The notes beneath the pieces are model-generated. The model made no database searches and was not told the origin of the DNA. It saw only the letters and a list, made by a program, of their open reading frames with translations. Position numbers and translations under genes: made by a program. DNA of 64,000 nucleotides from Acidimicrobiaceae bacterium (GTDB lineage Bacteria; Actinomycetota; Acidimicrobiia; Acidimicrobiales; RAAP-2): contig PNAH01000026.1 of the NCBI GenBank assembly GCA_003170315.1, positions 34,312-98,311 of the forward strand, written 5' to 3'. This document shows, in pieces, positions 1-64,000 of the stretch. Position 1 is the first letter of the stretch. Each line of letters starts with the position of its first letter.

Positions 1-40
1 CAGGCGCCAGCCCAACCCAAGCCGGCCAAGGGGAGCGACG

Positions 41-886
41 ATGAGTGAGGTCTTGCTGGTCACCGGGATGTCGGGGGCCGGCCGCTCGACCGTCTCGGCG
101 GCCCTGGAGGACATCGGCTGGTTCGTCATCGACAACCTGCCGATCGAACTGATCGCACGCGTTGGCGAGCTGGCCATCAGCGGCTCGCGCGAGTACGCCG
201 GGGTGGCCTTCATCGTCGGGCGTTCCGGGGGCGTGCAGCCCCACGACTGGCTGGGGGTGGAACGAGAGTTACGCCGGCTGCACGAGAACGCCAAGATCCT
301 CTTCCTGGACGCCCCCGACGACGTGCTCATCCACCGCTTCGAAGGCAACCGACGTCGTCACCCCTTCGCCGCAGCCACGCTGGCCGAGTCCATCAAGGGC
401 GAACGCGAACTGCTGCAGTCAATCCGCGACGGCGCCGACCTGGTCATCGACACCGGCTCGATCAACGCCAACCAGTTGCGTTCGCGCATCGTCGAGACCT
501 TCACCGAGATGGCCGGCCTGGGATCCTTGCGCGTGTCGCTGGTCTCCTTCGGCTACGCCAACGGCCTGCCGCGCGACGTCGACCTGGTCTTCGACTGCCG
601 CTTCCTGCCCAACCCCTACTGGGTGGACGAACTGCGACCGCTCTCGGGGCTCGACGAAGCGGTCGCCACCTACGTGCTCGACCAGGAAGCGGCCCAGCAC
701 TTCTTGTCCGACGTGGTGGCGATGTTGGAGTGGCAGATCCCGGAGTTTCAAAGAGAGGGCAAGTCGTACCTGTCGATCGCCATCGGCTGCACCGGGGGAC
801 GTCACCGCTCGGTGGCGATCGCCGAAGAGCTTCGTCGTCGCCTGCACCTCGAGCACGCCGTCTTTCACCGCGACATCGCTCGATGA
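41..886 (+). CDS. rapZ: RapZ-family RNase adapter / P-loop nucleotide-binding protein
   Basis: Walker A-like VTGMSGAGRST; C-terminal GCTGGRHRSVAIAE typical of RapZ/YvcJ; followed by yvcK with ATGA overlap. Confidence 0.95.
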   Translation: MSEVLLVTGMSGAGRSTVSAALEDIGWFVIDNLPIELIARVGELAISGSREYAGVAFIVGRSGGVQPHDWLGVERELRRLHENAKILFLDAPDDVLIHRFEGNRRRHPFAAATLAESIKGERELLQSIRDGADLVIDTGSINANQLRSRIVETFTEMAGLGSLRVSLVSFGYANGLPRDVDLVFDCRFLPNPYWVDELRPLSGLDEAVATYVLDQEAAQHFLSDVVAMLEWQIPEFQREGKSYLSIAIGCTGGRHRSVAIAEELRRRLHLEHAVFHRDIAR

Positions 887-1740
887 GGGTCGTGGCGGTC
901 GGTGGGGGCCACGGCACGGCCGTGTCGCTGCGTGCCCTTCGACTCGTCTCGGACGACGTGACCGGTGTCGTCTCGGTCGCCGACGACGGGGGATCGACCG
1001 GACGTCTTCGCGCGATGCTCAACGTCGCCGCCGTCGGGGACCTGCGCAAGTGCCTGGGCGCGCTGGCCGATCCCGATAATCCACTGACCGCGTCCTTCGA
1101 ACACCGCTTCAGCGTCGGAGAACTGAACGGACACGCCGTCGGCAATCTCTTGTTGGTCGGATTGATCGACGCCACCGGTGACCTGGAGGAGTCGGTGCGC
1201 GCGGTCGCCCGGGTTATGGGGGTGACCGGGGCGATCGTGCCGGCGAGCGCCGAGGGCGTCGTCCTAGTCGCATCGACCGAAGAGGGCGACACCCGGGGCC
1301 AGACCGCGGTCATGAAGTCCTCGTCGATCCGACGGATTCGCGTGGAGCCGACCAACGCGGCCACGCCCATCGCGGCCGTGGAGGCGATCGAGCGAGCCGA
1401 CGTGATCCTCATCGGACCGGGATCGCTGTTCACCAGCGTCCTCGCGGCCTGCGTGGTGCCCGGCGTGACCCAGGCGCTGGCCGGGACGGCGGCCAAGAAG
1501 ATCTACGTCGCCAATCTCCACGCCCAGATTCCCGAGACCGAGGGCTACACGCTTCAAGACCACGTCGACGCCTTAGTGCGCCACGGTGTCGTACCGGACG
1601 TGGTCCTGGCGGACCAGCGTTCGGAGTTTGCGTCGCAACAGTGTTCACTCCCCGTTCACATTGCGAACCTCTCGGGGAGAAATGGCCTGGTCCACGATGT
1701 GCAAAAATTGACCGAAGCGGTATTCGCCGAAGTGCGATAA
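883..1740 (+). CDS. yvcK: YvcK/CofD-like gluconeogenesis factor
   Basis: MRVVAVGGGHGTAVSLRAL...SVADDGGSTGRLR...GDLRKCL motifs; ATG at 883 overlaps the rapZ stop. Confidence 0.93.
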   Translation: MRVVAVGGGHGTAVSLRALRLVSDDVTGVVSVADDGGSTGRLRAMLNVAAVGDLRKCLGALADPDNPLTASFEHRFSVGELNGHAVGNLLLVGLIDATGDLEESVRAVARVMGVTGAIVPASAEGVVLVASTEEGDTRGQTAVMKSSSIRRIRVEPTNAATPIAAVEAIERADVILIGPGSLFTSVLAACVVPGVTQALAGTAAKKIYVANLHAQIPETEGYTLQDHVDALVRHGVVPDVVLADQRSEFASQQCSLPVHIANLSGRNGLVHDVQKLTEAVFAEVR

Positions 1741-1766
1741 CGAGGCCGACAACCAGAGGAGCAGCA

Positions 1767-2774
1767 GTGGCAATACGCGTGGCAATCAATGGGTTCGGAC
1801 GCATCGGTCGGGGCTATCTACGCGCGTCACTGTCGAACCCCGACATCGACGTCGTCGCCGTGAACGACCTGACCTCCCCCGAAGTCAACGCGCATCTCCT
1901 GCGTTACGACTCGACCCAGGGGAGCCTCGACGTCCCGGTCGCGCTCACCAACGACGGCATGATCGTGGGCACCAAGACCGTCAAGGTGTTGGCCGAACGA
2001 AACCCCGCCGAACTGCCCTGGGGCGAGCTGAACGTCGACGTCGTGATCGAGTCGACCGGGCGATTCACCACGCGCGAGAGCGCCGCCCAGCACCTCAGCG
2101 CCGGAGCGCGCAAGGTGATCATCTCGGCGCCGGCGACCGACGTCGACGCCACGTTCGTGATGGGCGTGAACGAGGACACCTACGATCCGGCCACGCATCA
2201 CGTCGTTTCCAACGCGTCGTGCACCACGAACTGCTTCGTGCCGATGGTCAAGGTGCTCGACGACGCCTTCGGCGTCACCACCGGACTGATGACGACCATT
2301 CACGCCTACACCAACGATCAGAACCTGCTCGACCTCGAACACAAGGACCTTCGTCGAGCCCGCGCGGCCGCCATCAACATCGTGCCCTCCTCGACCGGCG
2401 CCGCGCGCGCCACCAGTCTGGTACTGGCCTCCATGAAGGGTCGCCTCGACGGCACGTCGCTGCGCGTGCCGGTGCCGGTCGGCAGCATCACCGACTTCAC
2501 GGCGATCGTCTCGTCGACCACCGTCGACGCGGTAAATGAGGCCTTTCGCGCCGCCGCCGAAGGTCCGCTGAAGGGCGTGCTGGTCTACACCGAGGACTAC
2601 ATCGTCTCGTCGGACATCGTCGGCACGCCGGCCTCGTGCACCTTCGACTCGTTGATGACCATCGTCCAGCGCATCGACGACGACCAGAGCCTGGTGAAGA
2701 TCTTCGGATGGTACGACAACGAATGGGGTTACTCGAACCGCTTGGTGGACCTCAGCGTCCACATCGGGAAGTAG
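1767..2774 (+). CDS. gap: glyceraldehyde-3-phosphate dehydrogenase, type I
   Basis: GTG start at 1767; AIRVAINGFGRIGR and catalytic SNASCTTNC. Confidence 0.97.
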   Translation: MAIRVAINGFGRIGRGYLRASLSNPDIDVVAVNDLTSPEVNAHLLRYDSTQGSLDVPVALTNDGMIVGTKTVKVLAERNPAELPWGELNVDVVIESTGRFTTRESAAQHLSAGARKVIISAPATDVDATFVMGVNEDTYDPATHHVVSNASCTTNCFVPMVKVLDDAFGVTTGLMTTIHAYTNDQNLLDLEHKDLRRARAAAINIVPSSTGAARATSLVLASMKGRLDGTSLRVPVPVGSITDFTAIVSSTTVDAVNEAFRAAAEGPLKGVLVYTEDYIVSSDIVGTPASCTFDSLMTIVQRIDDDQSLVKIFGWYDNEWGYSNRLVDLSVHIGK

Positions 2775-2776
2775 TG

Positions 2777-3913
2777 GTGAACCCGCTGCCCTCCTACGAC
2801 CGCTGGGGCAGCCTCAAGGGAAAACGGATACTCGTTCGCGTTGACTTCAACACCCCGGTCGCCGAGGTCGACGGTCGTTTGGAAGTCACCGACGACTTTC
2901 GCATCCGTGCGACGCTGCCCCTCTTCGAAGAGCTGCTGTCGCGAGGCGCGGTGGTGGTGGCGTGCACGCACTTCGGCCGACCGCAGGGCCAGGTCGTGGA
3001 AAAGTACCGAGTCGATCCGGTGCGGCGCCGAATGAACGAACTCTGTCGCGACGTCGAGTTGCTGGAGAACCTTCGTTTCAATCCGGGCGAGGAGGGCAAC
3101 GACCCCGAGTTCGGGACCGCGCTGGTTGCCGGTTTCGACTACTACATCAACGAGGCCTTCGGTGCCTCGCACCGCGCACATGCCTCGATCATGGTGCCCC
3201 CGACGCTCATTCCCAGTGCCGCCGGTCTGAATTTGGCGCGCGAGACCGCGACGATCCTCGCACTGTTGGAGAACCCCGCCCGCCCCTTCGTCGCCATCAT
3301 CGGCGGCGCCAAGGTCGCCGACAAGTTGGCGATCACCAAGGTCTTGTGCGAAAAGGCCGACACGGTCATCGTCGGCGGCGGCATGGCTTACACGTTCCAG
3401 GCGGCGCTCGGCCACTCGGTCGGTTCGTCCCTCTTCGACGCCTCCTACGTCGAACAGTGCGCTCAGCTGTTGGCGGCCGGCAACGTGGTGATCCCCACTG
3501 ACGCCTGGGGCCTGCCCTCGGCCTCACCTTTCGGCGCCAACGCCGGCCACGAACCGGCGACGCTGTTCGGAGCCGACATCCCCGAAGGCTTCGTCGGTCT
3601 GGACATCGGCCCGGCCTCGGCCGAACACTTCGCCGACGTGATCGGCGAAGCCGCGACGATCCTGTGGAACGGACCGATGGGGGTCTTCGAAGACGAGCGC
3701 TTCGCCGGCGGCACCGAAACGGTGGCGCGCGCGGTCGCCAAGTCCGACGCCATCTCGGTGGTCGGGGGTGGCGACTCCGTCGCCGCGCTGCGAGCCTTCG
3801 AACTGGAAGGCGACGTCAGCTTCGTGTCGACCGGGGGAGGGGCCTCGCTCGAACTGGTCGAACTCGGCGACCTGCCGGGCCTGCGGGCGCTTCGCGAAAG
3901 TCCGTTCCACTGA
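2777..3913 (+). CDS. pgk: phosphoglycerate kinase
   Basis: RVDFNTPV, GGAKVADKL, WNGPMGVFE; GTG start at 2777 (or 2774). Confidence 0.96.
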   Translation: MNPLPSYDRWGSLKGKRILVRVDFNTPVAEVDGRLEVTDDFRIRATLPLFEELLSRGAVVVACTHFGRPQGQVVEKYRVDPVRRRMNELCRDVELLENLRFNPGEEGNDPEFGTALVAGFDYYINEAFGASHRAHASIMVPPTLIPSAAGLNLARETATILALLENPARPFVAIIGGAKVADKLAITKVLCEKADTVIVGGGMAYTFQAALGHSVGSSLFDASYVEQCAQLLAAGNVVIPTDAWGLPSASPFGANAGHEPATLFGADIPEGFVGLDIGPASAEHFADVIGEAATILWNGPMGVFEDERFAGGTETVARAVAKSDAISVVGGGDSVAALRAFELEGDVSFVSTGGGASLELVELGDLPGLRALRESPFH

Positions 3914-4695
3914 TGGCGAACCTCAAGCCCCTGGTCATCGGCAACTGGAAGATGAACCTCGATTTCGTCGAGGCGGTGCACCTCGGTCAACAGATCGGTG
4001 TCTTGTTGAAGAACCGGCCGTCGGAACACACCGAGATCGTCGTGGCGCCGCCGTTCGTGGATCTGCGCAGCGTCGCCTCCATCGTGGACTCCGAGCGGAT
4101 TCCCATCGCCGTCGCGGCCCAGCACGTCAACGCGCACGAGAACGGCGCCCAAACCGGCGAGGTCAGTACGTCGATGCTCAAGCGTCTGGGCGTCACCTGG
4201 GTCCTGGTCGGACACTCCGAGCGACGCGCCCTCTACGCCATGGACGACACGGCGGTGAACTTGACGCTGCGCGCCGTCGTACGCTCGGGCCTGAAGGCCG
4301 TGCTCTGCGTCGGCGAGGCGCTCGAGGTGCGCGAAGACGGCGACCAGGACGAGTGGGTCCGTCATCAACTGCGCGGCGCCCTCGACGGACTCGACGAGCG
4401 ATTCGCCGAACAGATCACCGTCGCCTACGAACCGATCTGGGCGATCGGCACCGGCCTCACGGCCGACGCCGAACAGGTGCGCGCGATGATGACCCACGTG
4501 CGAACGGTCCTCGCCACGTTGAAGCTGCGTGACACCCGGGTCCTCTACGGCGGCTCGGTGAACGCCGACAACGCGGCGTCGCTCGTAGCCGAAGGTCGCG
4601 CCGACGGATTCTTAGTCGGGGGAGCGAGTCTCAAGGCGGAGTCGTTCCTTGCCATAATTCAGGCCTGTGACGACTGCTACGCTTTAAAGCGCTAA
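3913..4695 (+). CDS. tpiA: triosephosphate isomerase
   Basis: GNWKMN, VGHSERR, AYEPIWAIGTG, LYGGSVN. Confidence 0.97.
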   Translation: MANLKPLVIGNWKMNLDFVEAVHLGQQIGVLLKNRPSEHTEIVVAPPFVDLRSVASIVDSERIPIAVAAQHVNAHENGAQTGEVSTSMLKRLGVTWVLVGHSERRALYAMDDTAVNLTLRAVVRSGLKAVLCVGEALEVREDGDQDEWVRHQLRGALDGLDERFAEQITVAYEPIWAIGTGLTADAEQVRAMMTHVRTVLATLKLRDTRVLYGGSVNADNAASLVAEGRADGFLVGGASLKAESFLAIIQACDDCYALKR

Positions 4696-4707
4696 TCGGA
4701 GGCATCG

Positions 4708-4938
4708 TTGTTCACCTGGACATTCATCACAATTGAGGCGTTGGCCGCCGTCGGGCTGGTCTTTTTGGTCCTGTTGCATTCGGGACGCGGCGGCGGCATC
4801 TCGGACCTCTTAGGTGGCTCCATGGGTTCGGCGGCGTCCGGTTCGACGGTCGTCGAGCGAAATCTCGACCGCATCACCATTGCCGTCGCGTTGATTTTCA
4901 CCTTCGCCACGCTGACGCTCGACCTGCGTTTGCAGTAG
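4708..4938 (+). CDS. secG: preprotein translocase subunit SecG
   Basis: 76 aa, two TM segments, LLHSGRGGGISDLLGGSMGSAASGS; conserved position after tpiA; TTG start. Confidence 0.88.
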   Translation: MFTWTFITIEALAAVGLVFLVLLHSGRGGGISDLLGGSMGSAASGSTVVERNLDRITIAVALIFTFATLTLDLRLQ

Positions 4939-4942
4939 CGGG

Positions 4943-6604
4943 ATGGTCCGGCGGGGATCAATCGGCCGGGGCGCGATTCTCGCCCTCTTCGCGTTCGCGA
5001 TCCTCATTCCGATCGGCCGCTCCGGCGCCACGTCGGTGAGGGCCAATTCGCTCAACGCCATGACCGTTGACGTCTCGCTTCCCGGGCCGTTCAACGGCTG
5101 CACCTACCTCGATCCCGGGGCGACGCCCACCTCGGACGCGATCAACGACCTGATCGTGCCCTCGGCCTTCCTCACCACCAGCGCCGGCAACCTGTACGGG
5201 GAGAGCGGTCCCATCGCCTCGGCCGAACTGACTTCGCTGTCGCCTGAGACCGTGAAGTACACCATCACCCCGAACGAGAAGTGGAGCAACGGCAACGCCT
5301 TCAACGGCAACGACCTCGAGGGTTGGTGGCTACGGGCCCGGGGACTTCGTACCGTCTTGAGCGACGGGTATCACGACATCAAGTCGCTCACGGTCTCCAA
5401 GGACGGCTACGGCGTGACGGCCGTCTTCGCCACCCCCTACGCCGACTGGAACCTTTTGTTCCGCGACGTCGAGGCCTTGGGCACCCAGGGCAGTTGCGCC
5501 CTCTCGTCACTGATCGCGCGTCCCTCGCTCGGGCCGTACTCGGTCACCAGTGCGACGGCCAGTCGCATCGTGCTCACCATGAACAGACGCTGGCCGGTCG
5601 ACACCGACCGATTTGGTCGAATCGTGATCACGGACGCCGGCGTCATGCCGTCGTCGATCGCCGCGCACTTCGTGAACTTCTCGCTCGTCGTCAATCGCTC
5701 TCTGGTCCAGGCCATCAGCTCGCATCCGAACGTGATGAGTCACATCGGCTTCTCGAGCAACCTCGAGGAGATTTCCTTCGCGTCCAACCGTCCTCTCATC
5801 AAGCGAATCGCCGTGCGCCAGGCGCTCAGCTGGTCCATCGGTCGTCAGGCGCTGATCAATCAACTCTGGGGCGCGGTGACCTTCTCGCCGTCGGTCGCGG
5901 CCTCGGCGCTGTACTCCCAGGGTCAGTCGAACTATCCCGGTCCGGCCGGGTCGTCACCGTCGGCGCAGACGACCACGACGACGATCGCCCCGAGTTCGTC
6001 GCACAATGGTCTCGGCGACTGTTGGCAGTGTGCGCTCGACGTCTTAGACCAAAGCGGATTCGTGCGCTCCACGTCCGGGTGGTCGACGGCGACGGGAACG
6101 CCGCTCGTTCTCACGATGGCGGTCGGTCCAAGTGGCCTCGATGAGACCGTCGCAGCTTCGATCGTGCGCGAGTGGGCGTCGATCGGCATCAAAGTGAAGG
6201 TCGTGGACGTGCGAAGCGACGTGGCGGCGGCGGTCGCGACCGCCACCAACGCCGAGGACCTGGCGATCTTCACCAGACCGACCATCACCGCGGTCTCGTT
6301 CGCGGCCCGTTCGTGGAGCGGACCGGGCTACTCCGATGTCTACCCCAGTGGGTGGCGCACCGTGGCCATCACCAAACTCTTCAATCAGGCCATCGCCAAC
6401 TTCAATCCGGTGACGGCCTCTTCCACGTGGCTACAAATGGACCAGAGGATTCAGAGTTCGTATTGGGCGCGACCCTTGTTTACGTCGCCATCACTCTTGG
6501 CGTGGTCTAACACCTTGACCGGAGTGACCACCAGTTTCTCGGTGCCCGGTCTGCTTGACGAAGTGCCAATCTGGTCCGTTGCACCACCGGCAGCGCTAGG
6601 TTGA
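4943..6604 (+). CDS. ABC transporter substrate-binding protein, solute-binding family 5 (peptide/nickel type)
   Basis: N-terminal export signal; YTITPNEKWSNGNAFNGNDLEGWW and IAVRQALSWSIGRQALI resemble SBP_bac_5. Confidence 0.78.
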   Translation: MVRRGSIGRGAILALFAFAILIPIGRSGATSVRANSLNAMTVDVSLPGPFNGCTYLDPGATPTSDAINDLIVPSAFLTTSAGNLYGESGPIASAELTSLSPETVKYTITPNEKWSNGNAFNGNDLEGWWLRARGLRTVLSDGYHDIKSLTVSKDGYGVTAVFATPYADWNLLFRDVEALGTQGSCALSSLIARPSLGPYSVTSATASRIVLTMNRRWPVDTDRFGRIVITDAGVMPSSIAAHFVNFSLVVNRSLVQAISSHPNVMSHIGFSSNLEEISFASNRPLIKRIAVRQALSWSIGRQALINQLWGAVTFSPSVAASALYSQGQSNYPGPAGSSPSAQTTTTTIAPSSSHNGLGDCWQCALDVLDQSGFVRSTSGWSTATGTPLVLTMAVGPSGLDETVAASIVREWASIGIKVKVVDVRSDVAAAVATATNAEDLAIFTRPTITAVSFAARSWSGPGYSDVYPSGWRTVAITKLFNQAIANFNPVTASSTWLQMDQRIQSSYWARPLFTSPSLLAWSNTLTGVTTSFSVPGLLDEVPIWSVAPPAALG

Positions 6605-6649
6605 CTTGGAAAAATTGAGTGGAAAGCAGCGGCTAAAGTAGAACTTCGC

Positions 6650-6736
6650 GTCGGAGTGGCGGAATAGGCAGACGCGCCAGCTTGAGGGGCTGGTGCCCTC
6701 AGGGGCGTGCGGGTTCAAGTCCCGCCTCCGACACCA
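6650..6736 (+). tRNA. tRNA-Leu (anticodon GAG), CCA encoded
   Basis: Acceptor stem GTCGGAG/CTCCGAC; anticodon arm CCAGC-TTGAGGG-GCTGG; long variable arm; GGTTCAAGTCC T-arm; ends ACCA. Confidence 0.95.
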
Positions 6737-7051
6737 CGGGTTTACAACCCTGGCCAATCCGACCTCTTGGAGCGTCACCAAGAACGGTGGTGCAACGGCA
6801 ACGTGGACCGTCAATCGGTCGGGCAGGATGTTGACGGAGTCAACCAGGTCATCGATCAGAATCCGTCACTCGGCGGGACTCGCCGCGATGCCGCTGTTCA
6901 CCAAGGTGACCATGCACCGCATCGACATCATCAGCTACTTCTGATCCGGTCAAAACCGTTAGGTCCTTAGGACGACCTTGGTGCGTCCCGTTAGCGCGGC
7001 GTCGGATCGCATACTCCAAGCGCCGAAGCACTTGAGAACGGGGCGCCCTAG

Positions 7052-7651
7052 TTATTTTGCGTCGAGTAACAGAATTTCTCGAATGCTGACGCTCTCGAAC
7101 GTGATGCCTCTCGCCGCAGCTGCTTCGCGGCGACTCGCCGCCGCGCCGGCCGCAGCACTTAAGGCGTCGGCGTCGCTGAATACCACTCCCACGATCGCCT
7201 GACCCGTTTCGCGATTGACTAGGTTGCGAACCGCCTGCACGCCGGGCGTCGCCAGCATCTCGGGTAAGGCGGTGGACTTGAAATAGTCGATATTTTCGTC
7301 GACCTGGTCGGGGCTCATGCTGAGTCGAGCCACTGAGAGGGCCGATCCGACCGTCGGCATCGCGACCGCTTCCAGCACCACTTGTTCGTAGTTCTCAACC
7401 GTGAACGATCCGCCAACGGCGTTGGCGACGTCGATTCGACTCTGGGCGAGCGCGTCATTGCTGGCTTCGCGGTCTTCGACGGTCTCCCACATGGTGATGA
7501 TGCCGACGAGAGAGTTCGCGCGGTCGGCGCTCACGGTTGTGCCAAGGTAACCCTTCTGCGCGTGGCAGATCGGCAAGACCTGATCGTGAATTAGGTCCAC
7601 CCCCGCATCGACATTAGTGACGCCCGTAATCGTGATTGCTCGAACCTGCAT
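7052..7651 (-). CDS. ABM-like dimeric alpha/beta-barrel protein, function unknown
   Basis: 199 aa ORF with two ferredoxin-like halves (MQVRAITITG...WETVEDREAS; LPEMLATPGVQAVRNLVNRETGQAIVGVVFSD). Confidence 0.65.
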   Translation of the reverse strand: MQVRAITITGVTNVDAGVDLIHDQVLPICHAQKGYLGTTVSADRANSLVGIITMWETVEDREASNDALAQSRIDVANAVGGSFTVENYEQVVLEAVAMPTVGSALSVARLSMSPDQVDENIDYFKSTALPEMLATPGVQAVRNLVNRETGQAIVGVVFSDADALSAAAGAAASRREAAAARGITFESVSIREILLLDAK

Positions 7652-7897
7652 TTCGCTTTCCCCTAATCGTTAAGTTGGCGCGATACTACGCCACTTCTTC
7701 GCGTGCTGCTCAACCCGTCCCATGATGGCGCTCGTCAAGAAACGTCACGATGTACGTCGGGCCACGGTTGCAAAGAAATGTCTGTGGCACCAACCTCCAG
7801 TTGGATTGTTGAGGACCTCCCCGTTACTGATGAAACGGGGCAGTAGTGCAGGGCCTCGTCTCGTATGTCAGGCAATCGGAACTTGTATCCTTCAATA

Positions 7898-7992
7898 ATG
7901 TCGAAGGACACAACCTCGGTAGCTCTGGTAACTGGAACGTCGTCCGGGCTAGGTCGAGCCGTGGCCGAGCGCTTGGTGGAATTGGCCGCTCA
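7898..7992 (+). pseudogene. 5' remnant of a short-chain dehydrogenase/reductase
   Basis: MSKDTTSVALVTGTSSGLGRAVAERLVELA is an SDR N-terminus (TGxxxGxG); homology ends abruptly after VELA. Confidence 0.72.
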
Positions 7993-8083
7993 AATATGTC
8001 CGACGAACTGCATCGGGGCTGCCGAGGAGCCGCTCCCGGCCATCGGAACGCCAGTGGGTCCCGCCGCCGCGGCTCGCTCGTTC

Positions 8084-8434
8084 CTAAGTGTCCAAGGACA
8101 GTTCTCGGGCGGTGTCTGGTTGGCCCGACAGAGCGCCGACTTCGCCGAGGAGCCGCTGGAGGGCCCGGATCTCGTCGCGCAGTGCTCGCCGCCCTTTCGC
8201 GGTGATCTTTACCCAGGTGCGTGGGCGGCCATCGCCCGTTGTCCTGCTTTGGGCAACGAGGCCGGCCTCTTCCAGCGCCTGCAGGTGCCGGCCAAGGTTG
8301 CCGTCCGTAACACCGAGCGTCATCTTCAGGTGTCTGACGTCTGCTTTAGCGAGGCCGTTCAACGACGCAAGGATGCCGAGCCGTACCCGCTGATGCACAT
8401 CGTCGTCGATGTCATGGATCGGGTGCGGGGTCAT
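8084..8434 (-). CDS. winged-helix transcriptional regulator (MarR/ArsR-like)
   Basis: RVRLGILASLNGLAKADVRHLKMTLGVTDGNLGRHLQALEEAGLVAQSRTTGDGRPRTWVKITAKGRRAL; internal ATG at 8434 overlaps the upstream gene stop. Confidence 0.85.
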   Translation of the reverse strand: MTPHPIHDIDDDVHQRVRLGILASLNGLAKADVRHLKMTLGVTDGNLGRHLQALEEAGLVAQSRTTGDGRPRTWVKITAKGRRALRDEIRALQRLLGEVGALSGQPDTARELSLDT

Positions 8435-8985
8435 CGGCCAATCCTCGCTGATGCCACCATGAGCACCGCCGCGTATGCCGCGAGCTGAACCGCTACGGCC
8501 ACGTCGCCGCTGAGCGTGCCGGCGACGATGAACGAGATTGCGAGCATCGTCACCGCCGCGATTCCGATGGCTCGGCTGCGAACGAATCCAGCGAGAGCCA
8601 GCAACACGAGCGCGTTGACCACGAACGGGCCTGCGATATTCAGCCACGCTACGCCGTGATCGGTCCCGCTACGTGATGCAGCGGCGCCGCCGCCGAGTGC
8701 GATCACGGCGACCGCTAGCCACGGCCAGAGACGGGCCTGGACTCCGCGCTCGCGGGCGACCCGCCTGTACTGCACCCAGGCCAGTGCCGTGACAGCGAGC
8801 AGCGCTATCCCGACAGCAGGGCCGAGGTGATTGCGTCCGACCAGCAGCGCAATCGGGCACAGCACGATCCACGCGAGGGCTAGCAACCGTAAAGGCACGG
8901 CCATCGCGGTCCGCACCAGCCCGTCCACCCGGCTCTTGGCGGCGGCCGTTTCGGCCAGAGCCAGCTCAGCCGCGATCGGATCCAT
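8431..8985 (-). CDS. multi-pass membrane protein co-transcribed with the winged-helix regulator
   Basis: ATG at 8985 preceded by GGAGTT; several hydrophobic segments; 4-nt overlap with the regulator. Confidence 0.75.
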   Translation of the reverse strand: MDPIAAELALAETAAAKSRVDGLVRTAMAVPLRLLALAWIVLCPIALLVGRNHLGPAVGIALLAVTALAWVQYRRVARERGVQARLWPWLAVAVIALGGGAAASRSGTDHGVAWLNIAGPFVVNALVLLALAGFVRSRAIGIAAVTMLAISFIVAGTLSGDVAVAVQLAAYAAVLMVASARIGR

Positions 8986-9006
8986 TCGAACTCCTTGACA
9001 AATCTG

Positions 9007-9052
9007 ACTCTGTGAGGCAGAGTTAACCCGAAACAACTCTGCCTCACAGAGT
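9007..9052. promoter_or_regulatory. candidate divergent operator: 18-bp perfect inverted repeat, each arm itself a dyad
   Basis: ACTCTGTGAGGCAGAGTT (9007-9024) and AACTCTGCCTCACAGAGT (9035-9052), 10-nt spacer, between divergent genes 8985(-) and 9076(+); each arm contains ACTCTG-N5-CAGAGT. Confidence 0.75.
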
Positions 9053-9075
9053 ATCTAACGAAAGGGATTCACGCA

Positions 9076-9378
9076 ATGACAGCAATGATCGCTCTACCCA
9101 TGGCACTTCTCCTTGGGCTCCTATTTGGCTGGGGCTGGCGACAACTGCTCGCCGTTGGCGTGGTGTGGTACTGCGCCCTCGCCTTTCAGACGGCGTACAT
9201 CGCGCACGTCGGGCGTAACGCATTTGGCGGCAAAAGCGGCCTCGACACCGTCCACTGGTGGGTCTACTGGACGGCCCAACCAATCCTGCTAGCTGCCGCC
9301 GCCGGGCTGCTCTGGGGCGGTTCGAAGGCGCGTGAAGCTATCCGCCGCCGCGCCGCTCGGCGCTCCGACGTCGCGTAG
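9076..9378 (+). CDS. small membrane protein
   Basis: 100 aa with three hydrophobic stretches; divergent from the regulator operon. Confidence 0.65.
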   Translation: MTAMIALPMALLLGLLFGWGWRQLLAVGVVWYCALAFQTAYIAHVGRNAFGGKSGLDTVHWWVYWTAQPILLAAAAGLLWGGSKAREAIRRRAARRSDVA

Positions 9379-9440
9379 CGATTCAACTCGCGGTATACGC
9401 GGCGGCCGATTGTCAGTCGATCTCGTCTGCTGTTGCAGCC

Positions 9441-9487
9441 GCCAGTGCAAGGTTGCATATCTGTGGCGTCGGGCCTCCGACACTTGG
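9441..9487 (+). repeat. tRNA-Leu-3'-end-like repeat, copy A
   Basis: CGCCAGTGCAAGGTTGCATATCTGTGGCGTCGGGCCTCCGACACTTG. Confidence 0.75.
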
Positions 9488-9493
9488 CCCTTT

Positions 9494-10306
9494 TTAGTCC
9501 ACATTCAATGACATGTTGTCGCGCTCGGTGATACTCCAAAGTCTTTGAGGAACGTCAAAAAACCAGTTGTATTGGCGGAGCGTCGGATAGCCGAGAATCA
9601 TGTCCATGGGTGTGTCCAGTGTGCTGTTTGCCGAAGAAAGATCAACAACCGCGACATGGTGAGGAGCGAATCGACGACCGCCGATTGTCATGTCGCTGAC
9701 TTCGTAGGTGGTCGACGATCGTTGCGCTCCGGAGGCGTCGACGCCAATCGAATCTTCAATGGTCGTGAACAGGTTCCGGTTCGTTGACCAAAATGCTTCA
9801 TCTACGATCGACATACCCGCTCCGCTATCCCACACACAACTTGCAGTTGCTGTTGGCCATCTCGCTTCCAGGTAAAGGTGGTTGGCATCATCCAGTGCCA
9901 ACGAGTTAAACACGTATCCGAGAGGCGTTTCGTCGATGACCAGTACTTCGCGGTCGAAGAGAAAGTGGAGGCGATGCCTATACAAGAGGTCCATGCCGAT
10001 CAACGGGTGCATAGATTCAGAACGGGGCGCCACGGACGCCACGATCGCACCGCTTTCGAGCGGGCCAATCGCAATATTGGGAAGAAGGACAGTCCTTTGC
10101 GATGACAGCGCGAAGACTCCACGCGAACGATGTTCCCCTACTTTCTCGAGCGTATTAATGTAATCGTCGGCAACCACCTGGGTCCGAGATGCACCTGTGT
10201 CGAGAATGAATCGATAAGTTTGGTCCGCCACAAATGCATCGACGAACACAATGGTGCACTGTTGATCATCGGCGTCTATTTCAATGATCAGCGGAATTTC
10301 TGGCAT
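9494..10306 (-). CDS. retropepsin-like aspartyl protease with two DTG/DSG lobes
   Basis: FILDTGASRTQV and CVWDSGAGMSIV, each followed by a second hydrophobic-hydrophobic-G motif (LIGMDLL; MILGYPTL). Confidence 0.78.
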   Translation of the reverse strand: MPEIPLIIEIDADDQQCTIVFVDAFVADQTYRFILDTGASRTQVVADDYINTLEKVGEHRSRGVFALSSQRTVLLPNIAIGPLESGAIVASVAPRSESMHPLIGMDLLYRHRLHFLFDREVLVIDETPLGYVFNSLALDDANHLYLEARWPTATASCVWDSGAGMSIVDEAFWSTNRNLFTTIEDSIGVDASGAQRSSTTYEVSDMTIGGRRFAPHHVAVVDLSSANSTLDTPMDMILGYPTLRQYNWFFDVPQRLWSITERDNMSLNVD

Positions 10307-10366
10307 GTCTAACAGTAGACATCGGGCTCACTCTTCAGAGGCACCCGACTAGTTTCGCGCGACCAA

Positions 10367-10409
10367 CCGCCGATGGCTGGTTGCAGAACTGTTGCGTCGG
10401 GCCACAGTT
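10367..10409 (+). repeat. tRNA-Leu-associated repeat, copy B (diverges at the 3' end)
   Basis: CCGCCGATGGCTGGTTGCAGAACTGTTGCGTCGGGCCACAGTT. Confidence 0.65.
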
Positions 10410-10522
10410 ATGAACCCGCACGGTTCAAATCATATAGAGAATTGAACAACAAAAAGCCAACAGTTGAAGCGGGTTGGTTGTCTTACTCGGTACTCTTCGT
10501 CGTTTCCCCTTGAGAGTGACGG

Positions 10523-10774
10523 TTGATAGTCTTCGAACTGATGAGATATAACCGCCTGGCAATCGTTTCACTCATGCTGAGCGTCTCATGGCTTTTCTGG
10601 TTCGGTTCGATCCTTGCACTTGTTCTTGGCTATGCAGCAAGGTGGCAGGTCAAGGATCGCAATGAGCAAGGGAACGCACTCGCAGTGGCGGCGATCGTTA
10701 TTGGGTGGATCGGTGTTGGGGTGCTCCTCGTCATTTTGGGAATAATCTTTGTGCATGATCGAGGACAGACCTGA
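10523..10774 (+). CDS. DUF4190-like small membrane protein
   Basis: Two TM segments, IVSLMLSVSWLF...ALVLGYAARWQVK...GNALAVAAIVIGWIG. Confidence 0.72.
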   Translation: MIVFELMRYNRLAIVSLMLSVSWLFWFGSILALVLGYAARWQVKDRNEQGNALAVAAIVIGWIGVGVLLVILGIIFVHDRGQT

Positions 10775-10847
10775 GCCAATTGACGATTAGGGTCGACCGC
10801 CGACCTTCAGAATCACCCGGTCGCCACCTTGACCGTCACTAAACAAG

Positions 10848-10897
10848 CCTCCAGTGAGAAGTGGCAGAACTGTTGACGTCGGCCCTCCGACACCAAC
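10848..10897 (+). repeat. tRNA-Leu-3'-end-like repeat, copy C
   Basis: CCTCCAGTGAGAAGTGGCAGAACTGTTGACGTCGGCCCTCCGACACCAAC. Confidence 0.75.
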
Positions 10898-11215
10898 AGT
10901 CTCCGACCCTTCAGTCCTACCTCTTCGAGCAGTACGTTCAATCGGGGCGCTCCTAGAACCGACACTTCCAAATGGTCAGGAAAAACCGTGACCCATTCGA
11001 CAAGCTCCTAGATCACAACGCGTCTCTCTCGGTCATTCGCTTCGATCCAGATGATCCCTAAATCCAACTTCGAGAGGGTTCGGACGACCTCTTCAAAACG
11101 GGCCGCCATGTCTTGATCCATGCGCTCGACTTCTCCTAACTCTGCTGATTGAAAATGGCAGCATTCGATTGCCGCAGCAATCCGGTCCTCCGCTTCCTTG
11201 AACAGGTCTCGAGCA

Positions 11216-13807
11216 CTATTCGGCTCTGAGCGCCAGTGCGGCTGATGTTCTCGCTGCGATCCGGCCGGGGACGGTGGCCACCAGGTTCGCAAAAATGAGC
11301 GAGCCGAGCACGACGAGGATTACCGAAACGGTCGGAACGGTCGGGTCAGGTACGGCGTTGATGCTGCGGGCGAACAGCGTCCACAGTTGGCGTCCGATGA
11401 GGATACCGAGCGGCACGCCCACTATTACTCCCGCGAGTGCGGTGACGGTTGCCTGCCAGGCCACGACGCGAGCGAGCTGTCGTGGGGTGAAGCCCAGTGC
11501 TTTGAGTAGGGCCAGGTCGCGTCGTCGGCGACGTACTGATGCCACCAAGGTGAGGGCCAGTGCGACGATAGCTCCCAGTGCGAGCGCCGATGCGAGGAAG
11601 ACCGGGGTCGAGCCAACACTGCGATAGTCAACGATCTGGGCGGGACGTTGGACGCCGCGAACTGCAACAACATTGCCTTGGCCGTTGGGATCGGCAGCGA
11701 ACGTCTGATCGGCGGCGGCGACAATGCGGAGTGAATTGGCGTGGCCTTGCGCCGCACTGACTCCCGCTCGCAGGCGCACGAAGACGAGTTCGGGGCCGTT
11801 AAAGTTTGGGTCCTTAGCGAGCGTGGCCTGATGGAACGCGGGCGGTTCAACTCCCACTGGGACGAGTGCGCCAGTGCCCATCGACGTGTGGTCCGCGATA
11901 AAACTGGACGATCCCACCGCGGGAAATGTTGCCGTGCCCACGATGACGAGGGGAGTGGGAGGAATGTAGATGGGGGCATCCTCGGGTGATCCGAACGAAA
12001 CCGTGACCGTGTCGCCGACCTTCTTGTGTAATTCGGCGAGCGTCGCTGATCCCAACACGATTTGATTGTTGGCGTCGAGTCCGTGGCCGCTCAAGATTGG
12101 TGGCGCGACTTTGGCGTGGGGATGGCCTATCAGAATTGGAACGTTCTGGCCCTCAATCTGCAAGCTGGCGTAACCGTTGTAACCGCTCCAGGCGGCGACG
12201 TCCGGGTCGTGGCTCAGCAAATTCAATGCGTGTGGTGGGACGTCGTTGCTTGGTAGCAGCATGTAGCTCCAATTCCAACCGTAGAGCGACGGATGCGAAA
12301 CTAGGGTGCTGAGACCACTGGAAAATGTGAGTGTGGATACCAGTAGAGTGACGGCCAGAACCGTGCCGATGAGTGTCGAGCGAACGGGAACCTCAGTGCG
12401 ACCCTGTCCTGGTTCGAGGGCGAAGCGTACGCCCACAAGCGCCGAGACGGGTAGTCCTAGCGATTCAGCACCGCGAGTAATCGTTGATCCTCGGTGCGAC
12501 GCGCGGCGACCGCCGCGTGCGCGGTGCGGGGACCGGCGAATTGAGATTCCGATAGTCGCGGCTCCGAGTGCGAGGATCAACACCAACAGACCAGCACCCA
12601 GCACCGTCCAATCAAATGCAATCCCGGGATGCGGGTACACATCGCGTACGGGACCTAGCGGCGCCAGAGGAGAGAGCAGCACCGCAACCGCGACGGCCAG
12701 TAATGCACCCAACACCACTGCCGACAGTGCGCCAATTAATCCGTCGCCGGCGATGGTCGCCGGACTCGCTCCGAGCGCCCACAGCACTCGCCGATCCTCG
12801 TCGCTCATCCGCAATTGGCGGGAGATTGCTTGGAGACCGAGGATCAGTGCCACGAGCGCCGCGATGGCGCCAAAGGCGCCCAGCGCCACGGACTCCGGCT
12901 TGATCGAAAGTTCAACTTGCGCGGTGGTTCTCGCGGTCACGTGAATCTCGTAGCCCGATTGCGGCGGGGTAGCGTTGATAAATTCGGTCTCCACTTTGGC
13001 CGCATCCAGGTTCCCGTGGTCGAGTTGCAAGTTGTACAGCGCCGGCGTGATTGAAGAAGGCGATATTGTGCCAATATGGCGGATCAGTGCTGGTGTCACC
13101 ACCATAAAACCGTACGATCGGTCGACGTCGTCTTGGACAACTTGGTTATTGAACACCACGATGCCCGTCAGCGTTGCCTCAATTCGAAGGCGCGGTTGCA
13201 CCTTGGCCGTGCCGAAACCCGCCGACTCCGTTTGCTTGGTGGTGAAAGCGCCGAGAGGGATCTGTTGGCCGACACGCAGGTGCAGGAAGTTAGCGGCACT
13301 GGCCGTCATTTCCACCTCGTCTACCCGGCTTGGATTTGTCAAATGTCCCTGGATGATCGTGAGGCGGTCCTGCTGGCTCAGTTCGCCGTCGAGGCTCCCG
13401 ACGGTCTGCAATACGTTGGCCAGTTCAAGACGTGCCGCGCCTTTTTTGGTGAGCGGGATGACGGTTGGCGCAATAAGGTCACGTACCCGTTTTACACCGG
13501 GCAGGTGCGAAATCTGCTTCGCTGAGACCCTCGACGAGCCACCGGGCGTAACGGGATTAAGAGAGCCCGCGGAAACAGTGAGGTCCGAGGGATTCGTGCT
13601 CGCAAGAAACGTTGGGTACGACGATTGGGTGCGTCGGGCACCGGCGAGCGAGGCCATCGCGAGCCCGCCGACCAGGCCCACCAGCAGAACGATAGAGAGA
13701 TAGCCGGGCAATCGGCGGCGCAGGGTTGATCGAAACCGATACCAGGCAACGGGCAGAACCTGGCTCACTTCGCCTGACCTCCTTGGATGTGGCAATTCGG
13801 TTGGCAT
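11216..13807 (-). CDS. FtsX-like ABC transporter permease (MacB type)
   Basis: 863 aa; N-terminal TM, two FtsX blocks including RRRRDLALLKALGFTPRQLARVVAWQATVTALAGVIVGVPLG. Confidence 0.88.
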   Translation of the reverse strand: MPTELPHPRRSGEVSQVLPVAWYRFRSTLRRRLPGYLSIVLLVGLVGGLAMASLAGARRTQSSYPTFLASTNPSDLTVSAGSLNPVTPGGSSRVSAKQISHLPGVKRVRDLIAPTVIPLTKKGAARLELANVLQTVGSLDGELSQQDRLTIIQGHLTNPSRVDEVEMTASAANFLHLRVGQQIPLGAFTTKQTESAGFGTAKVQPRLRIEATLTGIVVFNNQVVQDDVDRSYGFMVVTPALIRHIGTISPSSITPALYNLQLDHGNLDAAKVETEFINATPPQSGYEIHVTARTTAQVELSIKPESVALGAFGAIAALVALILGLQAISRQLRMSDEDRRVLWALGASPATIAGDGLIGALSAVVLGALLAVAVAVLLSPLAPLGPVRDVYPHPGIAFDWTVLGAGLLVLILALGAATIGISIRRSPHRARGGRRASHRGSTITRGAESLGLPVSALVGVRFALEPGQGRTEVPVRSTLIGTVLAVTLLVSTLTFSSGLSTLVSHPSLYGWNWSYMLLPSNDVPPHALNLLSHDPDVAAWSGYNGYASLQIEGQNVPILIGHPHAKVAPPILSGHGLDANNQIVLGSATLAELHKKVGDTVTVSFGSPEDAPIYIPPTPLVIVGTATFPAVGSSSFIADHTSMGTGALVPVGVEPPAFHQATLAKDPNFNGPELVFVRLRAGVSAAQGHANSLRIVAAADQTFAADPNGQGNVVAVRGVQRPAQIVDYRSVGSTPVFLASALALGAIVALALTLVASVRRRRRDLALLKALGFTPRQLARVVAWQATVTALAGVIVGVPLGILIGRQLWTLFARSINAVPDPTVPTVSVILVVLGSLIFANLVATVPGRIAARTSAALALRAE

Positions 13808-14086
13808 CCTCTTAATTTTGATAGATATTCGTCACTTTGTCGCGGTGGGTAACCGCACGCGGTGACTTCGTACTACTACCCTCTGGATTTGCGCATTTGA
13901 AAGCATCCTGTACGTTTCACGTGGATAGGGAAGTGTATGAGTGGCTTTAACTGACAGGTGGTCCGCCCGGGTCTCGATTCCGGCACCTTGGGACTAAAAG
14001 AGGGATGCATATCGTCGGATTGGTCCTGTGTGTCGGATTGGTCTGTGGGATGAAATGTGGGAAATGTGATCGATCGCGGGTGTTCA

Positions 14087-14117
14087 GCGTGCGGGTTCAC
14101 GTCGGGCCTCCGACACC
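14087..14117 (+). repeat. tRNA-Leu T-arm/acceptor-like repeat, copy D
   Basis: GCGTGCGGGTTCACGTCGGGCCTCCGACACC matches tRNA-Leu 6705-6735 at 28/31 positions by eye. Confidence 0.85.
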
Positions 14118-14281
14118 CGAGGTCCTAACTAAATTGTGGATGCATCCCAGAATTCAATGCCCGGGTTGCCTGAGCGCGCAGGAATCGACGTTCGTCGGCA
14201 AAGGAGGTACGGATGTGATATATCCTGCTGTCCAATGGGCTTTCTCACTTGCTGTGATGTGTGGCAACAATTGTTCTGGTC

Positions 14282-15439
14282 ATGACCGATAGGGCAGATC
14301 CGCCGCCTTCGACAAACGAGTCGGAGCCGCGAACAAGTGCATCGAGCGACGTCGTCGATGCCGAGCGAACCGCTGAACGAATCGCTCTTGGGAATGCACT
14401 GGAAGATCGAACCGACGACATTGTCCGCTGGTGTCAGGAGGAGTTCGCAAAGCATTCGGGAGCCACGCTCGAAGAGGTGTCTGTAGCGCAGTCCGGATGG
14501 GCTACCACGTCGCTAGCGGTGCATTCGATCGCCAACTGGCTCAAGAGCGGAGTTTCGGCCAATCTTCTTGATCGCGAACAGATTGCCTCGTTAGGAAAAG
14601 CTGCGGCAAGGCGGCGAAGGTCGCCCGTGTTGCCAGCCCGAACCAACGAAGAATTGGATGCTGATCTCGGAGCGGGTCCCCTATCGCAAACCGAGTCGCC
14701 TTTGCAGTTGTCGGTCGCTCTCATCACCCGGCTCAACCTCTGGTGGAGCGAAGCCACTCGCGCCGTACTGGCCGAGGAGGCCAGTCGATTGAAGATCAGC
14801 GCCGCCACGCTGGACGAATCGTGCGAAATGGTGGTGAAGAGCTGTCACTCGAGTCTGGTGCGAATGGCGAAGCAGTTCGACGCAGAGTTCAAGGCCCTCT
14901 ACGAGCGGCTGTCAAACCTTGCGCTCCACGACTCGCTGACGGGCCTGGTCAATCGCGCCACGTTGATCGAATGGCTCGACCGTATCATTGCTCGATTGGC
15001 GCGCCAGCCCGGCGGGATAGTCGTGGCCTTCATGGACTTGGACAACTTCAAAGAAGTGAATGATGTTTACGGACATGCCTGCGGGGACGATGTGCTCGTT
15101 GAGCTGGCGTCGCGTCTGCTGGCCCAGATGCGCCCCTCGGATATGGTCGCCCGCATCGGCGGCGATGAGTTCGTCGCTGTTTTCGCTGACCTGTCCGATC
15201 CGCTCGACGCCGCTCAGAAGCTGGCAGAGCGCTTGCACTCCATCGTCACGGAGCCAGTAAGAGTCAATGGAATCGATCTTCACATGACTATCAGCATCGG
15301 GATCGCCGTCGTACTGGGACCCGAGTGCCATTCCGATGAGGTCCTCGCTCAGGCCGACTCGGCCATGTACTCGGTGAAGAAGACAGGCCTAAACAAGATC
15401 ATCACCGTGGAGGGGGGATCACCGAATCGACCGGTTTAG
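14282..15439 (+). CDS. diguanylate cyclase (GGDEF) with uncharacterised N-terminal region
   Basis: DSLTGLVNRATL, RPSDMVARIGGDEFVAVF (intact GGDEF plus RxxD I-site); start could be 14261. Confidence 0.9.
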   Translation: MTDRADPPPSTNESEPRTSASSDVVDAERTAERIALGNALEDRTDDIVRWCQEEFAKHSGATLEEVSVAQSGWATTSLAVHSIANWLKSGVSANLLDREQIASLGKAAARRRRSPVLPARTNEELDADLGAGPLSQTESPLQLSVALITRLNLWWSEATRAVLAEEASRLKISAATLDESCEMVVKSCHSSLVRMAKQFDAEFKALYERLSNLALHDSLTGLVNRATLIEWLDRIIARLARQPGGIVVAFMDLDNFKEVNDVYGHACGDDVLVELASRLLAQMRPSDMVARIGGDEFVAVFADLSDPLDAAQKLAERLHSIVTEPVRVNGIDLHMTISIGIAVVLGPECHSDEVLAQADSAMYSVKKTGLNKIITVEGGSPNRPV

Positions 15440-15585
15440 ACCTGGCGGTTTGGCACCACTTTGCTCCGGAGCGACGAACACCTCGATTCGTCAATCAACC
15501 CGAATTCACAACTCATAATCTCATTGTCGTTGTCCGAGGACTGATGCGTCGCGACTTCGACACGTGCCCAGTTCTAACTGTTCAA

Positions 15586-15633
15586 CCGCCAATGCAGGGT
15601 TGCAATACTGTCACGTCGGGCCTCGGGCACCGA
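15586..15633 (+). repeat. tRNA-Leu-3'-end-like repeat, copy E
   Basis: CCGCCAATGCAGGGTTGCAATACTGTCACGTCGGGCCTCGGGCACCGA. Confidence 0.7.
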
Positions 15634-15774
15634 CAATTTACGACTCTTTGAGTCTCACATCACGAAGTACACAGTTGAATTCATGAAGACTGTGCCGTTT
15701 GCGAGTGCTGGGATAAAGGTGTGGCACGACTGGGCGTATGGAAGACTCGTCGTAGGGAAAGTTGGTGATGCAAC

Positions 15775-16131
15775 GTGATCAAGGAACTCAATGACATGCC
15801 TCAAGGAGTCATTGGATTCGAGGCCGCTGGCATGCTCAAGGCTGAGGATTATCGAGATGTCGTTCTACCTGCCCTCGAAGTCGCGGCGGCAAGAGGCGAA
15901 GTCCGATTCGTCATTGTAATGAACGATTTCGACGGAATGACAGGTGGGGCTCTTTGGCAGGACCTCAAGATGGGCGTTGAGCATCTTCGAGCGTGGAAGC
16001 GAATTGCGTTGGTGACCGATATCGGGTGGATGCATCAACTGACTGACCTCTTTGGCTGGATGACTCCGGGAGAAACGAAGACCTTCCCGATCGCTGAGCG
16101 GGACGCGGCTATCGCCTGGGTCGCCGGCTGA
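15775..16131 (+). CDS. SpoIIAA-like (STAS-related) protein
   Basis: GVIGFEAAGMLKAEDYRDVVLPALE...GALWQDLKMGVEHLRAWKRIALVTDIGWM; GTG start. Confidence 0.85.
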   Translation: MIKELNDMPQGVIGFEAAGMLKAEDYRDVVLPALEVAAARGEVRFVIVMNDFDGMTGGALWQDLKMGVEHLRAWKRIALVTDIGWMHQLTDLFGWMTPGETKTFPIAERDAAIAWVAG

Positions 16132-16221
16132 AGCAGCTTCAAATGCGGCCGAGCACAAAACCTCCAGTCGAGATTTGTGTGAGTCCTCCCACAGAGTTGA
16201 ATCCACACGGTCTAACCCAAT

Positions 16222-16268
16222 CGCCAGTACGAGGTGGCATTTCTGTCAAGCCGGACCTCCGACACCAA
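16222..16268 (+). repeat. tRNA-Leu-3'-end-like repeat, copy F
   Basis: TCGCCAGTACGAGGTGGCATTTCTGTCAAGCCGGACCTCCGACACCA. Confidence 0.75.
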
Positions 16269-16652
16269 GGGTTTTCGTGTGATACTGATCTCTCTTCGAC
16301 CCGTGATGTCGCCGTGCGAATCGCGTCCGAGGTAGACGCCGCGCTCGAAAGTCATCGTAAATCAATGGTCGCAATTAATTCCCGAAATGCTTGACTTGTG
16401 GTGACATAACGAGTGAACTTTTGTATGTCCTTCTGCGGAGGAGGTCAACGTTGTGCGTCGTTGTCGATGACGACGACGAGGAGTGCTCCTTCGCACTGGG
16501 ACCGTGCACTGCGAACGGTCGCCGCACAGCTGCGAAGTTGGGCGTGATACGGGCGAGTACACGATGTGTCAATGCGGTTCCAATGGTCGGGGCACCACGG
16601 TGGTGCGCTCGCGGTTCCCAGTTGATTCAACTATGAGTCCCAAGGAGGGAAT

Positions 16653-16892
16653 GTGGTTGTCAAGAAGAAGGCCCCCGCTAAGAAGGCCGCGGCGAAGAAG
16701 GCTGTCCGCAAGGCTGCGGCCAAGAAGGGTGCCCGCAAGGTTGTAGCCAAGAAGGCTGTCCGCAAGGCTGCGGCCAAGAAGGGTGCCCGCAAGGTTGCAG
16801 CCAAGAAGGCTGTCCGCAAGGCTGCGGCCAAGAAGGGTGCCCGCAAGGTTGCCGCCAAGAAGGCTGTCCGCAAGGCTGCGGCCAAGAAGTAG
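16653..16892 (+). CDS. histone H1-like lysine/alanine-rich basic protein
   Basis: MVVKKKAPAKKAAAKKAVRKAAAKKGARKVVAKK...; ~3.5 copies of an 18-aa (54-bp) repeat. Confidence 0.85.
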   Translation: MVVKKKAPAKKAAAKKAVRKAAAKKGARKVVAKKAVRKAAAKKGARKVAAKKAVRKAAAKKGARKVAAKKAVRKAAAKK

Positions 16893-16913
16893 CAGTTCCA
16901 CTCTCAGATTGAC

Positions 16914-16943
16914 GTTTGAGGGGGCTTTCGGGCCCCCTCAAAC
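16914..16943 (+). terminator. strong hairpin downstream of the H1-like gene, likely terminator
   Basis: GTTTGAGGGGGC-TTTCGG-GCCCCCTCAAAC, perfect 12-bp stem; no clear T-tract. Confidence 0.75.
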
Positions 16944-17236
16944 GCTGTCCGGAAGGTCTTTCAGGTCCTCGGCGTGATCCACATCACGGGTCCGTAGGCC
17001 CCCCGGAAATCACGTGCAGGACTAGTCCCAGACGGCGGGCCTCTTCGCGGTGCTGGCGCGCGCAGCTGACTGGGGCCACCTCCAATCAACACCTCGAGTC
17101 CAGAAGCGAACAGAGGTCGGGGCCTGAGATCTTGGAGCGCCGAGATGATTGAAGACTTCCCTGAACGGCTTGGTCCATTGAGCACAATGAGTGACGCCGA
17201 AATCCTGCGATTCTGGACTATCTGTCCTCAACCGTC

Positions 17237-17284
17237 AACCGCCAGTGTGTGGTGGCAGAACGGTGGCGTCGGGCCTCCGACACC
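17237..17284 (+). repeat. tRNA-Leu-3'-end-like repeat, copy G
   Basis: AACCGCCAGTGTGTGGTGGCAGAACGGTGGCGTCGGGCCTCCGACACC. Confidence 0.78.
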
Positions 17285-17293
17285 AATGGTTGT

Positions 17294-17512
17294 CTATGAC
17301 TTTCTTTCGTGCTCATCCAAGTAGTTCCGCATCCCGACCGAAAGTGGGGACTTCGGCCACGGGGGGTCTTCATTGATCTTCGGGTGCCTTCTCAAGTACC
17401 AGTGCCTTGCGATGAAGGCCCAGAACAGTAGCTCAATAAAGCAGAGCAGAATCCACAGGTGGAGCATTCCAGAGGTGATGACGTAGGTGTGATGGTTAAT
17501 GATGAAGGTCAT
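17294..17512 (-). CDS. small membrane protein
   Basis: MTFIINHHTYVITSGMLHLWILLCFIELLFWAFIARHWYLRRHP. Confidence 0.5.
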   Translation of the reverse strand: MTFIINHHTYVITSGMLHLWILLCFIELLFWAFIARHWYLRRHPKINEDPPWPKSPLSVGMRNYLDEHERKS

Positions 17513-17862
17513 CGTTCGCCATAGTTCGCGCCCAGTCGAAACTGTCGCGGAAGTCGTTTGGCGTGCTTGGAGGAGACTCGGGCATTGCATCTGGGCATAC
17601 GCGAAACCCGGCTCGTGCAAGCAATGGCGCCGGAGAGCCGACACGTTGATATGCAGGTAGTGTCCGTGACAACCCTCCGTCAGCCCCTGCAACAAGAGGT
17701 CTAGTTCGGTTGACGTAGCGTTGTCAAGAGCGAGTGAGACCGTTGTGAATGCCCATTCGAGTTATGGGAATGATTGAGAGTCTTGGGCCAACTGTGTGAT
17801 CCGCGTTCGACATGGACGCCGTGGTGAGTCGATACCCTGGAACTTCGAAGGGGATAGGACCT

Positions 17863-19056
17863 ATGAAGCAAAACACTTGGCGTCACGGACTTTTCGCGGG
17901 GGTCGCACTCACGGCAGTGACGTTGACGATGTCGATGCCGGCGGGTGTGGCGAGCGCGTCGCCGTCGCGACCAACCGCGCCCCGGTCGGTGCACGCGATC
18001 GCCAAGACGGCGTCGGCGAGGGTCCGTTGGTCTGCACCGGCGTCCAGTGGTGGATCGGCCGTGAAGCGTTACGTCGCCACGTCGCATCCCTTGAGTCGAA
18101 GCTGCACCACCGCGCGAAAGAGTTGTGTCGTGAAGGGTCTTAGGGCTGGGTCGGTCTACACCTTCACCGTCGTGGCGAAGAACGCCGCGGGCGCGGGCCC
18201 GCGTTCACGCTCGTCCAACCGCGTAATGACCTCAGTCTCGATTGCTTCGTCGCGCGCCAACTACTTCGCGGCGACCAATAGGTTCAACCGGGCGCTCGCG
18301 AGTGCTCAAGCAGCAATCGCGACGTGGGACGCGAGCACGCCGTTGTCAACCGAGACGACCGACCTGTCGAATCTGCGAGCGACGTTTAGGGCCTTCACAA
18401 ACTCGCTTCGCAAGGACAAATGGCCCGCTGCTGCTCGAGCCGCCATTGCGTCGTACATCACCATAACGACCGCTCTCGGCAAGGACTACGTGGGTCTCGC
18501 GAGTGCGTCGTCGGCGTCGAATGCTGCACTGCTGGTGAGCACCTTCTTCACGGACGGCAATGAGGAAGCGCAGCGCGACTACAAGGTCCGCGCCGATCTC
18601 AAGATGACACAACTCATCACTGGGCCGGTGGCGTCAACGTCCACACCGGTAGCGATCGGAACTTCGCAGACCGTGCACGACTTTTACGGAGACGTACTGA
18701 CGGTGACGATGAGCCAGATTCTCGATCCCGCCACTGCCGGTACTGGTTCGGGCCCCCCCGACGCTGGCTACCGGTTCGCGGCGGTGAAAGCAGATCTTTC
18801 CAACACAAGCAGCGGTGATGTGGGGGGCGACGCCAACCTCGCAATGACGGTCCGCGGATCGGATGGCAAGACATACCTGGCCAACTACGGCACAGTTGCC
18901 GAGTGCACGAACTACAGCTACGGCGAAATCGACGTACCGGCTGGCGGCACCTCGACAGGCTGTGTTGTCTTTCAGTTACCGACCGGTGTCATAGTGCAAT
19001 CGGTGTCGTTCTCCTTGGACTCGGGCTATCTCGACACCGCCGTCTGGAACGCCTAG
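17863..19056 (+). CDS. secreted fibronectin type III / DUF4352-like protein
   Basis: Signal peptide MKQNTWRHGLFAGVALTAVTLTMSMPAGVASA; FnIII block PTAPRSVHAIAKTASARVRWSAPASSGGSAVKRY; C-terminal beta-rich domain. Confidence 0.78.
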   Translation: MKQNTWRHGLFAGVALTAVTLTMSMPAGVASASPSRPTAPRSVHAIAKTASARVRWSAPASSGGSAVKRYVATSHPLSRSCTTARKSCVVKGLRAGSVYTFTVVAKNAAGAGPRSRSSNRVMTSVSIASSRANYFAATNRFNRALASAQAAIATWDASTPLSTETTDLSNLRATFRAFTNSLRKDKWPAAARAAIASYITITTALGKDYVGLASASSASNAALLVSTFFTDGNEEAQRDYKVRADLKMTQLITGPVASTSTPVAIGTSQTVHDFYGDVLTVTMSQILDPATAGTGSGPPDAGYRFAAVKADLSNTSSGDVGGDANLAMTVRGSDGKTYLANYGTVAECTNYSYGEIDVPAGGTSTGCVVFQLPTGVIVQSVSFSLDSGYLDTAVWNA

Positions 19057-19365
19057 CTCGTGACGGTGGCGACGCCCGGCTCGTGCGCGACGGTTTATGG
19101 GCCGCGTCGGCAGGCGAGCGGCGCCGCATATAAATGCGGTCGATTCAGAGTTTCTTCCTGAATTTCATGCGTGGACGCGCCGGGCTACGTACCTGAAGTG
19201 CCTTGGTGTCTTTGGTGTCTTGTAGCGTGACAACTAACATGTTGTCAGTTCACTATTGGGAATCAGGTGCCGTGGCCGTGTCAAGCGTGCGACGATGCGG
19301 GATCTTTGGAGATGCGAAATCACGACGGATTACCGTGGCGCCTTCAAATAGTTCGTCGGAGGCAA

Positions 19366-19776
19366 GTGAGTATTCTCGTTGGAATTGACGTGCAAGCAAT
19401 CGACGAGGTTGAAGCGTCCATCAAGGAGTTTGGAGCGCGTTACACCCACCGACTCTTCACCGACTATGAGATTGCAAGTTGTGGCGACGGTCGGGGAGCG
19501 GCAAGCGGCTTCGCAGGACGCTTTGCCGCGAAAGAGGCCGTATTAAAGATTCTTGAACTGAACGAGACCGTACCGCGCTGGAAGTCCATCGAGGTACGTC
19601 GATCGTTGGGCGGGCGACCCGAAGTCGCGCTCCAAGGCGCAGCCGCCAAGATAGCTCGATCCCAAGGGATCGAGGAGATCTTTCTCAGCATCAGTCATGG
19701 CGGTGGAATCGCTAGCGCAACGGTCATTGCTCAAGTGACTCAAGGTCGGATTGGAGCACGTAAGTGGGCGACGTGA
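19366..19776 (+). CDS. holo-[acyl-carrier-protein] synthase-like 4'-phosphopantetheinyl transferase
   Basis: VGIDVQAIDEVE...FTDYEIASC...GFAGRFAAKEAVLKIL...ISHGGGIASATV; GTG start. Confidence 0.88.
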   Translation: MSILVGIDVQAIDEVEASIKEFGARYTHRLFTDYEIASCGDGRGAASGFAGRFAAKEAVLKILELNETVPRWKSIEVRRSLGGRPEVALQGAAAKIARSQGIEEIFLSISHGGGIASATVIAQVTQGRIGARKWAT

Positions 19777-20024
19777 ACGTCACAATTCGAGACGTGCTCG
19801 AGGCGCATGGTCGCTTACTGGTCTCATTGTCGAACTTGAGCGATGACGACGATCTCTTCGAAAATGGACTGACATCTCACGCTAGCGTCAACGTGATGCT
19901 CGCCATAGAGGACGCGTTCGACGTCGAATTCCCCGATTCGCTTCTGACGAAAAGTACGTTCGAATCGATAAAGGCAATTCGTGAAGCCCTGGAGTCGATG
20001 GGAGTCGAAGCTCCTTCCGATTAG
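19764..20024 (+). CDS. acyl carrier protein
   Basis: LSDDDDLFENGLTSHASVNVMLAIEDAFDVEFPDSLLTKSTFESI; overlaps the AcpS-like gene. Confidence 0.88.
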   Translation: MGDVNVTIRDVLEAHGRLLVSLSNLSDDDDLFENGLTSHASVNVMLAIEDAFDVEFPDSLLTKSTFESIKAIREALESMGVEAPSD

Positions 20025-20248
20025 AACCCCAAACGACGAAAGTCCGTTCCGCTAGCCGAGCGCAGTCCAGTTGTCGAGTGAACATTGTTTGGCACGCACT
20101 GTGAGTACAAATTGTGTTCCGCCGATTCAGTGAGTAAGTACTAAACAGTTGTGCTTAAAATGAGGTGGAAGATTTGCGAATTGGGATCTCCACGATCCAC
20201 CTTCGACATAAGCACCACTCCATAAGACACTGATGGTTGAAAACGGGT

Positions 20249-20980
20249 ATGCCAAACTCTGAAGAAATTGAGACATTTCTTGCTTCGATCTACCAAGGCG
20301 AGTTCGGTGAATCTCCTCAGATCGCGAAACGGCTTGCCAAGGTATTGCTCCATCCCGTGTTGACCTGGTCGGCGATTCGTTACGTCGCGCGGTTTCCAAT
20401 TGTAGATATCGGAATTGCGGACTCCGAAAAGTCAAAAGCTCGTTGGATGTTCCATTCGCGACGCCCCTGGAGCGTCCGCGGATACATCTTGTCCTACATC
20501 GAACTTCCATCACCGCTTCATCTGTATTGGCAAGGTACGCCAAAGCAAAACCTCAGAACGCGAACGAACCAAGCTCGCGCCGCTGGCTATACGGTCAGTG
20601 CGGTTGAATCAACTGAGATCAGCGGTGTACTTGCACAAGTGTTCAGAGGTAGGGGATGGGATGAGAACTACATAGAAGAGACGCTGCGTCGCCTGCCGAG
20701 TTCACTCGAAGAAGTCGTTTGTGTTGGTGTGTTCGACCCAAGCGAACGCGCTGTCGCATTTTGCATCGGCACTCAGGCGGGTCAAGTCGTTCGAACTTTG
20801 TGGTCCGCTGCTTCAGAAAGAGGCACGGTACGATGGCTTTGCTTTAGTGGATACGTTGAACAAGTAAACGCTAGAGGCGCGCGGTTCATCATAGAGTCCC
20901 CACCATGGGCCCACATCGGAGAAAACAAGATTTTCGCTGGACACTTGGGATTCACGCCTGCAAGAATTCGTAGCCGTTAG
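20249..20980 (+). CDS. FemAB/GNAT-like acyltransferase
   Basis: YWQGTPKQNLRTRTNQARAAGYTV and C-terminal GNAT-like region; clustered with ACP. Confidence 0.55.
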   Translation: MPNSEEIETFLASIYQGEFGESPQIAKRLAKVLLHPVLTWSAIRYVARFPIVDIGIADSEKSKARWMFHSRRPWSVRGYILSYIELPSPLHLYWQGTPKQNLRTRTNQARAAGYTVSAVESTEISGVLAQVFRGRGWDENYIEETLRRLPSSLEEVVCVGVFDPSERAVAFCIGTQAGQVVRTLWSAASERGTVRWLCFSGYVEQVNARGARFIIESPPWAHIGENKIFAGHLGFTPARIRSR

Positions 20981-21017
20981 GAGTCGGATTTATACTGGCA
21001 GTCCGAAGAGGGTCCCT

Positions 21018-22721
21018 TCAAAGCGAGTCGTTGGCGAAAGTCTCGACAACGTGCCGATCGAGAATTGTGATGGCACGGCCCCGACCTAGGGTGCTGAGAA
21101 AATCGTGGTCCAAACCTGGGACTATCACGACGTTTATATTCTTCGATGAAATCAGTCGACGACCGACGAGCGAGCCGACGACTGGAATCGTATTGAAGGG
21201 CGAAACATCGTTCGGTCCTAACAACAAAAGCATCTCCGAATTGTTTTTGACGAGCGCTGACTTTACCTTCGGAGAGAAGGCGGACAAGAGCACTAGCCGA
21301 GACATCCGTTGAATCATCTCGTCAATGCTCAGGTGGCGTTTAAGTATCTTGTCGAAGCGCTGCGCGAACGATCGAACTGTTTCTCGGTCGGAGTTTCTCA
21401 AGCGGTTTGCACTTCGAACGACGCCAGCGCCAATTTGAGGGTTAATCGCATAGACACCGCGGTTCTTAAGTTCCAACGTGGCTTCAAGAGCTACCTGTGC
21501 CCCGGAACACAATCCGATGAATACCGATTCGGCTGGATTCTCCGGGTTGAGGGCTCGAACTGCGTCGCCGACGTCGGAACGTAGAGTCTTGTCGAACACG
21601 GGTCGATCGGGTTGACCCGGAAACCAAGGGCTCTCGCCCAGCTCATCGAAGTCGAATCGAACGCACCGCAGGCCCAACCCAGCCCATCGCCGGGAGAGAT
21701 CAACCCACAGTCGTGACGGTCCCACGTGGTCTTCGTTGATGCCGTTCACCATCACTATTAACGGTCCTCGAACGTCACTCACAGGTTCGCTCACCATGCC
21801 GAACATTCTCTGAGTCCCTAGCTCCACGACTCTTTCTCGCACCGGAAACGCGATGGACTCATTCTTGATCACCGCGTCAAGCGATTGGGGGACGATCAAG
21901 TACTCAGACTGCTGTGCCTCAGGAGCTGTCAGCCAAGCACGAATCTTTGCGATCGCCGATGCTGGCTGCACCGAGTCGGGTAGCTCCGTATCCAGCAAAG
22001 GTTCTTGTTCACAGGTCGTTGCCCAATCGACATGTTCGGAGTCCCATCGCTGCCGAAATTCCTTCGAGACGTTTCGACTGTCTCGAATGACAACAAGTAT
22101 TCGTTCCGCCGATGGTCGCGATGCGGGATCATTCAAATTGAACTGACCAATTCGGTTCGCGACCTCGTCGCTCAACGGGTATTCCAACATCGTGGTCGAC
22201 TCGCCCAACCCAATTGTGGCCACGTGTCGCCGTAGCTTGCCGAGTGCTCTCAACTCGCGGACGTAGGTGCGCCCTGAATCGCAGGGGTCCCACATTACGA
22301 ACGACGTAAGACTCATATCGTTCGCTGAGGCGGCCGCTCCTAGGATGGTCGCACCCATACGCATGCCGACCGCCGAAACGGAAGAGATTCCCCACGAACG
22401 AAGTAGTTCAACACCTTGTTTGACTCCCTCAACCCACTCACGGTCGAAGCCGCCATCGTCCATCGAGCCGCTCGAGTCGCCCGTTCCGAAGTGATCAAAA
22501 CGTAGCGATACATATCCGTCCATTGCCAAATAGATCGCCAGACTTCGCAGCGCGCGCCGGGCAAGTCGCGACTCTCGACCGATTGGTGGGGACAGGAGCA
22601 CGCCCCCCTTCGTAGTTTCGCCGACGGGCGTCGTTAGCCGGCCGAACAGTGGCTGATCAGTCGAGCCAAACCAGAGGCTCCCTTCGCGGATCTGCCCCTC
22701 GAGCATCGACATCGCTAACAA
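21018..22721 (-). CDS. tandem (fused) alpha/beta hydrolase, similar to exosortase-associated hydrolases 2 and 1
   Basis: Two hydrolase lobes: LRFDHFGTGDSSG...GMRMGA and VRFDFDELGESP...GLCSGA. Confidence 0.78.
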   Translation of the reverse strand: MLAMSMLEGQIREGSLWFGSTDQPLFGRLTTPVGETTKGGVLLSPPIGRESRLARRALRSLAIYLAMDGYVSLRFDHFGTGDSSGSMDDGGFDREWVEGVKQGVELLRSWGISSVSAVGMRMGATILGAAASANDMSLTSFVMWDPCDSGRTYVRELRALGKLRRHVATIGLGESTTMLEYPLSDEVANRIGQFNLNDPASRPSAERILVVIRDSRNVSKEFRQRWDSEHVDWATTCEQEPLLDTELPDSVQPASAIAKIRAWLTAPEAQQSEYLIVPQSLDAVIKNESIAFPVRERVVELGTQRMFGMVSEPVSDVRGPLIVMVNGINEDHVGPSRLWVDLSRRWAGLGLRCVRFDFDELGESPWFPGQPDRPVFDKTLRSDVGDAVRALNPENPAESVFIGLCSGAQVALEATLELKNRGVYAINPQIGAGVVRSANRLRNSDRETVRSFAQRFDKILKRHLSIDEMIQRMSRLVLLSAFSPKVKSALVKNNSEMLLLLGPNDVSPFNTIPVVGSLVGRRLISSKNINVVIVPGLDHDFLSTLGRGRAITILDRHVVETFANDSL

Positions 22722-22848
22722 ATCCCCAGCGGAGAGATGTACTCGACTGAAGGCCGACCGTTCTGAAACTTTTCAGACCCTGAATTCGCGAGGAAGTTCG
22801 AAGACGAGTTGACCAGCGGGTTGTGCACAATATCGTGCAGCCAGTTAT

Positions 22849-24063
22849 TCACTTTGAGGCGACGGCGTCGCGCGCCGCTGCACCGTCACGAAGCAGGGGC
22901 ACGAGACGCCTGCCAAAGTCAATTGCATCCGCCAGTGGATCGAAACCCTTGAGCAACAATGTGGTGATACCGAGGTCGCAGTAGCGCAGCATCGCCTCAG
23001 CAACCTGCGTTGGCGTACCGACCAGGGCGGTCGAGTTTCCGGCCGCGCCCGTGAGGTTGGCCACTTTCATCCAGAGTCGCTCGTCGTACACGTCCTTGTC
23101 GGCGGACATCTGAATTAACCGTTTGCGCCCGACGGATGTCGTTCCACTGGTCGCACGGTCGACGGAAAAGGTGGCGTTGCGCTGGCCGCCGAGGCCCGCA
23201 TAGGTGTCTTCGCGGCCTTTCATACGTTCCTTTGCTAGTTCGATCCGTGCCGCTGTCTCCGCGGCGATCCACTCCGCTTTTTCCCACGCCTCGTCTTCGG
23301 TGTCAGCGATGATTGGCCGTAGTGACAGGCTGTAGCGCAGCGTGCGACCGACTTTTGCCGCGGCGTTGTTGATAGTTTCCATGCGAGCGGCGACTTGATC
23401 ACGAGGCTCTCCCCAGAATGCATATACGTCCGCTTCCGCCGCGCCGACTTCGATCGCGGGCGCAGAAGCGCCAGCGAAATAGAAGGGAATGCCCTCTGGG
23501 GTGGCCGGCTTCACCGAACTAAAGGCGTTCTCGTAGTGGTAGAACTCTCCTTTGTAGTCAAAGGGTGCGTCCTCACGCCAGAGACGGCGCGCGACCGCCA
23601 TCATTTCGCGAGTTCGTCGATAGCGCGTGTCGTGCGGAACGAAGTCGCCCTCTCGACGCTGGTCCGCCTCATCGCCGCCGGTGATGAAGTGGATGGCGAT
23701 CCTCCCACCTCCGGTGAGGTGATCAAGAGTGGCCGCCATTCGAGCCAACACCACCGGCTGGATAAAACCAGGACGTTGGGCCACCAGTACTTTCAGTCTC
23801 TTCGTGCAGTTGAGCACCGTGCTGGCGACGGCCCAACCCTCGGGCCCGACGGCTCCGTATCCCACCAGGACGCGGTCGAAGCCCGCGTCCTGGTGAGCCT
23901 GCGAGATGTCGATCAGATAGTTGGGATCGATCACGGGACCGTCCATCCAGTCGACGACGGGACCATCCACCAGGGGCCCCTTTATTTCCGAAGCGTCCCT
24001 CGTGCCCACCATGCCTATGATCTCGACTGGCATCGCCTCGCGTCCTTCCGTCTCTGTCGCCAA
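22849..24063 (-). CDS. LLM-class flavin-dependent monooxygenase, alkanesulfonate monooxygenase (SsuD)-like
   Basis: VLVAQRPGFIQPVVLARMAATLDHLTGGGRIAIHFITGGDEADQRREGDF...GEFYHYENAFSSVKP. Confidence 0.88.
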   Translation of the reverse strand: MATETEGREAMPVEIIGMVGTRDASEIKGPLVDGPVVDWMDGPVIDPNYLIDISQAHQDAGFDRVLVGYGAVGPEGWAVASTVLNCTKRLKVLVAQRPGFIQPVVLARMAATLDHLTGGGRIAIHFITGGDEADQRREGDFVPHDTRYRRTREMMAVARRLWREDAPFDYKGEFYHYENAFSSVKPATPEGIPFYFAGASAPAIEVGAAEADVYAFWGEPRDQVAARMETINNAAAKVGRTLRYSLSLRPIIADTEDEAWEKAEWIAAETAARIELAKERMKGREDTYAGLGGQRNATFSVDRATSGTTSVGRKRLIQMSADKDVYDERLWMKVANLTGAAGNSTALVGTPTQVAEAMLRYCDLGITTLLLKGFDPLADAIDFGRRLVPLLRDGAAARDAVASK

Positions 24064-24136
24064 AACCGGCGCTTAGAGCTTCGCAACCAGTGTTTGTCTT
24101 TAATCGAACGCCCAGTTGAACGCTAACATCCGGTTC

Positions 24137-25432
24137 ATGCCTGGGGACACGGTTGATGAATCGACCAGCGAGAAGCGGCCCCTTGTGGCCGTGGGATACG
24201 GACCCCGTTGTGTACCGGTCATGCAACTCACCGAGGCCGCTGCTGGTCTCTGTGAGTTGCTCTGGCTGATTGACGGGTCCATACCCGAGATGCGCCAGAT
24301 GACTGAACTCTTGCACCGATTTGGGCCAGTGGTGGACATCGATGGACTTCGGGTCGATCAGATCCTCGAAGAGCTGTCCTCGCCGTATCGACCCGTGGGG
24401 ATTGTCACGTACTTGGACGCCAATATGTCAACGTTCGCGCACGTCGCCGAGGCACTCGGTCTTCCTTTTCACTCCGTCGCCACGTCCATTGCGCTGACCG
24501 ACAAGACTGTTCAGAGGCAGACATTGAGGGATGCTGGCCTCTCGATGCCAACTTCCTTCGCGATTTCTCCTGATCAACCTGAGACGAGCCCGGTCGCCAT
24601 TGAGTCCGAGGTCGGCTGGCCCGCAGTCCTGAAGCCACGTTCGGCCCAGGGCAGCCGCTACACCTTTTTCGTGAAGGACGAACGGGACCTCATCGGGTTT
24701 CTTCGAGCGCTGGGGCCCACGCGCCCCGACATGGTTCTCGAGTCGTATCTCGCCGACGATCCGGAACGAGATGGCCAGCCCTTCGCCGACTACGTGTCCG
24801 TCGAAAGTGTTGTTGCGAATCGGGTCATTAGCCACTTGGCGTTGACGGGTCGATTTCCTCTCGCAGAAAACTTTCGCGAGACTGGTTTTTTCATTCCCGC
24901 CGACTTAAATGATGCAGACCAAGTAGCTGTTCAGGCTCTCGCAACATCCGCCATCGAGGCGCTTGGCGTGACGACTGGATGCCTGCACACCGAGATTAAG
25001 TTCACGCCTGACGGTCCTCGGATCATCGAGGTCAACGGTCGTGTCGGAGGCGGCGTCCCCGAAATGCTCTATCGCGCAGCGGGGGTCGCGTTGGTAGAGG
25101 TCACCCTGCGGGTAGCGCTTGGAGAAGCTGTTCATGTCGAGGGTCCCGTCGCAACGGAGCGCATTGGTTACCGGTTCTTCTTGCAGCCACCTCCCTTGTC
25201 AGCCACCGTCGAAGCGATCAATGGCATCGATGCCGTGACCGACTATCCGGGAGTAGACACAATTACGGTGCATCAGAGCCCTGGGGCGGTCCTTGACTGG
25301 AAGGACGGATCGCGCAATCACATCATGGCGGTAGTCGGATCCGCCGCTGACTACGACGAGTTGCGAGCTGTCGATCAACTACTTAATCATGAGGTTACGG
25401 TCACGTACGCCAACGTGAGCCACGACGGGTGA
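24137..25432 (+). CDS. ATP-grasp carboxylate-amine ligase
   Basis: GWPAVLKPRSAQGSRYTFFVKD; TEIKFTPDGPRIIEVNGRVGGGVPEML. Confidence 0.88.
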   Translation: MPGDTVDESTSEKRPLVAVGYGPRCVPVMQLTEAAAGLCELLWLIDGSIPEMRQMTELLHRFGPVVDIDGLRVDQILEELSSPYRPVGIVTYLDANMSTFAHVAEALGLPFHSVATSIALTDKTVQRQTLRDAGLSMPTSFAISPDQPETSPVAIESEVGWPAVLKPRSAQGSRYTFFVKDERDLIGFLRALGPTRPDMVLESYLADDPERDGQPFADYVSVESVVANRVISHLALTGRFPLAENFRETGFFIPADLNDADQVAVQALATSAIEALGVTTGCLHTEIKFTPDGPRIIEVNGRVGGGVPEMLYRAAGVALVEVTLRVALGEAVHVEGPVATERIGYRFFLQPPPLSATVEAINGIDAVTDYPGVDTITVHQSPGAVLDWKDGSRNHIMAVVGSAADYDELRAVDQLLNHEVTVTYANVSHDG

Positions 25433-26403
25433 CAGTGCGTCTGCATCAGGGCTCGGCGAATGTCGAGTCCTCAGCCAACCGCGGCGAAAGTTCCGTTCAC
25501 TTGACGTGTGCCCTGGTCAACAACATGCCAGACGGCGCGTTTGACGCCACCGAACGTCAATACCTTGGACTAATCGATGAAGGCTCGGGTTCCAATGTAA
25601 TTGAACTGCGCCGATATGCCATGCCTGGCGTTCCGAGGGGAGTAAAGACGTCGGCTCGCATCGCCGAGCAGTACCAGCCCTTCAACAACATCTATCAGGA
25701 CTCTCCGGACTTCTTGATTGTCACGGGATCGAATCCGATCGAAGCGCGCATCGAAGACGAGCTCTACTGGTCTGATTTGGTCACGCTTCTCTCGTGGGCG
25801 CGAGAACGCGTCAGCTCGGTGCTCTTATCGTGCCTTTCGGCCCACGCGGCGCTCACAGTCTTTGATGGCGTCTCTCGGATCCGATTGCCGACGAAGTGCA
25901 CCGGAGTGTTTTCACAACACGTTGACGCCGACGAAGAACTCACCGCCGGAATCGAAACGGAAATCCTCCTTCCTCACTCGCGCTGGAATTCGGTGCCCCG
26001 AGAGGCTCTGGAACACGCCGGCTACAACGTTGTCGTCCACTCCGATGTGACTGGTTGGAGCGTGGCGACAAGACAAGAAGACGGGCGCCAACTCGTTCTC
26101 GTGCAAGGGCACCCTGAATACGATCCCTCGAGTCTGCTGCGCGAATACCGTCGCGATGCGGGACGATTCGTGCGCCACGAACGAGACGATCCGCCCTATC
26201 TTCCGTACCACTGCGTATCGCCCGAGGACTGGGCACCGCTTGTTCGGATGCATGACGAGATCATGGATGGCGTTCGCGAACCGTTCGTCATCGACCAGTA
26301 TCCCTTTGACGAGGTCGGGGACCGAGCCCCGTGGCCGTGGCGCTCGATGGCCACGCGCTTCTATTCCAACTGGTTGACTAGCGTCGAACACGAGAAGGAA
26401 TGA
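25429..26403 (+). CDS. homoserine O-acyltransferase (MetA-like) family protein
   Basis: LVNNMPDGAFDATERQYLGLI, FLIVTGSNP, LLSCLSAHAAL, PHSRWNSVP, LVLVQGHPEYD; 4-bp overlap with the ATP-grasp gene. Confidence 0.85.
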   Translation: MTVRLHQGSANVESSANRGESSVHLTCALVNNMPDGAFDATERQYLGLIDEGSGSNVIELRRYAMPGVPRGVKTSARIAEQYQPFNNIYQDSPDFLIVTGSNPIEARIEDELYWSDLVTLLSWARERVSSVLLSCLSAHAALTVFDGVSRIRLPTKCTGVFSQHVDADEELTAGIETEILLPHSRWNSVPREALEHAGYNVVVHSDVTGWSVATRQEDGRQLVLVQGHPEYDPSSLLREYRRDAGRFVRHERDDPPYLPYHCVSPEDWAPLVRMHDEIMDGVREPFVIDQYPFDEVGDRAPWPWRSMATRFYSNWLTSVEHEKE

Positions 26404-27680
26404 CCATGCACGACGAGACCATTGCTATCCATGCCGGCTACGAGGCCGACGGCACCCGTGCAGTCGCGGTGCCCATCTACATGACTGTCGCGAACGACTT
26501 CATCGACGCGGAGCACGCCAACTCGATTATGGACTTGGCAATACCGGGCTTTCACTACAACCGGATCAACAACCCCACGAATGATGTGTTAGAAAAGCGC
26601 CTCGCCGCCTTGGAGGACGGAACGGCGGCCCTCGTCGTGGCCTCAGGAATGGCGGCGGTGAGTTACGCGATCCTTACGGTAGCGACCGCGGGTTCGAACT
26701 TCGTCGTGGCTCCTCAGTTGTACGGCGCGACGTACACCTATTTCGCGCACGTGCTCTCGACCCTTGGAATTGAGGCACGCTTCGCGCCAGATGACCAAGC
26801 CCAGTCGATCGGAGCGTTGATCGACGATCGAACCTGTTGCGTGTTTCTCGAGTCAATCGGCAATCCGGCGGGCAACGTGGTCGACATTGAGGCCGTCGGG
26901 GACGTCGCGCACCGCTCCGGAGTGCCCCTGATCGTCGATAACACGGTGGCCACACCTTTGATGTTGAAGCCGCTGCATCACGGCGCTGACGTCGTCGTTC
27001 ACTCGCTGACGAAGTTCATTGGCGGTCACGGGACCACCCTTGGCGGCGCCATCATCGACGGCGGAAGTTTCCCATGGGCAGAAAACGCGGAGCGATTTCC
27101 GATGTTCAATCAGCCCGAGATTGCGTTTCACGACGTCGTCTTCGCTCGAGATTTCCCCGAGAGACCGTTTGTTGTTCGAGCTCGGTCAATTCAACTTCGC
27201 AACACTGGGGCCACACTCTCGCCGTTCAATGCCTTTCAACTCCTTCAAGGTCTCGAAACGTTGGCCATACGTCTCGATCGCCACGAGGCCAACGCCCGTG
27301 ACGTTGCCGCCTACCTGGCGAACGATCCGCGCGTTGAGTGGGTGAGTTTTGCCGGTTTTCCGGACAACCCCTACTACTCGCTGGTCCAGAAATACTTGAA
27401 AGGGAGAGTCCCGTCGATCATCACCTTTGGGGTGTCGGGCGGATACCAAGCAGGGATCACATTCTTCGATTCGGTCCAACTCTTCAAACGGCTCTTGAAC
27501 TTGGGTGACGCGAAGTCATTGGTGATTCACCCGGCGTCGACGACGCACCGTCAACTGAGCGAAGGTGAGTTGCTCGCGGCGGGGATTCGGCCTGAGACGA
27601 TCAGGCTCTCGATTGGACTCGAGCACATTGACGATCTCATCGATGACCTCGACCAGGCTCTGGCTAAGGCGACCGCGTAA
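26400..27680 (+). CDS. O-acyl-homoserine sulfhydrylase-like PLP enzyme (MetY / Cys-Met metabolism family)
   Basis: FHYNRINNPTNDVLEKRLAALE, HSLTKFIGGHGTTLGG (PLP Lys), VIHPASTTHRQLS; ATGA overlap with the MetA-like gene. Confidence 0.92.
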   Translation: MTMHDETIAIHAGYEADGTRAVAVPIYMTVANDFIDAEHANSIMDLAIPGFHYNRINNPTNDVLEKRLAALEDGTAALVVASGMAAVSYAILTVATAGSNFVVAPQLYGATYTYFAHVLSTLGIEARFAPDDQAQSIGALIDDRTCCVFLESIGNPAGNVVDIEAVGDVAHRSGVPLIVDNTVATPLMLKPLHHGADVVVHSLTKFIGGHGTTLGGAIIDGGSFPWAENAERFPMFNQPEIAFHDVVFARDFPERPFVVRARSIQLRNTGATLSPFNAFQLLQGLETLAIRLDRHEANARDVAAYLANDPRVEWVSFAGFPDNPYYSLVQKYLKGRVPSIITFGVSGGYQAGITFFDSVQLFKRLLNLGDAKSLVIHPASTTHRQLSEGELLAAGIRPETIRLSIGLEHIDDLIDDLDQALAKATA

Positions 27681-27694
27681 GCAGCGCGTCGGCC

Positions 27695-29506
27695 TCAGCC
27701 GATGATTTCTTCCACTGTGGCCTGCGCGTCGTAGATGGCGCGAAGCCGGCTTCGTGGCGAGGGAAGGTAGTGCGTGAAGTAGCGAACGCCTTCAGTTAGG
27801 ACACCGAGGAGCGAGAGGCTCGTTTGAATTCGGCCTTCGGCGTCGAAGGGATGGAAGTTTTCACTGATCGCCACGCTGCCGACCGACGTGCCCCCGTAAC
27901 TGAACTGCGTGAGACGACCTTTCGCGTACAAACGACTGAGAAGGGGCGAACTGGATCGAGCAAGTGACGGCAGGTCCAGGTGGCCGCGCACGACGTGATT
28001 GACGGTGGTCTCGAATGACCGGGCGAGTCTGGTCGATCGAATGACTGCCGTACCGTTGTCCGCTGATATCTCTGGATGCGGTCCGAAGGGGACGTGCACG
28101 ACGCCAGCGTCGAGAAGCGCCAGGAGTTGTTGCGAGCGAATCGGTGGTGGACCAGCTTCGAGGCGGTTGATTCGGCCCCGGACATTGGACTGGAAATCAA
28201 TGAAGGACTGCATCGAAAGACCGCCGTATTCGATCACCGCGCGCATTTGATCACGAAGTATTCTCGTCACCTCTTGGGCCGCCTTGACCGGACTGCCACC
28301 GACGGCCAGTGCCTGATGGAGGTCGGTTTCGACCATCTGGTACACGTGTGACTGATAGGAGTCACTCGACTCGAAGCGCGCTCCCGCGTCGGCGAACACA
28401 ACGCTGGCCGGGTCGAAGTTCCCATAGGTCGCCTCCAAGTGATCCACTGCGCGAGCGAAGGTGCCGGCCGTCCAGTTGGAGTGGAGTTGATCTCGAACCA
28501 GCGACGCCGCTGACGGGCCACCATTGAGAAACGCCGAATGCACGTAGTAGCGAACCTGCATTTCTGCGAACAGTAGGGGTAGGAGATCATTTCGAAAGTC
28601 CACGCGTCGTCGCAGCGGTGAACCGGATGGATTGGTCATCTCCTTGAAGGCTTCTGGAGTACAGACGATCGGCTGATAGTCGCCTGTCGGGTCGACACCG
28701 TGCGCCGATTTTGCGCAGTAGGGAACGCCAGTTCTGGAGTAGAAGTAGATGTTGGGTTCGCGCCCGTTAGGTACATAGCGCAGTCGATCACCGACATCTT
28801 TGTACGTGCCGCCGCGCCCAATAGTCAGTGCCGTCACGAGGTCATATCCCACCAGGCCCATCCCGGCAATTGCGAGCGGCTCGTCCGGCGCCACGGTCGA
28901 GTCAAAGTGTTCAACGGGATATGGGCGTAAGTAGTGAACTTCACTTTCGTCGTCGACGCGCTCTTCGTTAAACGTGTGTCCGGAGGTCAGCACGACGTGA
29001 TCAACACTGATCTGCGTGCCATTCTCAAGCCATACGGTCTCGCGACCGCCGATCTCAGGTGTGATGTCGACTGCAGCGGAGTAGTGACGCACGATCTCAA
29101 GGTTCGCCGGTGCTTCCGCGACCAGTGCTTCGTAAAACCACGCCAGATATTCACCCATGAGCCGTCGAGGAAGATAGTCGGTCGCCAAGATCGCTTCGCC
29201 AGCGGAAGCGATTTTGTACTCGTAGCCGACGCGACGGTATCCCTTTTCGAGCGCCCACTCGTACAGACCCACGGCGTAGGCGGGGTCTTCGTCGTGGTCC
29301 GGTGCGGCGTAAAGGGAGAGCTGACCGCATGGGTTATTCAAGATTAAGTAGTCGGGCTGCGCCGCAGAGTAGACCCCACCACCGAGCTGGCCCGGTTCGA
29401 TGACGTGAATCAGGACGGACGTTTCGATGTGTCGTGCTCGGTTTACGGCGCGTTCTAAAACACAGAGCCCCCAAGAACCCAGTCCGACGATGGCGAACTC
29501 GCTCAT
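27695..29506 (-). CDS. FAD-NAD(P)-binding oxidoreductase (large, PF13454-like)
   Basis: MSEFAIVGLGSWGLCVLERAV Rossmann start; GQLGGGVYSAAQPDYLILNNPCGQLS. Confidence 0.8.
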   Translation of the reverse strand: MSEFAIVGLGSWGLCVLERAVNRARHIETSVLIHVIEPGQLGGGVYSAAQPDYLILNNPCGQLSLYAAPDHDEDPAYAVGLYEWALEKGYRRVGYEYKIASAGEAILATDYLPRRLMGEYLAWFYEALVAEAPANLEIVRHYSAAVDITPEIGGRETVWLENGTQISVDHVVLTSGHTFNEERVDDESEVHYLRPYPVEHFDSTVAPDEPLAIAGMGLVGYDLVTALTIGRGGTYKDVGDRLRYVPNGREPNIYFYSRTGVPYCAKSAHGVDPTGDYQPIVCTPEAFKEMTNPSGSPLRRRVDFRNDLLPLLFAEMQVRYYVHSAFLNGGPSAASLVRDQLHSNWTAGTFARAVDHLEATYGNFDPASVVFADAGARFESSDSYQSHVYQMVETDLHQALAVGGSPVKAAQEVTRILRDQMRAVIEYGGLSMQSFIDFQSNVRGRINRLEAGPPPIRSQQLLALLDAGVVHVPFGPHPEISADNGTAVIRSTRLARSFETTVNHVVRGHLDLPSLARSSSPLLSRLYAKGRLTQFSYGGTSVGSVAISENFHPFDAEGRIQTSLSLLGVLTEGVRYFTHYLPSPRSRLRAIYDAQATVEEIIG

Positions 29507-29761
29507 CGCCGCGCGCTCGCTCCAACGTCGCCAGACCACGGATTCGCTGTCGACGTTAGTGCCCTCGCCATGTGACACCACAACTTCATGGTTCTGGCGG
29601 TCCCTTCCTTATTCACGCTGTAAAACTAGGTTACGCCACCGAGATGACGCCGGATTGCTCCGAGAGTGTCGCCATTGCGAGAGGTACGATGACGTAACTC
29701 GGATCCTCGTTTCGTCACGAGACGCGAGTCCCTTAGGGTAAGTATGAGCAGGAGAAGACTC

Positions 29762-30634
29762 ATGGTGAATGACGAGACACTTCAGTTTGGCTCGTTGAAC
29801 GTACGGCGCCTCGGTTTCGGAACGATGCAACTCACGGGTCCGGGTGTGTGGGGACCACCGAGCGATCACGAACGGGCTATAGAGGTCTTGCGTCACAGCG
29901 TCGAACTCGGTGTCAATCTGATTGACACCGCCGACTCCTATGGACCAAATGTCGCGGAGGAACTCGTTCGCGAGGCTCTTCATCCATACCCAGAAACGTT
30001 GACCATCGCCACCAAGGCCGGATTCACCAGGGCTGGTCCGAACCAGTGGGAGGAGTGTGGGCAACCCGACTACTTGCGTCAGCAGTGCGAGGGCAGCCTC
30101 CGGCGGCTCGGCGTCGAGCAGATCGATCTCTTCCAACTTCACCGAGTTGACCCGAACGTCGACGCCGACGAACAGTTTGGCCTCTTGAAAGCGCTGCGCG
30201 ATGAGGGCAAGGTCCGTGAAGTGGGGCTGTCCGCGGTCAACGTGGCTCAGGTGGAGGCGGCGAGACGGATCGTCCCGATCGCGAGCGTGCAGAACCTCTA
30301 CAACATTGCCCAACGCGAGGGCGACGACGTCGTTGACTACTGCCAACAACACCAGATCGGATTCATTCCGTGGTTTCCGTTGGGTAGCGGCAAACTATCC
30401 GTAGACGGTGGACCGCTCGAAGGGCTATCGTTGGAACTCGGTGCCACGGTGCCCCAGATCTGTCTCGCGTGGCTACTTCGTCGTTCGTCGGTCATGCTTC
30501 CCATACCCGGAACGTCATCGCTCGAGCATCTCAAAGAGAACTGCGAGGCTTCGAACGTCGCTCTCTCTGACGCCGCGTACGACAACTTGACTGATTCGCG
30601 CAGAGCGATACGCCGTTGGGCGATGAGTGGCTGA
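29762..30634 (+). CDS. aldo/keto reductase
   Basis: RLGFGTMQLTGPGVWG...LIDTADSYGPNVAEEL...ATKAGF...LFQLHRVDP...GLSAVN; start could be 29744. Confidence 0.92.
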   Translation: MVNDETLQFGSLNVRRLGFGTMQLTGPGVWGPPSDHERAIEVLRHSVELGVNLIDTADSYGPNVAEELVREALHPYPETLTIATKAGFTRAGPNQWEECGQPDYLRQQCEGSLRRLGVEQIDLFQLHRVDPNVDADEQFGLLKALRDEGKVREVGLSAVNVAQVEAARRIVPIASVQNLYNIAQREGDDVVDYCQQHQIGFIPWFPLGSGKLSVDGGPLEGLSLELGATVPQICLAWLLRRSSVMLPIPGTSSLEHLKENCEASNVALSDAAYDNLTDSRRAIRRWAMSG

Positions 30635-30651
30635 ATGAACGAACCGCTTCG

Positions 30652-32400
30652 ATGAGTTCAGATTTGGTAATACGAAACGGTCTAGTCATCGACGGATCCG
30701 GGAACTCGGCGCGACGATGCGACGTCGCGATAGAGGGTCAACGGATCATCGACGTCGGCGATGACATCGGACGAGGTCACCGCGAAATCGACGCCGACGG
30801 ACTCGTCGTGACACCAGGATTCATTGACCCTCATACGCACTACGACGGACAGGCGACGTGGGACCCGTGGCTGGCGCCCTCGTCGCAACATGGCGTGACG
30901 ACCGTGGCGATGGGCAACTGCGGGGTCGGCTTCGCCCCCGTGGCACCGAGCTTTCACAACCAACTCATCGAAATGATGGAGGGTGTCGAGGACATTCCCG
31001 GCACCGCGTTGCACGAAGGACTTCGTTGGGACTGGGAGTCGTTCCCCGAGTACTTCGACGCACTTGATCGTCAAGAGCGCACGATCGACGTGGCCACCCA
31101 CGTCCCACACGCGGCACTGCGCGCGTACGTCATGGGCGAACGCGGTGGTGATTCCCTCGAACAACCCGAAGAACATGAACTCGAAAAGATGGCGCACCTT
31201 TTGGGCGAGGGACTCGAGGCTGGCGCGCTCGGCATCTCCACGTCGCGCACGGAACGGCACCGAACCAGCCGCGGCGAGAACCTCGGAACTCTTCGTGCTG
31301 GAGAACCAGAGCTACAGGCTCTGGCGTCGGTGTTGAAAATGAAAGGACGTGGGGTCTTTCAGCTCGTCTCCGACAGCTACCGAACTGCAGACGACGACTT
31401 CGCTCGCTCGGAGTTTTCGTTGATCTCAGAGATTGCCCGCACGAGTGGACGTCCGGTGAGTTTCACCGTTCAGCAGGACTTCGAAGCCCCCGAGAGGTGG
31501 CGCGACCTAATGGCGTTAGCGCAGTCGCTTCAACTCGAAGGACTCGATGTCAAGGCGCAAGTCGCTCCTCGACCCATCGGTGTGCTCCTCGGCCTCCAGG
31601 CGTCAGCCAATGTCTTCACGCCAGTTCGGGCGTACGCGCGCATCGCCCAACTGCCGCTCGCCGAACGGGTCATCGCGCTACACAACTCTGAACTTCGCCA
31701 GCAGATACTCAAGAGTCACGCGGCCCTAACCTCGGGCGATGACGCCTTCGAGGGTCATGCTTTCTTTGGCCGCTTCGACGAGATGTTCGTCCTCGCTGAG
31801 CCGGTCAACTACGACCTCGACCCCAGTCAATCTCTCGGCGCAACGGCTCGTCGACTAGGGGTCGACCCCCGAGAATATGCCTATGACTTGCAGTTGCAAC
31901 GAGAGGGTCGTCAGCTCATCTACACGCCTTTTTTCAACTTTGTCCGCGGCAACCTCGACGCGGTTCGCGAGATGATCACGTCGCCCGTCGCGATGTTTGG
32001 ACTCTCCGACGGGGGTGCGCACTGCGGTGCAATCTGTGACGCCAGTATGACCACGAGCTTCATGACACTGTGGGCACGCGGTCGAACCGATGAGACGAGA
32101 ATCCCTCTTGAGTCCGTCGTGCACCAGTTGACTCAGCGACCGGCGGCGCACTTTGGATGGATCGATCGAGGTCTCATCGCTCCAGGACTTCTTGCCGATC
32201 TCAACATCATTGACTTCGAGGGACTCGCCTGCGCATCGCCGCGCATCGTCACGGACTTGCCTGCGGGAGGACGTCGTCTCCTGCAGTCGGCTAGCGGGTA
32301 CCGCTACACCATGAAGCGCGGGTCTGTAACGTTCGAGGACGGAGTCGAGACCGGAAAGCTTCCCGGCAGATTGCTCCGTGGGTCCCAGAGCGGCAACTGA
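30652..32400 (+). CDS. N-acyl-D-amino-acid deacylase / amidohydrolase family protein
   Basis: LVIRNGLVIDGSG, GFIDPHTHYDGQATWDP, GVTTVAMGNCGVGFAP, FGLSDGGAHCG. Confidence 0.9.
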   Translation: MSSDLVIRNGLVIDGSGNSARRCDVAIEGQRIIDVGDDIGRGHREIDADGLVVTPGFIDPHTHYDGQATWDPWLAPSSQHGVTTVAMGNCGVGFAPVAPSFHNQLIEMMEGVEDIPGTALHEGLRWDWESFPEYFDALDRQERTIDVATHVPHAALRAYVMGERGGDSLEQPEEHELEKMAHLLGEGLEAGALGISTSRTERHRTSRGENLGTLRAGEPELQALASVLKMKGRGVFQLVSDSYRTADDDFARSEFSLISEIARTSGRPVSFTVQQDFEAPERWRDLMALAQSLQLEGLDVKAQVAPRPIGVLLGLQASANVFTPVRAYARIAQLPLAERVIALHNSELRQQILKSHAALTSGDDAFEGHAFFGRFDEMFVLAEPVNYDLDPSQSLGATARRLGVDPREYAYDLQLQREGRQLIYTPFFNFVRGNLDAVREMITSPVAMFGLSDGGAHCGAICDASMTTSFMTLWARGRTDETRIPLESVVHQLTQRPAAHFGWIDRGLIAPGLLADLNIIDFEGLACASPRIVTDLPAGGRRLLQSASGYRYTMKRGSVTFEDGVETGKLPGRLLRGSQSGN

Positions 32401-32411
32401 GCGAAAGAACG

Positions 32412-33962
32412 ATGTTGACGAGCCACAGCGTGCTGCACGAGATCATCGATCGAGCGCTTGCCGATCCGAGCCACCCGGCGGCGACCGATCTCGATCGTGA
32501 GTTGAGTTACGCGGAACTTATTGATGAAGCAGCTCGTCTTGCCACCGGTCTTAACGATCATGGAGTAAGCGAGGGCGATCGCGTCGCTCTGCTCATCCCC
32601 AATTCAGTTGACTTCGTCGTCGCGGCGCTGGCCAGTTTGTGGGTCGGAGCCATCTTCGTTCCTTTGGCAATCACTGACCCGCCGTCGCGCTTGCAGATGA
32701 TCGTCGCCGATTGTGCGCCGGCACTCGTCATCACGTCTACACGAGAGGGCCACGAACCTCCCGCCTCACTAGGAGGCGTACAACCGGTGCCACTACAAGA
32801 ACTTCGTGTAGAGGGCCGGGCACCGGCACCAGAGTCGAACGTCTCTTCGAGCGTGGCGTACATGATCTACACCTCGGGCACAACGGGGAGCCCGAAGGGA
32901 GTCCAAATCGGCAACGCAGCGTTCTCCGCTGCGGTGAGATCAATAGCTGATTCACTTGGAATCGTCCGAACGACCAGGACATTGTGCGTGTCGCCTTTTC
33001 ACTTCGACGGTTCTTATGCCAATTTGTTCCCAACGTTGGTCGTAGGCGGAACCGTCATAATCCGCCCCCGAGAGGCGCTCTTATTTCCTCGAACGTTCTT
33101 CAACACGGTCGAGCAAGAGAAGATCACTTATTCGGGATTCACACCCAGCTATCTGCGATTGCTGCTCGCGAGCCCACAGGTGGGCAATCTCCGCAACTCA
33201 ACGCTCGAGATGATCGCTCTGGGCGGTGAGGTAATTTCAGTCACCGATCTTCGAGAGTTCTGGGCACGCTTGCCGTCGATTCGAGTGTTCAATCGCTATG
33301 GGCCGACCGAGACGACGATTGCGGTCACGAACGTCGAACTTACGCCAGACATGATCGAAGGCGGCACCGTCACGATTGGCCGACCACACCCGGGTGTCTC
33401 CTTCGTTCTGGTGGACGACCATGAACGGGTCATCGAAGCGGCTTACCAGACCGGAGAGTTATACATTGGAGGCGATCAACTCATGGACGGATACTGGACA
33501 AATCCTGAACTGACGAGTCACGTGATGCGCAGCGATCTCGTGCCAAACGTAAAGCTATACCGATCGGGAGATCTCGTCTACCACGACGAAGACGGGAATT
33601 ACGTATACGTGGACCGGACTGATCGGGTAATCAAACGAAGTGGCGTGCGCATTTCGCTCGTCGAACTGAGCGCGTCGATGAACAAAATCGACCACGTCGT
33701 GGCGGCAGCCTGCTTGACATTCGACCGTGACGGCGAACTCGGCATCGTCGCCTTCGTGATCTCCGAAGTAGAGCTCACCGCCATCGAAGCGCGCCGCGCG
33801 GCCAGCCAACTCATTCCCGAGAACATGCTGCCCGATCGAATTGAGTTTGTCGCTTCGATGCCGTTAAACACGTCAAATCAGCTGGACGAACCCCGATTAT
33901 TGGCGGCGGCCGGCCTTCGACCGTTTCAACCGATCACCGCACAACCCCCTGTCCCTACTTGA
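32412..33962 (+). CDS. stand-alone AMP-binding / amino acid adenylation protein
   Basis: YMIYTSGTTGSPKGVQIGN, NRYGPTETTI, YRSGDLVYHDEDGNYVYVDRTDRVIKRSGVRI; no carrier or condensation domain. Confidence 0.9.
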   Translation: MLTSHSVLHEIIDRALADPSHPAATDLDRELSYAELIDEAARLATGLNDHGVSEGDRVALLIPNSVDFVVAALASLWVGAIFVPLAITDPPSRLQMIVADCAPALVITSTREGHEPPASLGGVQPVPLQELRVEGRAPAPESNVSSSVAYMIYTSGTTGSPKGVQIGNAAFSAAVRSIADSLGIVRTTRTLCVSPFHFDGSYANLFPTLVVGGTVIIRPREALLFPRTFFNTVEQEKITYSGFTPSYLRLLLASPQVGNLRNSTLEMIALGGEVISVTDLREFWARLPSIRVFNRYGPTETTIAVTNVELTPDMIEGGTVTIGRPHPGVSFVLVDDHERVIEAAYQTGELYIGGDQLMDGYWTNPELTSHVMRSDLVPNVKLYRSGDLVYHDEDGNYVYVDRTDRVIKRSGVRISLVELSASMNKIDHVVAAACLTFDRDGELGIVAFVISEVELTAIEARRAASQLIPENMLPDRIEFVASMPLNTSNQLDEPRLLAAAGLRPFQPITAQPPVPT

Positions 33963-34058
33963 TTGCGAAGTGACGGTCGCTGTTGGTGCGAGACGATAAC
34001 GGAAGTGCGTGTCGCGTAGTCCCGCGAGACTCGTCACCGCTTAAGGAAAAACCATTCC

Positions 34059-34958
34059 CTACTTCGACGACGGAGAGTACGGCTCAGTTCGCTTCAATAA
34101 GGAACGAGCGCTGCGCCGATACGCGTAGTAGTCCGTCTGCACGGAGGGGAGATCGTACAGCCAGTCCAGCGGCTCTCTGACGTCATCGACGTAACCGAGC
34201 GCCACCGTACCGCGCTGGTATCCCATCAGTCGCAGTAAGCCTTCGGGGAGCGTACGGGCGATCTCCGGGGGGCAGGCCAAGTACTGGTTCTCTTCCTGAC
34301 GAAGCCACCCGAGCGAGTAACCAATATTGATACCAATGCGGTGGACGTTGGACCTATTCGCGCCGCCCCCGTGGTAGAGCGATCCGCCGTAGAGCAGAAC
34401 CGAGCCCTTGCTCATTACGGCACCGCTGGTCAATTCGGAGTCCAACTCTGAGAGATTGTCTTCCCATAGATTGCTCCCCACGATTACGCGAGTGGCCCCC
34501 ATCTCTTCCGTGAAATCAGTCAATGCCCACATCGTGGCGATCTCCGCCTCGAAGCCAGCTTGGAAGGGGTAGTGATCAAACGCCCATTGGTCACGATGGA
34601 TCATCTGTCCGGGTTCTCCGGGGCCAATGTCGATGAGTTGAGTTAGATCGACTTGGAACGTGCTGCCGTGGTCGCCGAGAGCGATGTCGAGTGTATTCAA
34701 AATCGTCGGGTCGGTGACCAGGGAGCGCACGCTCGGCGAGCGTGCGATAAGGGCACCGATACGTCGAGTCGCATGGCCCAAGAAGTCAGTGTCACCACCA
34801 CGGGTGGCAGCGATGTGCGGTTCGAGTTCGGAAAATATCTGATCCATCAATTCTGGAGCAGCGAGGTTCGAAATGATCACGCATCCGTCTTCGCGCAGGA
34901 CCCGCGCGATGTCACTCGCTGTGGCGTCTCGACTTAAGGTCGTCGCGTTCTTTGGCAC
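34059..34958 (-). CDS. phytanoyl-CoA dioxygenase family protein
   Basis: MIHRDQWAFDHYP (HxD), SLYHGGGANRSNVHRIGINIGYS; GTG start at 34958. Confidence 0.87.
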   Translation of the reverse strand: MPKNATTLSRDATASDIARVLREDGCVIISNLAAPELMDQIFSELEPHIAATRGGDTDFLGHATRRIGALIARSPSVRSLVTDPTILNTLDIALGDHGSTFQVDLTQLIDIGPGEPGQMIHRDQWAFDHYPFQAGFEAEIATMWALTDFTEEMGATRVIVGSNLWEDNLSELDSELTSGAVMSKGSVLLYGGSLYHGGGANRSNVHRIGINIGYSLGWLRQEENQYLACPPEIARTLPEGLLRLMGYQRGTVALGYVDDVREPLDWLYDLPSVQTDYYAYRRSARSLLKRTEPYSPSSK

Positions 34959-35068
34959 GGCGCCTATTGTACCTGGGGGGTGACGGTTTGCCGGGGTAGG
35001 AGTTTTGTTCTGCGTCTGCTGGTTCGCGTCCCGGATCCCATTAACGCACCCAGGAGGCTCCACAAAAC

Positions 35069-35983
35069 ATGCACCCGTTTCGATTCGCCCTGCAGACCTC
35101 AGTCGCCCCGACCATGTCCGCCTGGAGGGACCGTGCCCGGATGGCGGAAGGATTGGGTTACTCGTCGCTGTACGTGACGGATCACCTCGATGCCCAATTC
35201 GGCCCCCTGGTCGCGGCGACGGTGGCCGCCGAGGCGACTCGAACCCTCCATGTGGGGACGCTCGTTTTGAACAACGATCTGCGCAACCCGGTGCTTCTCG
35301 CCAAGGAGATCGCCTCCTTGGGACTGGCAGCAGAGGGCCGAATCGAATTGGGTCTCGGCGCCGGGTGGCTCCGCAACGACTACGAAGAATCGGGAATCGA
35401 GTACGACAATGCGAGTCAACGGGTAGAGAGGTTGGCGGAGAGCCTCACCATCATGAGACAGCTGTGGAGCGAGGACGAAGTGACGTTTGAGGGCAACTAC
35501 TACAGTGTGCGCGGCGCCCGATGCGTTCCTCGACCGGTTTCGCCACCCAGAGTCATCGTCGGGGGAGGGAGCAAACGAGTACTCACAGTGGCGGCCGAGC
35601 AGGCGGACATTGTTAACGCGAGCCTTCCCTCTGGTGAAAAGAGCGGCGACGCGGCGAGCAAAGCCACCGTTGATCACTTCGATCGCTGCGTGAATTGGGT
35701 ACGTGCGGCGGCGGGCGACCGTTTCAGCTCGCTCGAACTTCAGATCGCGGTCGTGGCCGTCATGGTGGTTGCGAGCCGGCGAGCCGCTGTTCGTAGCGCG
35801 ACGATGCTCGGATTCGCCGGTGAAGAAGCTCTCGATCTCCCGGTCCTTCTTATCGGAAGCGAGGACGAACTCTGTGAGCGCTTGATCGAGCGTCGCGAAA
35901 GGTGGGGCTTCAGTAGCGTCGTGATACCGGGCGAGTCAATGGAGGTCTTCACTCCTATCGTGTCCCGGTTGGCCGGTTCGTAG
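35069..35983 (+). CDS. LLM-class (probably F420-dependent) oxidoreductase
   Basis: FALQTSVAPTMSAWRDRARMAEGLGYSSLYVTDHL...IELGLGAGWLRNDYEESGI. Confidence 0.9.
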   Translation: MHPFRFALQTSVAPTMSAWRDRARMAEGLGYSSLYVTDHLDAQFGPLVAATVAAEATRTLHVGTLVLNNDLRNPVLLAKEIASLGLAAEGRIELGLGAGWLRNDYEESGIEYDNASQRVERLAESLTIMRQLWSEDEVTFEGNYYSVRGARCVPRPVSPPRVIVGGGSKRVLTVAAEQADIVNASLPSGEKSGDAASKATVDHFDRCVNWVRAAAGDRFSSLELQIAVVAVMVVASRRAAVRSATMLGFAGEEALDLPVLLIGSEDELCERLIERRERWGFSSVVIPGESMEVFTPIVSRLAGS

Positions 35984-36075
35984 CGCCCGTACGGGAATAC
36001 GAAGGGACCTCTCGGCATTGAAGACGTTGCGTCAACACGCCTCAACGTCTTGGGCGCCGCCTTTGTTCCTCGCAA

Positions 36076-37167
36076 TTAGCGGCGACTTGCTTCTTTGTAA
36101 GTTTCGATAGTCTCGCGAGCGACATTCGTCCAATCGAATCTTGTCGCCCAGGCAAGTCCAGCAGCTCCCATATCTTGATAATCCGCCTCCGAAAGCATCT
36201 CAGCTTGCTGAAGGGCTTCGACGAGCGGTCCCACTCCGGGGTCGAATCGGATCGCGGCGTTATTGGGAATGTCGGTAAGAGCTGGCAATTTTGGAATCAC
36301 GATGGGTTTGCCGAAAGATTGAGCAAGCAGAAGAGAAGCGCTGTTGGTAATTGCGCGAAACGGAAATACAGCGACATCAGTGGCTTGAAAGTAGCGAGCA
36401 AGATCTTCGTCCGGCACCCACTCGAGCCTCGACACGGTTCTTCCTTGTGTCCCACTTATGAGTCGATTCACTTTCTCGCGGTAGTCCTGATCCGGACAAA
36501 AGCCAGCGATAAGCAACTTGATCCTCGACGACTCCGGGAGTTGCGCGATGGCCAGTAAGAGCAGATCTGCTCCCTTGTATTCTTCAATTCTCCCGATTAG
36601 AGCCACCACCACATCGTCACCACTGAATCCAAAGCTCGCGCGCGCTTCTTTCCGCGTGAGCGTCACCGGATAGCGATCGGCATACGGTCCAATCGGAATA
36701 ACCCGCACCAAGCGGGCACCCAATGCACGAAGCTCGGTCGCGGTTGCCTCCGAGAGTGCTATCACAACTTTTGCCTTGGACAGGAGGAGCTCTCGTGCCC
36801 GAACATCATCGGCAAATACTTGCTCGTGCGGCAACAGATCATGAGCCGTCCAAACGATGGCGTAACCCACTGATTGAGCCGTTCGAAGATACAAGCCGAA
36901 CCACCACTCCATGATCTGCCTGGCCCACTGTTGTCGTGGCGCCCACGGAAGTGAGAACTGATAGATCCAGTGGATGTGCAGAATGCGAGAGCCGCGTGCC
37001 CGGTGCCAGATCAAAAGGGCTGGTGCCAGGAGGATGTTGAGGGTTTGAGAAGGAGTGGGGCCGCGGGTGTAGCGAACTTGTATTCCCGAAGCCTCAATAT
37101 CTTGATAAAGGAGATCTTGATAGTGCCGAACACGTGGCGTGACCAACACCGACAGCCTCGAAGTCAC
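36076..37167 (-). CDS. glycosyltransferase family 4
   Basis: VVVALIGRIEEYKGADLLLLAIAQL...FPFRAITNSASLLLAQSFGKPIVIP. Confidence 0.85.
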   Translation of the reverse strand: MTSRLSVLVTPRVRHYQDLLYQDIEASGIQVRYTRGPTPSQTLNILLAPALLIWHRARGSRILHIHWIYQFSLPWAPRQQWARQIMEWWFGLYLRTAQSVGYAIVWTAHDLLPHEQVFADDVRARELLLSKAKVVIALSEATATELRALGARLVRVIPIGPYADRYPVTLTRKEARASFGFSGDDVVVALIGRIEEYKGADLLLLAIAQLPESSRIKLLIAGFCPDQDYREKVNRLISGTQGRTVSRLEWVPDEDLARYFQATDVAVFPFRAITNSASLLLAQSFGKPIVIPKLPALTDIPNNAAIRFDPGVGPLVEALQQAEMLSEADYQDMGAAGLAWATRFDWTNVARETIETYKEASRR

Positions 37168-38309
37168 TTACCTGGTCTCACTAATTCGTGGAGTACTCCA
37201 GCTCCCATTGCCAGATGGTCGAGAAGCACAAGGCCCCGAAGTTCCTCGTTTCGATGACGCCACATAGGCCACAACAGCAGCAATGGATACCACCGCCATT
37301 TTAACGTCAACGGAAGGCCAATCAAAAAGATTGCGTAGGCGATGGGTGCCGAGTTCAGTTGCGCAGCTTCGCCGATCCGATGCGGATGCTTCCGAAGAAG
37401 CCGGCACTCTCCTTTTCCATAGAAAAAAGCTCTGCGAAGTTGTCGCGTCGGGGTGCCATAATCATGCATGACGACTGCGTCCGGCACCCACCGCAGGCGA
37501 TAGCCGCAATCAGTCAATCGCCAAGTGAAGTCGAGATCCTCCGCCGCCCCGAAGGACTCGTCGAATCCCCCCACGGCCTCGAAGGCCTCACGTCGAAAGG
37601 CCAAGTTGATCGTTGCCGCCATCGGTACGTAGTCAACGCGAGTGTCCGCGCCGGAAGACTGCACCCGCGAATAGACGCTCTTTCCAATCGCTCGTGCGGG
37701 GCCACAACAAACAATTTCGTTCTCGTCGAAAATTGGCGAGAGTAATCGCTCGAGCCAACCATCCTCCGGCAAGCAGCCGGAGTCGGTGAATACGATTACG
37801 TCGCCCTTAGCGCGTCGCACACCAACGTTTCGCTGATGAGCGATCGTAATGCTTACGCCCACTGGTTGGTCGTAGTCAATCCACTGCGCCCATTCATGAG
37901 ATTCCCGAATGTCATCAAGTGCGCCGCCGGACGCGTCGACAACCAAAACCTCATCGACAATATTCCCGACGAAAGGCTTGATGGCATCGAGCGTGTCACT
38001 CAAAAGTCGTTCGTTCTTGTTGACGATGACCAGGGATACCTCTACAAACCCGTTGTTAGTTTTCTTCAAGCGTGCACTCTCGTCAACCGCGCTATGACTC
38101 TTAACGACCCGCGAAGAAGTCTCTTCTGAATTATGGACCATCGGGCAACTCCTGAAGCTGGAAGAAGCATCTCGACACTCATCTTGATATGTACGTAATA
38201 GTAATCTACCGGTCAATACGTGTACTGACCAACCGTTGTCGCTCTCGCCACGAACTTTCTCTACGAGACCGCGGGACAACAAATGTGAGTACCTTATCCG
38301 GAGCGCCAA
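37164..38309 (-). CDS. glycosyltransferase family 2
   Basis: EVSLVIVNKNERLLSDTLDAI...HQRNVGVRRAKGDVIVFTDSGC...FDESFGAAEDLDFTWRL; true start probably internal. Confidence 0.85.
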   Translation of the reverse strand: MALRIRYSHLLSRGLVEKVRGESDNGWSVHVLTGRLLLRTYQDECRDASSSFRSCPMVHNSEETSSRVVKSHSAVDESARLKKTNNGFVEVSLVIVNKNERLLSDTLDAIKPFVGNIVDEVLVVDASGGALDDIRESHEWAQWIDYDQPVGVSITIAHQRNVGVRRAKGDVIVFTDSGCLPEDGWLERLLSPIFDENEIVCCGPARAIGKSVYSRVQSSGADTRVDYVPMAATINLAFRREAFEAVGGFDESFGAAEDLDFTWRLTDCGYRLRWVPDAVVMHDYGTPTRQLRRAFFYGKGECRLLRKHPHRIGEAAQLNSAPIAYAIFLIGLPLTLKWRWYPLLLLWPMWRHRNEELRGLVLLDHLAMGAGVLHELVRPGK

Positions 38310-38422
38310 TCCTCACGAGAGGTGTTGGCGATTGGAGAACTAGTGACGGAACAGTTGCCCAGAAAGGAAAGGGCCTCGTTTCGGCCTGAAGTATCTTTCG
38401 TGAATAAGGGACAGTTCCGTCG

Positions 38423-39577
38423 TTAAACCACGGCCCTAAGAATGCTTGCGTACGAAGCGGACACGGCGGCGGCCGTAAGTTCCGTGTGTTCGCTCAGAAA
38501 CGCAGAGACGCGATCGGAGCGCCGCGAATCGTCGTTCAACCAATATTCGGCGGCGTCAGCGAGAGCTTGAGCATCGAACGCCGGAACGAGCGAGCCAGTG
38601 GCCGGGCCGACCAGATCCGAAGACTCATTATCAGAGTGGTGAGCGCACACTACGGGAGTACCGAGAGCCAGCGATTCAGCCACCACCAGCCCAAATCCCT
38701 CTCGGACCGATGGTGCCAGTAGCACTTGGCTGCCTCGTATCAACGACCAAAGATCCTGTTGAGACTCAATCGCTTGGTAAAAAGTGACGCGGGCGCTGAG
38801 GCCTGATTCCGCGACCTGAGTCCTCAGGCGAGATTCCTCCGGTCCAACGCCGACGACACCTAGATGAACATCGTGGCCTCGTGCCGCGAGAATCTCCGTA
38901 GCTTCAATCGCCAATTTGGCTTGCTTGTGTTCAACGAGACGCCCAACGAAGAGAAGTTCAGGTGCTGATGCATCAGCGACGACGGCGTGGAGTTGTTCCA
39001 GGTCAAGGGCGTTGGGGACTACGTCGACGTGATCGCGCTTTGCGCCCAGCGCCACCAATTTGTCGGCAGTGCCAGCAGAGACCGCCACGATTCTGTCAGG
39101 CAATCGGATACAAACTCGCTCGAGGAGGGCCGCGGCGACGCCAATGCGCCCAATGTATTGACGCCAGGCGTCTTCGCCCCAGACTTCGTGCCACGTGATC
39201 ACGAGCGGAACGCGCTTTATCCAGGCGACGACGCGCAGGGGCAGCAGTTGGAGGTAGGGCATGTGATCCGCTTCGATCACGTCGAACTTGCGTGTCAGTA
39301 GACGTAGGGTAGAAACGGCAAAGAGTAAAGCCTGTGCAATGGACCGTTTTGCTCCTCGGTACATCGGCACGCGTGGACAGATGGCGCGGTACGTCAATGA
39401 CCCAAATGGAGACACGAGGACTTCAGGCGTTTCATCCCACCACTTCATCGAGTAGGCGACGACGTCCATCTCCTGTTCGGGTAGACCATTGAGAAGGTGG
39501 AGATATCGGATCTCCTTACCTCCCTTATGCCACGGATAAAGCGCGTCGCTCACAACTGCGACCCTCAAACGTTTCAC
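38423..39577 (-). CDS. glycosyltransferase family 4
   Basis: PWHKGGKEIRYLHLLNGL...LLFVGRLVEHKQAKLAIEATEIL...VREGFGLVVAESLALGTPVVCA. Confidence 0.9.
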   Translation of the reverse strand: MKRLRVAVVSDALYPWHKGGKEIRYLHLLNGLPEQEMDVVAYSMKWWDETPEVLVSPFGSLTYRAICPRVPMYRGAKRSIAQALLFAVSTLRLLTRKFDVIEADHMPYLQLLPLRVVAWIKRVPLVITWHEVWGEDAWRQYIGRIGVAAALLERVCIRLPDRIVAVSAGTADKLVALGAKRDHVDVVPNALDLEQLHAVVADASAPELLFVGRLVEHKQAKLAIEATEILAARGHDVHLGVVGVGPEESRLRTQVAESGLSARVTFYQAIESQQDLWSLIRGSQVLLAPSVREGFGLVVAESLALGTPVVCAHHSDNESSDLVGPATGSLVPAFDAQALADAAEYWLNDDSRRSDRVSAFLSEHTELTAAAVSASYASILRAVV

Positions 39578-39651
39578 CGACTCAGGTTACTGGCAACCCA
39601 TGTTTCGGCAGGTTGCAGTCGTGCAATGTCTCGTTCGTGCTGTCGACGATC

Positions 39652-40446
39652 TCAACCTGGAGATATCGAAACCTGGGGTGCGAGATTCTTGTCTCGTTTT
39701 CCATACGAGGTAACGGGGCGAGCGCGGACTTTGGCGAGCACGTAGACGCATCGGAGCGCGTCGGTCAAACGTATCTTCTTTCCCTCTTCCTTGCTTCGCC
39801 CGACGTAACTGATGGGAACCTGGAACGGGCGAAATCCCGCGCGGAGTACTTCGGCGCTAATTTCGCTGTCCAAGCCGAATCCGCGCTCGCTGAGGTCAAA
39901 ACTCTTCAGCAGTGGCATCGGCACAAGCTTTAGACACGTGTGCAGATCCGAAATCGCTGAACCAAAGAGAAGGTTGGCAAGGAGCGTCATTGCCTTGTTG
40001 CCGATGGCATGCCAGAGGGACGGGTGCACGGTTCCGAACCCGGACATCCTGTTTCCGTAGACGACTTCGGCACGTCCCGTCAGGATCGGCGTTACGAGGC
40101 GGGGAATATCGGCCGTGTCGTACTCATGGTCAGCGTCAAAGATGAGTACGTGAGAGCCTTTGGCCGTTGCGATGCCGGTACGCACGGCTGCACCTTTACC
40201 GAGATTCGCGGCGTTGTGAATGAGGACGAGCCGAGAATCGTCAAAAGCATCGAGGAGCGCCTTGGTACCATCAGTTGACCCATCGTTGATCACGATTATT
40301 TCGAGCTCTTTGCCGGGTACATCCAATGAAAGTAGGGCGTCAAGCACATTTAGTATTGAGGATCGCTCGTTGTAGGACGGGACGATAATAGAGAGTCGAA
40401 ACGGCGCTAACTCGTCCGATGAGGCGGAATACATACCGTCTCTCAT
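39652..40446 (-). CDS. glycosyltransferase family 2 (dolichyl-phosphate mannosyltransferase-like), paralog 1
   Basis: RLSIIVPSYNERSSILNVLDALLSL...VINDGSTDGTK...LIFDADHEYDTADIPRLV; internal ATG start. Confidence 0.9.
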   Translation of the reverse strand: MRDGMYSASSDELAPFRLSIIVPSYNERSSILNVLDALLSLDVPGKELEIIVINDGSTDGTKALLDAFDDSRLVLIHNAANLGKGAAVRTGIATAKGSHVLIFDADHEYDTADIPRLVTPILTGRAEVVYGNRMSGFGTVHPSLWHAIGNKAMTLLANLLFGSAISDLHTCLKLVPMPLLKSFDLSERGFGLDSEISAEVLRAGFRPFQVPISYVGRSKEEGKKIRLTDALRCVYVLAKVRARPVTSYGKRDKNLAPQVSISPG

Positions 40447-40730
40447 ATCGAGACCCCAAGGGAAGTTTTCAAAGCCGCATCCTCCGAACTCGCCCTTGCG
40501 CCTGAGACTATTCCAGAATCTTGCAGATTTGTCAAGTGGTTGTGATTTCCTTGGGATTTCATTGACGTTTGCGTATTGGTGGCGGGAGGGCTTCTTGGGA
40601 GTCTGTTGTAAATATCTCGGTACAGCACGTTCGCCGTCAGAGCGTGTTGGCGGTAACTGCACGGGAAGACCTGGTCGGTAGGGTAAATTCACGACAAGTT
40701 CACGATCCATGAAGAGTAAATGAGGCATGT

Positions 40731-41804
40731 GTGACCACAGAATCCTTGAACTCTGGAACAGCGGAGCTACAGTCCAGAACTGGCAAAGGTGTCCTTCACG
40801 TCGTGGTAGGTCACGGTCTTCGAACTTATTTCTTGAATGCGGTGCGTTCCGTTCGATCGGTTGCACCGGACGACCAGATTTTGGTCGTCGACAACGCAAG
40901 TCCAGATCGCCAACTACGTGTGGAACTGTCTAATGTCGCTGCGGACGATCCCAAGATGAGGCTGCTGCTTAGGGATTCGAACGATCTTGCCAATGGCAAA
41001 GTTGGCGGATTGTACGATGCCTATAGCGACGCGTTTGAACTTGCCCTGCGAGAACAATTTGACTATGTGCACATCGTTCAAGGAGATATGCAAGTTCTCT
41101 GGTGGGATGACGAAGTCCTTTCGCGGGCCACAGAACTCTTCGCAGCAAATCCTCGCTGTGTGAATATCTTTATGTGCCTACTTTCGATGGATCGGGCGGT
41201 CGACGAGGAATTCCGCGAGCCTAGGACGGACCAGCCACCGAAGCTTCGCAACTTCGGTCTGACCGACACGGGTCTCTACGACCTTCATCGATGGGAGCAG
41301 TACGATATCTCTTTCGACGATGACGAGCTAGTGCACGCTAAGAGATACCTGTCCGAAGGCTTTAGTGTAATTTGCCATCCCTGGCCAACCGACGCCCAGA
41401 TTCCTTGGCCAGCGGTCGTTCGTAGCGGTGTTCAGTTGGGGCGGGAGGTGAACTTGGTGAAGCCATTCTTGCTGAAGCCAATGTCTTCGGCCGAGATCGT
41501 ACAGTTGAAGGCGCGTAACTGGACGTGGCTCGAAGACGTCTGCGTCCCTTGGGGCTGGTCGTGTATGACGCCAATGTGGACGACGCACTTAAATCCTGAC
41601 TATCTTGCAAACCGACGCCACGAAGCCTCGAGACGCGGATTTATAAAGAGCCTTCCGAAATGGGAGCGGCGCGGCTTGGAAGACAATTCGTGGCGTTCGG
41701 CACTACGCAGTCAACACCGGCCATCCTTGTGGAAATTGCTCGTGGTAGTACCGGTGCGCGAAATGTCGTCGAGGCTAAGAAGAAGATTGCGAAGAGCGAT
41801 CTGA
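40731..41804 (+). CDS. glycosyltransferase family 2-like protein
   Basis: LHVVVGHGLRTYFLNAVRSVRSVAPDDQILVVDNASPDRQ; GTG start. Confidence 0.65.
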   Translation: MTTESLNSGTAELQSRTGKGVLHVVVGHGLRTYFLNAVRSVRSVAPDDQILVVDNASPDRQLRVELSNVAADDPKMRLLLRDSNDLANGKVGGLYDAYSDAFELALREQFDYVHIVQGDMQVLWWDDEVLSRATELFAANPRCVNIFMCLLSMDRAVDEEFREPRTDQPPKLRNFGLTDTGLYDLHRWEQYDISFDDDELVHAKRYLSEGFSVICHPWPTDAQIPWPAVVRSGVQLGREVNLVKPFLLKPMSSAEIVQLKARNWTWLEDVCVPWGWSCMTPMWTTHLNPDYLANRRHEASRRGFIKSLPKWERRGLEDNSWRSALRSQHRPSLWKLLVVVPVREMSSRLRRRLRRAI

Positions 41805-41879
41805 ATGCACGCAATAGCATGCTTGACTAACGGCGCCACGGGCAATTGCACATCCCGACTTGAAGGCTAGGAGGCGAAG

Positions 41880-42734
41880 GTGAATGATGGGAATCACTCG
41901 TTTCTGATCCTCGCGCACGAGGACGCAGCAATGCTCCATCGACTTGTGAGGCGAATTGCACCTCTGGGTCCCGTTTACGTTCATGTTGATGCAAAGACCG
42001 ACATAACTGAGTGGCAACGTGAAGACCTTCCCTGCGTCTTTCTTTCGCGTCGAGTTCCCGTGTATTGGGGAGACTGGTCAATGGTCGAGGCCACAACGTG
42101 CTTGCTTGAGAGTGCGCTCGCTGATAGCTCCAATGGTCGTTTCACTCTTCTCTCTGGTGCTCACTACCCGATACTTTCGAATCAGGAGATTGCGCAGAAG
42201 GCGGGCGAACTCGGAATCCTTATCGGATCAAGAAGTGCACCAAATATGCCAGACGGCACCCGACCTGAATCTGAATATCTTCGCCGGTTCTATAGGACGA
42301 GAAAGCCAAACGGCCAATGGTCCTGGTTGAAGAATGGATTGATGAACCGGATTATCTACTTTCGCCGGCCACTCGACTGGAGATCGGTCGCTCCCGCTGC
42401 GGGAATGCGTGCTGGCGAGCAATACTGGTCTTTTGATCGCGAATTCGCAGAGTATTGCGTCTCGCAAATCCGAACGTCACCACCCCTAATCGATTACTTC
42501 AAGCAAATCGTCTGCAGCGACGAGAAAGTCTTTGCGACCCTCTACGGAGAGTATGGGCGAGAGATCTCACTCGAAGGTACGACATATTCGAAGTGGGCCG
42601 CCGGGATTAACCCAAACCCAATTGCGATTTCTCGCGATGACATAAAAATGGCCTTAGCCAAGAATCAGTTTTGGTTCGCAAGGAAGTTCAGATCGAGCGA
42701 CTCGACGATTCTCGACTGGCTCGACCAGCTCTGA
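41880..42734 (+). CDS. core-2/I-branching beta-1,6-N-acetylglucosaminyltransferase-like (GT14)
   Basis: SFLILAHEDAAMLHRLVRRIAPLGPVYVHVDAK...GDWSMVEATTCLLESAL...FTLLSGAHYPI...CSDEKVFATL. Confidence 0.85.
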   Translation: MNDGNHSFLILAHEDAAMLHRLVRRIAPLGPVYVHVDAKTDITEWQREDLPCVFLSRRVPVYWGDWSMVEATTCLLESALADSSNGRFTLLSGAHYPILSNQEIAQKAGELGILIGSRSAPNMPDGTRPESEYLRRFYRTRKPNGQWSWLKNGLMNRIIYFRRPLDWRSVAPAAGMRAGEQYWSFDREFAEYCVSQIRTSPPLIDYFKQIVCSDEKVFATLYGEYGREISLEGTTYSKWAAGINPNPIAISRDDIKMALAKNQFWFARKFRSSDSTILDWLDQL

Positions 42735-42872
42735 TCGAAGTCGAGCTCGTAGGGTATTTGGTCACGTGGGTGGAGAGGCGTGGCGCAGCGCCTGTCGTGC
42801 GCGGTGCGCGCTGTGTCCAATGACCCGGGCGTAGAGCCAGCCGTCGAGGGTTGTCACGGGAAGTACTTCAGG

Positions 42873-43889
42873 TCAGAGATCCTTGACCGGACGCGTTCGT
42901 GGTGCGAAAAGTTTTCCGAGACCCCACGTGCGACCGGCGAGATATGAAGCGACAAGGGGAAGACTCGCGATGGCGCTTGCTGCCCACCGTAGAGGATTTG
43001 GGCGAATGCGAAATCTTGAAAGTGTGTAGCCGAGGCTCATCAGGATCGTTACTCCTAACACGCTTAGAGTGCCAAGAGGCCACGACCACCATCCGACGAT
43101 GCTGGCGATCAGTGACAGCAGACACCAAAGAAACCAGATACCCCATGACATATCCGGAATTCGAATTATGCGAAATTCGAAGGGGTGCGCAGCAGCGTCG
43201 ACGCCTGTTTCCCACATGTACTTGATTGTCGCTCCGTACTTCTTCGTCTCTCGGTGTTCAACACTGAGATCGTCCAACACTTTTAATTTGTAGCCGCTTC
43301 GCATCAATCGCTGTGACAGGCGAAAATCTTCCCCCAACGTGAACTGAGCTTCAAATGGCTCAAGGCGGAGCACATCCGCATCGAAAATGACGTTGTTGCC
43401 GGTGATACCTGAGAAGCCGACTCGGAAACGAATGGCGGCGCCAAAGATGCGCCAAATGACCGCCGCGTCGCCGTCGGGAAGAGCTACTGCTGAGACCGCG
43501 CTGTGCTCGTTGAGAGCCTCTGTACATCGCTGCAGCCAATCCCGTGGGACGATGATGTCGGCATCAACGAAGGCGATGTGAGATGCCGTGGTTGAGTCCT
43601 GACCAGTTCGTCTCGCCGCTCCACGGCCGAGATTGACATCGTGACGAATGAGGCTCAGCCGGGGGTCAGACGCTCGAATCTTGTCAACAACTCCCGATGT
43701 ATTGTCCGTGGAACCGTCGTCGATGACCACGACTCCGTACTTCTGATTCGTAACCTGATTGAGAAGGGCGTACACGCAGTCGCCGATTCTTTCGGTTTCG
43801 TTGAATGCGACAACCACGATGACGACGTCCAGCGAGTTGTCGCTCGGTTTTGTCAATGCTACTTGCCCCCTTACTCGAATATTCACCAC
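42873..43889 (-). CDS. glycosyltransferase family 2
   Basis: DVVIVVVAFNETERIGDCVYALLNQ...VVIDDGSTDNTSGV...AFVDADIIVP. Confidence 0.88.
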   Translation of the reverse strand: MVNIRVRGQVALTKPSDNSLDVVIVVVAFNETERIGDCVYALLNQVTNQKYGVVVIDDGSTDNTSGVVDKIRASDPRLSLIRHDVNLGRGAARRTGQDSTTASHIAFVDADIIVPRDWLQRCTEALNEHSAVSAVALPDGDAAVIWRIFGAAIRFRVGFSGITGNNVIFDADVLRLEPFEAQFTLGEDFRLSQRLMRSGYKLKVLDDLSVEHRETKKYGATIKYMWETGVDAAAHPFEFRIIRIPDMSWGIWFLWCLLSLIASIVGWWSWPLGTLSVLGVTILMSLGYTLSRFRIRPNPLRWAASAIASLPLVASYLAGRTWGLGKLFAPRTRPVKDL

Positions 43890-44434
43890 GATTCACTCAC
43901 TATTTATCCGCGACGGACTGGCATTACAATCTATTGGCATTCCAAAACTGACGCGACCCGATCATAATGACGTATCCTTTCGCGCCGGCGCGAATTCCGT
44001 GGTGATCCAATGGAGTTTTCATGAGACGCCACGATGTCGATCCGTGGAGAAGTGGCACCGTCGCGGAATCTGAACCTCTCAACTTGAATGAGAGACCACC
44101 ACAACGTTCGTTGTCTGCGGCGTCACCCGACCTGGTGCGTCGAACAACACCAGGGGTCTGCTGACGGTTTAGGTCTCATTGGCCTTTGGTCGCACCTCGC
44201 TCGCAGTAATTGGGCGTGTCGAGCATTTGCATAAGGCAACGTAAGAACCTGGGATTTACCATTCGGGGCCACTTCTTCAATCGAGCAACGACATACATGT
44301 GTCTGATTGTGTCGACAGATGTCACTATCGTGTTGAGAAATGTCCATCAGAGTTCCTCCATCGAGACTCGAAGCGAGGTCCGAAGTCTGTGCTAGCAGCG
44401 TGAAGAAGACTCATGGTGTGGCGAGGGAGTCCTG

Positions 44435-45517
44435 GTGAGGTCGTCAGAGGACATCGCTGACCTTGGCGGAGTCATGTTCACTGTGGTGATTGGTACCTAT
44501 AACGGCGCGCGAACCTTGGGTAGGGCGCTGGACGCGCTGGAAGCGCAAATCACCGAGTTTTCGTATGAAATTCTCGTTATCAACGACGCGTCAACAGATT
44601 CGACGGCGGAGATTGCAAGCCGTCTGAGTATTCGACTGATCAATCTTGAACTGAACCAGGGACACGGTCATACGTTGAATGTAGGACTGGCGGAGGCGCG
44701 CGGGCAATATATGGCGATGATGGACGACGATTGCGTTCCTCATCAGCGATGGATTCAGCAACTTGGAATCGCGTGGAACAGCGTCGGACCGGACGTAACA
44801 ATGATCGGGGGTTTGGTGGAGCCCTTCGAGACGGACACGTTTAATCGGCGCTACGTAGCGTTTCGTCGCCCACTGAGACATCAAGAGGCACGGGTCAGCG
44901 AAGTTGCGGGATTCTGGACGCGATTGCGCTACCAATTTTCTCCACCCGATATACGGTCGGAACCACGTCCGGTCTACTTTACGGTTGGGGCCAACATGTC
45001 CGTGCGTGTGCAGTCCGCGCGGGAGGTCGGAGGGTTTTCCGAAATTCCTGGATCTGGCGAGGAAGAGTCATTGGCCCGACCGTTGCGATCGAGATTCGGA
45101 CCTCTCACGGTACAACTCTTTCCCAGTATCGTGATGCATCATAATTTTCATCCCTTACTTCGAGATACGTTTCGACGATCGCGCAGTTACGGTCGCGCAA
45201 GCGGGAGAGAGTGGGTGAGGGATCGAGACCTCCCATCACTGGCCCCACTGCTTCCCTGTGCGACGTTCGTCGCTGCCCTCGTAGCTGTTGTGAGTCCGGT
45301 GTCGTCGCTGGCAGTACTCATTCTTTCACCGTATATTCTTTATCGTCGCTGGTTCACGTGGTTCAGGGCGAGCGGATCCAGTGAAGCAATTGTCTATCCA
45401 TACGTTCAGGCGGTTGAAGACCTTGCCAATAATGTGGGATTCGCTCAGGGTGCGTGGCGCGAGCTTCGAATGCGGCGCCGTCTAAGCAACCGGTCGTCGC
45501 GCGGCTCTCTGAGCTGA
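44435..45517 (+). CDS. glycosyltransferase family 2
   Basis: FTVVIGTYNGARTLGRALDALEAQ...LVINDASTDSTAEIA...MMDDDCVPHQRW. Confidence 0.88.
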   Translation: MRSSEDIADLGGVMFTVVIGTYNGARTLGRALDALEAQITEFSYEILVINDASTDSTAEIASRLSIRLINLELNQGHGHTLNVGLAEARGQYMAMMDDDCVPHQRWIQQLGIAWNSVGPDVTMIGGLVEPFETDTFNRRYVAFRRPLRHQEARVSEVAGFWTRLRYQFSPPDIRSEPRPVYFTVGANMSVRVQSAREVGGFSEIPGSGEEESLARPLRSRFGPLTVQLFPSIVMHHNFHPLLRDTFRRSRSYGRASGREWVRDRDLPSLAPLLPCATFVAALVAVVSPVSSLAVLILSPYILYRRWFTWFRASGSSEAIVYPYVQAVEDLANNVGFAQGAWRELRMRRRLSNRSSRGSLS

Positions 45518-45663
45518 CCTAACAATGCCGCACGACGTAGATGCGGACGATGAACAGCGCAAGGGCTTGCTCACCCCATTGGCTCGGGTCAGTGGTGATC
45601 GCCGCCAGATTGTCTTACCGACGAACGTTCCGGACAGGGCTCGCGAGATCCTTCAATACGATG

Positions 45664-46830
45664 TCACTGTTTCGTTCCGAACCACTCTCGAAATGCAGCG
45701 TCGGAAAGTGGAGTACCAGGTCCGAGTGCCATCGCCTTAGAGTTTGGCCCTCCCGCCCCATCGAAATAACTTTCGAAGGCGAAGTCTTTGTTAGTAAAAG
45801 TCGAGCCAATGCCGTTGATATACGCCGGATCGTCACTCGCCGGGATTGTCGATAGTCCCCACTCGGGGAGACTCATCGGTTTACCCCTTGCCGCTGCGAA
45901 CGCCTCAAAGCGATTCAGTCCGGCTGGCTCACTCGCGAGCTGCGCGAACGTAAGTCGTGTGGTCGGAGTTTCGCAGCCGACGTCGTACAAATCGAGCCCG
46001 ATAATATCGACAAACTGATTCCCGGGGTAGAAGTTCTGATAGGGATAATTTCCGGTACACGCATTGACGTTCCAATCAAAGAGAAAGTGCTCACCCGCGA
46101 CGTGACGAAACGAAGTAACTTCCTTAGCAAAGCACTTCGCCCACAACTTCTGCTCTGTTTTCTTCGGCCCAATGAAATCAGACTCCCATACCCCGTTCAT
46201 CTCTGGTCCAAGGCGAATCACCGTATTCTCTAAACCGGCTGAGACCAGATTTGCACCTAGTTGCCTCGCGTAGGAGTTGTATGCCCCGGTCGCGCACGAC
46301 TTCTCCCATTTCATAGGATTTTTTACATTCTCAAGTTTATTTGGAATTAGGTTCACCGCTACGACCAGTTGGCGAGATTGAGGTTGCTGAGCAACCCACG
46401 AGGCAAAACCAACCTCCGTAGAGTCAACCCAGGGGTGTATCCATCCCGACCAAGTCTGTGCAACTGTATATACAGAAAGACAGGGCACGGTACTTCCCGT
46501 TACCGAATCGAAACTCGAAACCAAGGATTGTACGTAGGCGAGGCCGGATTTAGTTGAGTCCGGATTCAGCGTGACACATTGACTCCGAGATGGGCCTGCC
46601 GTAATCAATCCGTCCACCGGCGGTGAAGTTGTCGTAGTCGTTGAAGTCGTTGAAGACGACGCATTGGCACGGGCCGCAGAACTATCGGCGCGCGCGACCA
46701 GATGTTGATTCGTCGTTGCCCCTCCGGAAGGAACAGAGACCATAAATGAAAGAACCGCCATTGCGGCGACGGCAGCCGAGATAATCGCAGAATGCGCACC
46801 TCGCGTCTTAGCGGCGTTTTCTCTCTTCAT
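45664..46830 (-). CDS. secreted GH26-like glycoside hydrolase, paralog 1
   Basis: Signal/TM region, Ser/Thr linker, NTVIRLGPEMNGVWESDF and KPMSLPEWGLS (candidate catalytic Glu residues). Confidence 0.78.
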   Translation of the reverse strand: MKRENAAKTRGAHSAIISAAVAAMAVLSFMVSVPSGGATTNQHLVARADSSAARANASSSTTSTTTTTSPPVDGLITAGPSRSQCVTLNPDSTKSGLAYVQSLVSSFDSVTGSTVPCLSVYTVAQTWSGWIHPWVDSTEVGFASWVAQQPQSRQLVVAVNLIPNKLENVKNPMKWEKSCATGAYNSYARQLGANLVSAGLENTVIRLGPEMNGVWESDFIGPKKTEQKLWAKCFAKEVTSFRHVAGEHFLFDWNVNACTGNYPYQNFYPGNQFVDIIGLDLYDVGCETPTTRLTFAQLASEPAGLNRFEAFAAARGKPMSLPEWGLSTIPASDDPAYINGIGSTFTNKDFAFESYFDGAGGPNSKAMALGPGTPLSDAAFREWFGTKQ

Positions 46831-47068
46831 TCGGGGGTATCCCTTTACTCGTCTCATTCTCAACATTTCGGAGTCGGGCGTCGACGACCTCACGACCATA
46901 ACTTTCAGTCAATCAGCAATAACCGCAAGAAAAAGTAAGCCTACCAGTCAAATCTGGATCGGCACTCCGCAGCGGTTCAGCTTCACATCAAATTCCATGA
47001 ATACGCTGATCCCACGTCGAGGAATTCGCCATTGAATGAATCCGGCACCGCTCTAACTGCCACGCTCT

Positions 47069-48883
47069 TTATGGCGCCACATCCTCGGCTGCCGTGTTAG
47101 CGACCTTTTGAAAGGCGGCGCGAGCCAAGACTTCCTTTCGGGGCCCAAAATCCGCTACTCGACCATTCTCGAGCACTAGGAGAAGGTCGCAATCCTCGAC
47201 GAGGGCGAGTCGATGCGAAATTATAATGCTCGTCATTTTTCCGCGAAGTTCGGTGATTGTCTGTCGAATCAAACTCTCTGAGAGACTATCGACGGCGCTA
47301 GTCGGCTCATCCATGACGAGCAGTCGAGGTGCACCGACAAGAGCTCGCGCAATCGCCAGCCGCTGGAGCTGACCTCCCGATAGGGCGGTGCCACCCTCGC
47401 CGACTTTGGTTTCGTACAGATCAGGCATCATCATTACGTCTTCATGAAGATGAGCTGCTCGCGATGCGGCTACAATCTCCTCGGGTTCAATATCTCTAAA
47501 GAGAGAGATATTGAACGCAATAGACCCTTCCAGTAGGACGAGGTCCTGAGCAACCAGCGCCACCGGACTCGACCTGCTTCCCTTTGCAATGCCGGTCGCC
47601 GGCACGCCCCCGACTAGGACGATGCCGCTTTCTGGCTCGAGCATTCCGAGGAGAATCTGACTCAGCGTGGTCTTTCCGCTGCCAGACCGCCCGACTATTC
47701 CCAGGATTTGACCGTCCGGGACGTGAAATGTTACTTGCTTCAGAACTCGTCCTCTGACGTCATAGGCGAACGACATACTGTTCACATCGAGATCGAATTT
47801 CGTCGGGAGTTCTCCGGAATCCACTTCGTATGGACTTTGGGAAAGACGGTCCAACTCCTGCGCCGTTGTATCCAGAAAGCCACCACTGGAACGTACCGCT
47901 TGAACACTGCTCTGCGTCCCAGACGCGTAAGACAGTGACCGCAGTATGAGGAGAAGCACGGCCGCTTTTTCACCAAGATTGTGCGTCGCATGGCCATTTA
48001 TGACCGCGAATGCGCAAATGAGGAAGAGCAGCGCCAGGGTTTGATAGACCACGGGGACCAGTAGTGACAAGAGCACTACTTGTCGCTGGGTGCGTGCGGC
48101 TGTTTCGTTACTCTCGACGAGTCCTGTTGTTGCTTCTTTTTCAACACCAAAGAGTCGAAACTCCCGAGCAAGTCTTATGTACTCGGTAACAAGTGTCGCC
48201 ATACCGAGGCTGTTGTCCGATAAGCGAGCGGAGGCTTTGCGGCCCCATGTGTTGAATGGATGCAAGACGAACGATAGCAATAGTCCAAAAACGAGGACGA
48301 TCATTGCAGCAATTGGGTTTACCAAGAATGCGACGAGAAGAAGTGCAATCAGCGTGAGCAGCGATTGGAGCCCCGACGCCATCGCTAATGTAATCGCGGC
48401 CGCCCTTTCACAGTCGAAGGTGAGTAACTGTTGGAGATGACCGATACGCTCCTGCGACTGCAGTCGCCAGGTCGTACGAAAGAAGGCATTGATCATCTTG
48501 GTTCGGATCGATGCCAAAGCCTTGGTAAATGTGGAACTGGTGCTGATACTGGCCGCAACACCGGTACCTAAATACACAATTAGGAGAACTATGCACAGGG
48601 CGATGGCGTCACGAGTTGAGAATGAATGGCCGTATAGTACGAAGTGATTTTTTCCTTGGGCGCTATTTACGGCAAACTCGCTTACTATCACCAAGATGCC
48701 GGCCTGCGCGAGGCCCGAGAAGAATGAACAGGTCGCAATCCAACTCAATTGCCGACCAAGTGAGGAACAGCCCATCGCTTTCAGCGTGGTCAGGATTCCA
48801 GCGATACTGCCTGTCGCGTTCTGCTCACGGGACTCGGAATCGTCTCCGTCTCGATGGAATCCCAATCTAAATCGTTTCGCCAC
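47069..48883 (-). CDS. ABC transporter, fused permease/ATP-binding (exporter type)
   Basis: GIVGRSGSGKTTLSQILLG (Walker A), LSGGQLQRLAIARALVGAPRLLVMDEPTSAVD. Confidence 0.95.
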   Translation of the reverse strand: MAKRFRLGFHRDGDDSESREQNATGSIAGILTTLKAMGCSSLGRQLSWIATCSFFSGLAQAGILVIVSEFAVNSAQGKNHFVLYGHSFSTRDAIALCIVLLIVYLGTGVAASISTSSTFTKALASIRTKMINAFFRTTWRLQSQERIGHLQQLLTFDCERAAAITLAMASGLQSLLTLIALLLVAFLVNPIAAMIVLVFGLLLSFVLHPFNTWGRKASARLSDNSLGMATLVTEYIRLAREFRLFGVEKEATTGLVESNETAARTQRQVVLLSLLVPVVYQTLALLFLICAFAVINGHATHNLGEKAAVLLLILRSLSYASGTQSSVQAVRSSGGFLDTTAQELDRLSQSPYEVDSGELPTKFDLDVNSMSFAYDVRGRVLKQVTFHVPDGQILGIVGRSGSGKTTLSQILLGMLEPESGIVLVGGVPATGIAKGSRSSPVALVAQDLVLLEGSIAFNISLFRDIEPEEIVAASRAAHLHEDVMMMPDLYETKVGEGGTALSGGQLQRLAIARALVGAPRLLVMDEPTSAVDSLSESLIRQTITELRGKMTSIIISHRLALVEDCDLLLVLENGRVADFGPRKEVLARAAFQKVANTAAEDVAP

Positions 48884-49230
48884 GTGATCCCTTGCTCGTT
48901 TTCTGGTTCAACTGCTCGTTATCTCTAGACTCACATTACGAGAAGATGGCGTTTGAACCGCCTCTAAGTCGGCAACGCTCACGAAACTGGGAGTAGGCGT
49001 AGCCGTCGGGGTGCAGTTCGCCGTATTTGAATCAAAACAACAATGCTCGATCTTTTCGACGACCAGGGCGCCAACGTTCCGGGTGCGTTTCGGGCAACAA
49101 CTACACCGAGCTCCGGAGAGCTCGAGACGCCTATCGATGAATCCTGCTTCGCGAAACAAGGGACCAATTGCCGAGCGCCATCCCGTCAGCCGACAAGTCC
49201 TGGTCCGTCGTCGGCAACTAGTCTGAGTCA

Positions 49231-49641
49231 ATGCCTAGGATGGTTGCTTCTAATTCTAGTAGGCCCCTTTTAGCTCTTCTAATTGTCATCCTTTTGTTTG
49301 GGTTCACGCCGATCTCCCGAGTTCTGTTGCGGTCCGTAGACGGTAGTTTCGCTCCAAATCCATACAGCTCATTGGCGTTGGGTACTCCGTCACGTGCCGC
49401 CGTGGGATTTTTGGCGGGTGAGCCTGTGCCGGTACAGTTGACCAACCGAACGGGACACACCCAGACGTACCACTGGAGTGCCACACAGAATGGCGCTCTG
49501 ATCAGCCTCGGTGAAGACACATTGGACAGTGGACGGGCATCGACAGTATTCGTTCCATCCCGTGGTGCCGTCGCCGGCAAGTTGCGGATCGCACTTACTG
49601 GCACCGACATATTTGTCACCGTGCCCATTCGGAGCCCGTGA
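49231..49641 (+). CDS. membrane-anchored hypothetical protein
   Basis: One N-terminal TM; beta-rich GEPVPVQLTNRTGHTQTYHWSATQNG; overlaps the next gene by 4 nt. Confidence 0.6.
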   Translation: MPRMVASNSSRPLLALLIVILLFGFTPISRVLLRSVDGSFAPNPYSSLALGTPSRAAVGFLAGEPVPVQLTNRTGHTQTYHWSATQNGALISLGEDTLDSGRASTVFVPSRGAVAGKLRIALTGTDIFVTVPIRSP

Positions 49642-52007
49642 GTACGAAATCTCCCGAGGCTAGGGAGAGCATTGAGATTGCGCCGAAGCTAACGTCGCGC
49701 CGGCTTTCAATCGGGGAGCTCTGGCCAAACGTTTCACCAACGGGGTTCTGGCTCGCCGCCGCTTTGCTGTTGTCTGTTGGTCTGGCTCTCTGTCACTCGC
49801 CACTGGTGCCGCTGCCGGGGGTCGTCACGCTCCTTCTTGTCCCGGGCGCAGCGGTGATGTCGGCCCTACGGGCGCGTCCAGCCAACATCGCTGGACGGCT
49901 GGTGCTGGCCGTATGCCTGAGCATGACGGTAATCATGATCGTGGGTGGTGTGGCCAGTCTGCTTGGCCCTCGGGTTGGTCTGGCACACCCGCTGAACGCA
50001 CTACCTGAGAGTGTGATCTGGGCCGTTCTCGCAATACTCATGCTGGCGGTTTGTGCAGTCAAGTACAGCGATCCAGTGACATGGATCTTTGAAGGTCTTC
50101 GGACTACGCACGCCGTTGGCGCGCTGGCGAGTGGCCTACTGGTTGTGCTTTCGATTCTTGGCGCCGCCCAACTGAACCACAGCGGCAACAATCACCTTGC
50201 GGTCTTCGCCACCACTCTCGACGTCGTCGTGCTGCTTGCTGGAATCGTGGGCGGATGGAGACGGACGAGCCGATGGCCCCTGAACTCCTTGCTCTACTTC
50301 GCCTCGTTGGCGCTCCTTGTGTCAACCAGTTTGCGTGGCGCACACCTCTACGGCTGGGATGTGCAACATGAGTTTGGCGTCGCTTCGGCTACGCTCCGCG
50401 CCGGAGTGTGGGTCGTACCCGCTAACCATGATGCCTACGCTTCGATGCTCTCGCTCACAGTTCTTCCGGCGATTCTTCACTCCTTAGTGAAGTTACGTCT
50501 CCTCGCTTTCTTTCAATTGGTTGTCCCCGCGATTTTTGCTCTACTACCCCTAGCGGTGTTCTCCACCGTTCGAGGCGTACCACGCTGGATCACCCACGGA
50601 CGGACCACACCTCGTCCCGGACTCGCGTTCGCAGTGGTAGTAGCCCTCATCGTTTCTAGTGTGGCATTCGCTTCCCAATTAATAAGCATTACTCGTCAAG
50701 CTATGGCTCTGACCATGATGGCCGCACTAGTGATGGTGCTCTTCGATCGCACTATGTTGAAGCGCCCTGCCCAAATTGTGATTGGTCTGCTACTTGTTGC
50801 CATTTCCATCACTCACTACTCGACTTCGTACCTTACGGCAGCCATATTGCTTTGCGCTTGGCCCGTGAGCTTGATGTGGTCCAGAGGACTGCTCGGAACA
50901 CCGAAAGAGAAGATTGATAGGCACCGTCGCGATACGCGATCGCGGAGCATCATAAACGGTACCCTCGTGGGCGTTGCTCTCATCGCCGCTTTCGGATGGA
51001 GTCTCGGGATCACTCGAAATAACGCCCTCACTAATCCCATAAGTGCCGTCATCGCCAAAGGATTTGGCTTTACGTCATCGACTCTGACAAGGAGTATTTC
51101 GCCTAGCCATTTTGAACAACTCTTTGTCCGTGAGTTAAGGAAAACTGATCGTTGGATAGTGCCAGTACCAAGTTCAAGCTCGGTTCATCTCGTGGCAGCC
51201 CCATACCTGAAGTCACCGGGGGTGGTCCCGATCCTCAACGCGTGGTGGCATGAGCTGAGCTATCTCACGATAGAAAGTCTGTGGCTCTTGCTCGGAGTGG
51301 CGCTGCTCTACGGGCTCTTTCGCCTCGGGCGTCGTCGCTCGTACGAGTACAGTTCCGATCTAGTGGGACTAGCTGCGGCCGGTCTAGTTCTTGGCGGAGT
51401 ATTACGCTTCTCTGGGACTTTCGCTGCCTACTTCGATCCCGACCGGGCGGCGATCGTTACGGCGATTCTGCTGGCCGCACCTCTCACCCTATTCCTCGAT
51501 GACATCGTGTCATTCCTTTACGGAGTGGGCAATTTTCGCCGTGATCGGGTGAGGCGAGCGTTGTTGGGCGCCGGAACCCTCGTGGTTGCGGTCCTTCTTA
51601 TCGGCGCCACCGGACTGGGCTACCTGTTCTTCGGTGGTAACGCGCCGGGATCGGTGACGGCGCGAGACGTAGGGGCCAAGGAGTTGACGGTTTCCACCCC
51701 TGAACTGGCGACAGCGGTGTGGCTACGGAACAATGTCAATTCTCCAAATATTGTCCAGAGCGATTTCCTCGGGCAAGTGATCTTGCTTTCCGAACCGGGG
51801 CGCTATGGGTTACTGCCTGAGATTGTGCCACCAGAGGTGGACCATGGGGCATACATTTACTTGTCAACACTTAACCTGGCCGGCGATCTTACTCAAGCTC
51901 AGGCGCCTGACGCCCCGTATCAGCTCGCGTACCGATCAACTATTGGATTCTTCAATCGAAACTTTTACATCGTTTATTCAACTGGTGCGACACGTGTTTA
52001 TCATTGA
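49638..52007 (+). CDS. large multi-pass membrane protein in the polysaccharide locus
   Basis: 789 aa with many TM segments; translationally coupled to 49231-49641. Confidence 0.75.
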   Translation: MSTKSPEARESIEIAPKLTSRRLSIGELWPNVSPTGFWLAAALLLSVGLALCHSPLVPLPGVVTLLLVPGAAVMSALRARPANIAGRLVLAVCLSMTVIMIVGGVASLLGPRVGLAHPLNALPESVIWAVLAILMLAVCAVKYSDPVTWIFEGLRTTHAVGALASGLLVVLSILGAAQLNHSGNNHLAVFATTLDVVVLLAGIVGGWRRTSRWPLNSLLYFASLALLVSTSLRGAHLYGWDVQHEFGVASATLRAGVWVVPANHDAYASMLSLTVLPAILHSLVKLRLLAFFQLVVPAIFALLPLAVFSTVRGVPRWITHGRTTPRPGLAFAVVVALIVSSVAFASQLISITRQAMALTMMAALVMVLFDRTMLKRPAQIVIGLLLVAISITHYSTSYLTAAILLCAWPVSLMWSRGLLGTPKEKIDRHRRDTRSRSIINGTLVGVALIAAFGWSLGITRNNALTNPISAVIAKGFGFTSSTLTRSISPSHFEQLFVRELRKTDRWIVPVPSSSSVHLVAAPYLKSPGVVPILNAWWHELSYLTIESLWLLLGVALLYGLFRLGRRRSYEYSSDLVGLAAAGLVLGGVLRFSGTFAAYFDPDRAAIVTAILLAAPLTLFLDDIVSFLYGVGNFRRDRVRRALLGAGTLVVAVLLIGATGLGYLFFGGNAPGSVTARDVGAKELTVSTPELATAVWLRNNVNSPNIVQSDFLGQVILLSEPGRYGLLPEIVPPEVDHGAYIYLSTLNLAGDLTQAQAPDAPYQLAYRSTIGFFNRNFYIVYSTGATRVYH

Positions 52008-52042
52008 GACGACGTCTTCATAGCACTTCGCGCTGTCGAACC

Positions 52043-52930
52043 TTAACGTTCTTGTCGCGCTGATCGAAACTCGTTGCGGATGGCTTGTTCGTCCATTGTT
52101 TCGAAGTTCTTGGTGGAGTGAATAATCGATTTGCCGAGTTCCAGTAACTCCTGCGGGGCCGCTGGGAGAGTCCTCCAGTCGACGCCCATGGGGAGGTCGT
52201 CGTATCTATTACCAAACTCACCGAGTTGATAGCCGATGGAATAAAGACACAGGCCAAAGATGTAGTCCTCCTGCAGTCCAGTCCTGAAAAGCTCGGCTCG
52301 CCCGAGAAGGCCGTTCTCATCCAGAGCCGCCACTGCCTCATAGCGGTAAATTGCCGCACCACCTTGGATTGAGTCACCGAGCATGTAACCGTGCTTACGG
52401 GCTCGTAGGAGGAGACCGACGAACTTATGCGCCGCCCGAGGATTGGTCCACGCGCGGACCGCCAGATAGAGAAGAATTCGCCGCTTGGCCCAGCCCGCGT
52501 TACGGACTCCAATACGGTCGTAGCCAACGCGAAATGAGCCAAGCGATCCTAGATGCGGGTCAGAGTCGAAGAGTTCTATTGCCTTGACCTCAAAATCAGA
52601 ACCCGCTATGAGCGCGTCAGTGTCGAGCCGGACGAGAATTCGGAAAGGCCGAGTGAGGGCTTCTTTAAACCCATCGGAGAGGTTCAGATAAAGTCCCCCA
52701 AATACACCGCGCGCACGAGCCTCCACGACAGTGAGTTGGTAGCGTTCTCCTAACTTGATCCCGAGACCACGCCGAGAATCGTCAACCAGGATGATCCGAG
52801 CCGTTGGTGCGAAGTAGCGAATGCTATCGATCGTGTCGGTGACGAAGTCTGGCCGACATTTCGGGCCAACAGGAATTACGAAGACCGAATCGGCGCCCAC
52901 GTTGCGCCGTTTCTCGGGATCTATGGACAT
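52043..52930 (-). CDS. glycosyltransferase family 2-like protein
   Basis: SVFVIPVGPKCRPDFVTDTIDSIRYFAPTARIILVDDSRRG...RILVRLDTDALIAG. Confidence 0.65.
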   Translation of the reverse strand: MSIDPEKRRNVGADSVFVIPVGPKCRPDFVTDTIDSIRYFAPTARIILVDDSRRGLGIKLGERYQLTVVEARARGVFGGLYLNLSDGFKEALTRPFRILVRLDTDALIAGSDFEVKAIELFDSDPHLGSLGSFRVGYDRIGVRNAGWAKRRILLYLAVRAWTNPRAAHKFVGLLLRARKHGYMLGDSIQGGAAIYRYEAVAALDENGLLGRAELFRTGLQEDYIFGLCLYSIGYQLGEFGNRYDDLPMGVDWRTLPAAPQELLELGKSIIHSTKNFETMDEQAIRNEFRSARQER

Positions 52931-53039
52931 GGGCGGCGAGGCGTGATTGCAACGAGTTCCCTTGTCGGGAAGGAGGAGTCGTAATGGCCGCCATCAATGA
53001 ATTGTGATTTCTCAGGGTGGCTGATCATGACTCCCAAAA

Positions 53040-54197
53040 TCACGATACCCCGAGCATCTCGTCATAGAGCGATTCGTAGCCCTCGATCATCTTCGCGAGG
53101 CTGAAGCGCTCAAGGGCAACCGCCCGGGCTCTGGTACCGAAACGGCGACGAAGCTGAGGCTGGTCAATCAACTGTCTCAAAGCCGATGTCAAATCGATGA
53201 CGTCGTCACTTTTCACAACGAAGCCCGTCTCGCCATCCTGAACGGCCTCACGGACACTGCCAACGTCAGTTGCGACGACGGGGAGGCCCATCAACATCGC
53301 TTCGAGGATCGAGAGGGGGAAGCCCTCTGCACGCGACGGCAAGACAAAGACGTCAAAGGTCTTCATGAGCTCGGCAGGCGACTCGACCCAGTCGAGAATC
53401 TTTACCCGAGGCGCGACCCCGAGCGTTTCGGCCAGCTCCTCGAGTGCGGCACGCTCCTTGCCACGGCCAGCAACGACGAAGGTGGCACCTGGAAGATCGA
53501 CAAGAGATTCAAGAACAAGGTCGAGCCCCTTCAAATAGTCGAGCCTTGCCAAGCACCCGATGACCGTCGAACCCAAGGAATAGCGGTGCTCCTCGGCAGA
53601 GCCGTGATCGACAACACCGTTATAGATTGTCCGCACTGAGTTTCTGGGCAACATGGCGCGCAATTCGATGCTGCGCGCCGCAGCCACTCCAACAGCCACG
53701 TGTGCGTCAAGGCGCCGCGAGGTGAAGCACGTCATGATCCGGCTACGAGTTCCCGAGTTATCGATGGGCAGGTGTTCGACGGCGAGCAGCCGAAGTCCGA
53801 GGATGGTAGAGGCGGCCACGATCGCCTCTCTGCATGCCGGCAACCAGGTCAAGTTTGCCTGGAATATGTCGAGCTTCATAGCAGCGACTTCTCGACGATG
53901 TCGTGCAATGTTCCGGAAGTCGCGGATGCCTTTCGGAGCGGGAAGGACAACGGCTCGAGAGCCAGGTCGGTAAGCTGAGAGGTGCTCTACAGTTGTTTCG
54001 TCGACACCGATGATCGTCGCCCGGACGTGCTCATGGAGTCCTGCCAATAGCGTGCCGAGAGCAATTTCGGCACCGGCCCACTCGACCGAGTCGGAGTAAA
54101 AGCCCACGTTTATCGACGATCGAGAAGTAGTGATCTCCGTCTGCCCCTCTGATCGCGGGCGGCACAGGGCCATGTTCCCCTTGACTCCAATATCCAC
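53040..54197 (-). CDS. glycosyltransferase family 4
   Basis: VIGCLARLDYLKGLDLVLESL...VFVLPSRAEGFPLSILEAMLMGLPVVATDVGSVREAV. Confidence 0.92.
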   Translation of the reverse strand: MDIGVKGNMALCRPRSEGQTEITTSRSSINVGFYSDSVEWAGAEIALGTLLAGLHEHVRATIIGVDETTVEHLSAYRPGSRAVVLPAPKGIRDFRNIARHRREVAAMKLDIFQANLTWLPACREAIVAASTILGLRLLAVEHLPIDNSGTRSRIMTCFTSRRLDAHVAVGVAAARSIELRAMLPRNSVRTIYNGVVDHGSAEEHRYSLGSTVIGCLARLDYLKGLDLVLESLVDLPGATFVVAGRGKERAALEELAETLGVAPRVKILDWVESPAELMKTFDVFVLPSRAEGFPLSILEAMLMGLPVVATDVGSVREAVQDGETGFVVKSDDVIDLTSALRQLIDQPQLRRRFGTRARAVALERFSLAKMIEGYESLYDEMLGVS

Positions 54198-54973
54198 TTG
54201 TCAGCTGCCGCGCCGTGCGCCCTATCCAGGCTCGGGCTCGTCACCCGAGTCTCTCCATTCTCCGCGAATCCCAAGGCCGCCCGGAGGCGATCCTCTTTGA
54301 CTCCACGTTCCTTGACGAACGATCCGGCTCGAACCGAGTGTGCTATCTGTGATACGACGGTCGGGGGCCCAGCCGCAACTATTCGGACAACCGATGAACG
54401 AAAGTGAGAACGGTGACGATCCGGTTGCCATGTGGCAACTCGGGGAGTGGGCGACTGCGGCGCGAAACGGCGGTCGGTGATGGTCACAAGGCCTCCACGG
54501 ATCATTTGTCGAAGATAGCGGTTGGCGGCATTGCATCTGCGTCAGGCTCGTAGCTCAATCTTGGCTTGGCTACCCTCAAGCTTCACCTGATCGTATCGCA
54601 CCCCGCGTGACTGACGTTTGTCTCGATATTTTAACTTTATGATGGCGGTGTCTCGGACGAAACTCGACATTTTTTGATCGTGAATTAGGTACAACATGCG
54701 GACGATTGACAGAAGCGACGTGCGATAGCAAGCCTGGGCGCGTCCACATGTCCTAATCCTCGCCCCACTTCAAAAAAGTTTACGAATCCGCCGGCTTCAT
54801 CCAGCGTCGACGCGCTCGCTCGATCGCAAGGCCGCGAAGGTCCGCATACGCCGTTCTCCCCAAAGCACGGACTGCTTCGCTCCCCATACAATGTAGCCCA
54901 GGCGACTTCCAGGGCTCATGGAGCGAGGCCGAGACGTCACAACAGAACACTCCGAGTGTTGAAGGGAACTGAC

Positions 54974-56131
54974 GTGTCCACCAGCCAGTCAGTGAGGCTG
55001 TTGTCACTCAACCAGAATCTGGCGGGATCCGGAATGCTTGGTCACGAGACTGCCGAACGTCGGATGCGCCAAATTGGCGCATCCGACGTTCGGCTGCAAT
55101 CGCTCGTCACAAAGCTCCCCCCGCTGGGGCTGGCCGGCCGGGTTGCGGGGCGACCGCTCCCGTGGCTTTGGTACCTTGACCTTGATTGGCATCCGACCCG
55201 CTGGCAAATCGTCGAGAGCCTTCGCGGCCGCCACACCTTGAAGAAACTGTTGAGTACGTTCGACGCCAACGTGGTGCACGTGAGCACGCACACAGCTGCG
55301 CTGTTATGCGTCCGGTTAATGCGGCAGCGTCCCTTCATGATTTCTGTCGATGTGCCGATTTGGCCTTGGCATGAAATGGGTATATGGCGACCGGTTCGGT
55401 CCTATAGCCGAGCATCGCTGTGGCTTTCCGAACAACTTGAGCGACGAGCTTTTGGCAACGCAGCGTTAGTGCTTGCATACTCAGAGTGGGCGGCCCACCT
55501 GGTCCAGCAAGAGTGCCCGTCCGCTCGAGTTCGGATCTGGCATCCCGGTGTGGACGCAAACCGGTTTAGCCCCGCGTCCCAGCGGCCAGCAGGAGGCGGC
55601 CACATTCCCTATCGCCTGCTCTTTGTAGGCGCGCGCTTTGCAGCCAAGGGTGGCGAGGACCTCCTTGAGGCGGTCGGCCATCGATTGGGTCGCGATATTG
55701 AATTAGACATCGTGACGCCCGACCCGGTGGCAAGTAGGCCCGGGCTGCGGGTCCACCACCTGGAGCCCGGGGCGCCACAATTGGTAGATCTCTACCGTTC
55801 AGCAGACCTGTTGTGCCTACCGACGAGGGGTGATTCCTTCGGTTGGGTAGTGCTTGAGGCAATGAGTTGTGGTGTGCCTGTTATAGCCTCGAGAATGGGT
55901 GCTATACCCGAGTTGCTCCGACCAGGCACTGCCGAGGCAGCTGGAATTGTGGTGGATGCGCGCGATCCCGCAGCATTGGCACAGGCACTGGACGAGTTGC
56001 TAGCTGACCCAGAGCGGCGCAGAAGCTTGGGCGCAGCTGGTCGCAGAGCGGTCCTCGCACGCCACTCGAGTGAGGTTCAGATGAAGCGCTTCCTAGAACT
56101 TGTCGGCGAAGTATTGGAGTCCGCGAGCTGA
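54974..56131 (+). CDS. glycosyltransferase family 4
   Basis: LLFVGARFAAKGGEDLLEAV...LLCLPTRGDSFGWVVLEAMSCGVPVIASRMGAIPELL; GTG start at 54974 (or 54956). Confidence 0.88.
   Translation: MSTSQSVRLLSLNQNLAGSGMLGHETAERRMRQIGASDVRLQSLVTKLPPLGLAGRVAGRPLPWLWYLDLDWHPTRWQIVESLRGRHTLKKLLSTFDANVVHVSTHTAALLCVRLMRQRPFMISVDVPIWPWHEMGIWRPVRSYSRASLWLSEQLERRAFGNAALVLAYSEWAAHLVQQECPSARVRIWHPGVDANRFSPASQRPAGGGHIPYRLLFVGARFAAKGGEDLLEAVGHRLGRDIELDIVTPDPVASRPGLRVHHLEPGAPQLVDLYRSADLLCLPTRGDSFGWVVLEAMSCGVPVIASRMGAIPELLRPGTAEAAGIVVDARDPAALAQALDELLADPERRRSLGAAGRRAVLARHSSEVQMKRFLELVGEVLESAS
55052..55094. repeat. perfect inverted repeat, 21-bp arms with 1-nt centre, inside the GT4 ORF
   Basis: GCCGAACGTCGGATGCGCCAA-A-TTGGCGCATCCGACGTTCGGC. 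Confidence 0.95.
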
Positions 56132-56475
56132 TTAGACCCTTGCGACATCGGAGCGGAAAACGGCGCTAAGCGTACAGAGGGGCTGTCTGCGAGGGTCGAC
56201 CCCGTGGACGGGGGCCTGGACTGGCCCCACGGCGTGGCTGTGCCCATCAAATGTTCCGCTCGGACGAGGATGCGGCCCTGTTCGGCCCCCGTGAAGTCAG
56301 CGGCGGTCATGCCCACATCGTGGCTGAACTTGAGGGAACTAAAAGGGTCGCGCTGAGAACTTCGAGACGTTAATGTAAGGCAGTCCGGCGCCAACTTGGC
56401 GGGCGCCGGGGATCGAGGAGCGCTGGGTCTAGATGCGGTACAAGTGATCGCATCTGCTGAGGAGTAGAAAAAGAG

Positions 56476-57282
56476 ATGAGCGTTGCCGATTTCATTCGGT
56501 GGGAGATACGAAATGCCCCAAGACGCGCCACACAAGCTCGGCGAGTTGCGATTGATGAATTCGACCGCGCGCCGCATCGGCTCCACAAGGCTGCAAAACG
56601 CTGGCCTCTGCCCTCGACTCAGTTGGTATGCGTCTATCGGTACAGCAATCATGCCCACGTCGAGGCGATACTTGACAATTATGAAGTCCGAGCGGCGCTG
56701 TGGGCCCTTGACAAGACGCATCCGGCACTTGCTTCCCAGACGTGTGGTAGTGGGCCCGGTGGTCGATTTGCTCTCCTCAACAGACTCATCGGCGAGCTAC
56801 CTGAGGACGGCAGCCACTTGGTCATCACGGACGATGATGTCACTTTCGCTCCAGGCAGTCTCGCAACGCTGGTGAAGACTTCGGCCCATTTCGGTATAGA
56901 CCTGGCTCAGCCGGCTCACGGTCCGCTCAGTCACTGCTCGTTCGACTACAACCGATTTCAGCGGGGCGTCATTGGGCGTCGCACCATGTGGGTCGAAATT
57001 GGACCGACAGTATTATTCGGCCCAAAAGCTCGCGACGAACTCTTGCCGCTTCCGGAGAATTCGACAATGGGGTGGGGCCAGGAGGCAGTGTGGCACCAAG
57101 CAGCGAAGAATGGCCTGGCACTCGGTATCATCGATGGCGTCCGAATGCGCCACCGAGGCTATGTCGCCGCTTCCTATGACCTGGAGACAGCGGCAGCGGA
57201 GGACGCTAGAGCGCTCGCGAAATACGGGTTGACATCGCAAAGCGAAATGCAGATAACCATCTCCGCCTTAGCCATCGACTAG
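56476..57282 (+). CDS. glycosyltransferase-like protein (DUF707-like)
   Basis: LVCVYRYSNHAHVEAILDNYEVRAALWALD...HLVITDDDVTFAPGSLATLV. Confidence 0.55.
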   Translation: MSVADFIRWEIRNAPRRATQARRVAIDEFDRAPHRLHKAAKRWPLPSTQLVCVYRYSNHAHVEAILDNYEVRAALWALDKTHPALASQTCGSGPGGRFALLNRLIGELPEDGSHLVITDDDVTFAPGSLATLVKTSAHFGIDLAQPAHGPLSHCSFDYNRFQRGVIGRRTMWVEIGPTVLFGPKARDELLPLPENSTMGWGQEAVWHQAAKNGLALGIIDGVRMRHRGYVAASYDLETAAAEDARALAKYGLTSQSEMQITISALAID

Positions 57283-57328
57283 TTGACTATCCAACGGGGT
57301 GAAGGGTCACTGTCGGGTAAGACCCCTA

Positions 57329-58660
57329 TTAGTTGCCGAACTCCTGTTGGTACGCCGCGTTGGACAGTGGTGTGCTGGAGCCCAGCACCATGGTGTTGCC
57401 CGCGACCTCGTCGAAGTACTGCTGGAAGGCGAAGTTTCCATTGTTGACCGCAGATCCAATCCCGTCAATGTAGGCGGGGTCGTCGCCCGATGGACTCGAC
57501 ACCAGACCCCACTCGGGAAAACTCATGGGCTTTCCTTGGGCGGCAGCGAACGCCTCAAAAGTGATCAGACCTGCAGGAACACGGGCCAACTGTGAGAAAG
57601 GCACTGCGGTATTGGGGTTCATGCACGACTGGTCATAGACGTCCAACCCCATAATGTCCACATACGCATTGCCGGGGTAGTAGTTCGCGTAAGGAGTTGA
57701 CGCAGTGCAGGAGTTGGGATTCCAGTCGATGAGGAAGTGCTCGCCCGAAGCGGAACGCAGCGCGGTGACTTCGTTGTCGAAGCAGGTCGCCCACAGGCTC
57801 TGCTCTTGGGTGGTGGTGCCGATGAAATCGCCCTCCCACGACCCATTCATTTCCCAACCGAGACGAATCACTGAATTCTGTAGACCGGCGGCGACAAGAT
57901 TCGTGCCGAGTTCTGAAGCGTACGTGTTGAAGTCTCCCGCCGCGCACGACTGCTCCCAACCCAGTGGGTTACTCGAGTCGGCGATACTCGCAGGGATCAG
58001 ACTTATTCCCAACACCATTTGACGGACCTGGGGATCTGCGGCGATCCATGAGGTGTATCCGGCACCTGATGGGCCAGTAAACCAAGGATCCGTCCAATCG
58101 CTCCAGGCCAGGTCCGACCCATATGCTCCGAGGCACGTCACCGTAGAACTGGTCAGGGCATCATAGCTGGCGATTGTGGACTGAAGAGCGGAGAGACTCC
58201 ACCCGACGTTGCTGTTAGCGGTGAGGCATTCGCTTCGCGATGCACCTGCCGTGATGGGCCCACCCGAAGAGGAAGGAGTCGATGGTGCGGTCGTCGGCGC
58301 TGTCGGGTCGGTCGTGGTCGTCGTCGGAGGAGCCGTGGTCGTCGTTGTCACCGGAGGTGTGGTCGTCGTTGCCGCGCCGCCGCCGCCGCCGCCAGGCGCG
58401 ACCGTCGCACCGGTCGACGTGGAGCTGATTGGAGACTGGCGGTCAAGCCCGAATCTGATCAGCTGGCTGATACCCGACTCCGACACGAAGACGTACGCGT
58501 GAGTCGCCGTTCCCGCAACCGCGGGGGTTGACCCGCTGGCCGAAGCATCGACGGTGATCATCGCCACGAGTGCAAAGGAGGTGACAGCAAGAGTCACGCC
58601 CTTTAGAAAACGGTGCGTCGTCTCGCCCTTAACAAATTTTGTGATTGTGCCCTTATTCAT
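57329..58660 (-). CDS. secreted GH26-like glycoside hydrolase, paralog 2
   Basis: Signal peptide, Gly/Thr/Pro-rich linker, NSVIRLGWEMNGSWEGDF and KPMSFPEWGLV; clearly paralogous to 45664-46830. Confidence 0.8.
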   Translation of the reverse strand: MNKGTITKFVKGETTHRFLKGVTLAVTSFALVAMITVDASASGSTPAVAGTATHAYVFVSESGISQLIRFGLDRQSPISSTSTGATVAPGGGGGGAATTTTPPVTTTTTAPPTTTTTDPTAPTTAPSTPSSSGGPITAGASRSECLTANSNVGWSLSALQSTIASYDALTSSTVTCLGAYGSDLAWSDWTDPWFTGPSGAGYTSWIAADPQVRQMVLGISLIPASIADSSNPLGWEQSCAAGDFNTYASELGTNLVAAGLQNSVIRLGWEMNGSWEGDFIGTTTQEQSLWATCFDNEVTALRSASGEHFLIDWNPNSCTASTPYANYYPGNAYVDIMGLDVYDQSCMNPNTAVPFSQLARVPAGLITFEAFAAAQGKPMSFPEWGLVSSPSGDDPAYIDGIGSAVNNGNFAFQQYFDEVAGNTMVLGSSTPLSNAAYQQEFGN

Positions 58661-58800
58661 GTTGTATAAATTCACAGGCGCAAATCGCGGCAACGCCTAC
58701 GGTCCCACAACATTCACCCAACTTGGTCAGACAACGCGGTTTACCAGGACTTTTGGGGAATCTTTTGTATTAAAAAGTTGCGTCTCATTGACGCCGCGTA

Positions 58801-59113
58801 ATCAATCAACGCCGCCGACATCGTTCACCGTCTTGAGCAACCCGCCAGCGAGCGCGGTGCGCCACATTGCGTGCGCACTGATAATGGCCCGGAGTTCGTC
58901 GCGAACGCGCCCAACGAGTGGTGTCGCATCATCGGATCCAGATCTCTCTTAATAGATCTGGACTCACCCTGACAGAACGCCTGAAACGAATCGTTCAACG
59001 CTCGAATTCGTGACGAGTTCCCAAACGGCCGGCAGTTCGACAGTCTCTTCGAGGCAAAGGTCGTGCTCGAAGACTGGCAACATGAACACAATCACGACTC
59101 GTGGACGGATTAA
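58801..59113 (+). pseudogene. degraded IS3/IS481-type transposase (DDE integrase core) remnant
   Basis: Frame reading RLEQPASERGAPHCVRTDNGPEFVANAPNEWCR...*QNA*NESFNARIRDEFPNGRQFDSLFEAKVVLEDWQHEHNHDSW with two in-frame stops. Confidence 0.88.
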
Positions 59114-59220
59114 TCAGATCGTGGCGCACCGACGGCTGGAACTCCGAGTCGAAACGTAACGAAGGCCCGTCGGTTCGATAGTACGAGAGGTCGGTGCGCC
59201 AAAGATGTTGACGGATCGTT

Positions 59221-60705
59221 TCAGCGGCGATGAAAGTGAATCACGCCCACACCGCTAATCGATCCGCTTTTCACTCGAATGAATCCATGGCTTCTCAGGC
59301 TGGATATGAATCCCCCCGTCCCTTTCACACTCCCGTCGTTCACCACCCACACGTTGCTGGGTGCGACCACGAAGGCGCTCGCACTCTCACGTAAATCGAG
59401 ACCCTCGATGAACGACTGATTCGACACTTGCGGCCAGCGGCGTAGCGGCGAGCCAGCGCGCTCCAAGTAATACTCGACTGCGGTCGTAATGGAATGGTCC
59501 GGCAGTGCGACCTCGCTCGTTGGGCTGGCGTTGCGCATGATGTACTGCGCGGCGCTCTGTAGATTTTCGAATTGGGATCTCGAGACGGTGACCGAGTTCG
59601 CAAAGAGAATGACCAGGATAGCGATCATCGCCCCGATGACGATTATTTGCCTTCGAACCGTTAACCGAGCCCGTAGCGCTCGCAGCGCGTACGTGATGAG
59701 TAACGCTAACGCAATCGCCATCCCTGGCACCGACGCGGTCACGTAGCGGTCCACGTAGATGAGATGTACTGCGGTTATGAGAACGAGAATCGCCGTTGGC
59801 ACGACTGCCCAACAGAGGCAGACGACCAACCGGTCGACTTCGAAACGAGACAGGGCCAAGTTGCGCCGGCGCCATCCGAATACGCATCCGGCAACCGTGA
59901 GGAGTCCGATTACCGCGACGATAACTGGATAGATCAGGTGCCCGAGCGCCGAGGATGCCGGCCCTTCAATGTCTTCCAGAAACGATTTCGGAGTTAGAGC
60001 GCGGATCCACGCAACTTGGCCCTGTTGATGTGCCACGAACGCTAGGAATGTCACTACTGCCACGACCAGTATTCCGATCGGTGCCAGCAATCTGCGCCAC
60101 TGACGACGAAACAACTGAGACTTCATCGCGGCGCTAGCTCCTAGCACGCTGAGTGGCGCCAAGACCATGAACAGTTGCAGCATGAGCGTCACTATCGCAA
60201 GAAAACTGAACAGCCATACCCAACGGACTTCTCCTCGATCGAACCACCTCATGAGGGCTGCGACGGACAGGACGGAAGTCAACGTTGCAAGGGCGTAGGG
60301 ACGGGTGTTCAGCGCTTCGGTGATCATGAGCGGACTTGTGCACGTAATGACGACGGCGAGGAGTCCGCACCAGAAGCCAGCTACGCGGTTGGCGAGAACT
60401 CCAACGAAATATACGGTAAGACCGTATGCGAGTAACGAGAGGGCTCTCGCCCATTGAATGCTGTACGACGGCTCGAGCCAAAAATGAAGGAGCGCGTAGT
60501 AGATCACGACCACACGGTCAACGACGAGAGACTGATGCCACAAGGCAGTCCAACCCAAATGTGCGGAGTAGAGCGAAGCCCCCTCATCCCGCGATATCGA
60601 CTTATTGAGAAAGGGCAGTAGCGCCGCCGAGGACAAAATCGAGACGATTGCAAATATGGCATTCGAAGCGCTTCCTGGTGTGCGCGCCGTCTTCGGAGAA
60701 ACCAT
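59221..60705 (-). CDS. GT39/GT83-like membrane glycosyltransferase
   Basis: SISRDEGASLYSAHLGWTALWHQSL...HFWLEPSYSIQWARALSLLAYGLTVYFVG; many TM segments. Confidence 0.75.
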   Translation of the reverse strand: MVSPKTARTPGSASNAIFAIVSILSSAALLPFLNKSISRDEGASLYSAHLGWTALWHQSLVVDRVVVIYYALLHFWLEPSYSIQWARALSLLAYGLTVYFVGVLANRVAGFWCGLLAVVITCTSPLMITEALNTRPYALATLTSVLSVAALMRWFDRGEVRWVWLFSFLAIVTLMLQLFMVLAPLSVLGASAAMKSQLFRRQWRRLLAPIGILVVAVVTFLAFVAHQQGQVAWIRALTPKSFLEDIEGPASSALGHLIYPVIVAVIGLLTVAGCVFGWRRRNLALSRFEVDRLVVCLCWAVVPTAILVLITAVHLIYVDRYVTASVPGMAIALALLITYALRALRARLTVRRQIIVIGAMIAILVILFANSVTVSRSQFENLQSAAQYIMRNASPTSEVALPDHSITTAVEYYLERAGSPLRRWPQVSNQSFIEGLDLRESASAFVVAPSNVWVVNDGSVKGTGGFISSLRSHGFIRVKSGSISGVGVIHFHRR

Positions 60706-60820
60706 GATTTTCGCTTCACTTTCAAGAAAGAAAAACCGGCTGAAGGGTCGTGACGTCAGTGTTCTCGAAACCTTAATCAAATACCGGTGCGATTTCGTAC
60801 GTTCGCAGCGACGCAAGTCT

Positions 60821-60873
60821 TGGAGCGGGCGACGGGAATCGAACCCGCGTTCTCAGCTTGGGAAACTGAGATT
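60821..60873 (-). pseudogene. 3' half of a tRNA-Gly(CCC)
   Basis: Minus strand reads CTCAGTTTCCCAAGCTGAGAACGCGGGTTCGATTCCCGTCGCCCGCTCCA: anticodon arm, T-arm, acceptor 3' strand and CCA present; 5' acceptor strand and D-arm missing. Confidence 0.85.
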
Positions 60874-60888
60874 CAGAAATGAATGTGA

Positions 60889-60904
60889 TTGCAGAACTGT
60901 TGCG
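60889..60904 (+). repeat. isolated fragment of the tRNA-Leu-associated repeat, copy H
   Basis: TTGCAGAACTGTTGCG, identical to 10381-10396 in copy B. Confidence 0.6.
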
Positions 60905-61516
60905 CATTAAGCACTTGAAAGGTCGCGAGTTCCAACAAATGCCGTTGGATTCGGCTGCGAGGCGGCAGTCATTGGAAGTTCTGGTAGGCGGGAGCTCCCG
61001 CAGTATGCGCTTGTAATCTCATTTAAAATCCGGGCGTCAGGCTTGGAGGTACTTTTGGCCAAGTGGACCAGTAATTTCCGAGCACGCGCCCGTGTCTCAA
61101 GGATTCCGAAGTTACAACACTAAGGAATCAATGATTTCGATCCTCCAATCGAGATCCTCAATTGCCATTGACGAATCGCGAAACCCACGTGCATCCCACT
61201 CATAATCATCCCGATTTAGGCGTCAGGAGCAACCCTGGAGAATCGCCCAACGAAGAGGCTGAACGTCGAATTAGGCACTGAATTGATAGTCGGGGAAGCG
61301 ATTATTTAATTTCCTAATCGTGACTATCTTTGCAATTTGTGTTCTGACGGTCCTGGTCCGAGCCACTAAATAAATCTTCGAAGCTCGCGGTGGCGCTCTT
61401 AGGGAATCACAACGGATTCACACCCACTTGACAACGCACTCAAAAACTGGGATGGTGTTTTTCGCAAGGGCATATTCGAAGGATACGGCTTTGAAAAATA
61501 GCTCTGCGATCTTGGT

Positions 61517-62311
61517 TTGAGATCCGGAATGTTCACCGACTCAACAAGTGAGTTCACGCCATTCCGGCTTTCGATAATCGTCCCCTCCTACAACGAGCAT
61601 TTGACCATTCTCAGGGTGCTAGATGCACTTTTGTCTCTTGACATACCTGGGAAAGAACTTGAAATCATTGTGGTCAACGATGGTTCCACTGACGGCACGG
61701 CAGAATTGCTCGAGTCATTTGATGACTCCAGATGCGTCAAAGTCAGTCACGCGGTGAACCTTGGCAAAGGTGCTGCAGTGCGAACGGGAATCGCTTCCGC
61801 CCAGGGCTCGCACGCACTCATTTTCGACGCCGACCAAGAGTACGACGTCGCCGATATTCCGCGATTGGTTACACCGATCCTGTCGGGCAGAGCCGAAGTG
61901 GTGTACGGGAATCGGATGTCCGGCTTCGGGACCGTGCACCCGTCCCTCTGGCACTCCGTCGGTAACAAGGCGATGACATTTGTTGCAAACATCATGTTTG
62001 GCTCTGCAATTTCTGACTTGCACACTTGCCTCAAACTCATCCCCATGCCACTTCTTCGTAGTTTTAAGCTCGACGAAAATGGTTTCGGATTGGATACCGA
62101 AGTAAGCGCTGAAATGCTTCGCGCCGGATTTCGTCCTTTCGAAGTCCCAATTAGCTATGTGGGTCGTAGCAAAGAAGAAGGAAAGAAGATTCGACTCAAT
62201 GACGCACTTCGATGTGTCTTCGTGCTCGTCAAAGTTCGTCTCCGGCCCGTCACTCCGTACGGGCGGCGAAATCGCGCTCTGACGCCTCGGGTACACACTT
62301 CTACGGACTGA
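61517..62311 (+). CDS. glycosyltransferase family 2 (dolichyl-phosphate mannosyltransferase-like), paralog 2
   Basis: Highly similar over its length to 39652-40446 (RLSIIVPSYNE...VEVVYGNRMSGFGTVHPSLWH-type blocks). Confidence 0.9.
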   Translation: MRSGMFTDSTSEFTPFRLSIIVPSYNEHLTILRVLDALLSLDIPGKELEIIVVNDGSTDGTAELLESFDDSRCVKVSHAVNLGKGAAVRTGIASAQGSHALIFDADQEYDVADIPRLVTPILSGRAEVVYGNRMSGFGTVHPSLWHSVGNKAMTFVANIMFGSAISDLHTCLKLIPMPLLRSFKLDENGFGLDTEVSAEMLRAGFRPFEVPISYVGRSKEEGKKIRLNDALRCVFVLVKVRLRPVTPYGRRNRALTPRVHTSTD

Positions 62312-62570
62312 ACACGGTCAGAACGGCCGACTCGTCATGTTCACTCGCGTAGTCGAAGTTCGCGTTCGGTCCCTGCGTGGCTGGGATCGTGGAATTCAAA
62401 AGTGGTCCCATAACCCTGGACATCATCACGACTTGGAAGTCCGGCGACCCGGCTTACCAATTTTATGGGCGCACACTAGGGTCTTACAATGATCGACCGG
62501 CACCGAAGTTGAGATTCGCCTTTCTCTTGTTCTCAAAGTCACTCTTTTCGAGGTACTGCCGGATGACCCC

Positions 62571-62798
62571 GTGAGTCGTCTTCGGGTAGCCCACGTGACC
62601 GACGGGGACCGAGCGGTCTTTTCTCCAACCGATTCTCTTCGCCCTTTCGACGTTTCACCTGTCTTAATTCGCAAGTTTGACTTCATGGAGGCGGCTTACA
62701 TGCCTCGTCTACAGCTCCTTCCGCTTCGCCTGGGCACATGGATCCGACGAGTGCCGCTCGGTATCACTTGGAACGAAGTGAGGAATCGAGAAGGATGA
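62571..62798 (+). pseudogene. internally deleted/truncated glycosyltransferase family 4, copy of 38423-39577
   Basis: RKFDFMEAAYMPRLQLLPLRLGTWIRRVPLGITWNEV vs RKFDVIEADHMPYLQLLPLRVVAWIKRVPLVITWHEV. Confidence 0.85.
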
Positions 62799-63751
62799 GA
62801 GTTCTTGTGACTGGCGCCGCTGGATTTATCGGCTCGACGACCGCCGAACTATTGCTGTCAAATGGTGACGAAGTTGTCGCTTTCGACAGTTTGGTCACCG
62901 GTCGATTCGAGAACGTGCCGCCAGGAGCGACGTTTGTAGAAGGCGACTGTGGTGACGTTGAATTGGTGAGGTCGCTAGGTCACTTCGATGCATGCGTGCA
63001 TTTCGCGGCCCGAATTGAGCCGAGCGAATCGATGAAGAATCCTGAGGACTTCTTCTCCAATAACGTTGCGTCGAGCTTTCGCCTCCTCGACGCGCTCATT
63101 AAGTCGGGCGTTGAACGGTTCATTTTTTCATCGTCGTGCGCGGTCTACGGCGACCAGATCGAGATGCCGATTGACGAGACTCGTACGACCCAGCCTCAGA
63201 GTCCGTACGGTCAGTCCAAACTTATGGTGGAAGATGGTCTGAGATGGCTGGTATCTGCGGGCCGGTTACGCGCGGCATCAATGCGCTACTTCAATGCGGC
63301 GGGGGGTACTCTGGCGCACCCGGAACGCCACATTCCGGAAGGTCATCTCATACCCATTGCACTGGATGCCGCCGATGGTCATCGAGAGTATCTCGAGATC
63401 TTCGGTAATGACTATCCGACACCCGATGGCACGTGCATTCGAGACTACATCCACGTTAAGGATCTCGCCGAGGCCCACGTGCTCGCCATCACTGCGCTGG
63501 AGAATCATCGTGAACTGGTGTTAAATCTCGGTTCCGGTGTGGGATATTCCAATCGCCAAGTTGTCGAGACGGTAAAGAAGGTAACGCAGCGCGACTTTGA
63601 AATCCGCTACTCAGGGCGCCGATCTGGCGACCCCGCGGTGGCAGTTGCCAGCAATGAGCGAGCACGCGTGATGTTGGACTGGCAACCTGAGCAATCGGAC
63701 ATTGAAGTCATTGTCGCCGACGCGTGGGCGGCCCGTCAGGCTTTAGGTTGA
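62795..63751 (+). CDS. galE: UDP-glucose 4-epimerase-like NAD-dependent epimerase
   Basis: VTGAAGFIGS, SSSCAVYGD, SPYGQSKLMVED, RYFNAAG, CIRDYIHVKDLAEAH. Confidence 0.92.
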   Translation: MRVLVTGAAGFIGSTTAELLLSNGDEVVAFDSLVTGRFENVPPGATFVEGDCGDVELVRSLGHFDACVHFAARIEPSESMKNPEDFFSNNVASSFRLLDALIKSGVERFIFSSSCAVYGDQIEMPIDETRTTQPQSPYGQSKLMVEDGLRWLVSAGRLRAASMRYFNAAGGTLAHPERHIPEGHLIPIALDAADGHREYLEIFGNDYPTPDGTCIRDYIHVKDLAEAHVLAITALENHRELVLNLGSGVGYSNRQVVETVKKVTQRDFEIRYSGRRSGDPAVAVASNERARVMLDWQPEQSDIEVIVADAWAARQALG

Positions 63752-63903
63752 TCTGCGAATTGTGAACTTCGCCCTCGACGATGTTCACGACGGCTGGACT
63801 CGATGAGGTTCGGATTCGTGCGCGCACGGTGATTTGCGGTGGCGTGTGAGACGCGATGAAAAATGTGCTTGACCGCAGGTCACCATCGATTGATAATGGC
63901 GGT

Positions 63904-64000
63904 ATGTCCAGCGAAGAGGTCACGGTGTACCTCAATGCGCTCGAGGAGCCCAAGCGCACCGCGCTGCAGAAGCTTCGCGAAACGATCCTTGAGGTGATCC
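63904..64000 (+). CDS. DUF1801-like protein, truncated by the window end
   Basis: MSSEEVTVYLNALEEPKRTALQKLRETILEVI. Confidence 0.6.
   Translation, partial: MSSEEVTVYLNALEEPKRTALQKLRETILEVI

Follow-up and report, generated by a model that had tools for sequence, protein, structure and literature searches.

Described systems and the module

Amino acid:[carrier protein] ligases were reportedly discovered in 2010 by Mocibob et al., and they provide the first of the described systems with which the present locus can be compared. For this system, amide ligation to a cell-surface amino sugar has been predicted (PMC2922099), and the role of the ligases was still given as unknown in 2022 (PMC9437257). 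Glycans have been suggested as targets of DUF1839, a papain-like protein (PMC10318531). Together with the proposed transfer from carrier protein (CP) to sugar, the presence of this protein in related operons recalls the BtrH-type CP-to-amino-sugar aminoacyl transfer of butirosin; the genome studied here, however, lacks DUF1839. The D-alanylation of teichoic acid by DltA/DltC likewise combines a stand-alone adenylation (A-domain) enzyme with a stand-alone CP and follows the same logic of surface-polymer aminoacylation, whereas the corresponding models match here far below cut-off and neither DltB nor DltD was found among the genes examined. The exosortase A-associated hydrolases, finally, share homology over both lobes of the hydrolase described below, as well as its gene order and Arg/Cys pattern.

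The window, i.e. the whole stretch of 64,000 nucleotides that was analysed, carries the four genes claimed in a preliminary description, at the positions given there:

19366..19776, + strand: AcpS-type phosphopantetheinyl transferase, dedicated to the CP (Pfam ACPS PF01648, 50.4 bits; TIGR00556, 68.9 bits; both over cut-off)
19764..20024, + strand: stand-alone CP (NCBIfam PRK07081, 100.8 bits against a cut-off of 72; Pfam PP-binding, 29 bits)
20249..20980 (start approximate), + strand: FemABX-like GNAT-fold protein (AlphaFold model, PDB fold matches)
21018..22721, - strand: fused double alpha/beta-hydrolase (TIGR03101/TIGR03100, residue statistics, AlphaFold model)

The predicted phosphopantetheine attachment site of the CP is Ser38 in the motif GLTS (codon 19875-19877), and the AcpS and CP genes are next-door neighbours in most relatives. 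In related operons, the CPs accompanying amino acid:[carrier protein] ligases are of family PRK07081. A CP of this family and a dedicated AcpS are both shared with the ligase system.

The GNAT protein gave no significant family match (best Pfam hit LPG_synthase_C, E 0.13), and a sequence search of solved structures returned no match. Structure comparison of its AlphaFold (AF2) model (pTM 0.78) nevertheless found Sbb17/Sba18, FemX and MprF as best PDB matches, with E 1e-7 to 1e-6 and TMq 0.44-0.49 for Sbb17, FemX and MprF; Sbb17/Sba18 are aminoacyl-tRNA-dependent peptide synthases. The proposed FemAB/GNAT identity is thus borne out at the level of the fold, but not as a conserved partner: with homologues in 5 of 150 family genomes, the protein was rejected as a member of the conserved module. 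Where its gene stands, relatives have the gene of the amino acid:[carrier protein] ligase.

The fused hydrolase and the exosortase families

The AF2 model of the hydrolase (pTM 0.86) shows two alpha/beta-hydrolase lobes, comprising residues ~16-265 and ~290-563, and no two-lobe relative with a solved structure was present among the matches listed for it. Residues 24-163 of lobe 1 match TIGR03101 hydr2_PEP (71.3 bits, E 9e-20; cut-off 202.75) and residues 310-544 of lobe 2 match TIGR03100 hydr1_PEP (64.4 bits, E 1e-17; cut-off 168.45), both scores amounting to about one third of the family cut-offs. The two hydrolase types are indeed fused, as had been proposed, but the actual order is hydrolase 2 followed by hydrolase 1. 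Likewise, lobe 1 has no nucleophile, yet its site is more than merely vacant, since it holds a conserved Arg (Arg121, codon 22359-22361; Arg in 120 of 123 fused copies). The Cys nucleophile claimed for lobe 2 (Cys405, 21507-21509) is kept in 116/118 copies, together with an Asp or Glu at position 505 (21207-21209; 113/118) and His539 (21105-21107; 114/118). Judged by these residues, lobe 1 is apparently a disabled pseudo-hydrolase and lobe 2 apparently active, with a predicted Cys-acid-His triad.

The resemblance to exosortase accessory genes raises the possibility that the locus is a divergent exosortase (PEP-CTERM) module whose exosortase has been lost or is unrecognised. The matches of the lobes to TIGR03101 and TIGR03100 are consistent with this, as is the identical residue pattern of the genuine exosortase hydrolases (Arg in the hydrolase 2 elbow in 14/14, Cys in the hydrolase 1 elbow in 14/14), and fused versions also occur inside the genuine exosortase clade (L186 and L188, 2 of 14 Burkholderiales cases). 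However, the low scores set the present protein apart, the tree places the fused clade outside the genuine exosortase hydrolase clade with a support of 100/100, and the neighbouring genes belong to another system. The preliminary description saw no exosortase in the window, and none was found in the window genome either (PF09721; genome 94.5% complete). Moreover, among 150 relatives an exosortase was present in 5 of 50 genomes with the hydrolase and 4 of 100 without it, which is not a significant difference (p=0.16). An exosortase accessory role is consequently very improbable, and for the window genome it is already largely refuted; of the exosortase-type resemblance proposed earlier, the lobe matches stand while the link to exosortases does not.

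Partnership with amino acid:[carrier protein] ligases

Co-occurrence and operon structure place the fused hydrolase with the amino acid:[carrier protein] ligase system. In a co-occurrence sample of 150 genomes of the same family it is present in 50, and it is found in several phyla besides, so the fusion is not local. Hydrolase and ligase occur together in 37 of these genomes, the hydrolase alone in 13, the ligase alone in 2 and neither in 98 (Fisher p 1.1e-21, although this and the other p-values given here overstate independence because the genomes are related); that is, 37/39 ligase-positive genomes also have the fused hydrolase. DUF1839 was found in 17 genomes, all of them ligase-positive. 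Within 8 kb of the hydrolase, the 43 loci with more than 15 kb contain a ligase in 31, a CP in 33 and an AcpS in 26 cases. Across phyla, from alphaproteobacteria (including Azospirillum and Rhizobium) to Myxococcota, Gemmatimonadota and Verrucomicrobiota, the operon reads AcpS, CP, ACAD (acyl-CoA-dehydrogenase-like), ligase, DUF1839, GH2 and fused hydrolase, as exemplified by Azospirillum lipoferum 4B AZOLI_RS28510-28485, where RS28510 is the CP gene, RS28500 the ligase gene and RS28485 the hydrolase gene. Relatives of the window hydrolase were recovered with an alignment query; scanning genome contigs for a pattern derived from this single protein returned none.

The conserved neighbourhood with AcpS and CP anticipated in the preliminary description is hence present in many genomes, and the combination of lobes best matching unrelated families with a neighbourhood missing elsewhere was not found. 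An aminoacyl-thioester system near glycan genes also agrees with these data, but not one restricted to actinobacteria, as other phyla carry it. A literature search returned no paper on the fused hydrolase and no description of it as a component of the ligase system. In L149 the same paired hydrolases follow an NRPS-PKS, and the partner may therefore be any thioester carrier.

Unlike these operons, the window genome has neither the ligase (PRK07080) nor DUF1839, and the locus has no ACAD-like gene. An A-domain enzyme and a metabolic block are found instead:

22849..24063, - strand: luciferase-like (alkanesulfonate-monooxygenase-like) enzyme (PF00296, 217 bits; conserved block)
24116..25432, + strand: ATP-grasp ligase (PF13535, over cut-off)
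25429..26403, + strand: MetA-like homoserine O-acyltransferase (PF04204, 189 bits)
26400..27680, + strand: O-acylhomoserine sulfhydrylase-like PLP enzyme (TIGR01326, 558 bits, over cut-off)
27695..29581, - strand: FAD/NAD(P)-binding protein (PF13454, 104 bits; conserved block)
29744..30634, + strand: aldo/keto reductase (PF00248, 218 bits; conserved block)
30616..32400, + strand: amidohydrolase (PF07969, 176 bits; conserved block)
32412..33962, + strand: stand-alone NRPS-type adenylation enzyme, candidate CP loader (PF00501, 257 bits; TIGR01733, 315 bits)

This order is kept in several genomes, the luciferase-like enzyme being 82-88% identical in L031, L032, L036, L061 and L178, and ATP-grasp genes recur next to the hydrolase in relatives. 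The MetA-like gene, the sole such gene in the window genome, is confined to hydrolase-positive genomes (14/14 carriers, p 5e-8), and in L206 the block is contiguous with AcpS, CP and ligase. The MetA-like, sulfhydrylase, ATP-grasp, luciferase-like and A-domain enzymes might accordingly build an unusual amino acid; once activated on the CP, it would be set free by the hydrolase as a small diffusible metabolite, and the NRPS-PKS of L149 would fit such a scheme. This nonetheless appears unlikely, as L032 combines the same block with a glycosyltransferase fusion pointing to glycan, and the product of the block may just be the amino acid that goes onto the glycan.

The A-domain enzyme is adjacent to a CP in L031 and to hydrolase, AcpS and CP in L034, and is also tied to the module via L206. 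Its Asp235-equivalent is present (FDGS), and the A10 position, at which a lysine normally drives adenylation, is Gln in the window, Met in L031 and Lys in L034, L206, L210, L214 and L215. The enzyme is a likely candidate for the CP loader, albeit one lacking the A10 lysine. A simple swap of ligase for A-domain enzyme is weakened by this missing lysine and by L206, which holds both enzymes in one cluster. Together with the absence of ligase and DUF1839, the missing lysine implies that loading may be altered or lost in this copy.

Glycan assembly as the proposed destination

The EPS-type surroundings noted earlier are evident from GT2, GT4 and GH26-like genes at 36-58 kb of the window, among them:

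37164..38309, - strand: family 2 glycosyltransferase (GT2; identified by identity to the GT2 fused in L032)

This protein is 66.6% identical over 323 aa to a GT2 fused in-frame to the hydrolase in the genus-mate L032, and is probably a functional partner of the window hydrolase. In-frame fusions of hydrolase and flippase were found in Acidimicrobiales and Rhizobium, L063 being among these loci. The GT2 and flippase fusions therefore tie the hydrolase to glycan assembly.

We propose, at a probability of about 50%, that the module constitutes a small, stand-alone pathway of aminoacyl-thioester chemistry serving cell-surface glycan assembly. AcpS would convert the CP to holo-CP, onto which an adenylating enzyme would load an amino acid. 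In most relatives this enzyme would be a class-II-synthetase-like ligase, and in the window the A-domain enzyme at 32412-33962 probably has this role. Lobe 2 (Cys-acid-His) would accept the aminoacyl group from the CP as a Cys thioester and then attach it, at a sugar hydroxyl or amine, to a glycan-lipid precursor. This precursor would be the product of the adjacent glycosyltransferase and would be transported by a flippase. Lobe 1, with Arg for its nucleophile, may be a pseudo-enzyme docking carrier or acceptor. Gene identities, residue patterns, co-occurrence, operon and fusions were computed here; from these we infer all chemical steps, the amino acid and the acceptor. Counting against glycan transfer are the lack of ligase, DUF1839 and A10 lysine in the window genome, the 13 of 50 hydrolase-positive genomes without a ligase, and the paired hydrolases beside an NRPS-PKS in L149.

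Alternatively, the fused hydrolase could be an editing (type II) thioesterase that clears mis-loaded or oxidised aminoacyl groups, with DUF1839 or the window FemABX protein as the transferase. The suggested action of the papain-like DUF1839 on glycans, the FemABX-fold aminoacyltransferase in the ligase's slot and the occurrence of the hydrolase outside DUF1839 operons agree with this. However, Cys for Ser in a nucleophile elbow disfavours simple hydrolysis, the GT2 and flippase fusions better fit a glycan-assembly transferase than a proof-reader, and most hydrolase-positive genomes lack DUF1839 (17 DUF1839-positive against 50), which makes an editing function rather doubtful.

More tentatively than glycan transfer by this module, and with the odds somewhat against it, the pairing of pseudo-hydrolase and Cys-hydrolase may mark a general, uncharacterised acyltransferase class that moves aminoacyl groups from stand-alone CPs to glycan precursors during export. 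The CP loaders in that case would be synthetase-like ligases, A-domains or acyl-CoA-ligase-like enzymes. If true, such a class would bring the window cluster under one chemistry with the exosortase A accessory genes and the operons of the amino acid:[carrier protein] ligases. Two unassigned families would be accounted for together through the Arg/Cys hydrolase pair that exosortase loci share. The constant operon partner with its conserved, mutable Cys and Arg, the GT2 and flippase fusions and the complete operon of Azospirillum, which is amenable to laboratory work, make the destination of the amino acid directly testable, and offer a lead on the loading system of 2010 whose role was stated as unknown in 2022 (see above).

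Apparent hydrolase fusions of 1300-1420 aa in L126, L129, L133 and L134 were rejected because their N-terminal parts are Arg-rich and match neither GH2 nor any other module family tested. A flippase fusion in L033, likely by eye, was left out of the count because Pfam gave no match for its N-terminal part. In L108, a flippase gene lies immediately upstream of the hydrolase.

Active sites and ancestry of the fused hydrolase

The four open reading frames named in the preliminary description were all present as described:

19366-19776, (+), AcpS; Pfam match over the cut-off
19764-20024, (+), carrier protein (CP); Pfam match over the cut-off
about 20249-20980, (+), FemABX-fold GNAT
21018-22721, (-), double hydrolase; TIGR03101 and TIGR03100 matches

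The AcpS and CP frames overlap, and the CP matched PRK07081 (NCBIfam) with 100.8 bits (cut-off 72). In the double hydrolase, residues 24-163 resemble TIGR03101 (hydrolase 2, exosortase A-associated; E 9e-20) and residues 310-544 resemble TIGR03100 (hydrolase 1; E 1e-17), with bit scores just about one third of the family cut-offs. The homology to exosortase-associated hydrolases given in the preliminary description is therefore right. The predicted model was confident (pTM 0.86) and contains two alpha/beta-hydrolase lobes, with Arg121 (N-terminal lobe 1) and Cys405 (C-terminal lobe 2) at strand-helix elbows. Every PDB match listed for this model was a single-lobe esterase or lipase (best TM by query length 0.35), and none of them was a solved two-lobe relative.

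Alignment of 40 family members gave the elbows as G-x-R-x-G in lobe 1, with Arg in 40/40, and G-x-C-x-G in lobe 2. Counted across 130 fused copies that span several phyla, the lobe 1 Arg stood in 120/123, and in lobe 2 the Cys in 116/118, an acid at 505 (Asp/Glu505) in 113/118 and His539 in 114/118. Likewise, in Burkholderiales 14 exosortase-type hydrolase 2 genes scored over the family cut-off; Arg was found in 14/14 of them and Cys in 14/14 of the adjoining hydrolase 1 genes, so the Arg/Cys pair is an old feature common to fused and exosortase-type hydrolases. In a Pseudomonadaceae genome (L149:1590-11541), hydrolase 2 and hydrolase 1 come as split genes after a hybrid NRPS-PKS (2740 aa), so the pair accompanies assembly lines too.

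The lobe 1 tree placed the fused clade apart from the exosortase clade with 100/100 support. In 2 of the 14 Burkholderiales cases, from two genomes, hydrolases 2 and 1 are joined in one ORF (L186:1486-3237 and L188:511-2310); these fall inside the exosortase clade, suggesting that this fusion arose separately. A search of the window's genome found no exosortase, and among the 150 family genomes, nine of which carry one, its presence showed no significant link to the fused hydrolase. With the clades also separate, the exosortase connection drawn earlier is wrong.

The fused hydrolase occurs in 50 of these 150 genomes. Beyond the family, an alignment-based scan recovered it from Nocardioides, Humibacter, Luteimicrobium, Acidobacteriota, Burkholderiales, Steroidobacter, Myxococcota, Gemmatimonadota and Verrucomicrobiota, and plasmid-borne copies exist in Azospirillum, Rhizobium, Cupriavidus and Burkholderia; this spread over several phyla removes the proposed actinobacterial limit. 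In one genus-mate (L036, G141) the hydrolase is split over two frames (ORFs of 473 and 241 aa), by frameshift, sequencing error or decay.

An amino acid:[carrier protein] ligase neighbourhood

The gene order in relatives is AcpS - CP - [ACAD-like] - c4 - [DUF1839 - GH2] - hydrolase. Here c4 stands for PRK07080, the amino acid:[acyl-carrier-protein] ligase (405 bits at locus L132, over the cut-off of 357, and 353 bits at L056), and the gene of ~850 aa encodes a GH2-type glycosidase. On plasmid AZO_p5 of Azospirillum lipoferum 4B, the publicly annotated genes follow the same order: acyl carrier protein, acyl-CoA dehydrogenase family, amino acid--[acyl-carrier-protein] ligase, DUF1839, GH2 and alpha/beta fold hydrolase. 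The role of such ligases was given as unknown in 2022 (PMC9437257). The ligase is present in 39/150 family genomes, 37 of which also have the fused hydrolase (Fisher p 1.1e-21, a guide and not a probability of independent events because the genomes are related); DUF1839 is found in 17, all ligase-positive. Neither gene was found in the window's own genome.

The FemABX-fold protein lies between CP and hydrolase in the window, and its best PDB matches are Sbb17/Sba18 (aminoacyl-tRNA-dependent peptide synthases), FemX and MprF. Elsewhere it is rare and unlinked (the copy in genome G116 is on a different contig), which puts this presumed member outside the conserved core.

Glycan link and proposed mechanism

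In a genus-mate carrying a window-type cluster (L032, G134), the hydrolase ORF extends, with its frame kept, into a glycosyltransferase of family 2 (GT2); this domain and the free-standing GT2 of the window (37164-38309) share 66.6% identity over 323 residues. Fusions of the hydrolase to a polysaccharide flippase domain occur in Rhizobium sp. NLR16a and an Acidimicrobiales genome (L063), a flippase gene lies just upstream at L108, and in Rhizobium a GT4 gene is within the operon. These fusions and neighbours agree with an earlier neighbourhood-based prediction in which the ligase system attaches an amino acid to an amino group of a sugar on the cell surface (PMC2922099), and with papain-like DUF1839 being perhaps glycan-directed (PMC10318531). 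In another genus-mate (L033:8336-11389(-), G103) the hydrolase has a ~460-residue hydrophobic N-terminal extension, flippase-like in look, with no Pfam match. The EPS-type region of the window holds two GH26-like glycoside hydrolases (45664-46899 and 57329-58693); homologues of the former also lie near the hydrolase at L031 and L036.

Gene identities, conservation of the catalytic pattern, co-occurrence, operon structure and fusions were established by computation. On the mechanism proposed here, the CP would be primed by AcpS and loaded with an amino acid by an adenylating enzyme; the Cys lobe would take over the acyl group and pass it to a glycan precursor, while the Arg lobe may dock carrier or acceptor. 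The fused hydrolase may instead be an editing thioesterase. The observation in the preliminary description is confirmed and its interpretation partly supported: homology and thioester/glycan logic stand, and exosortase, phylum limit and GNAT in the core do not.

A putative biosynthetic block and its adenylation enzyme

Downstream, window 22849-33962 holds luciferase-like, ATP-grasp, MetA-like, sulfhydrylase, FAD, AKR, amidohydrolase and A-domain genes. Most are kept at 60-90% identity in five genomes (G116, G134, G141, G111 and G037), and in G053 it forms one contiguous stretch with AcpS-CP-ligase (L206). All 14 family genomes positive for the MetA-like gene also have the hydrolase (p 5e-8). 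The block looks like an undescribed biosynthetic cluster, and the product of the window cluster may instead be a small metabolite.

The stand-alone NRPS-type adenylation enzyme (32412-33962, (+)) is a likely loader, since its gene has a CP directly beyond it in G116 and, in G119, is flanked by the hydrolase and by part of the block. However, its A10 lysine, kept in the orthologues of L034, L206, L210, L214 and L215, is Met in G116 and Gln in the window, where the enzyme has either altered chemistry or a function being lost.
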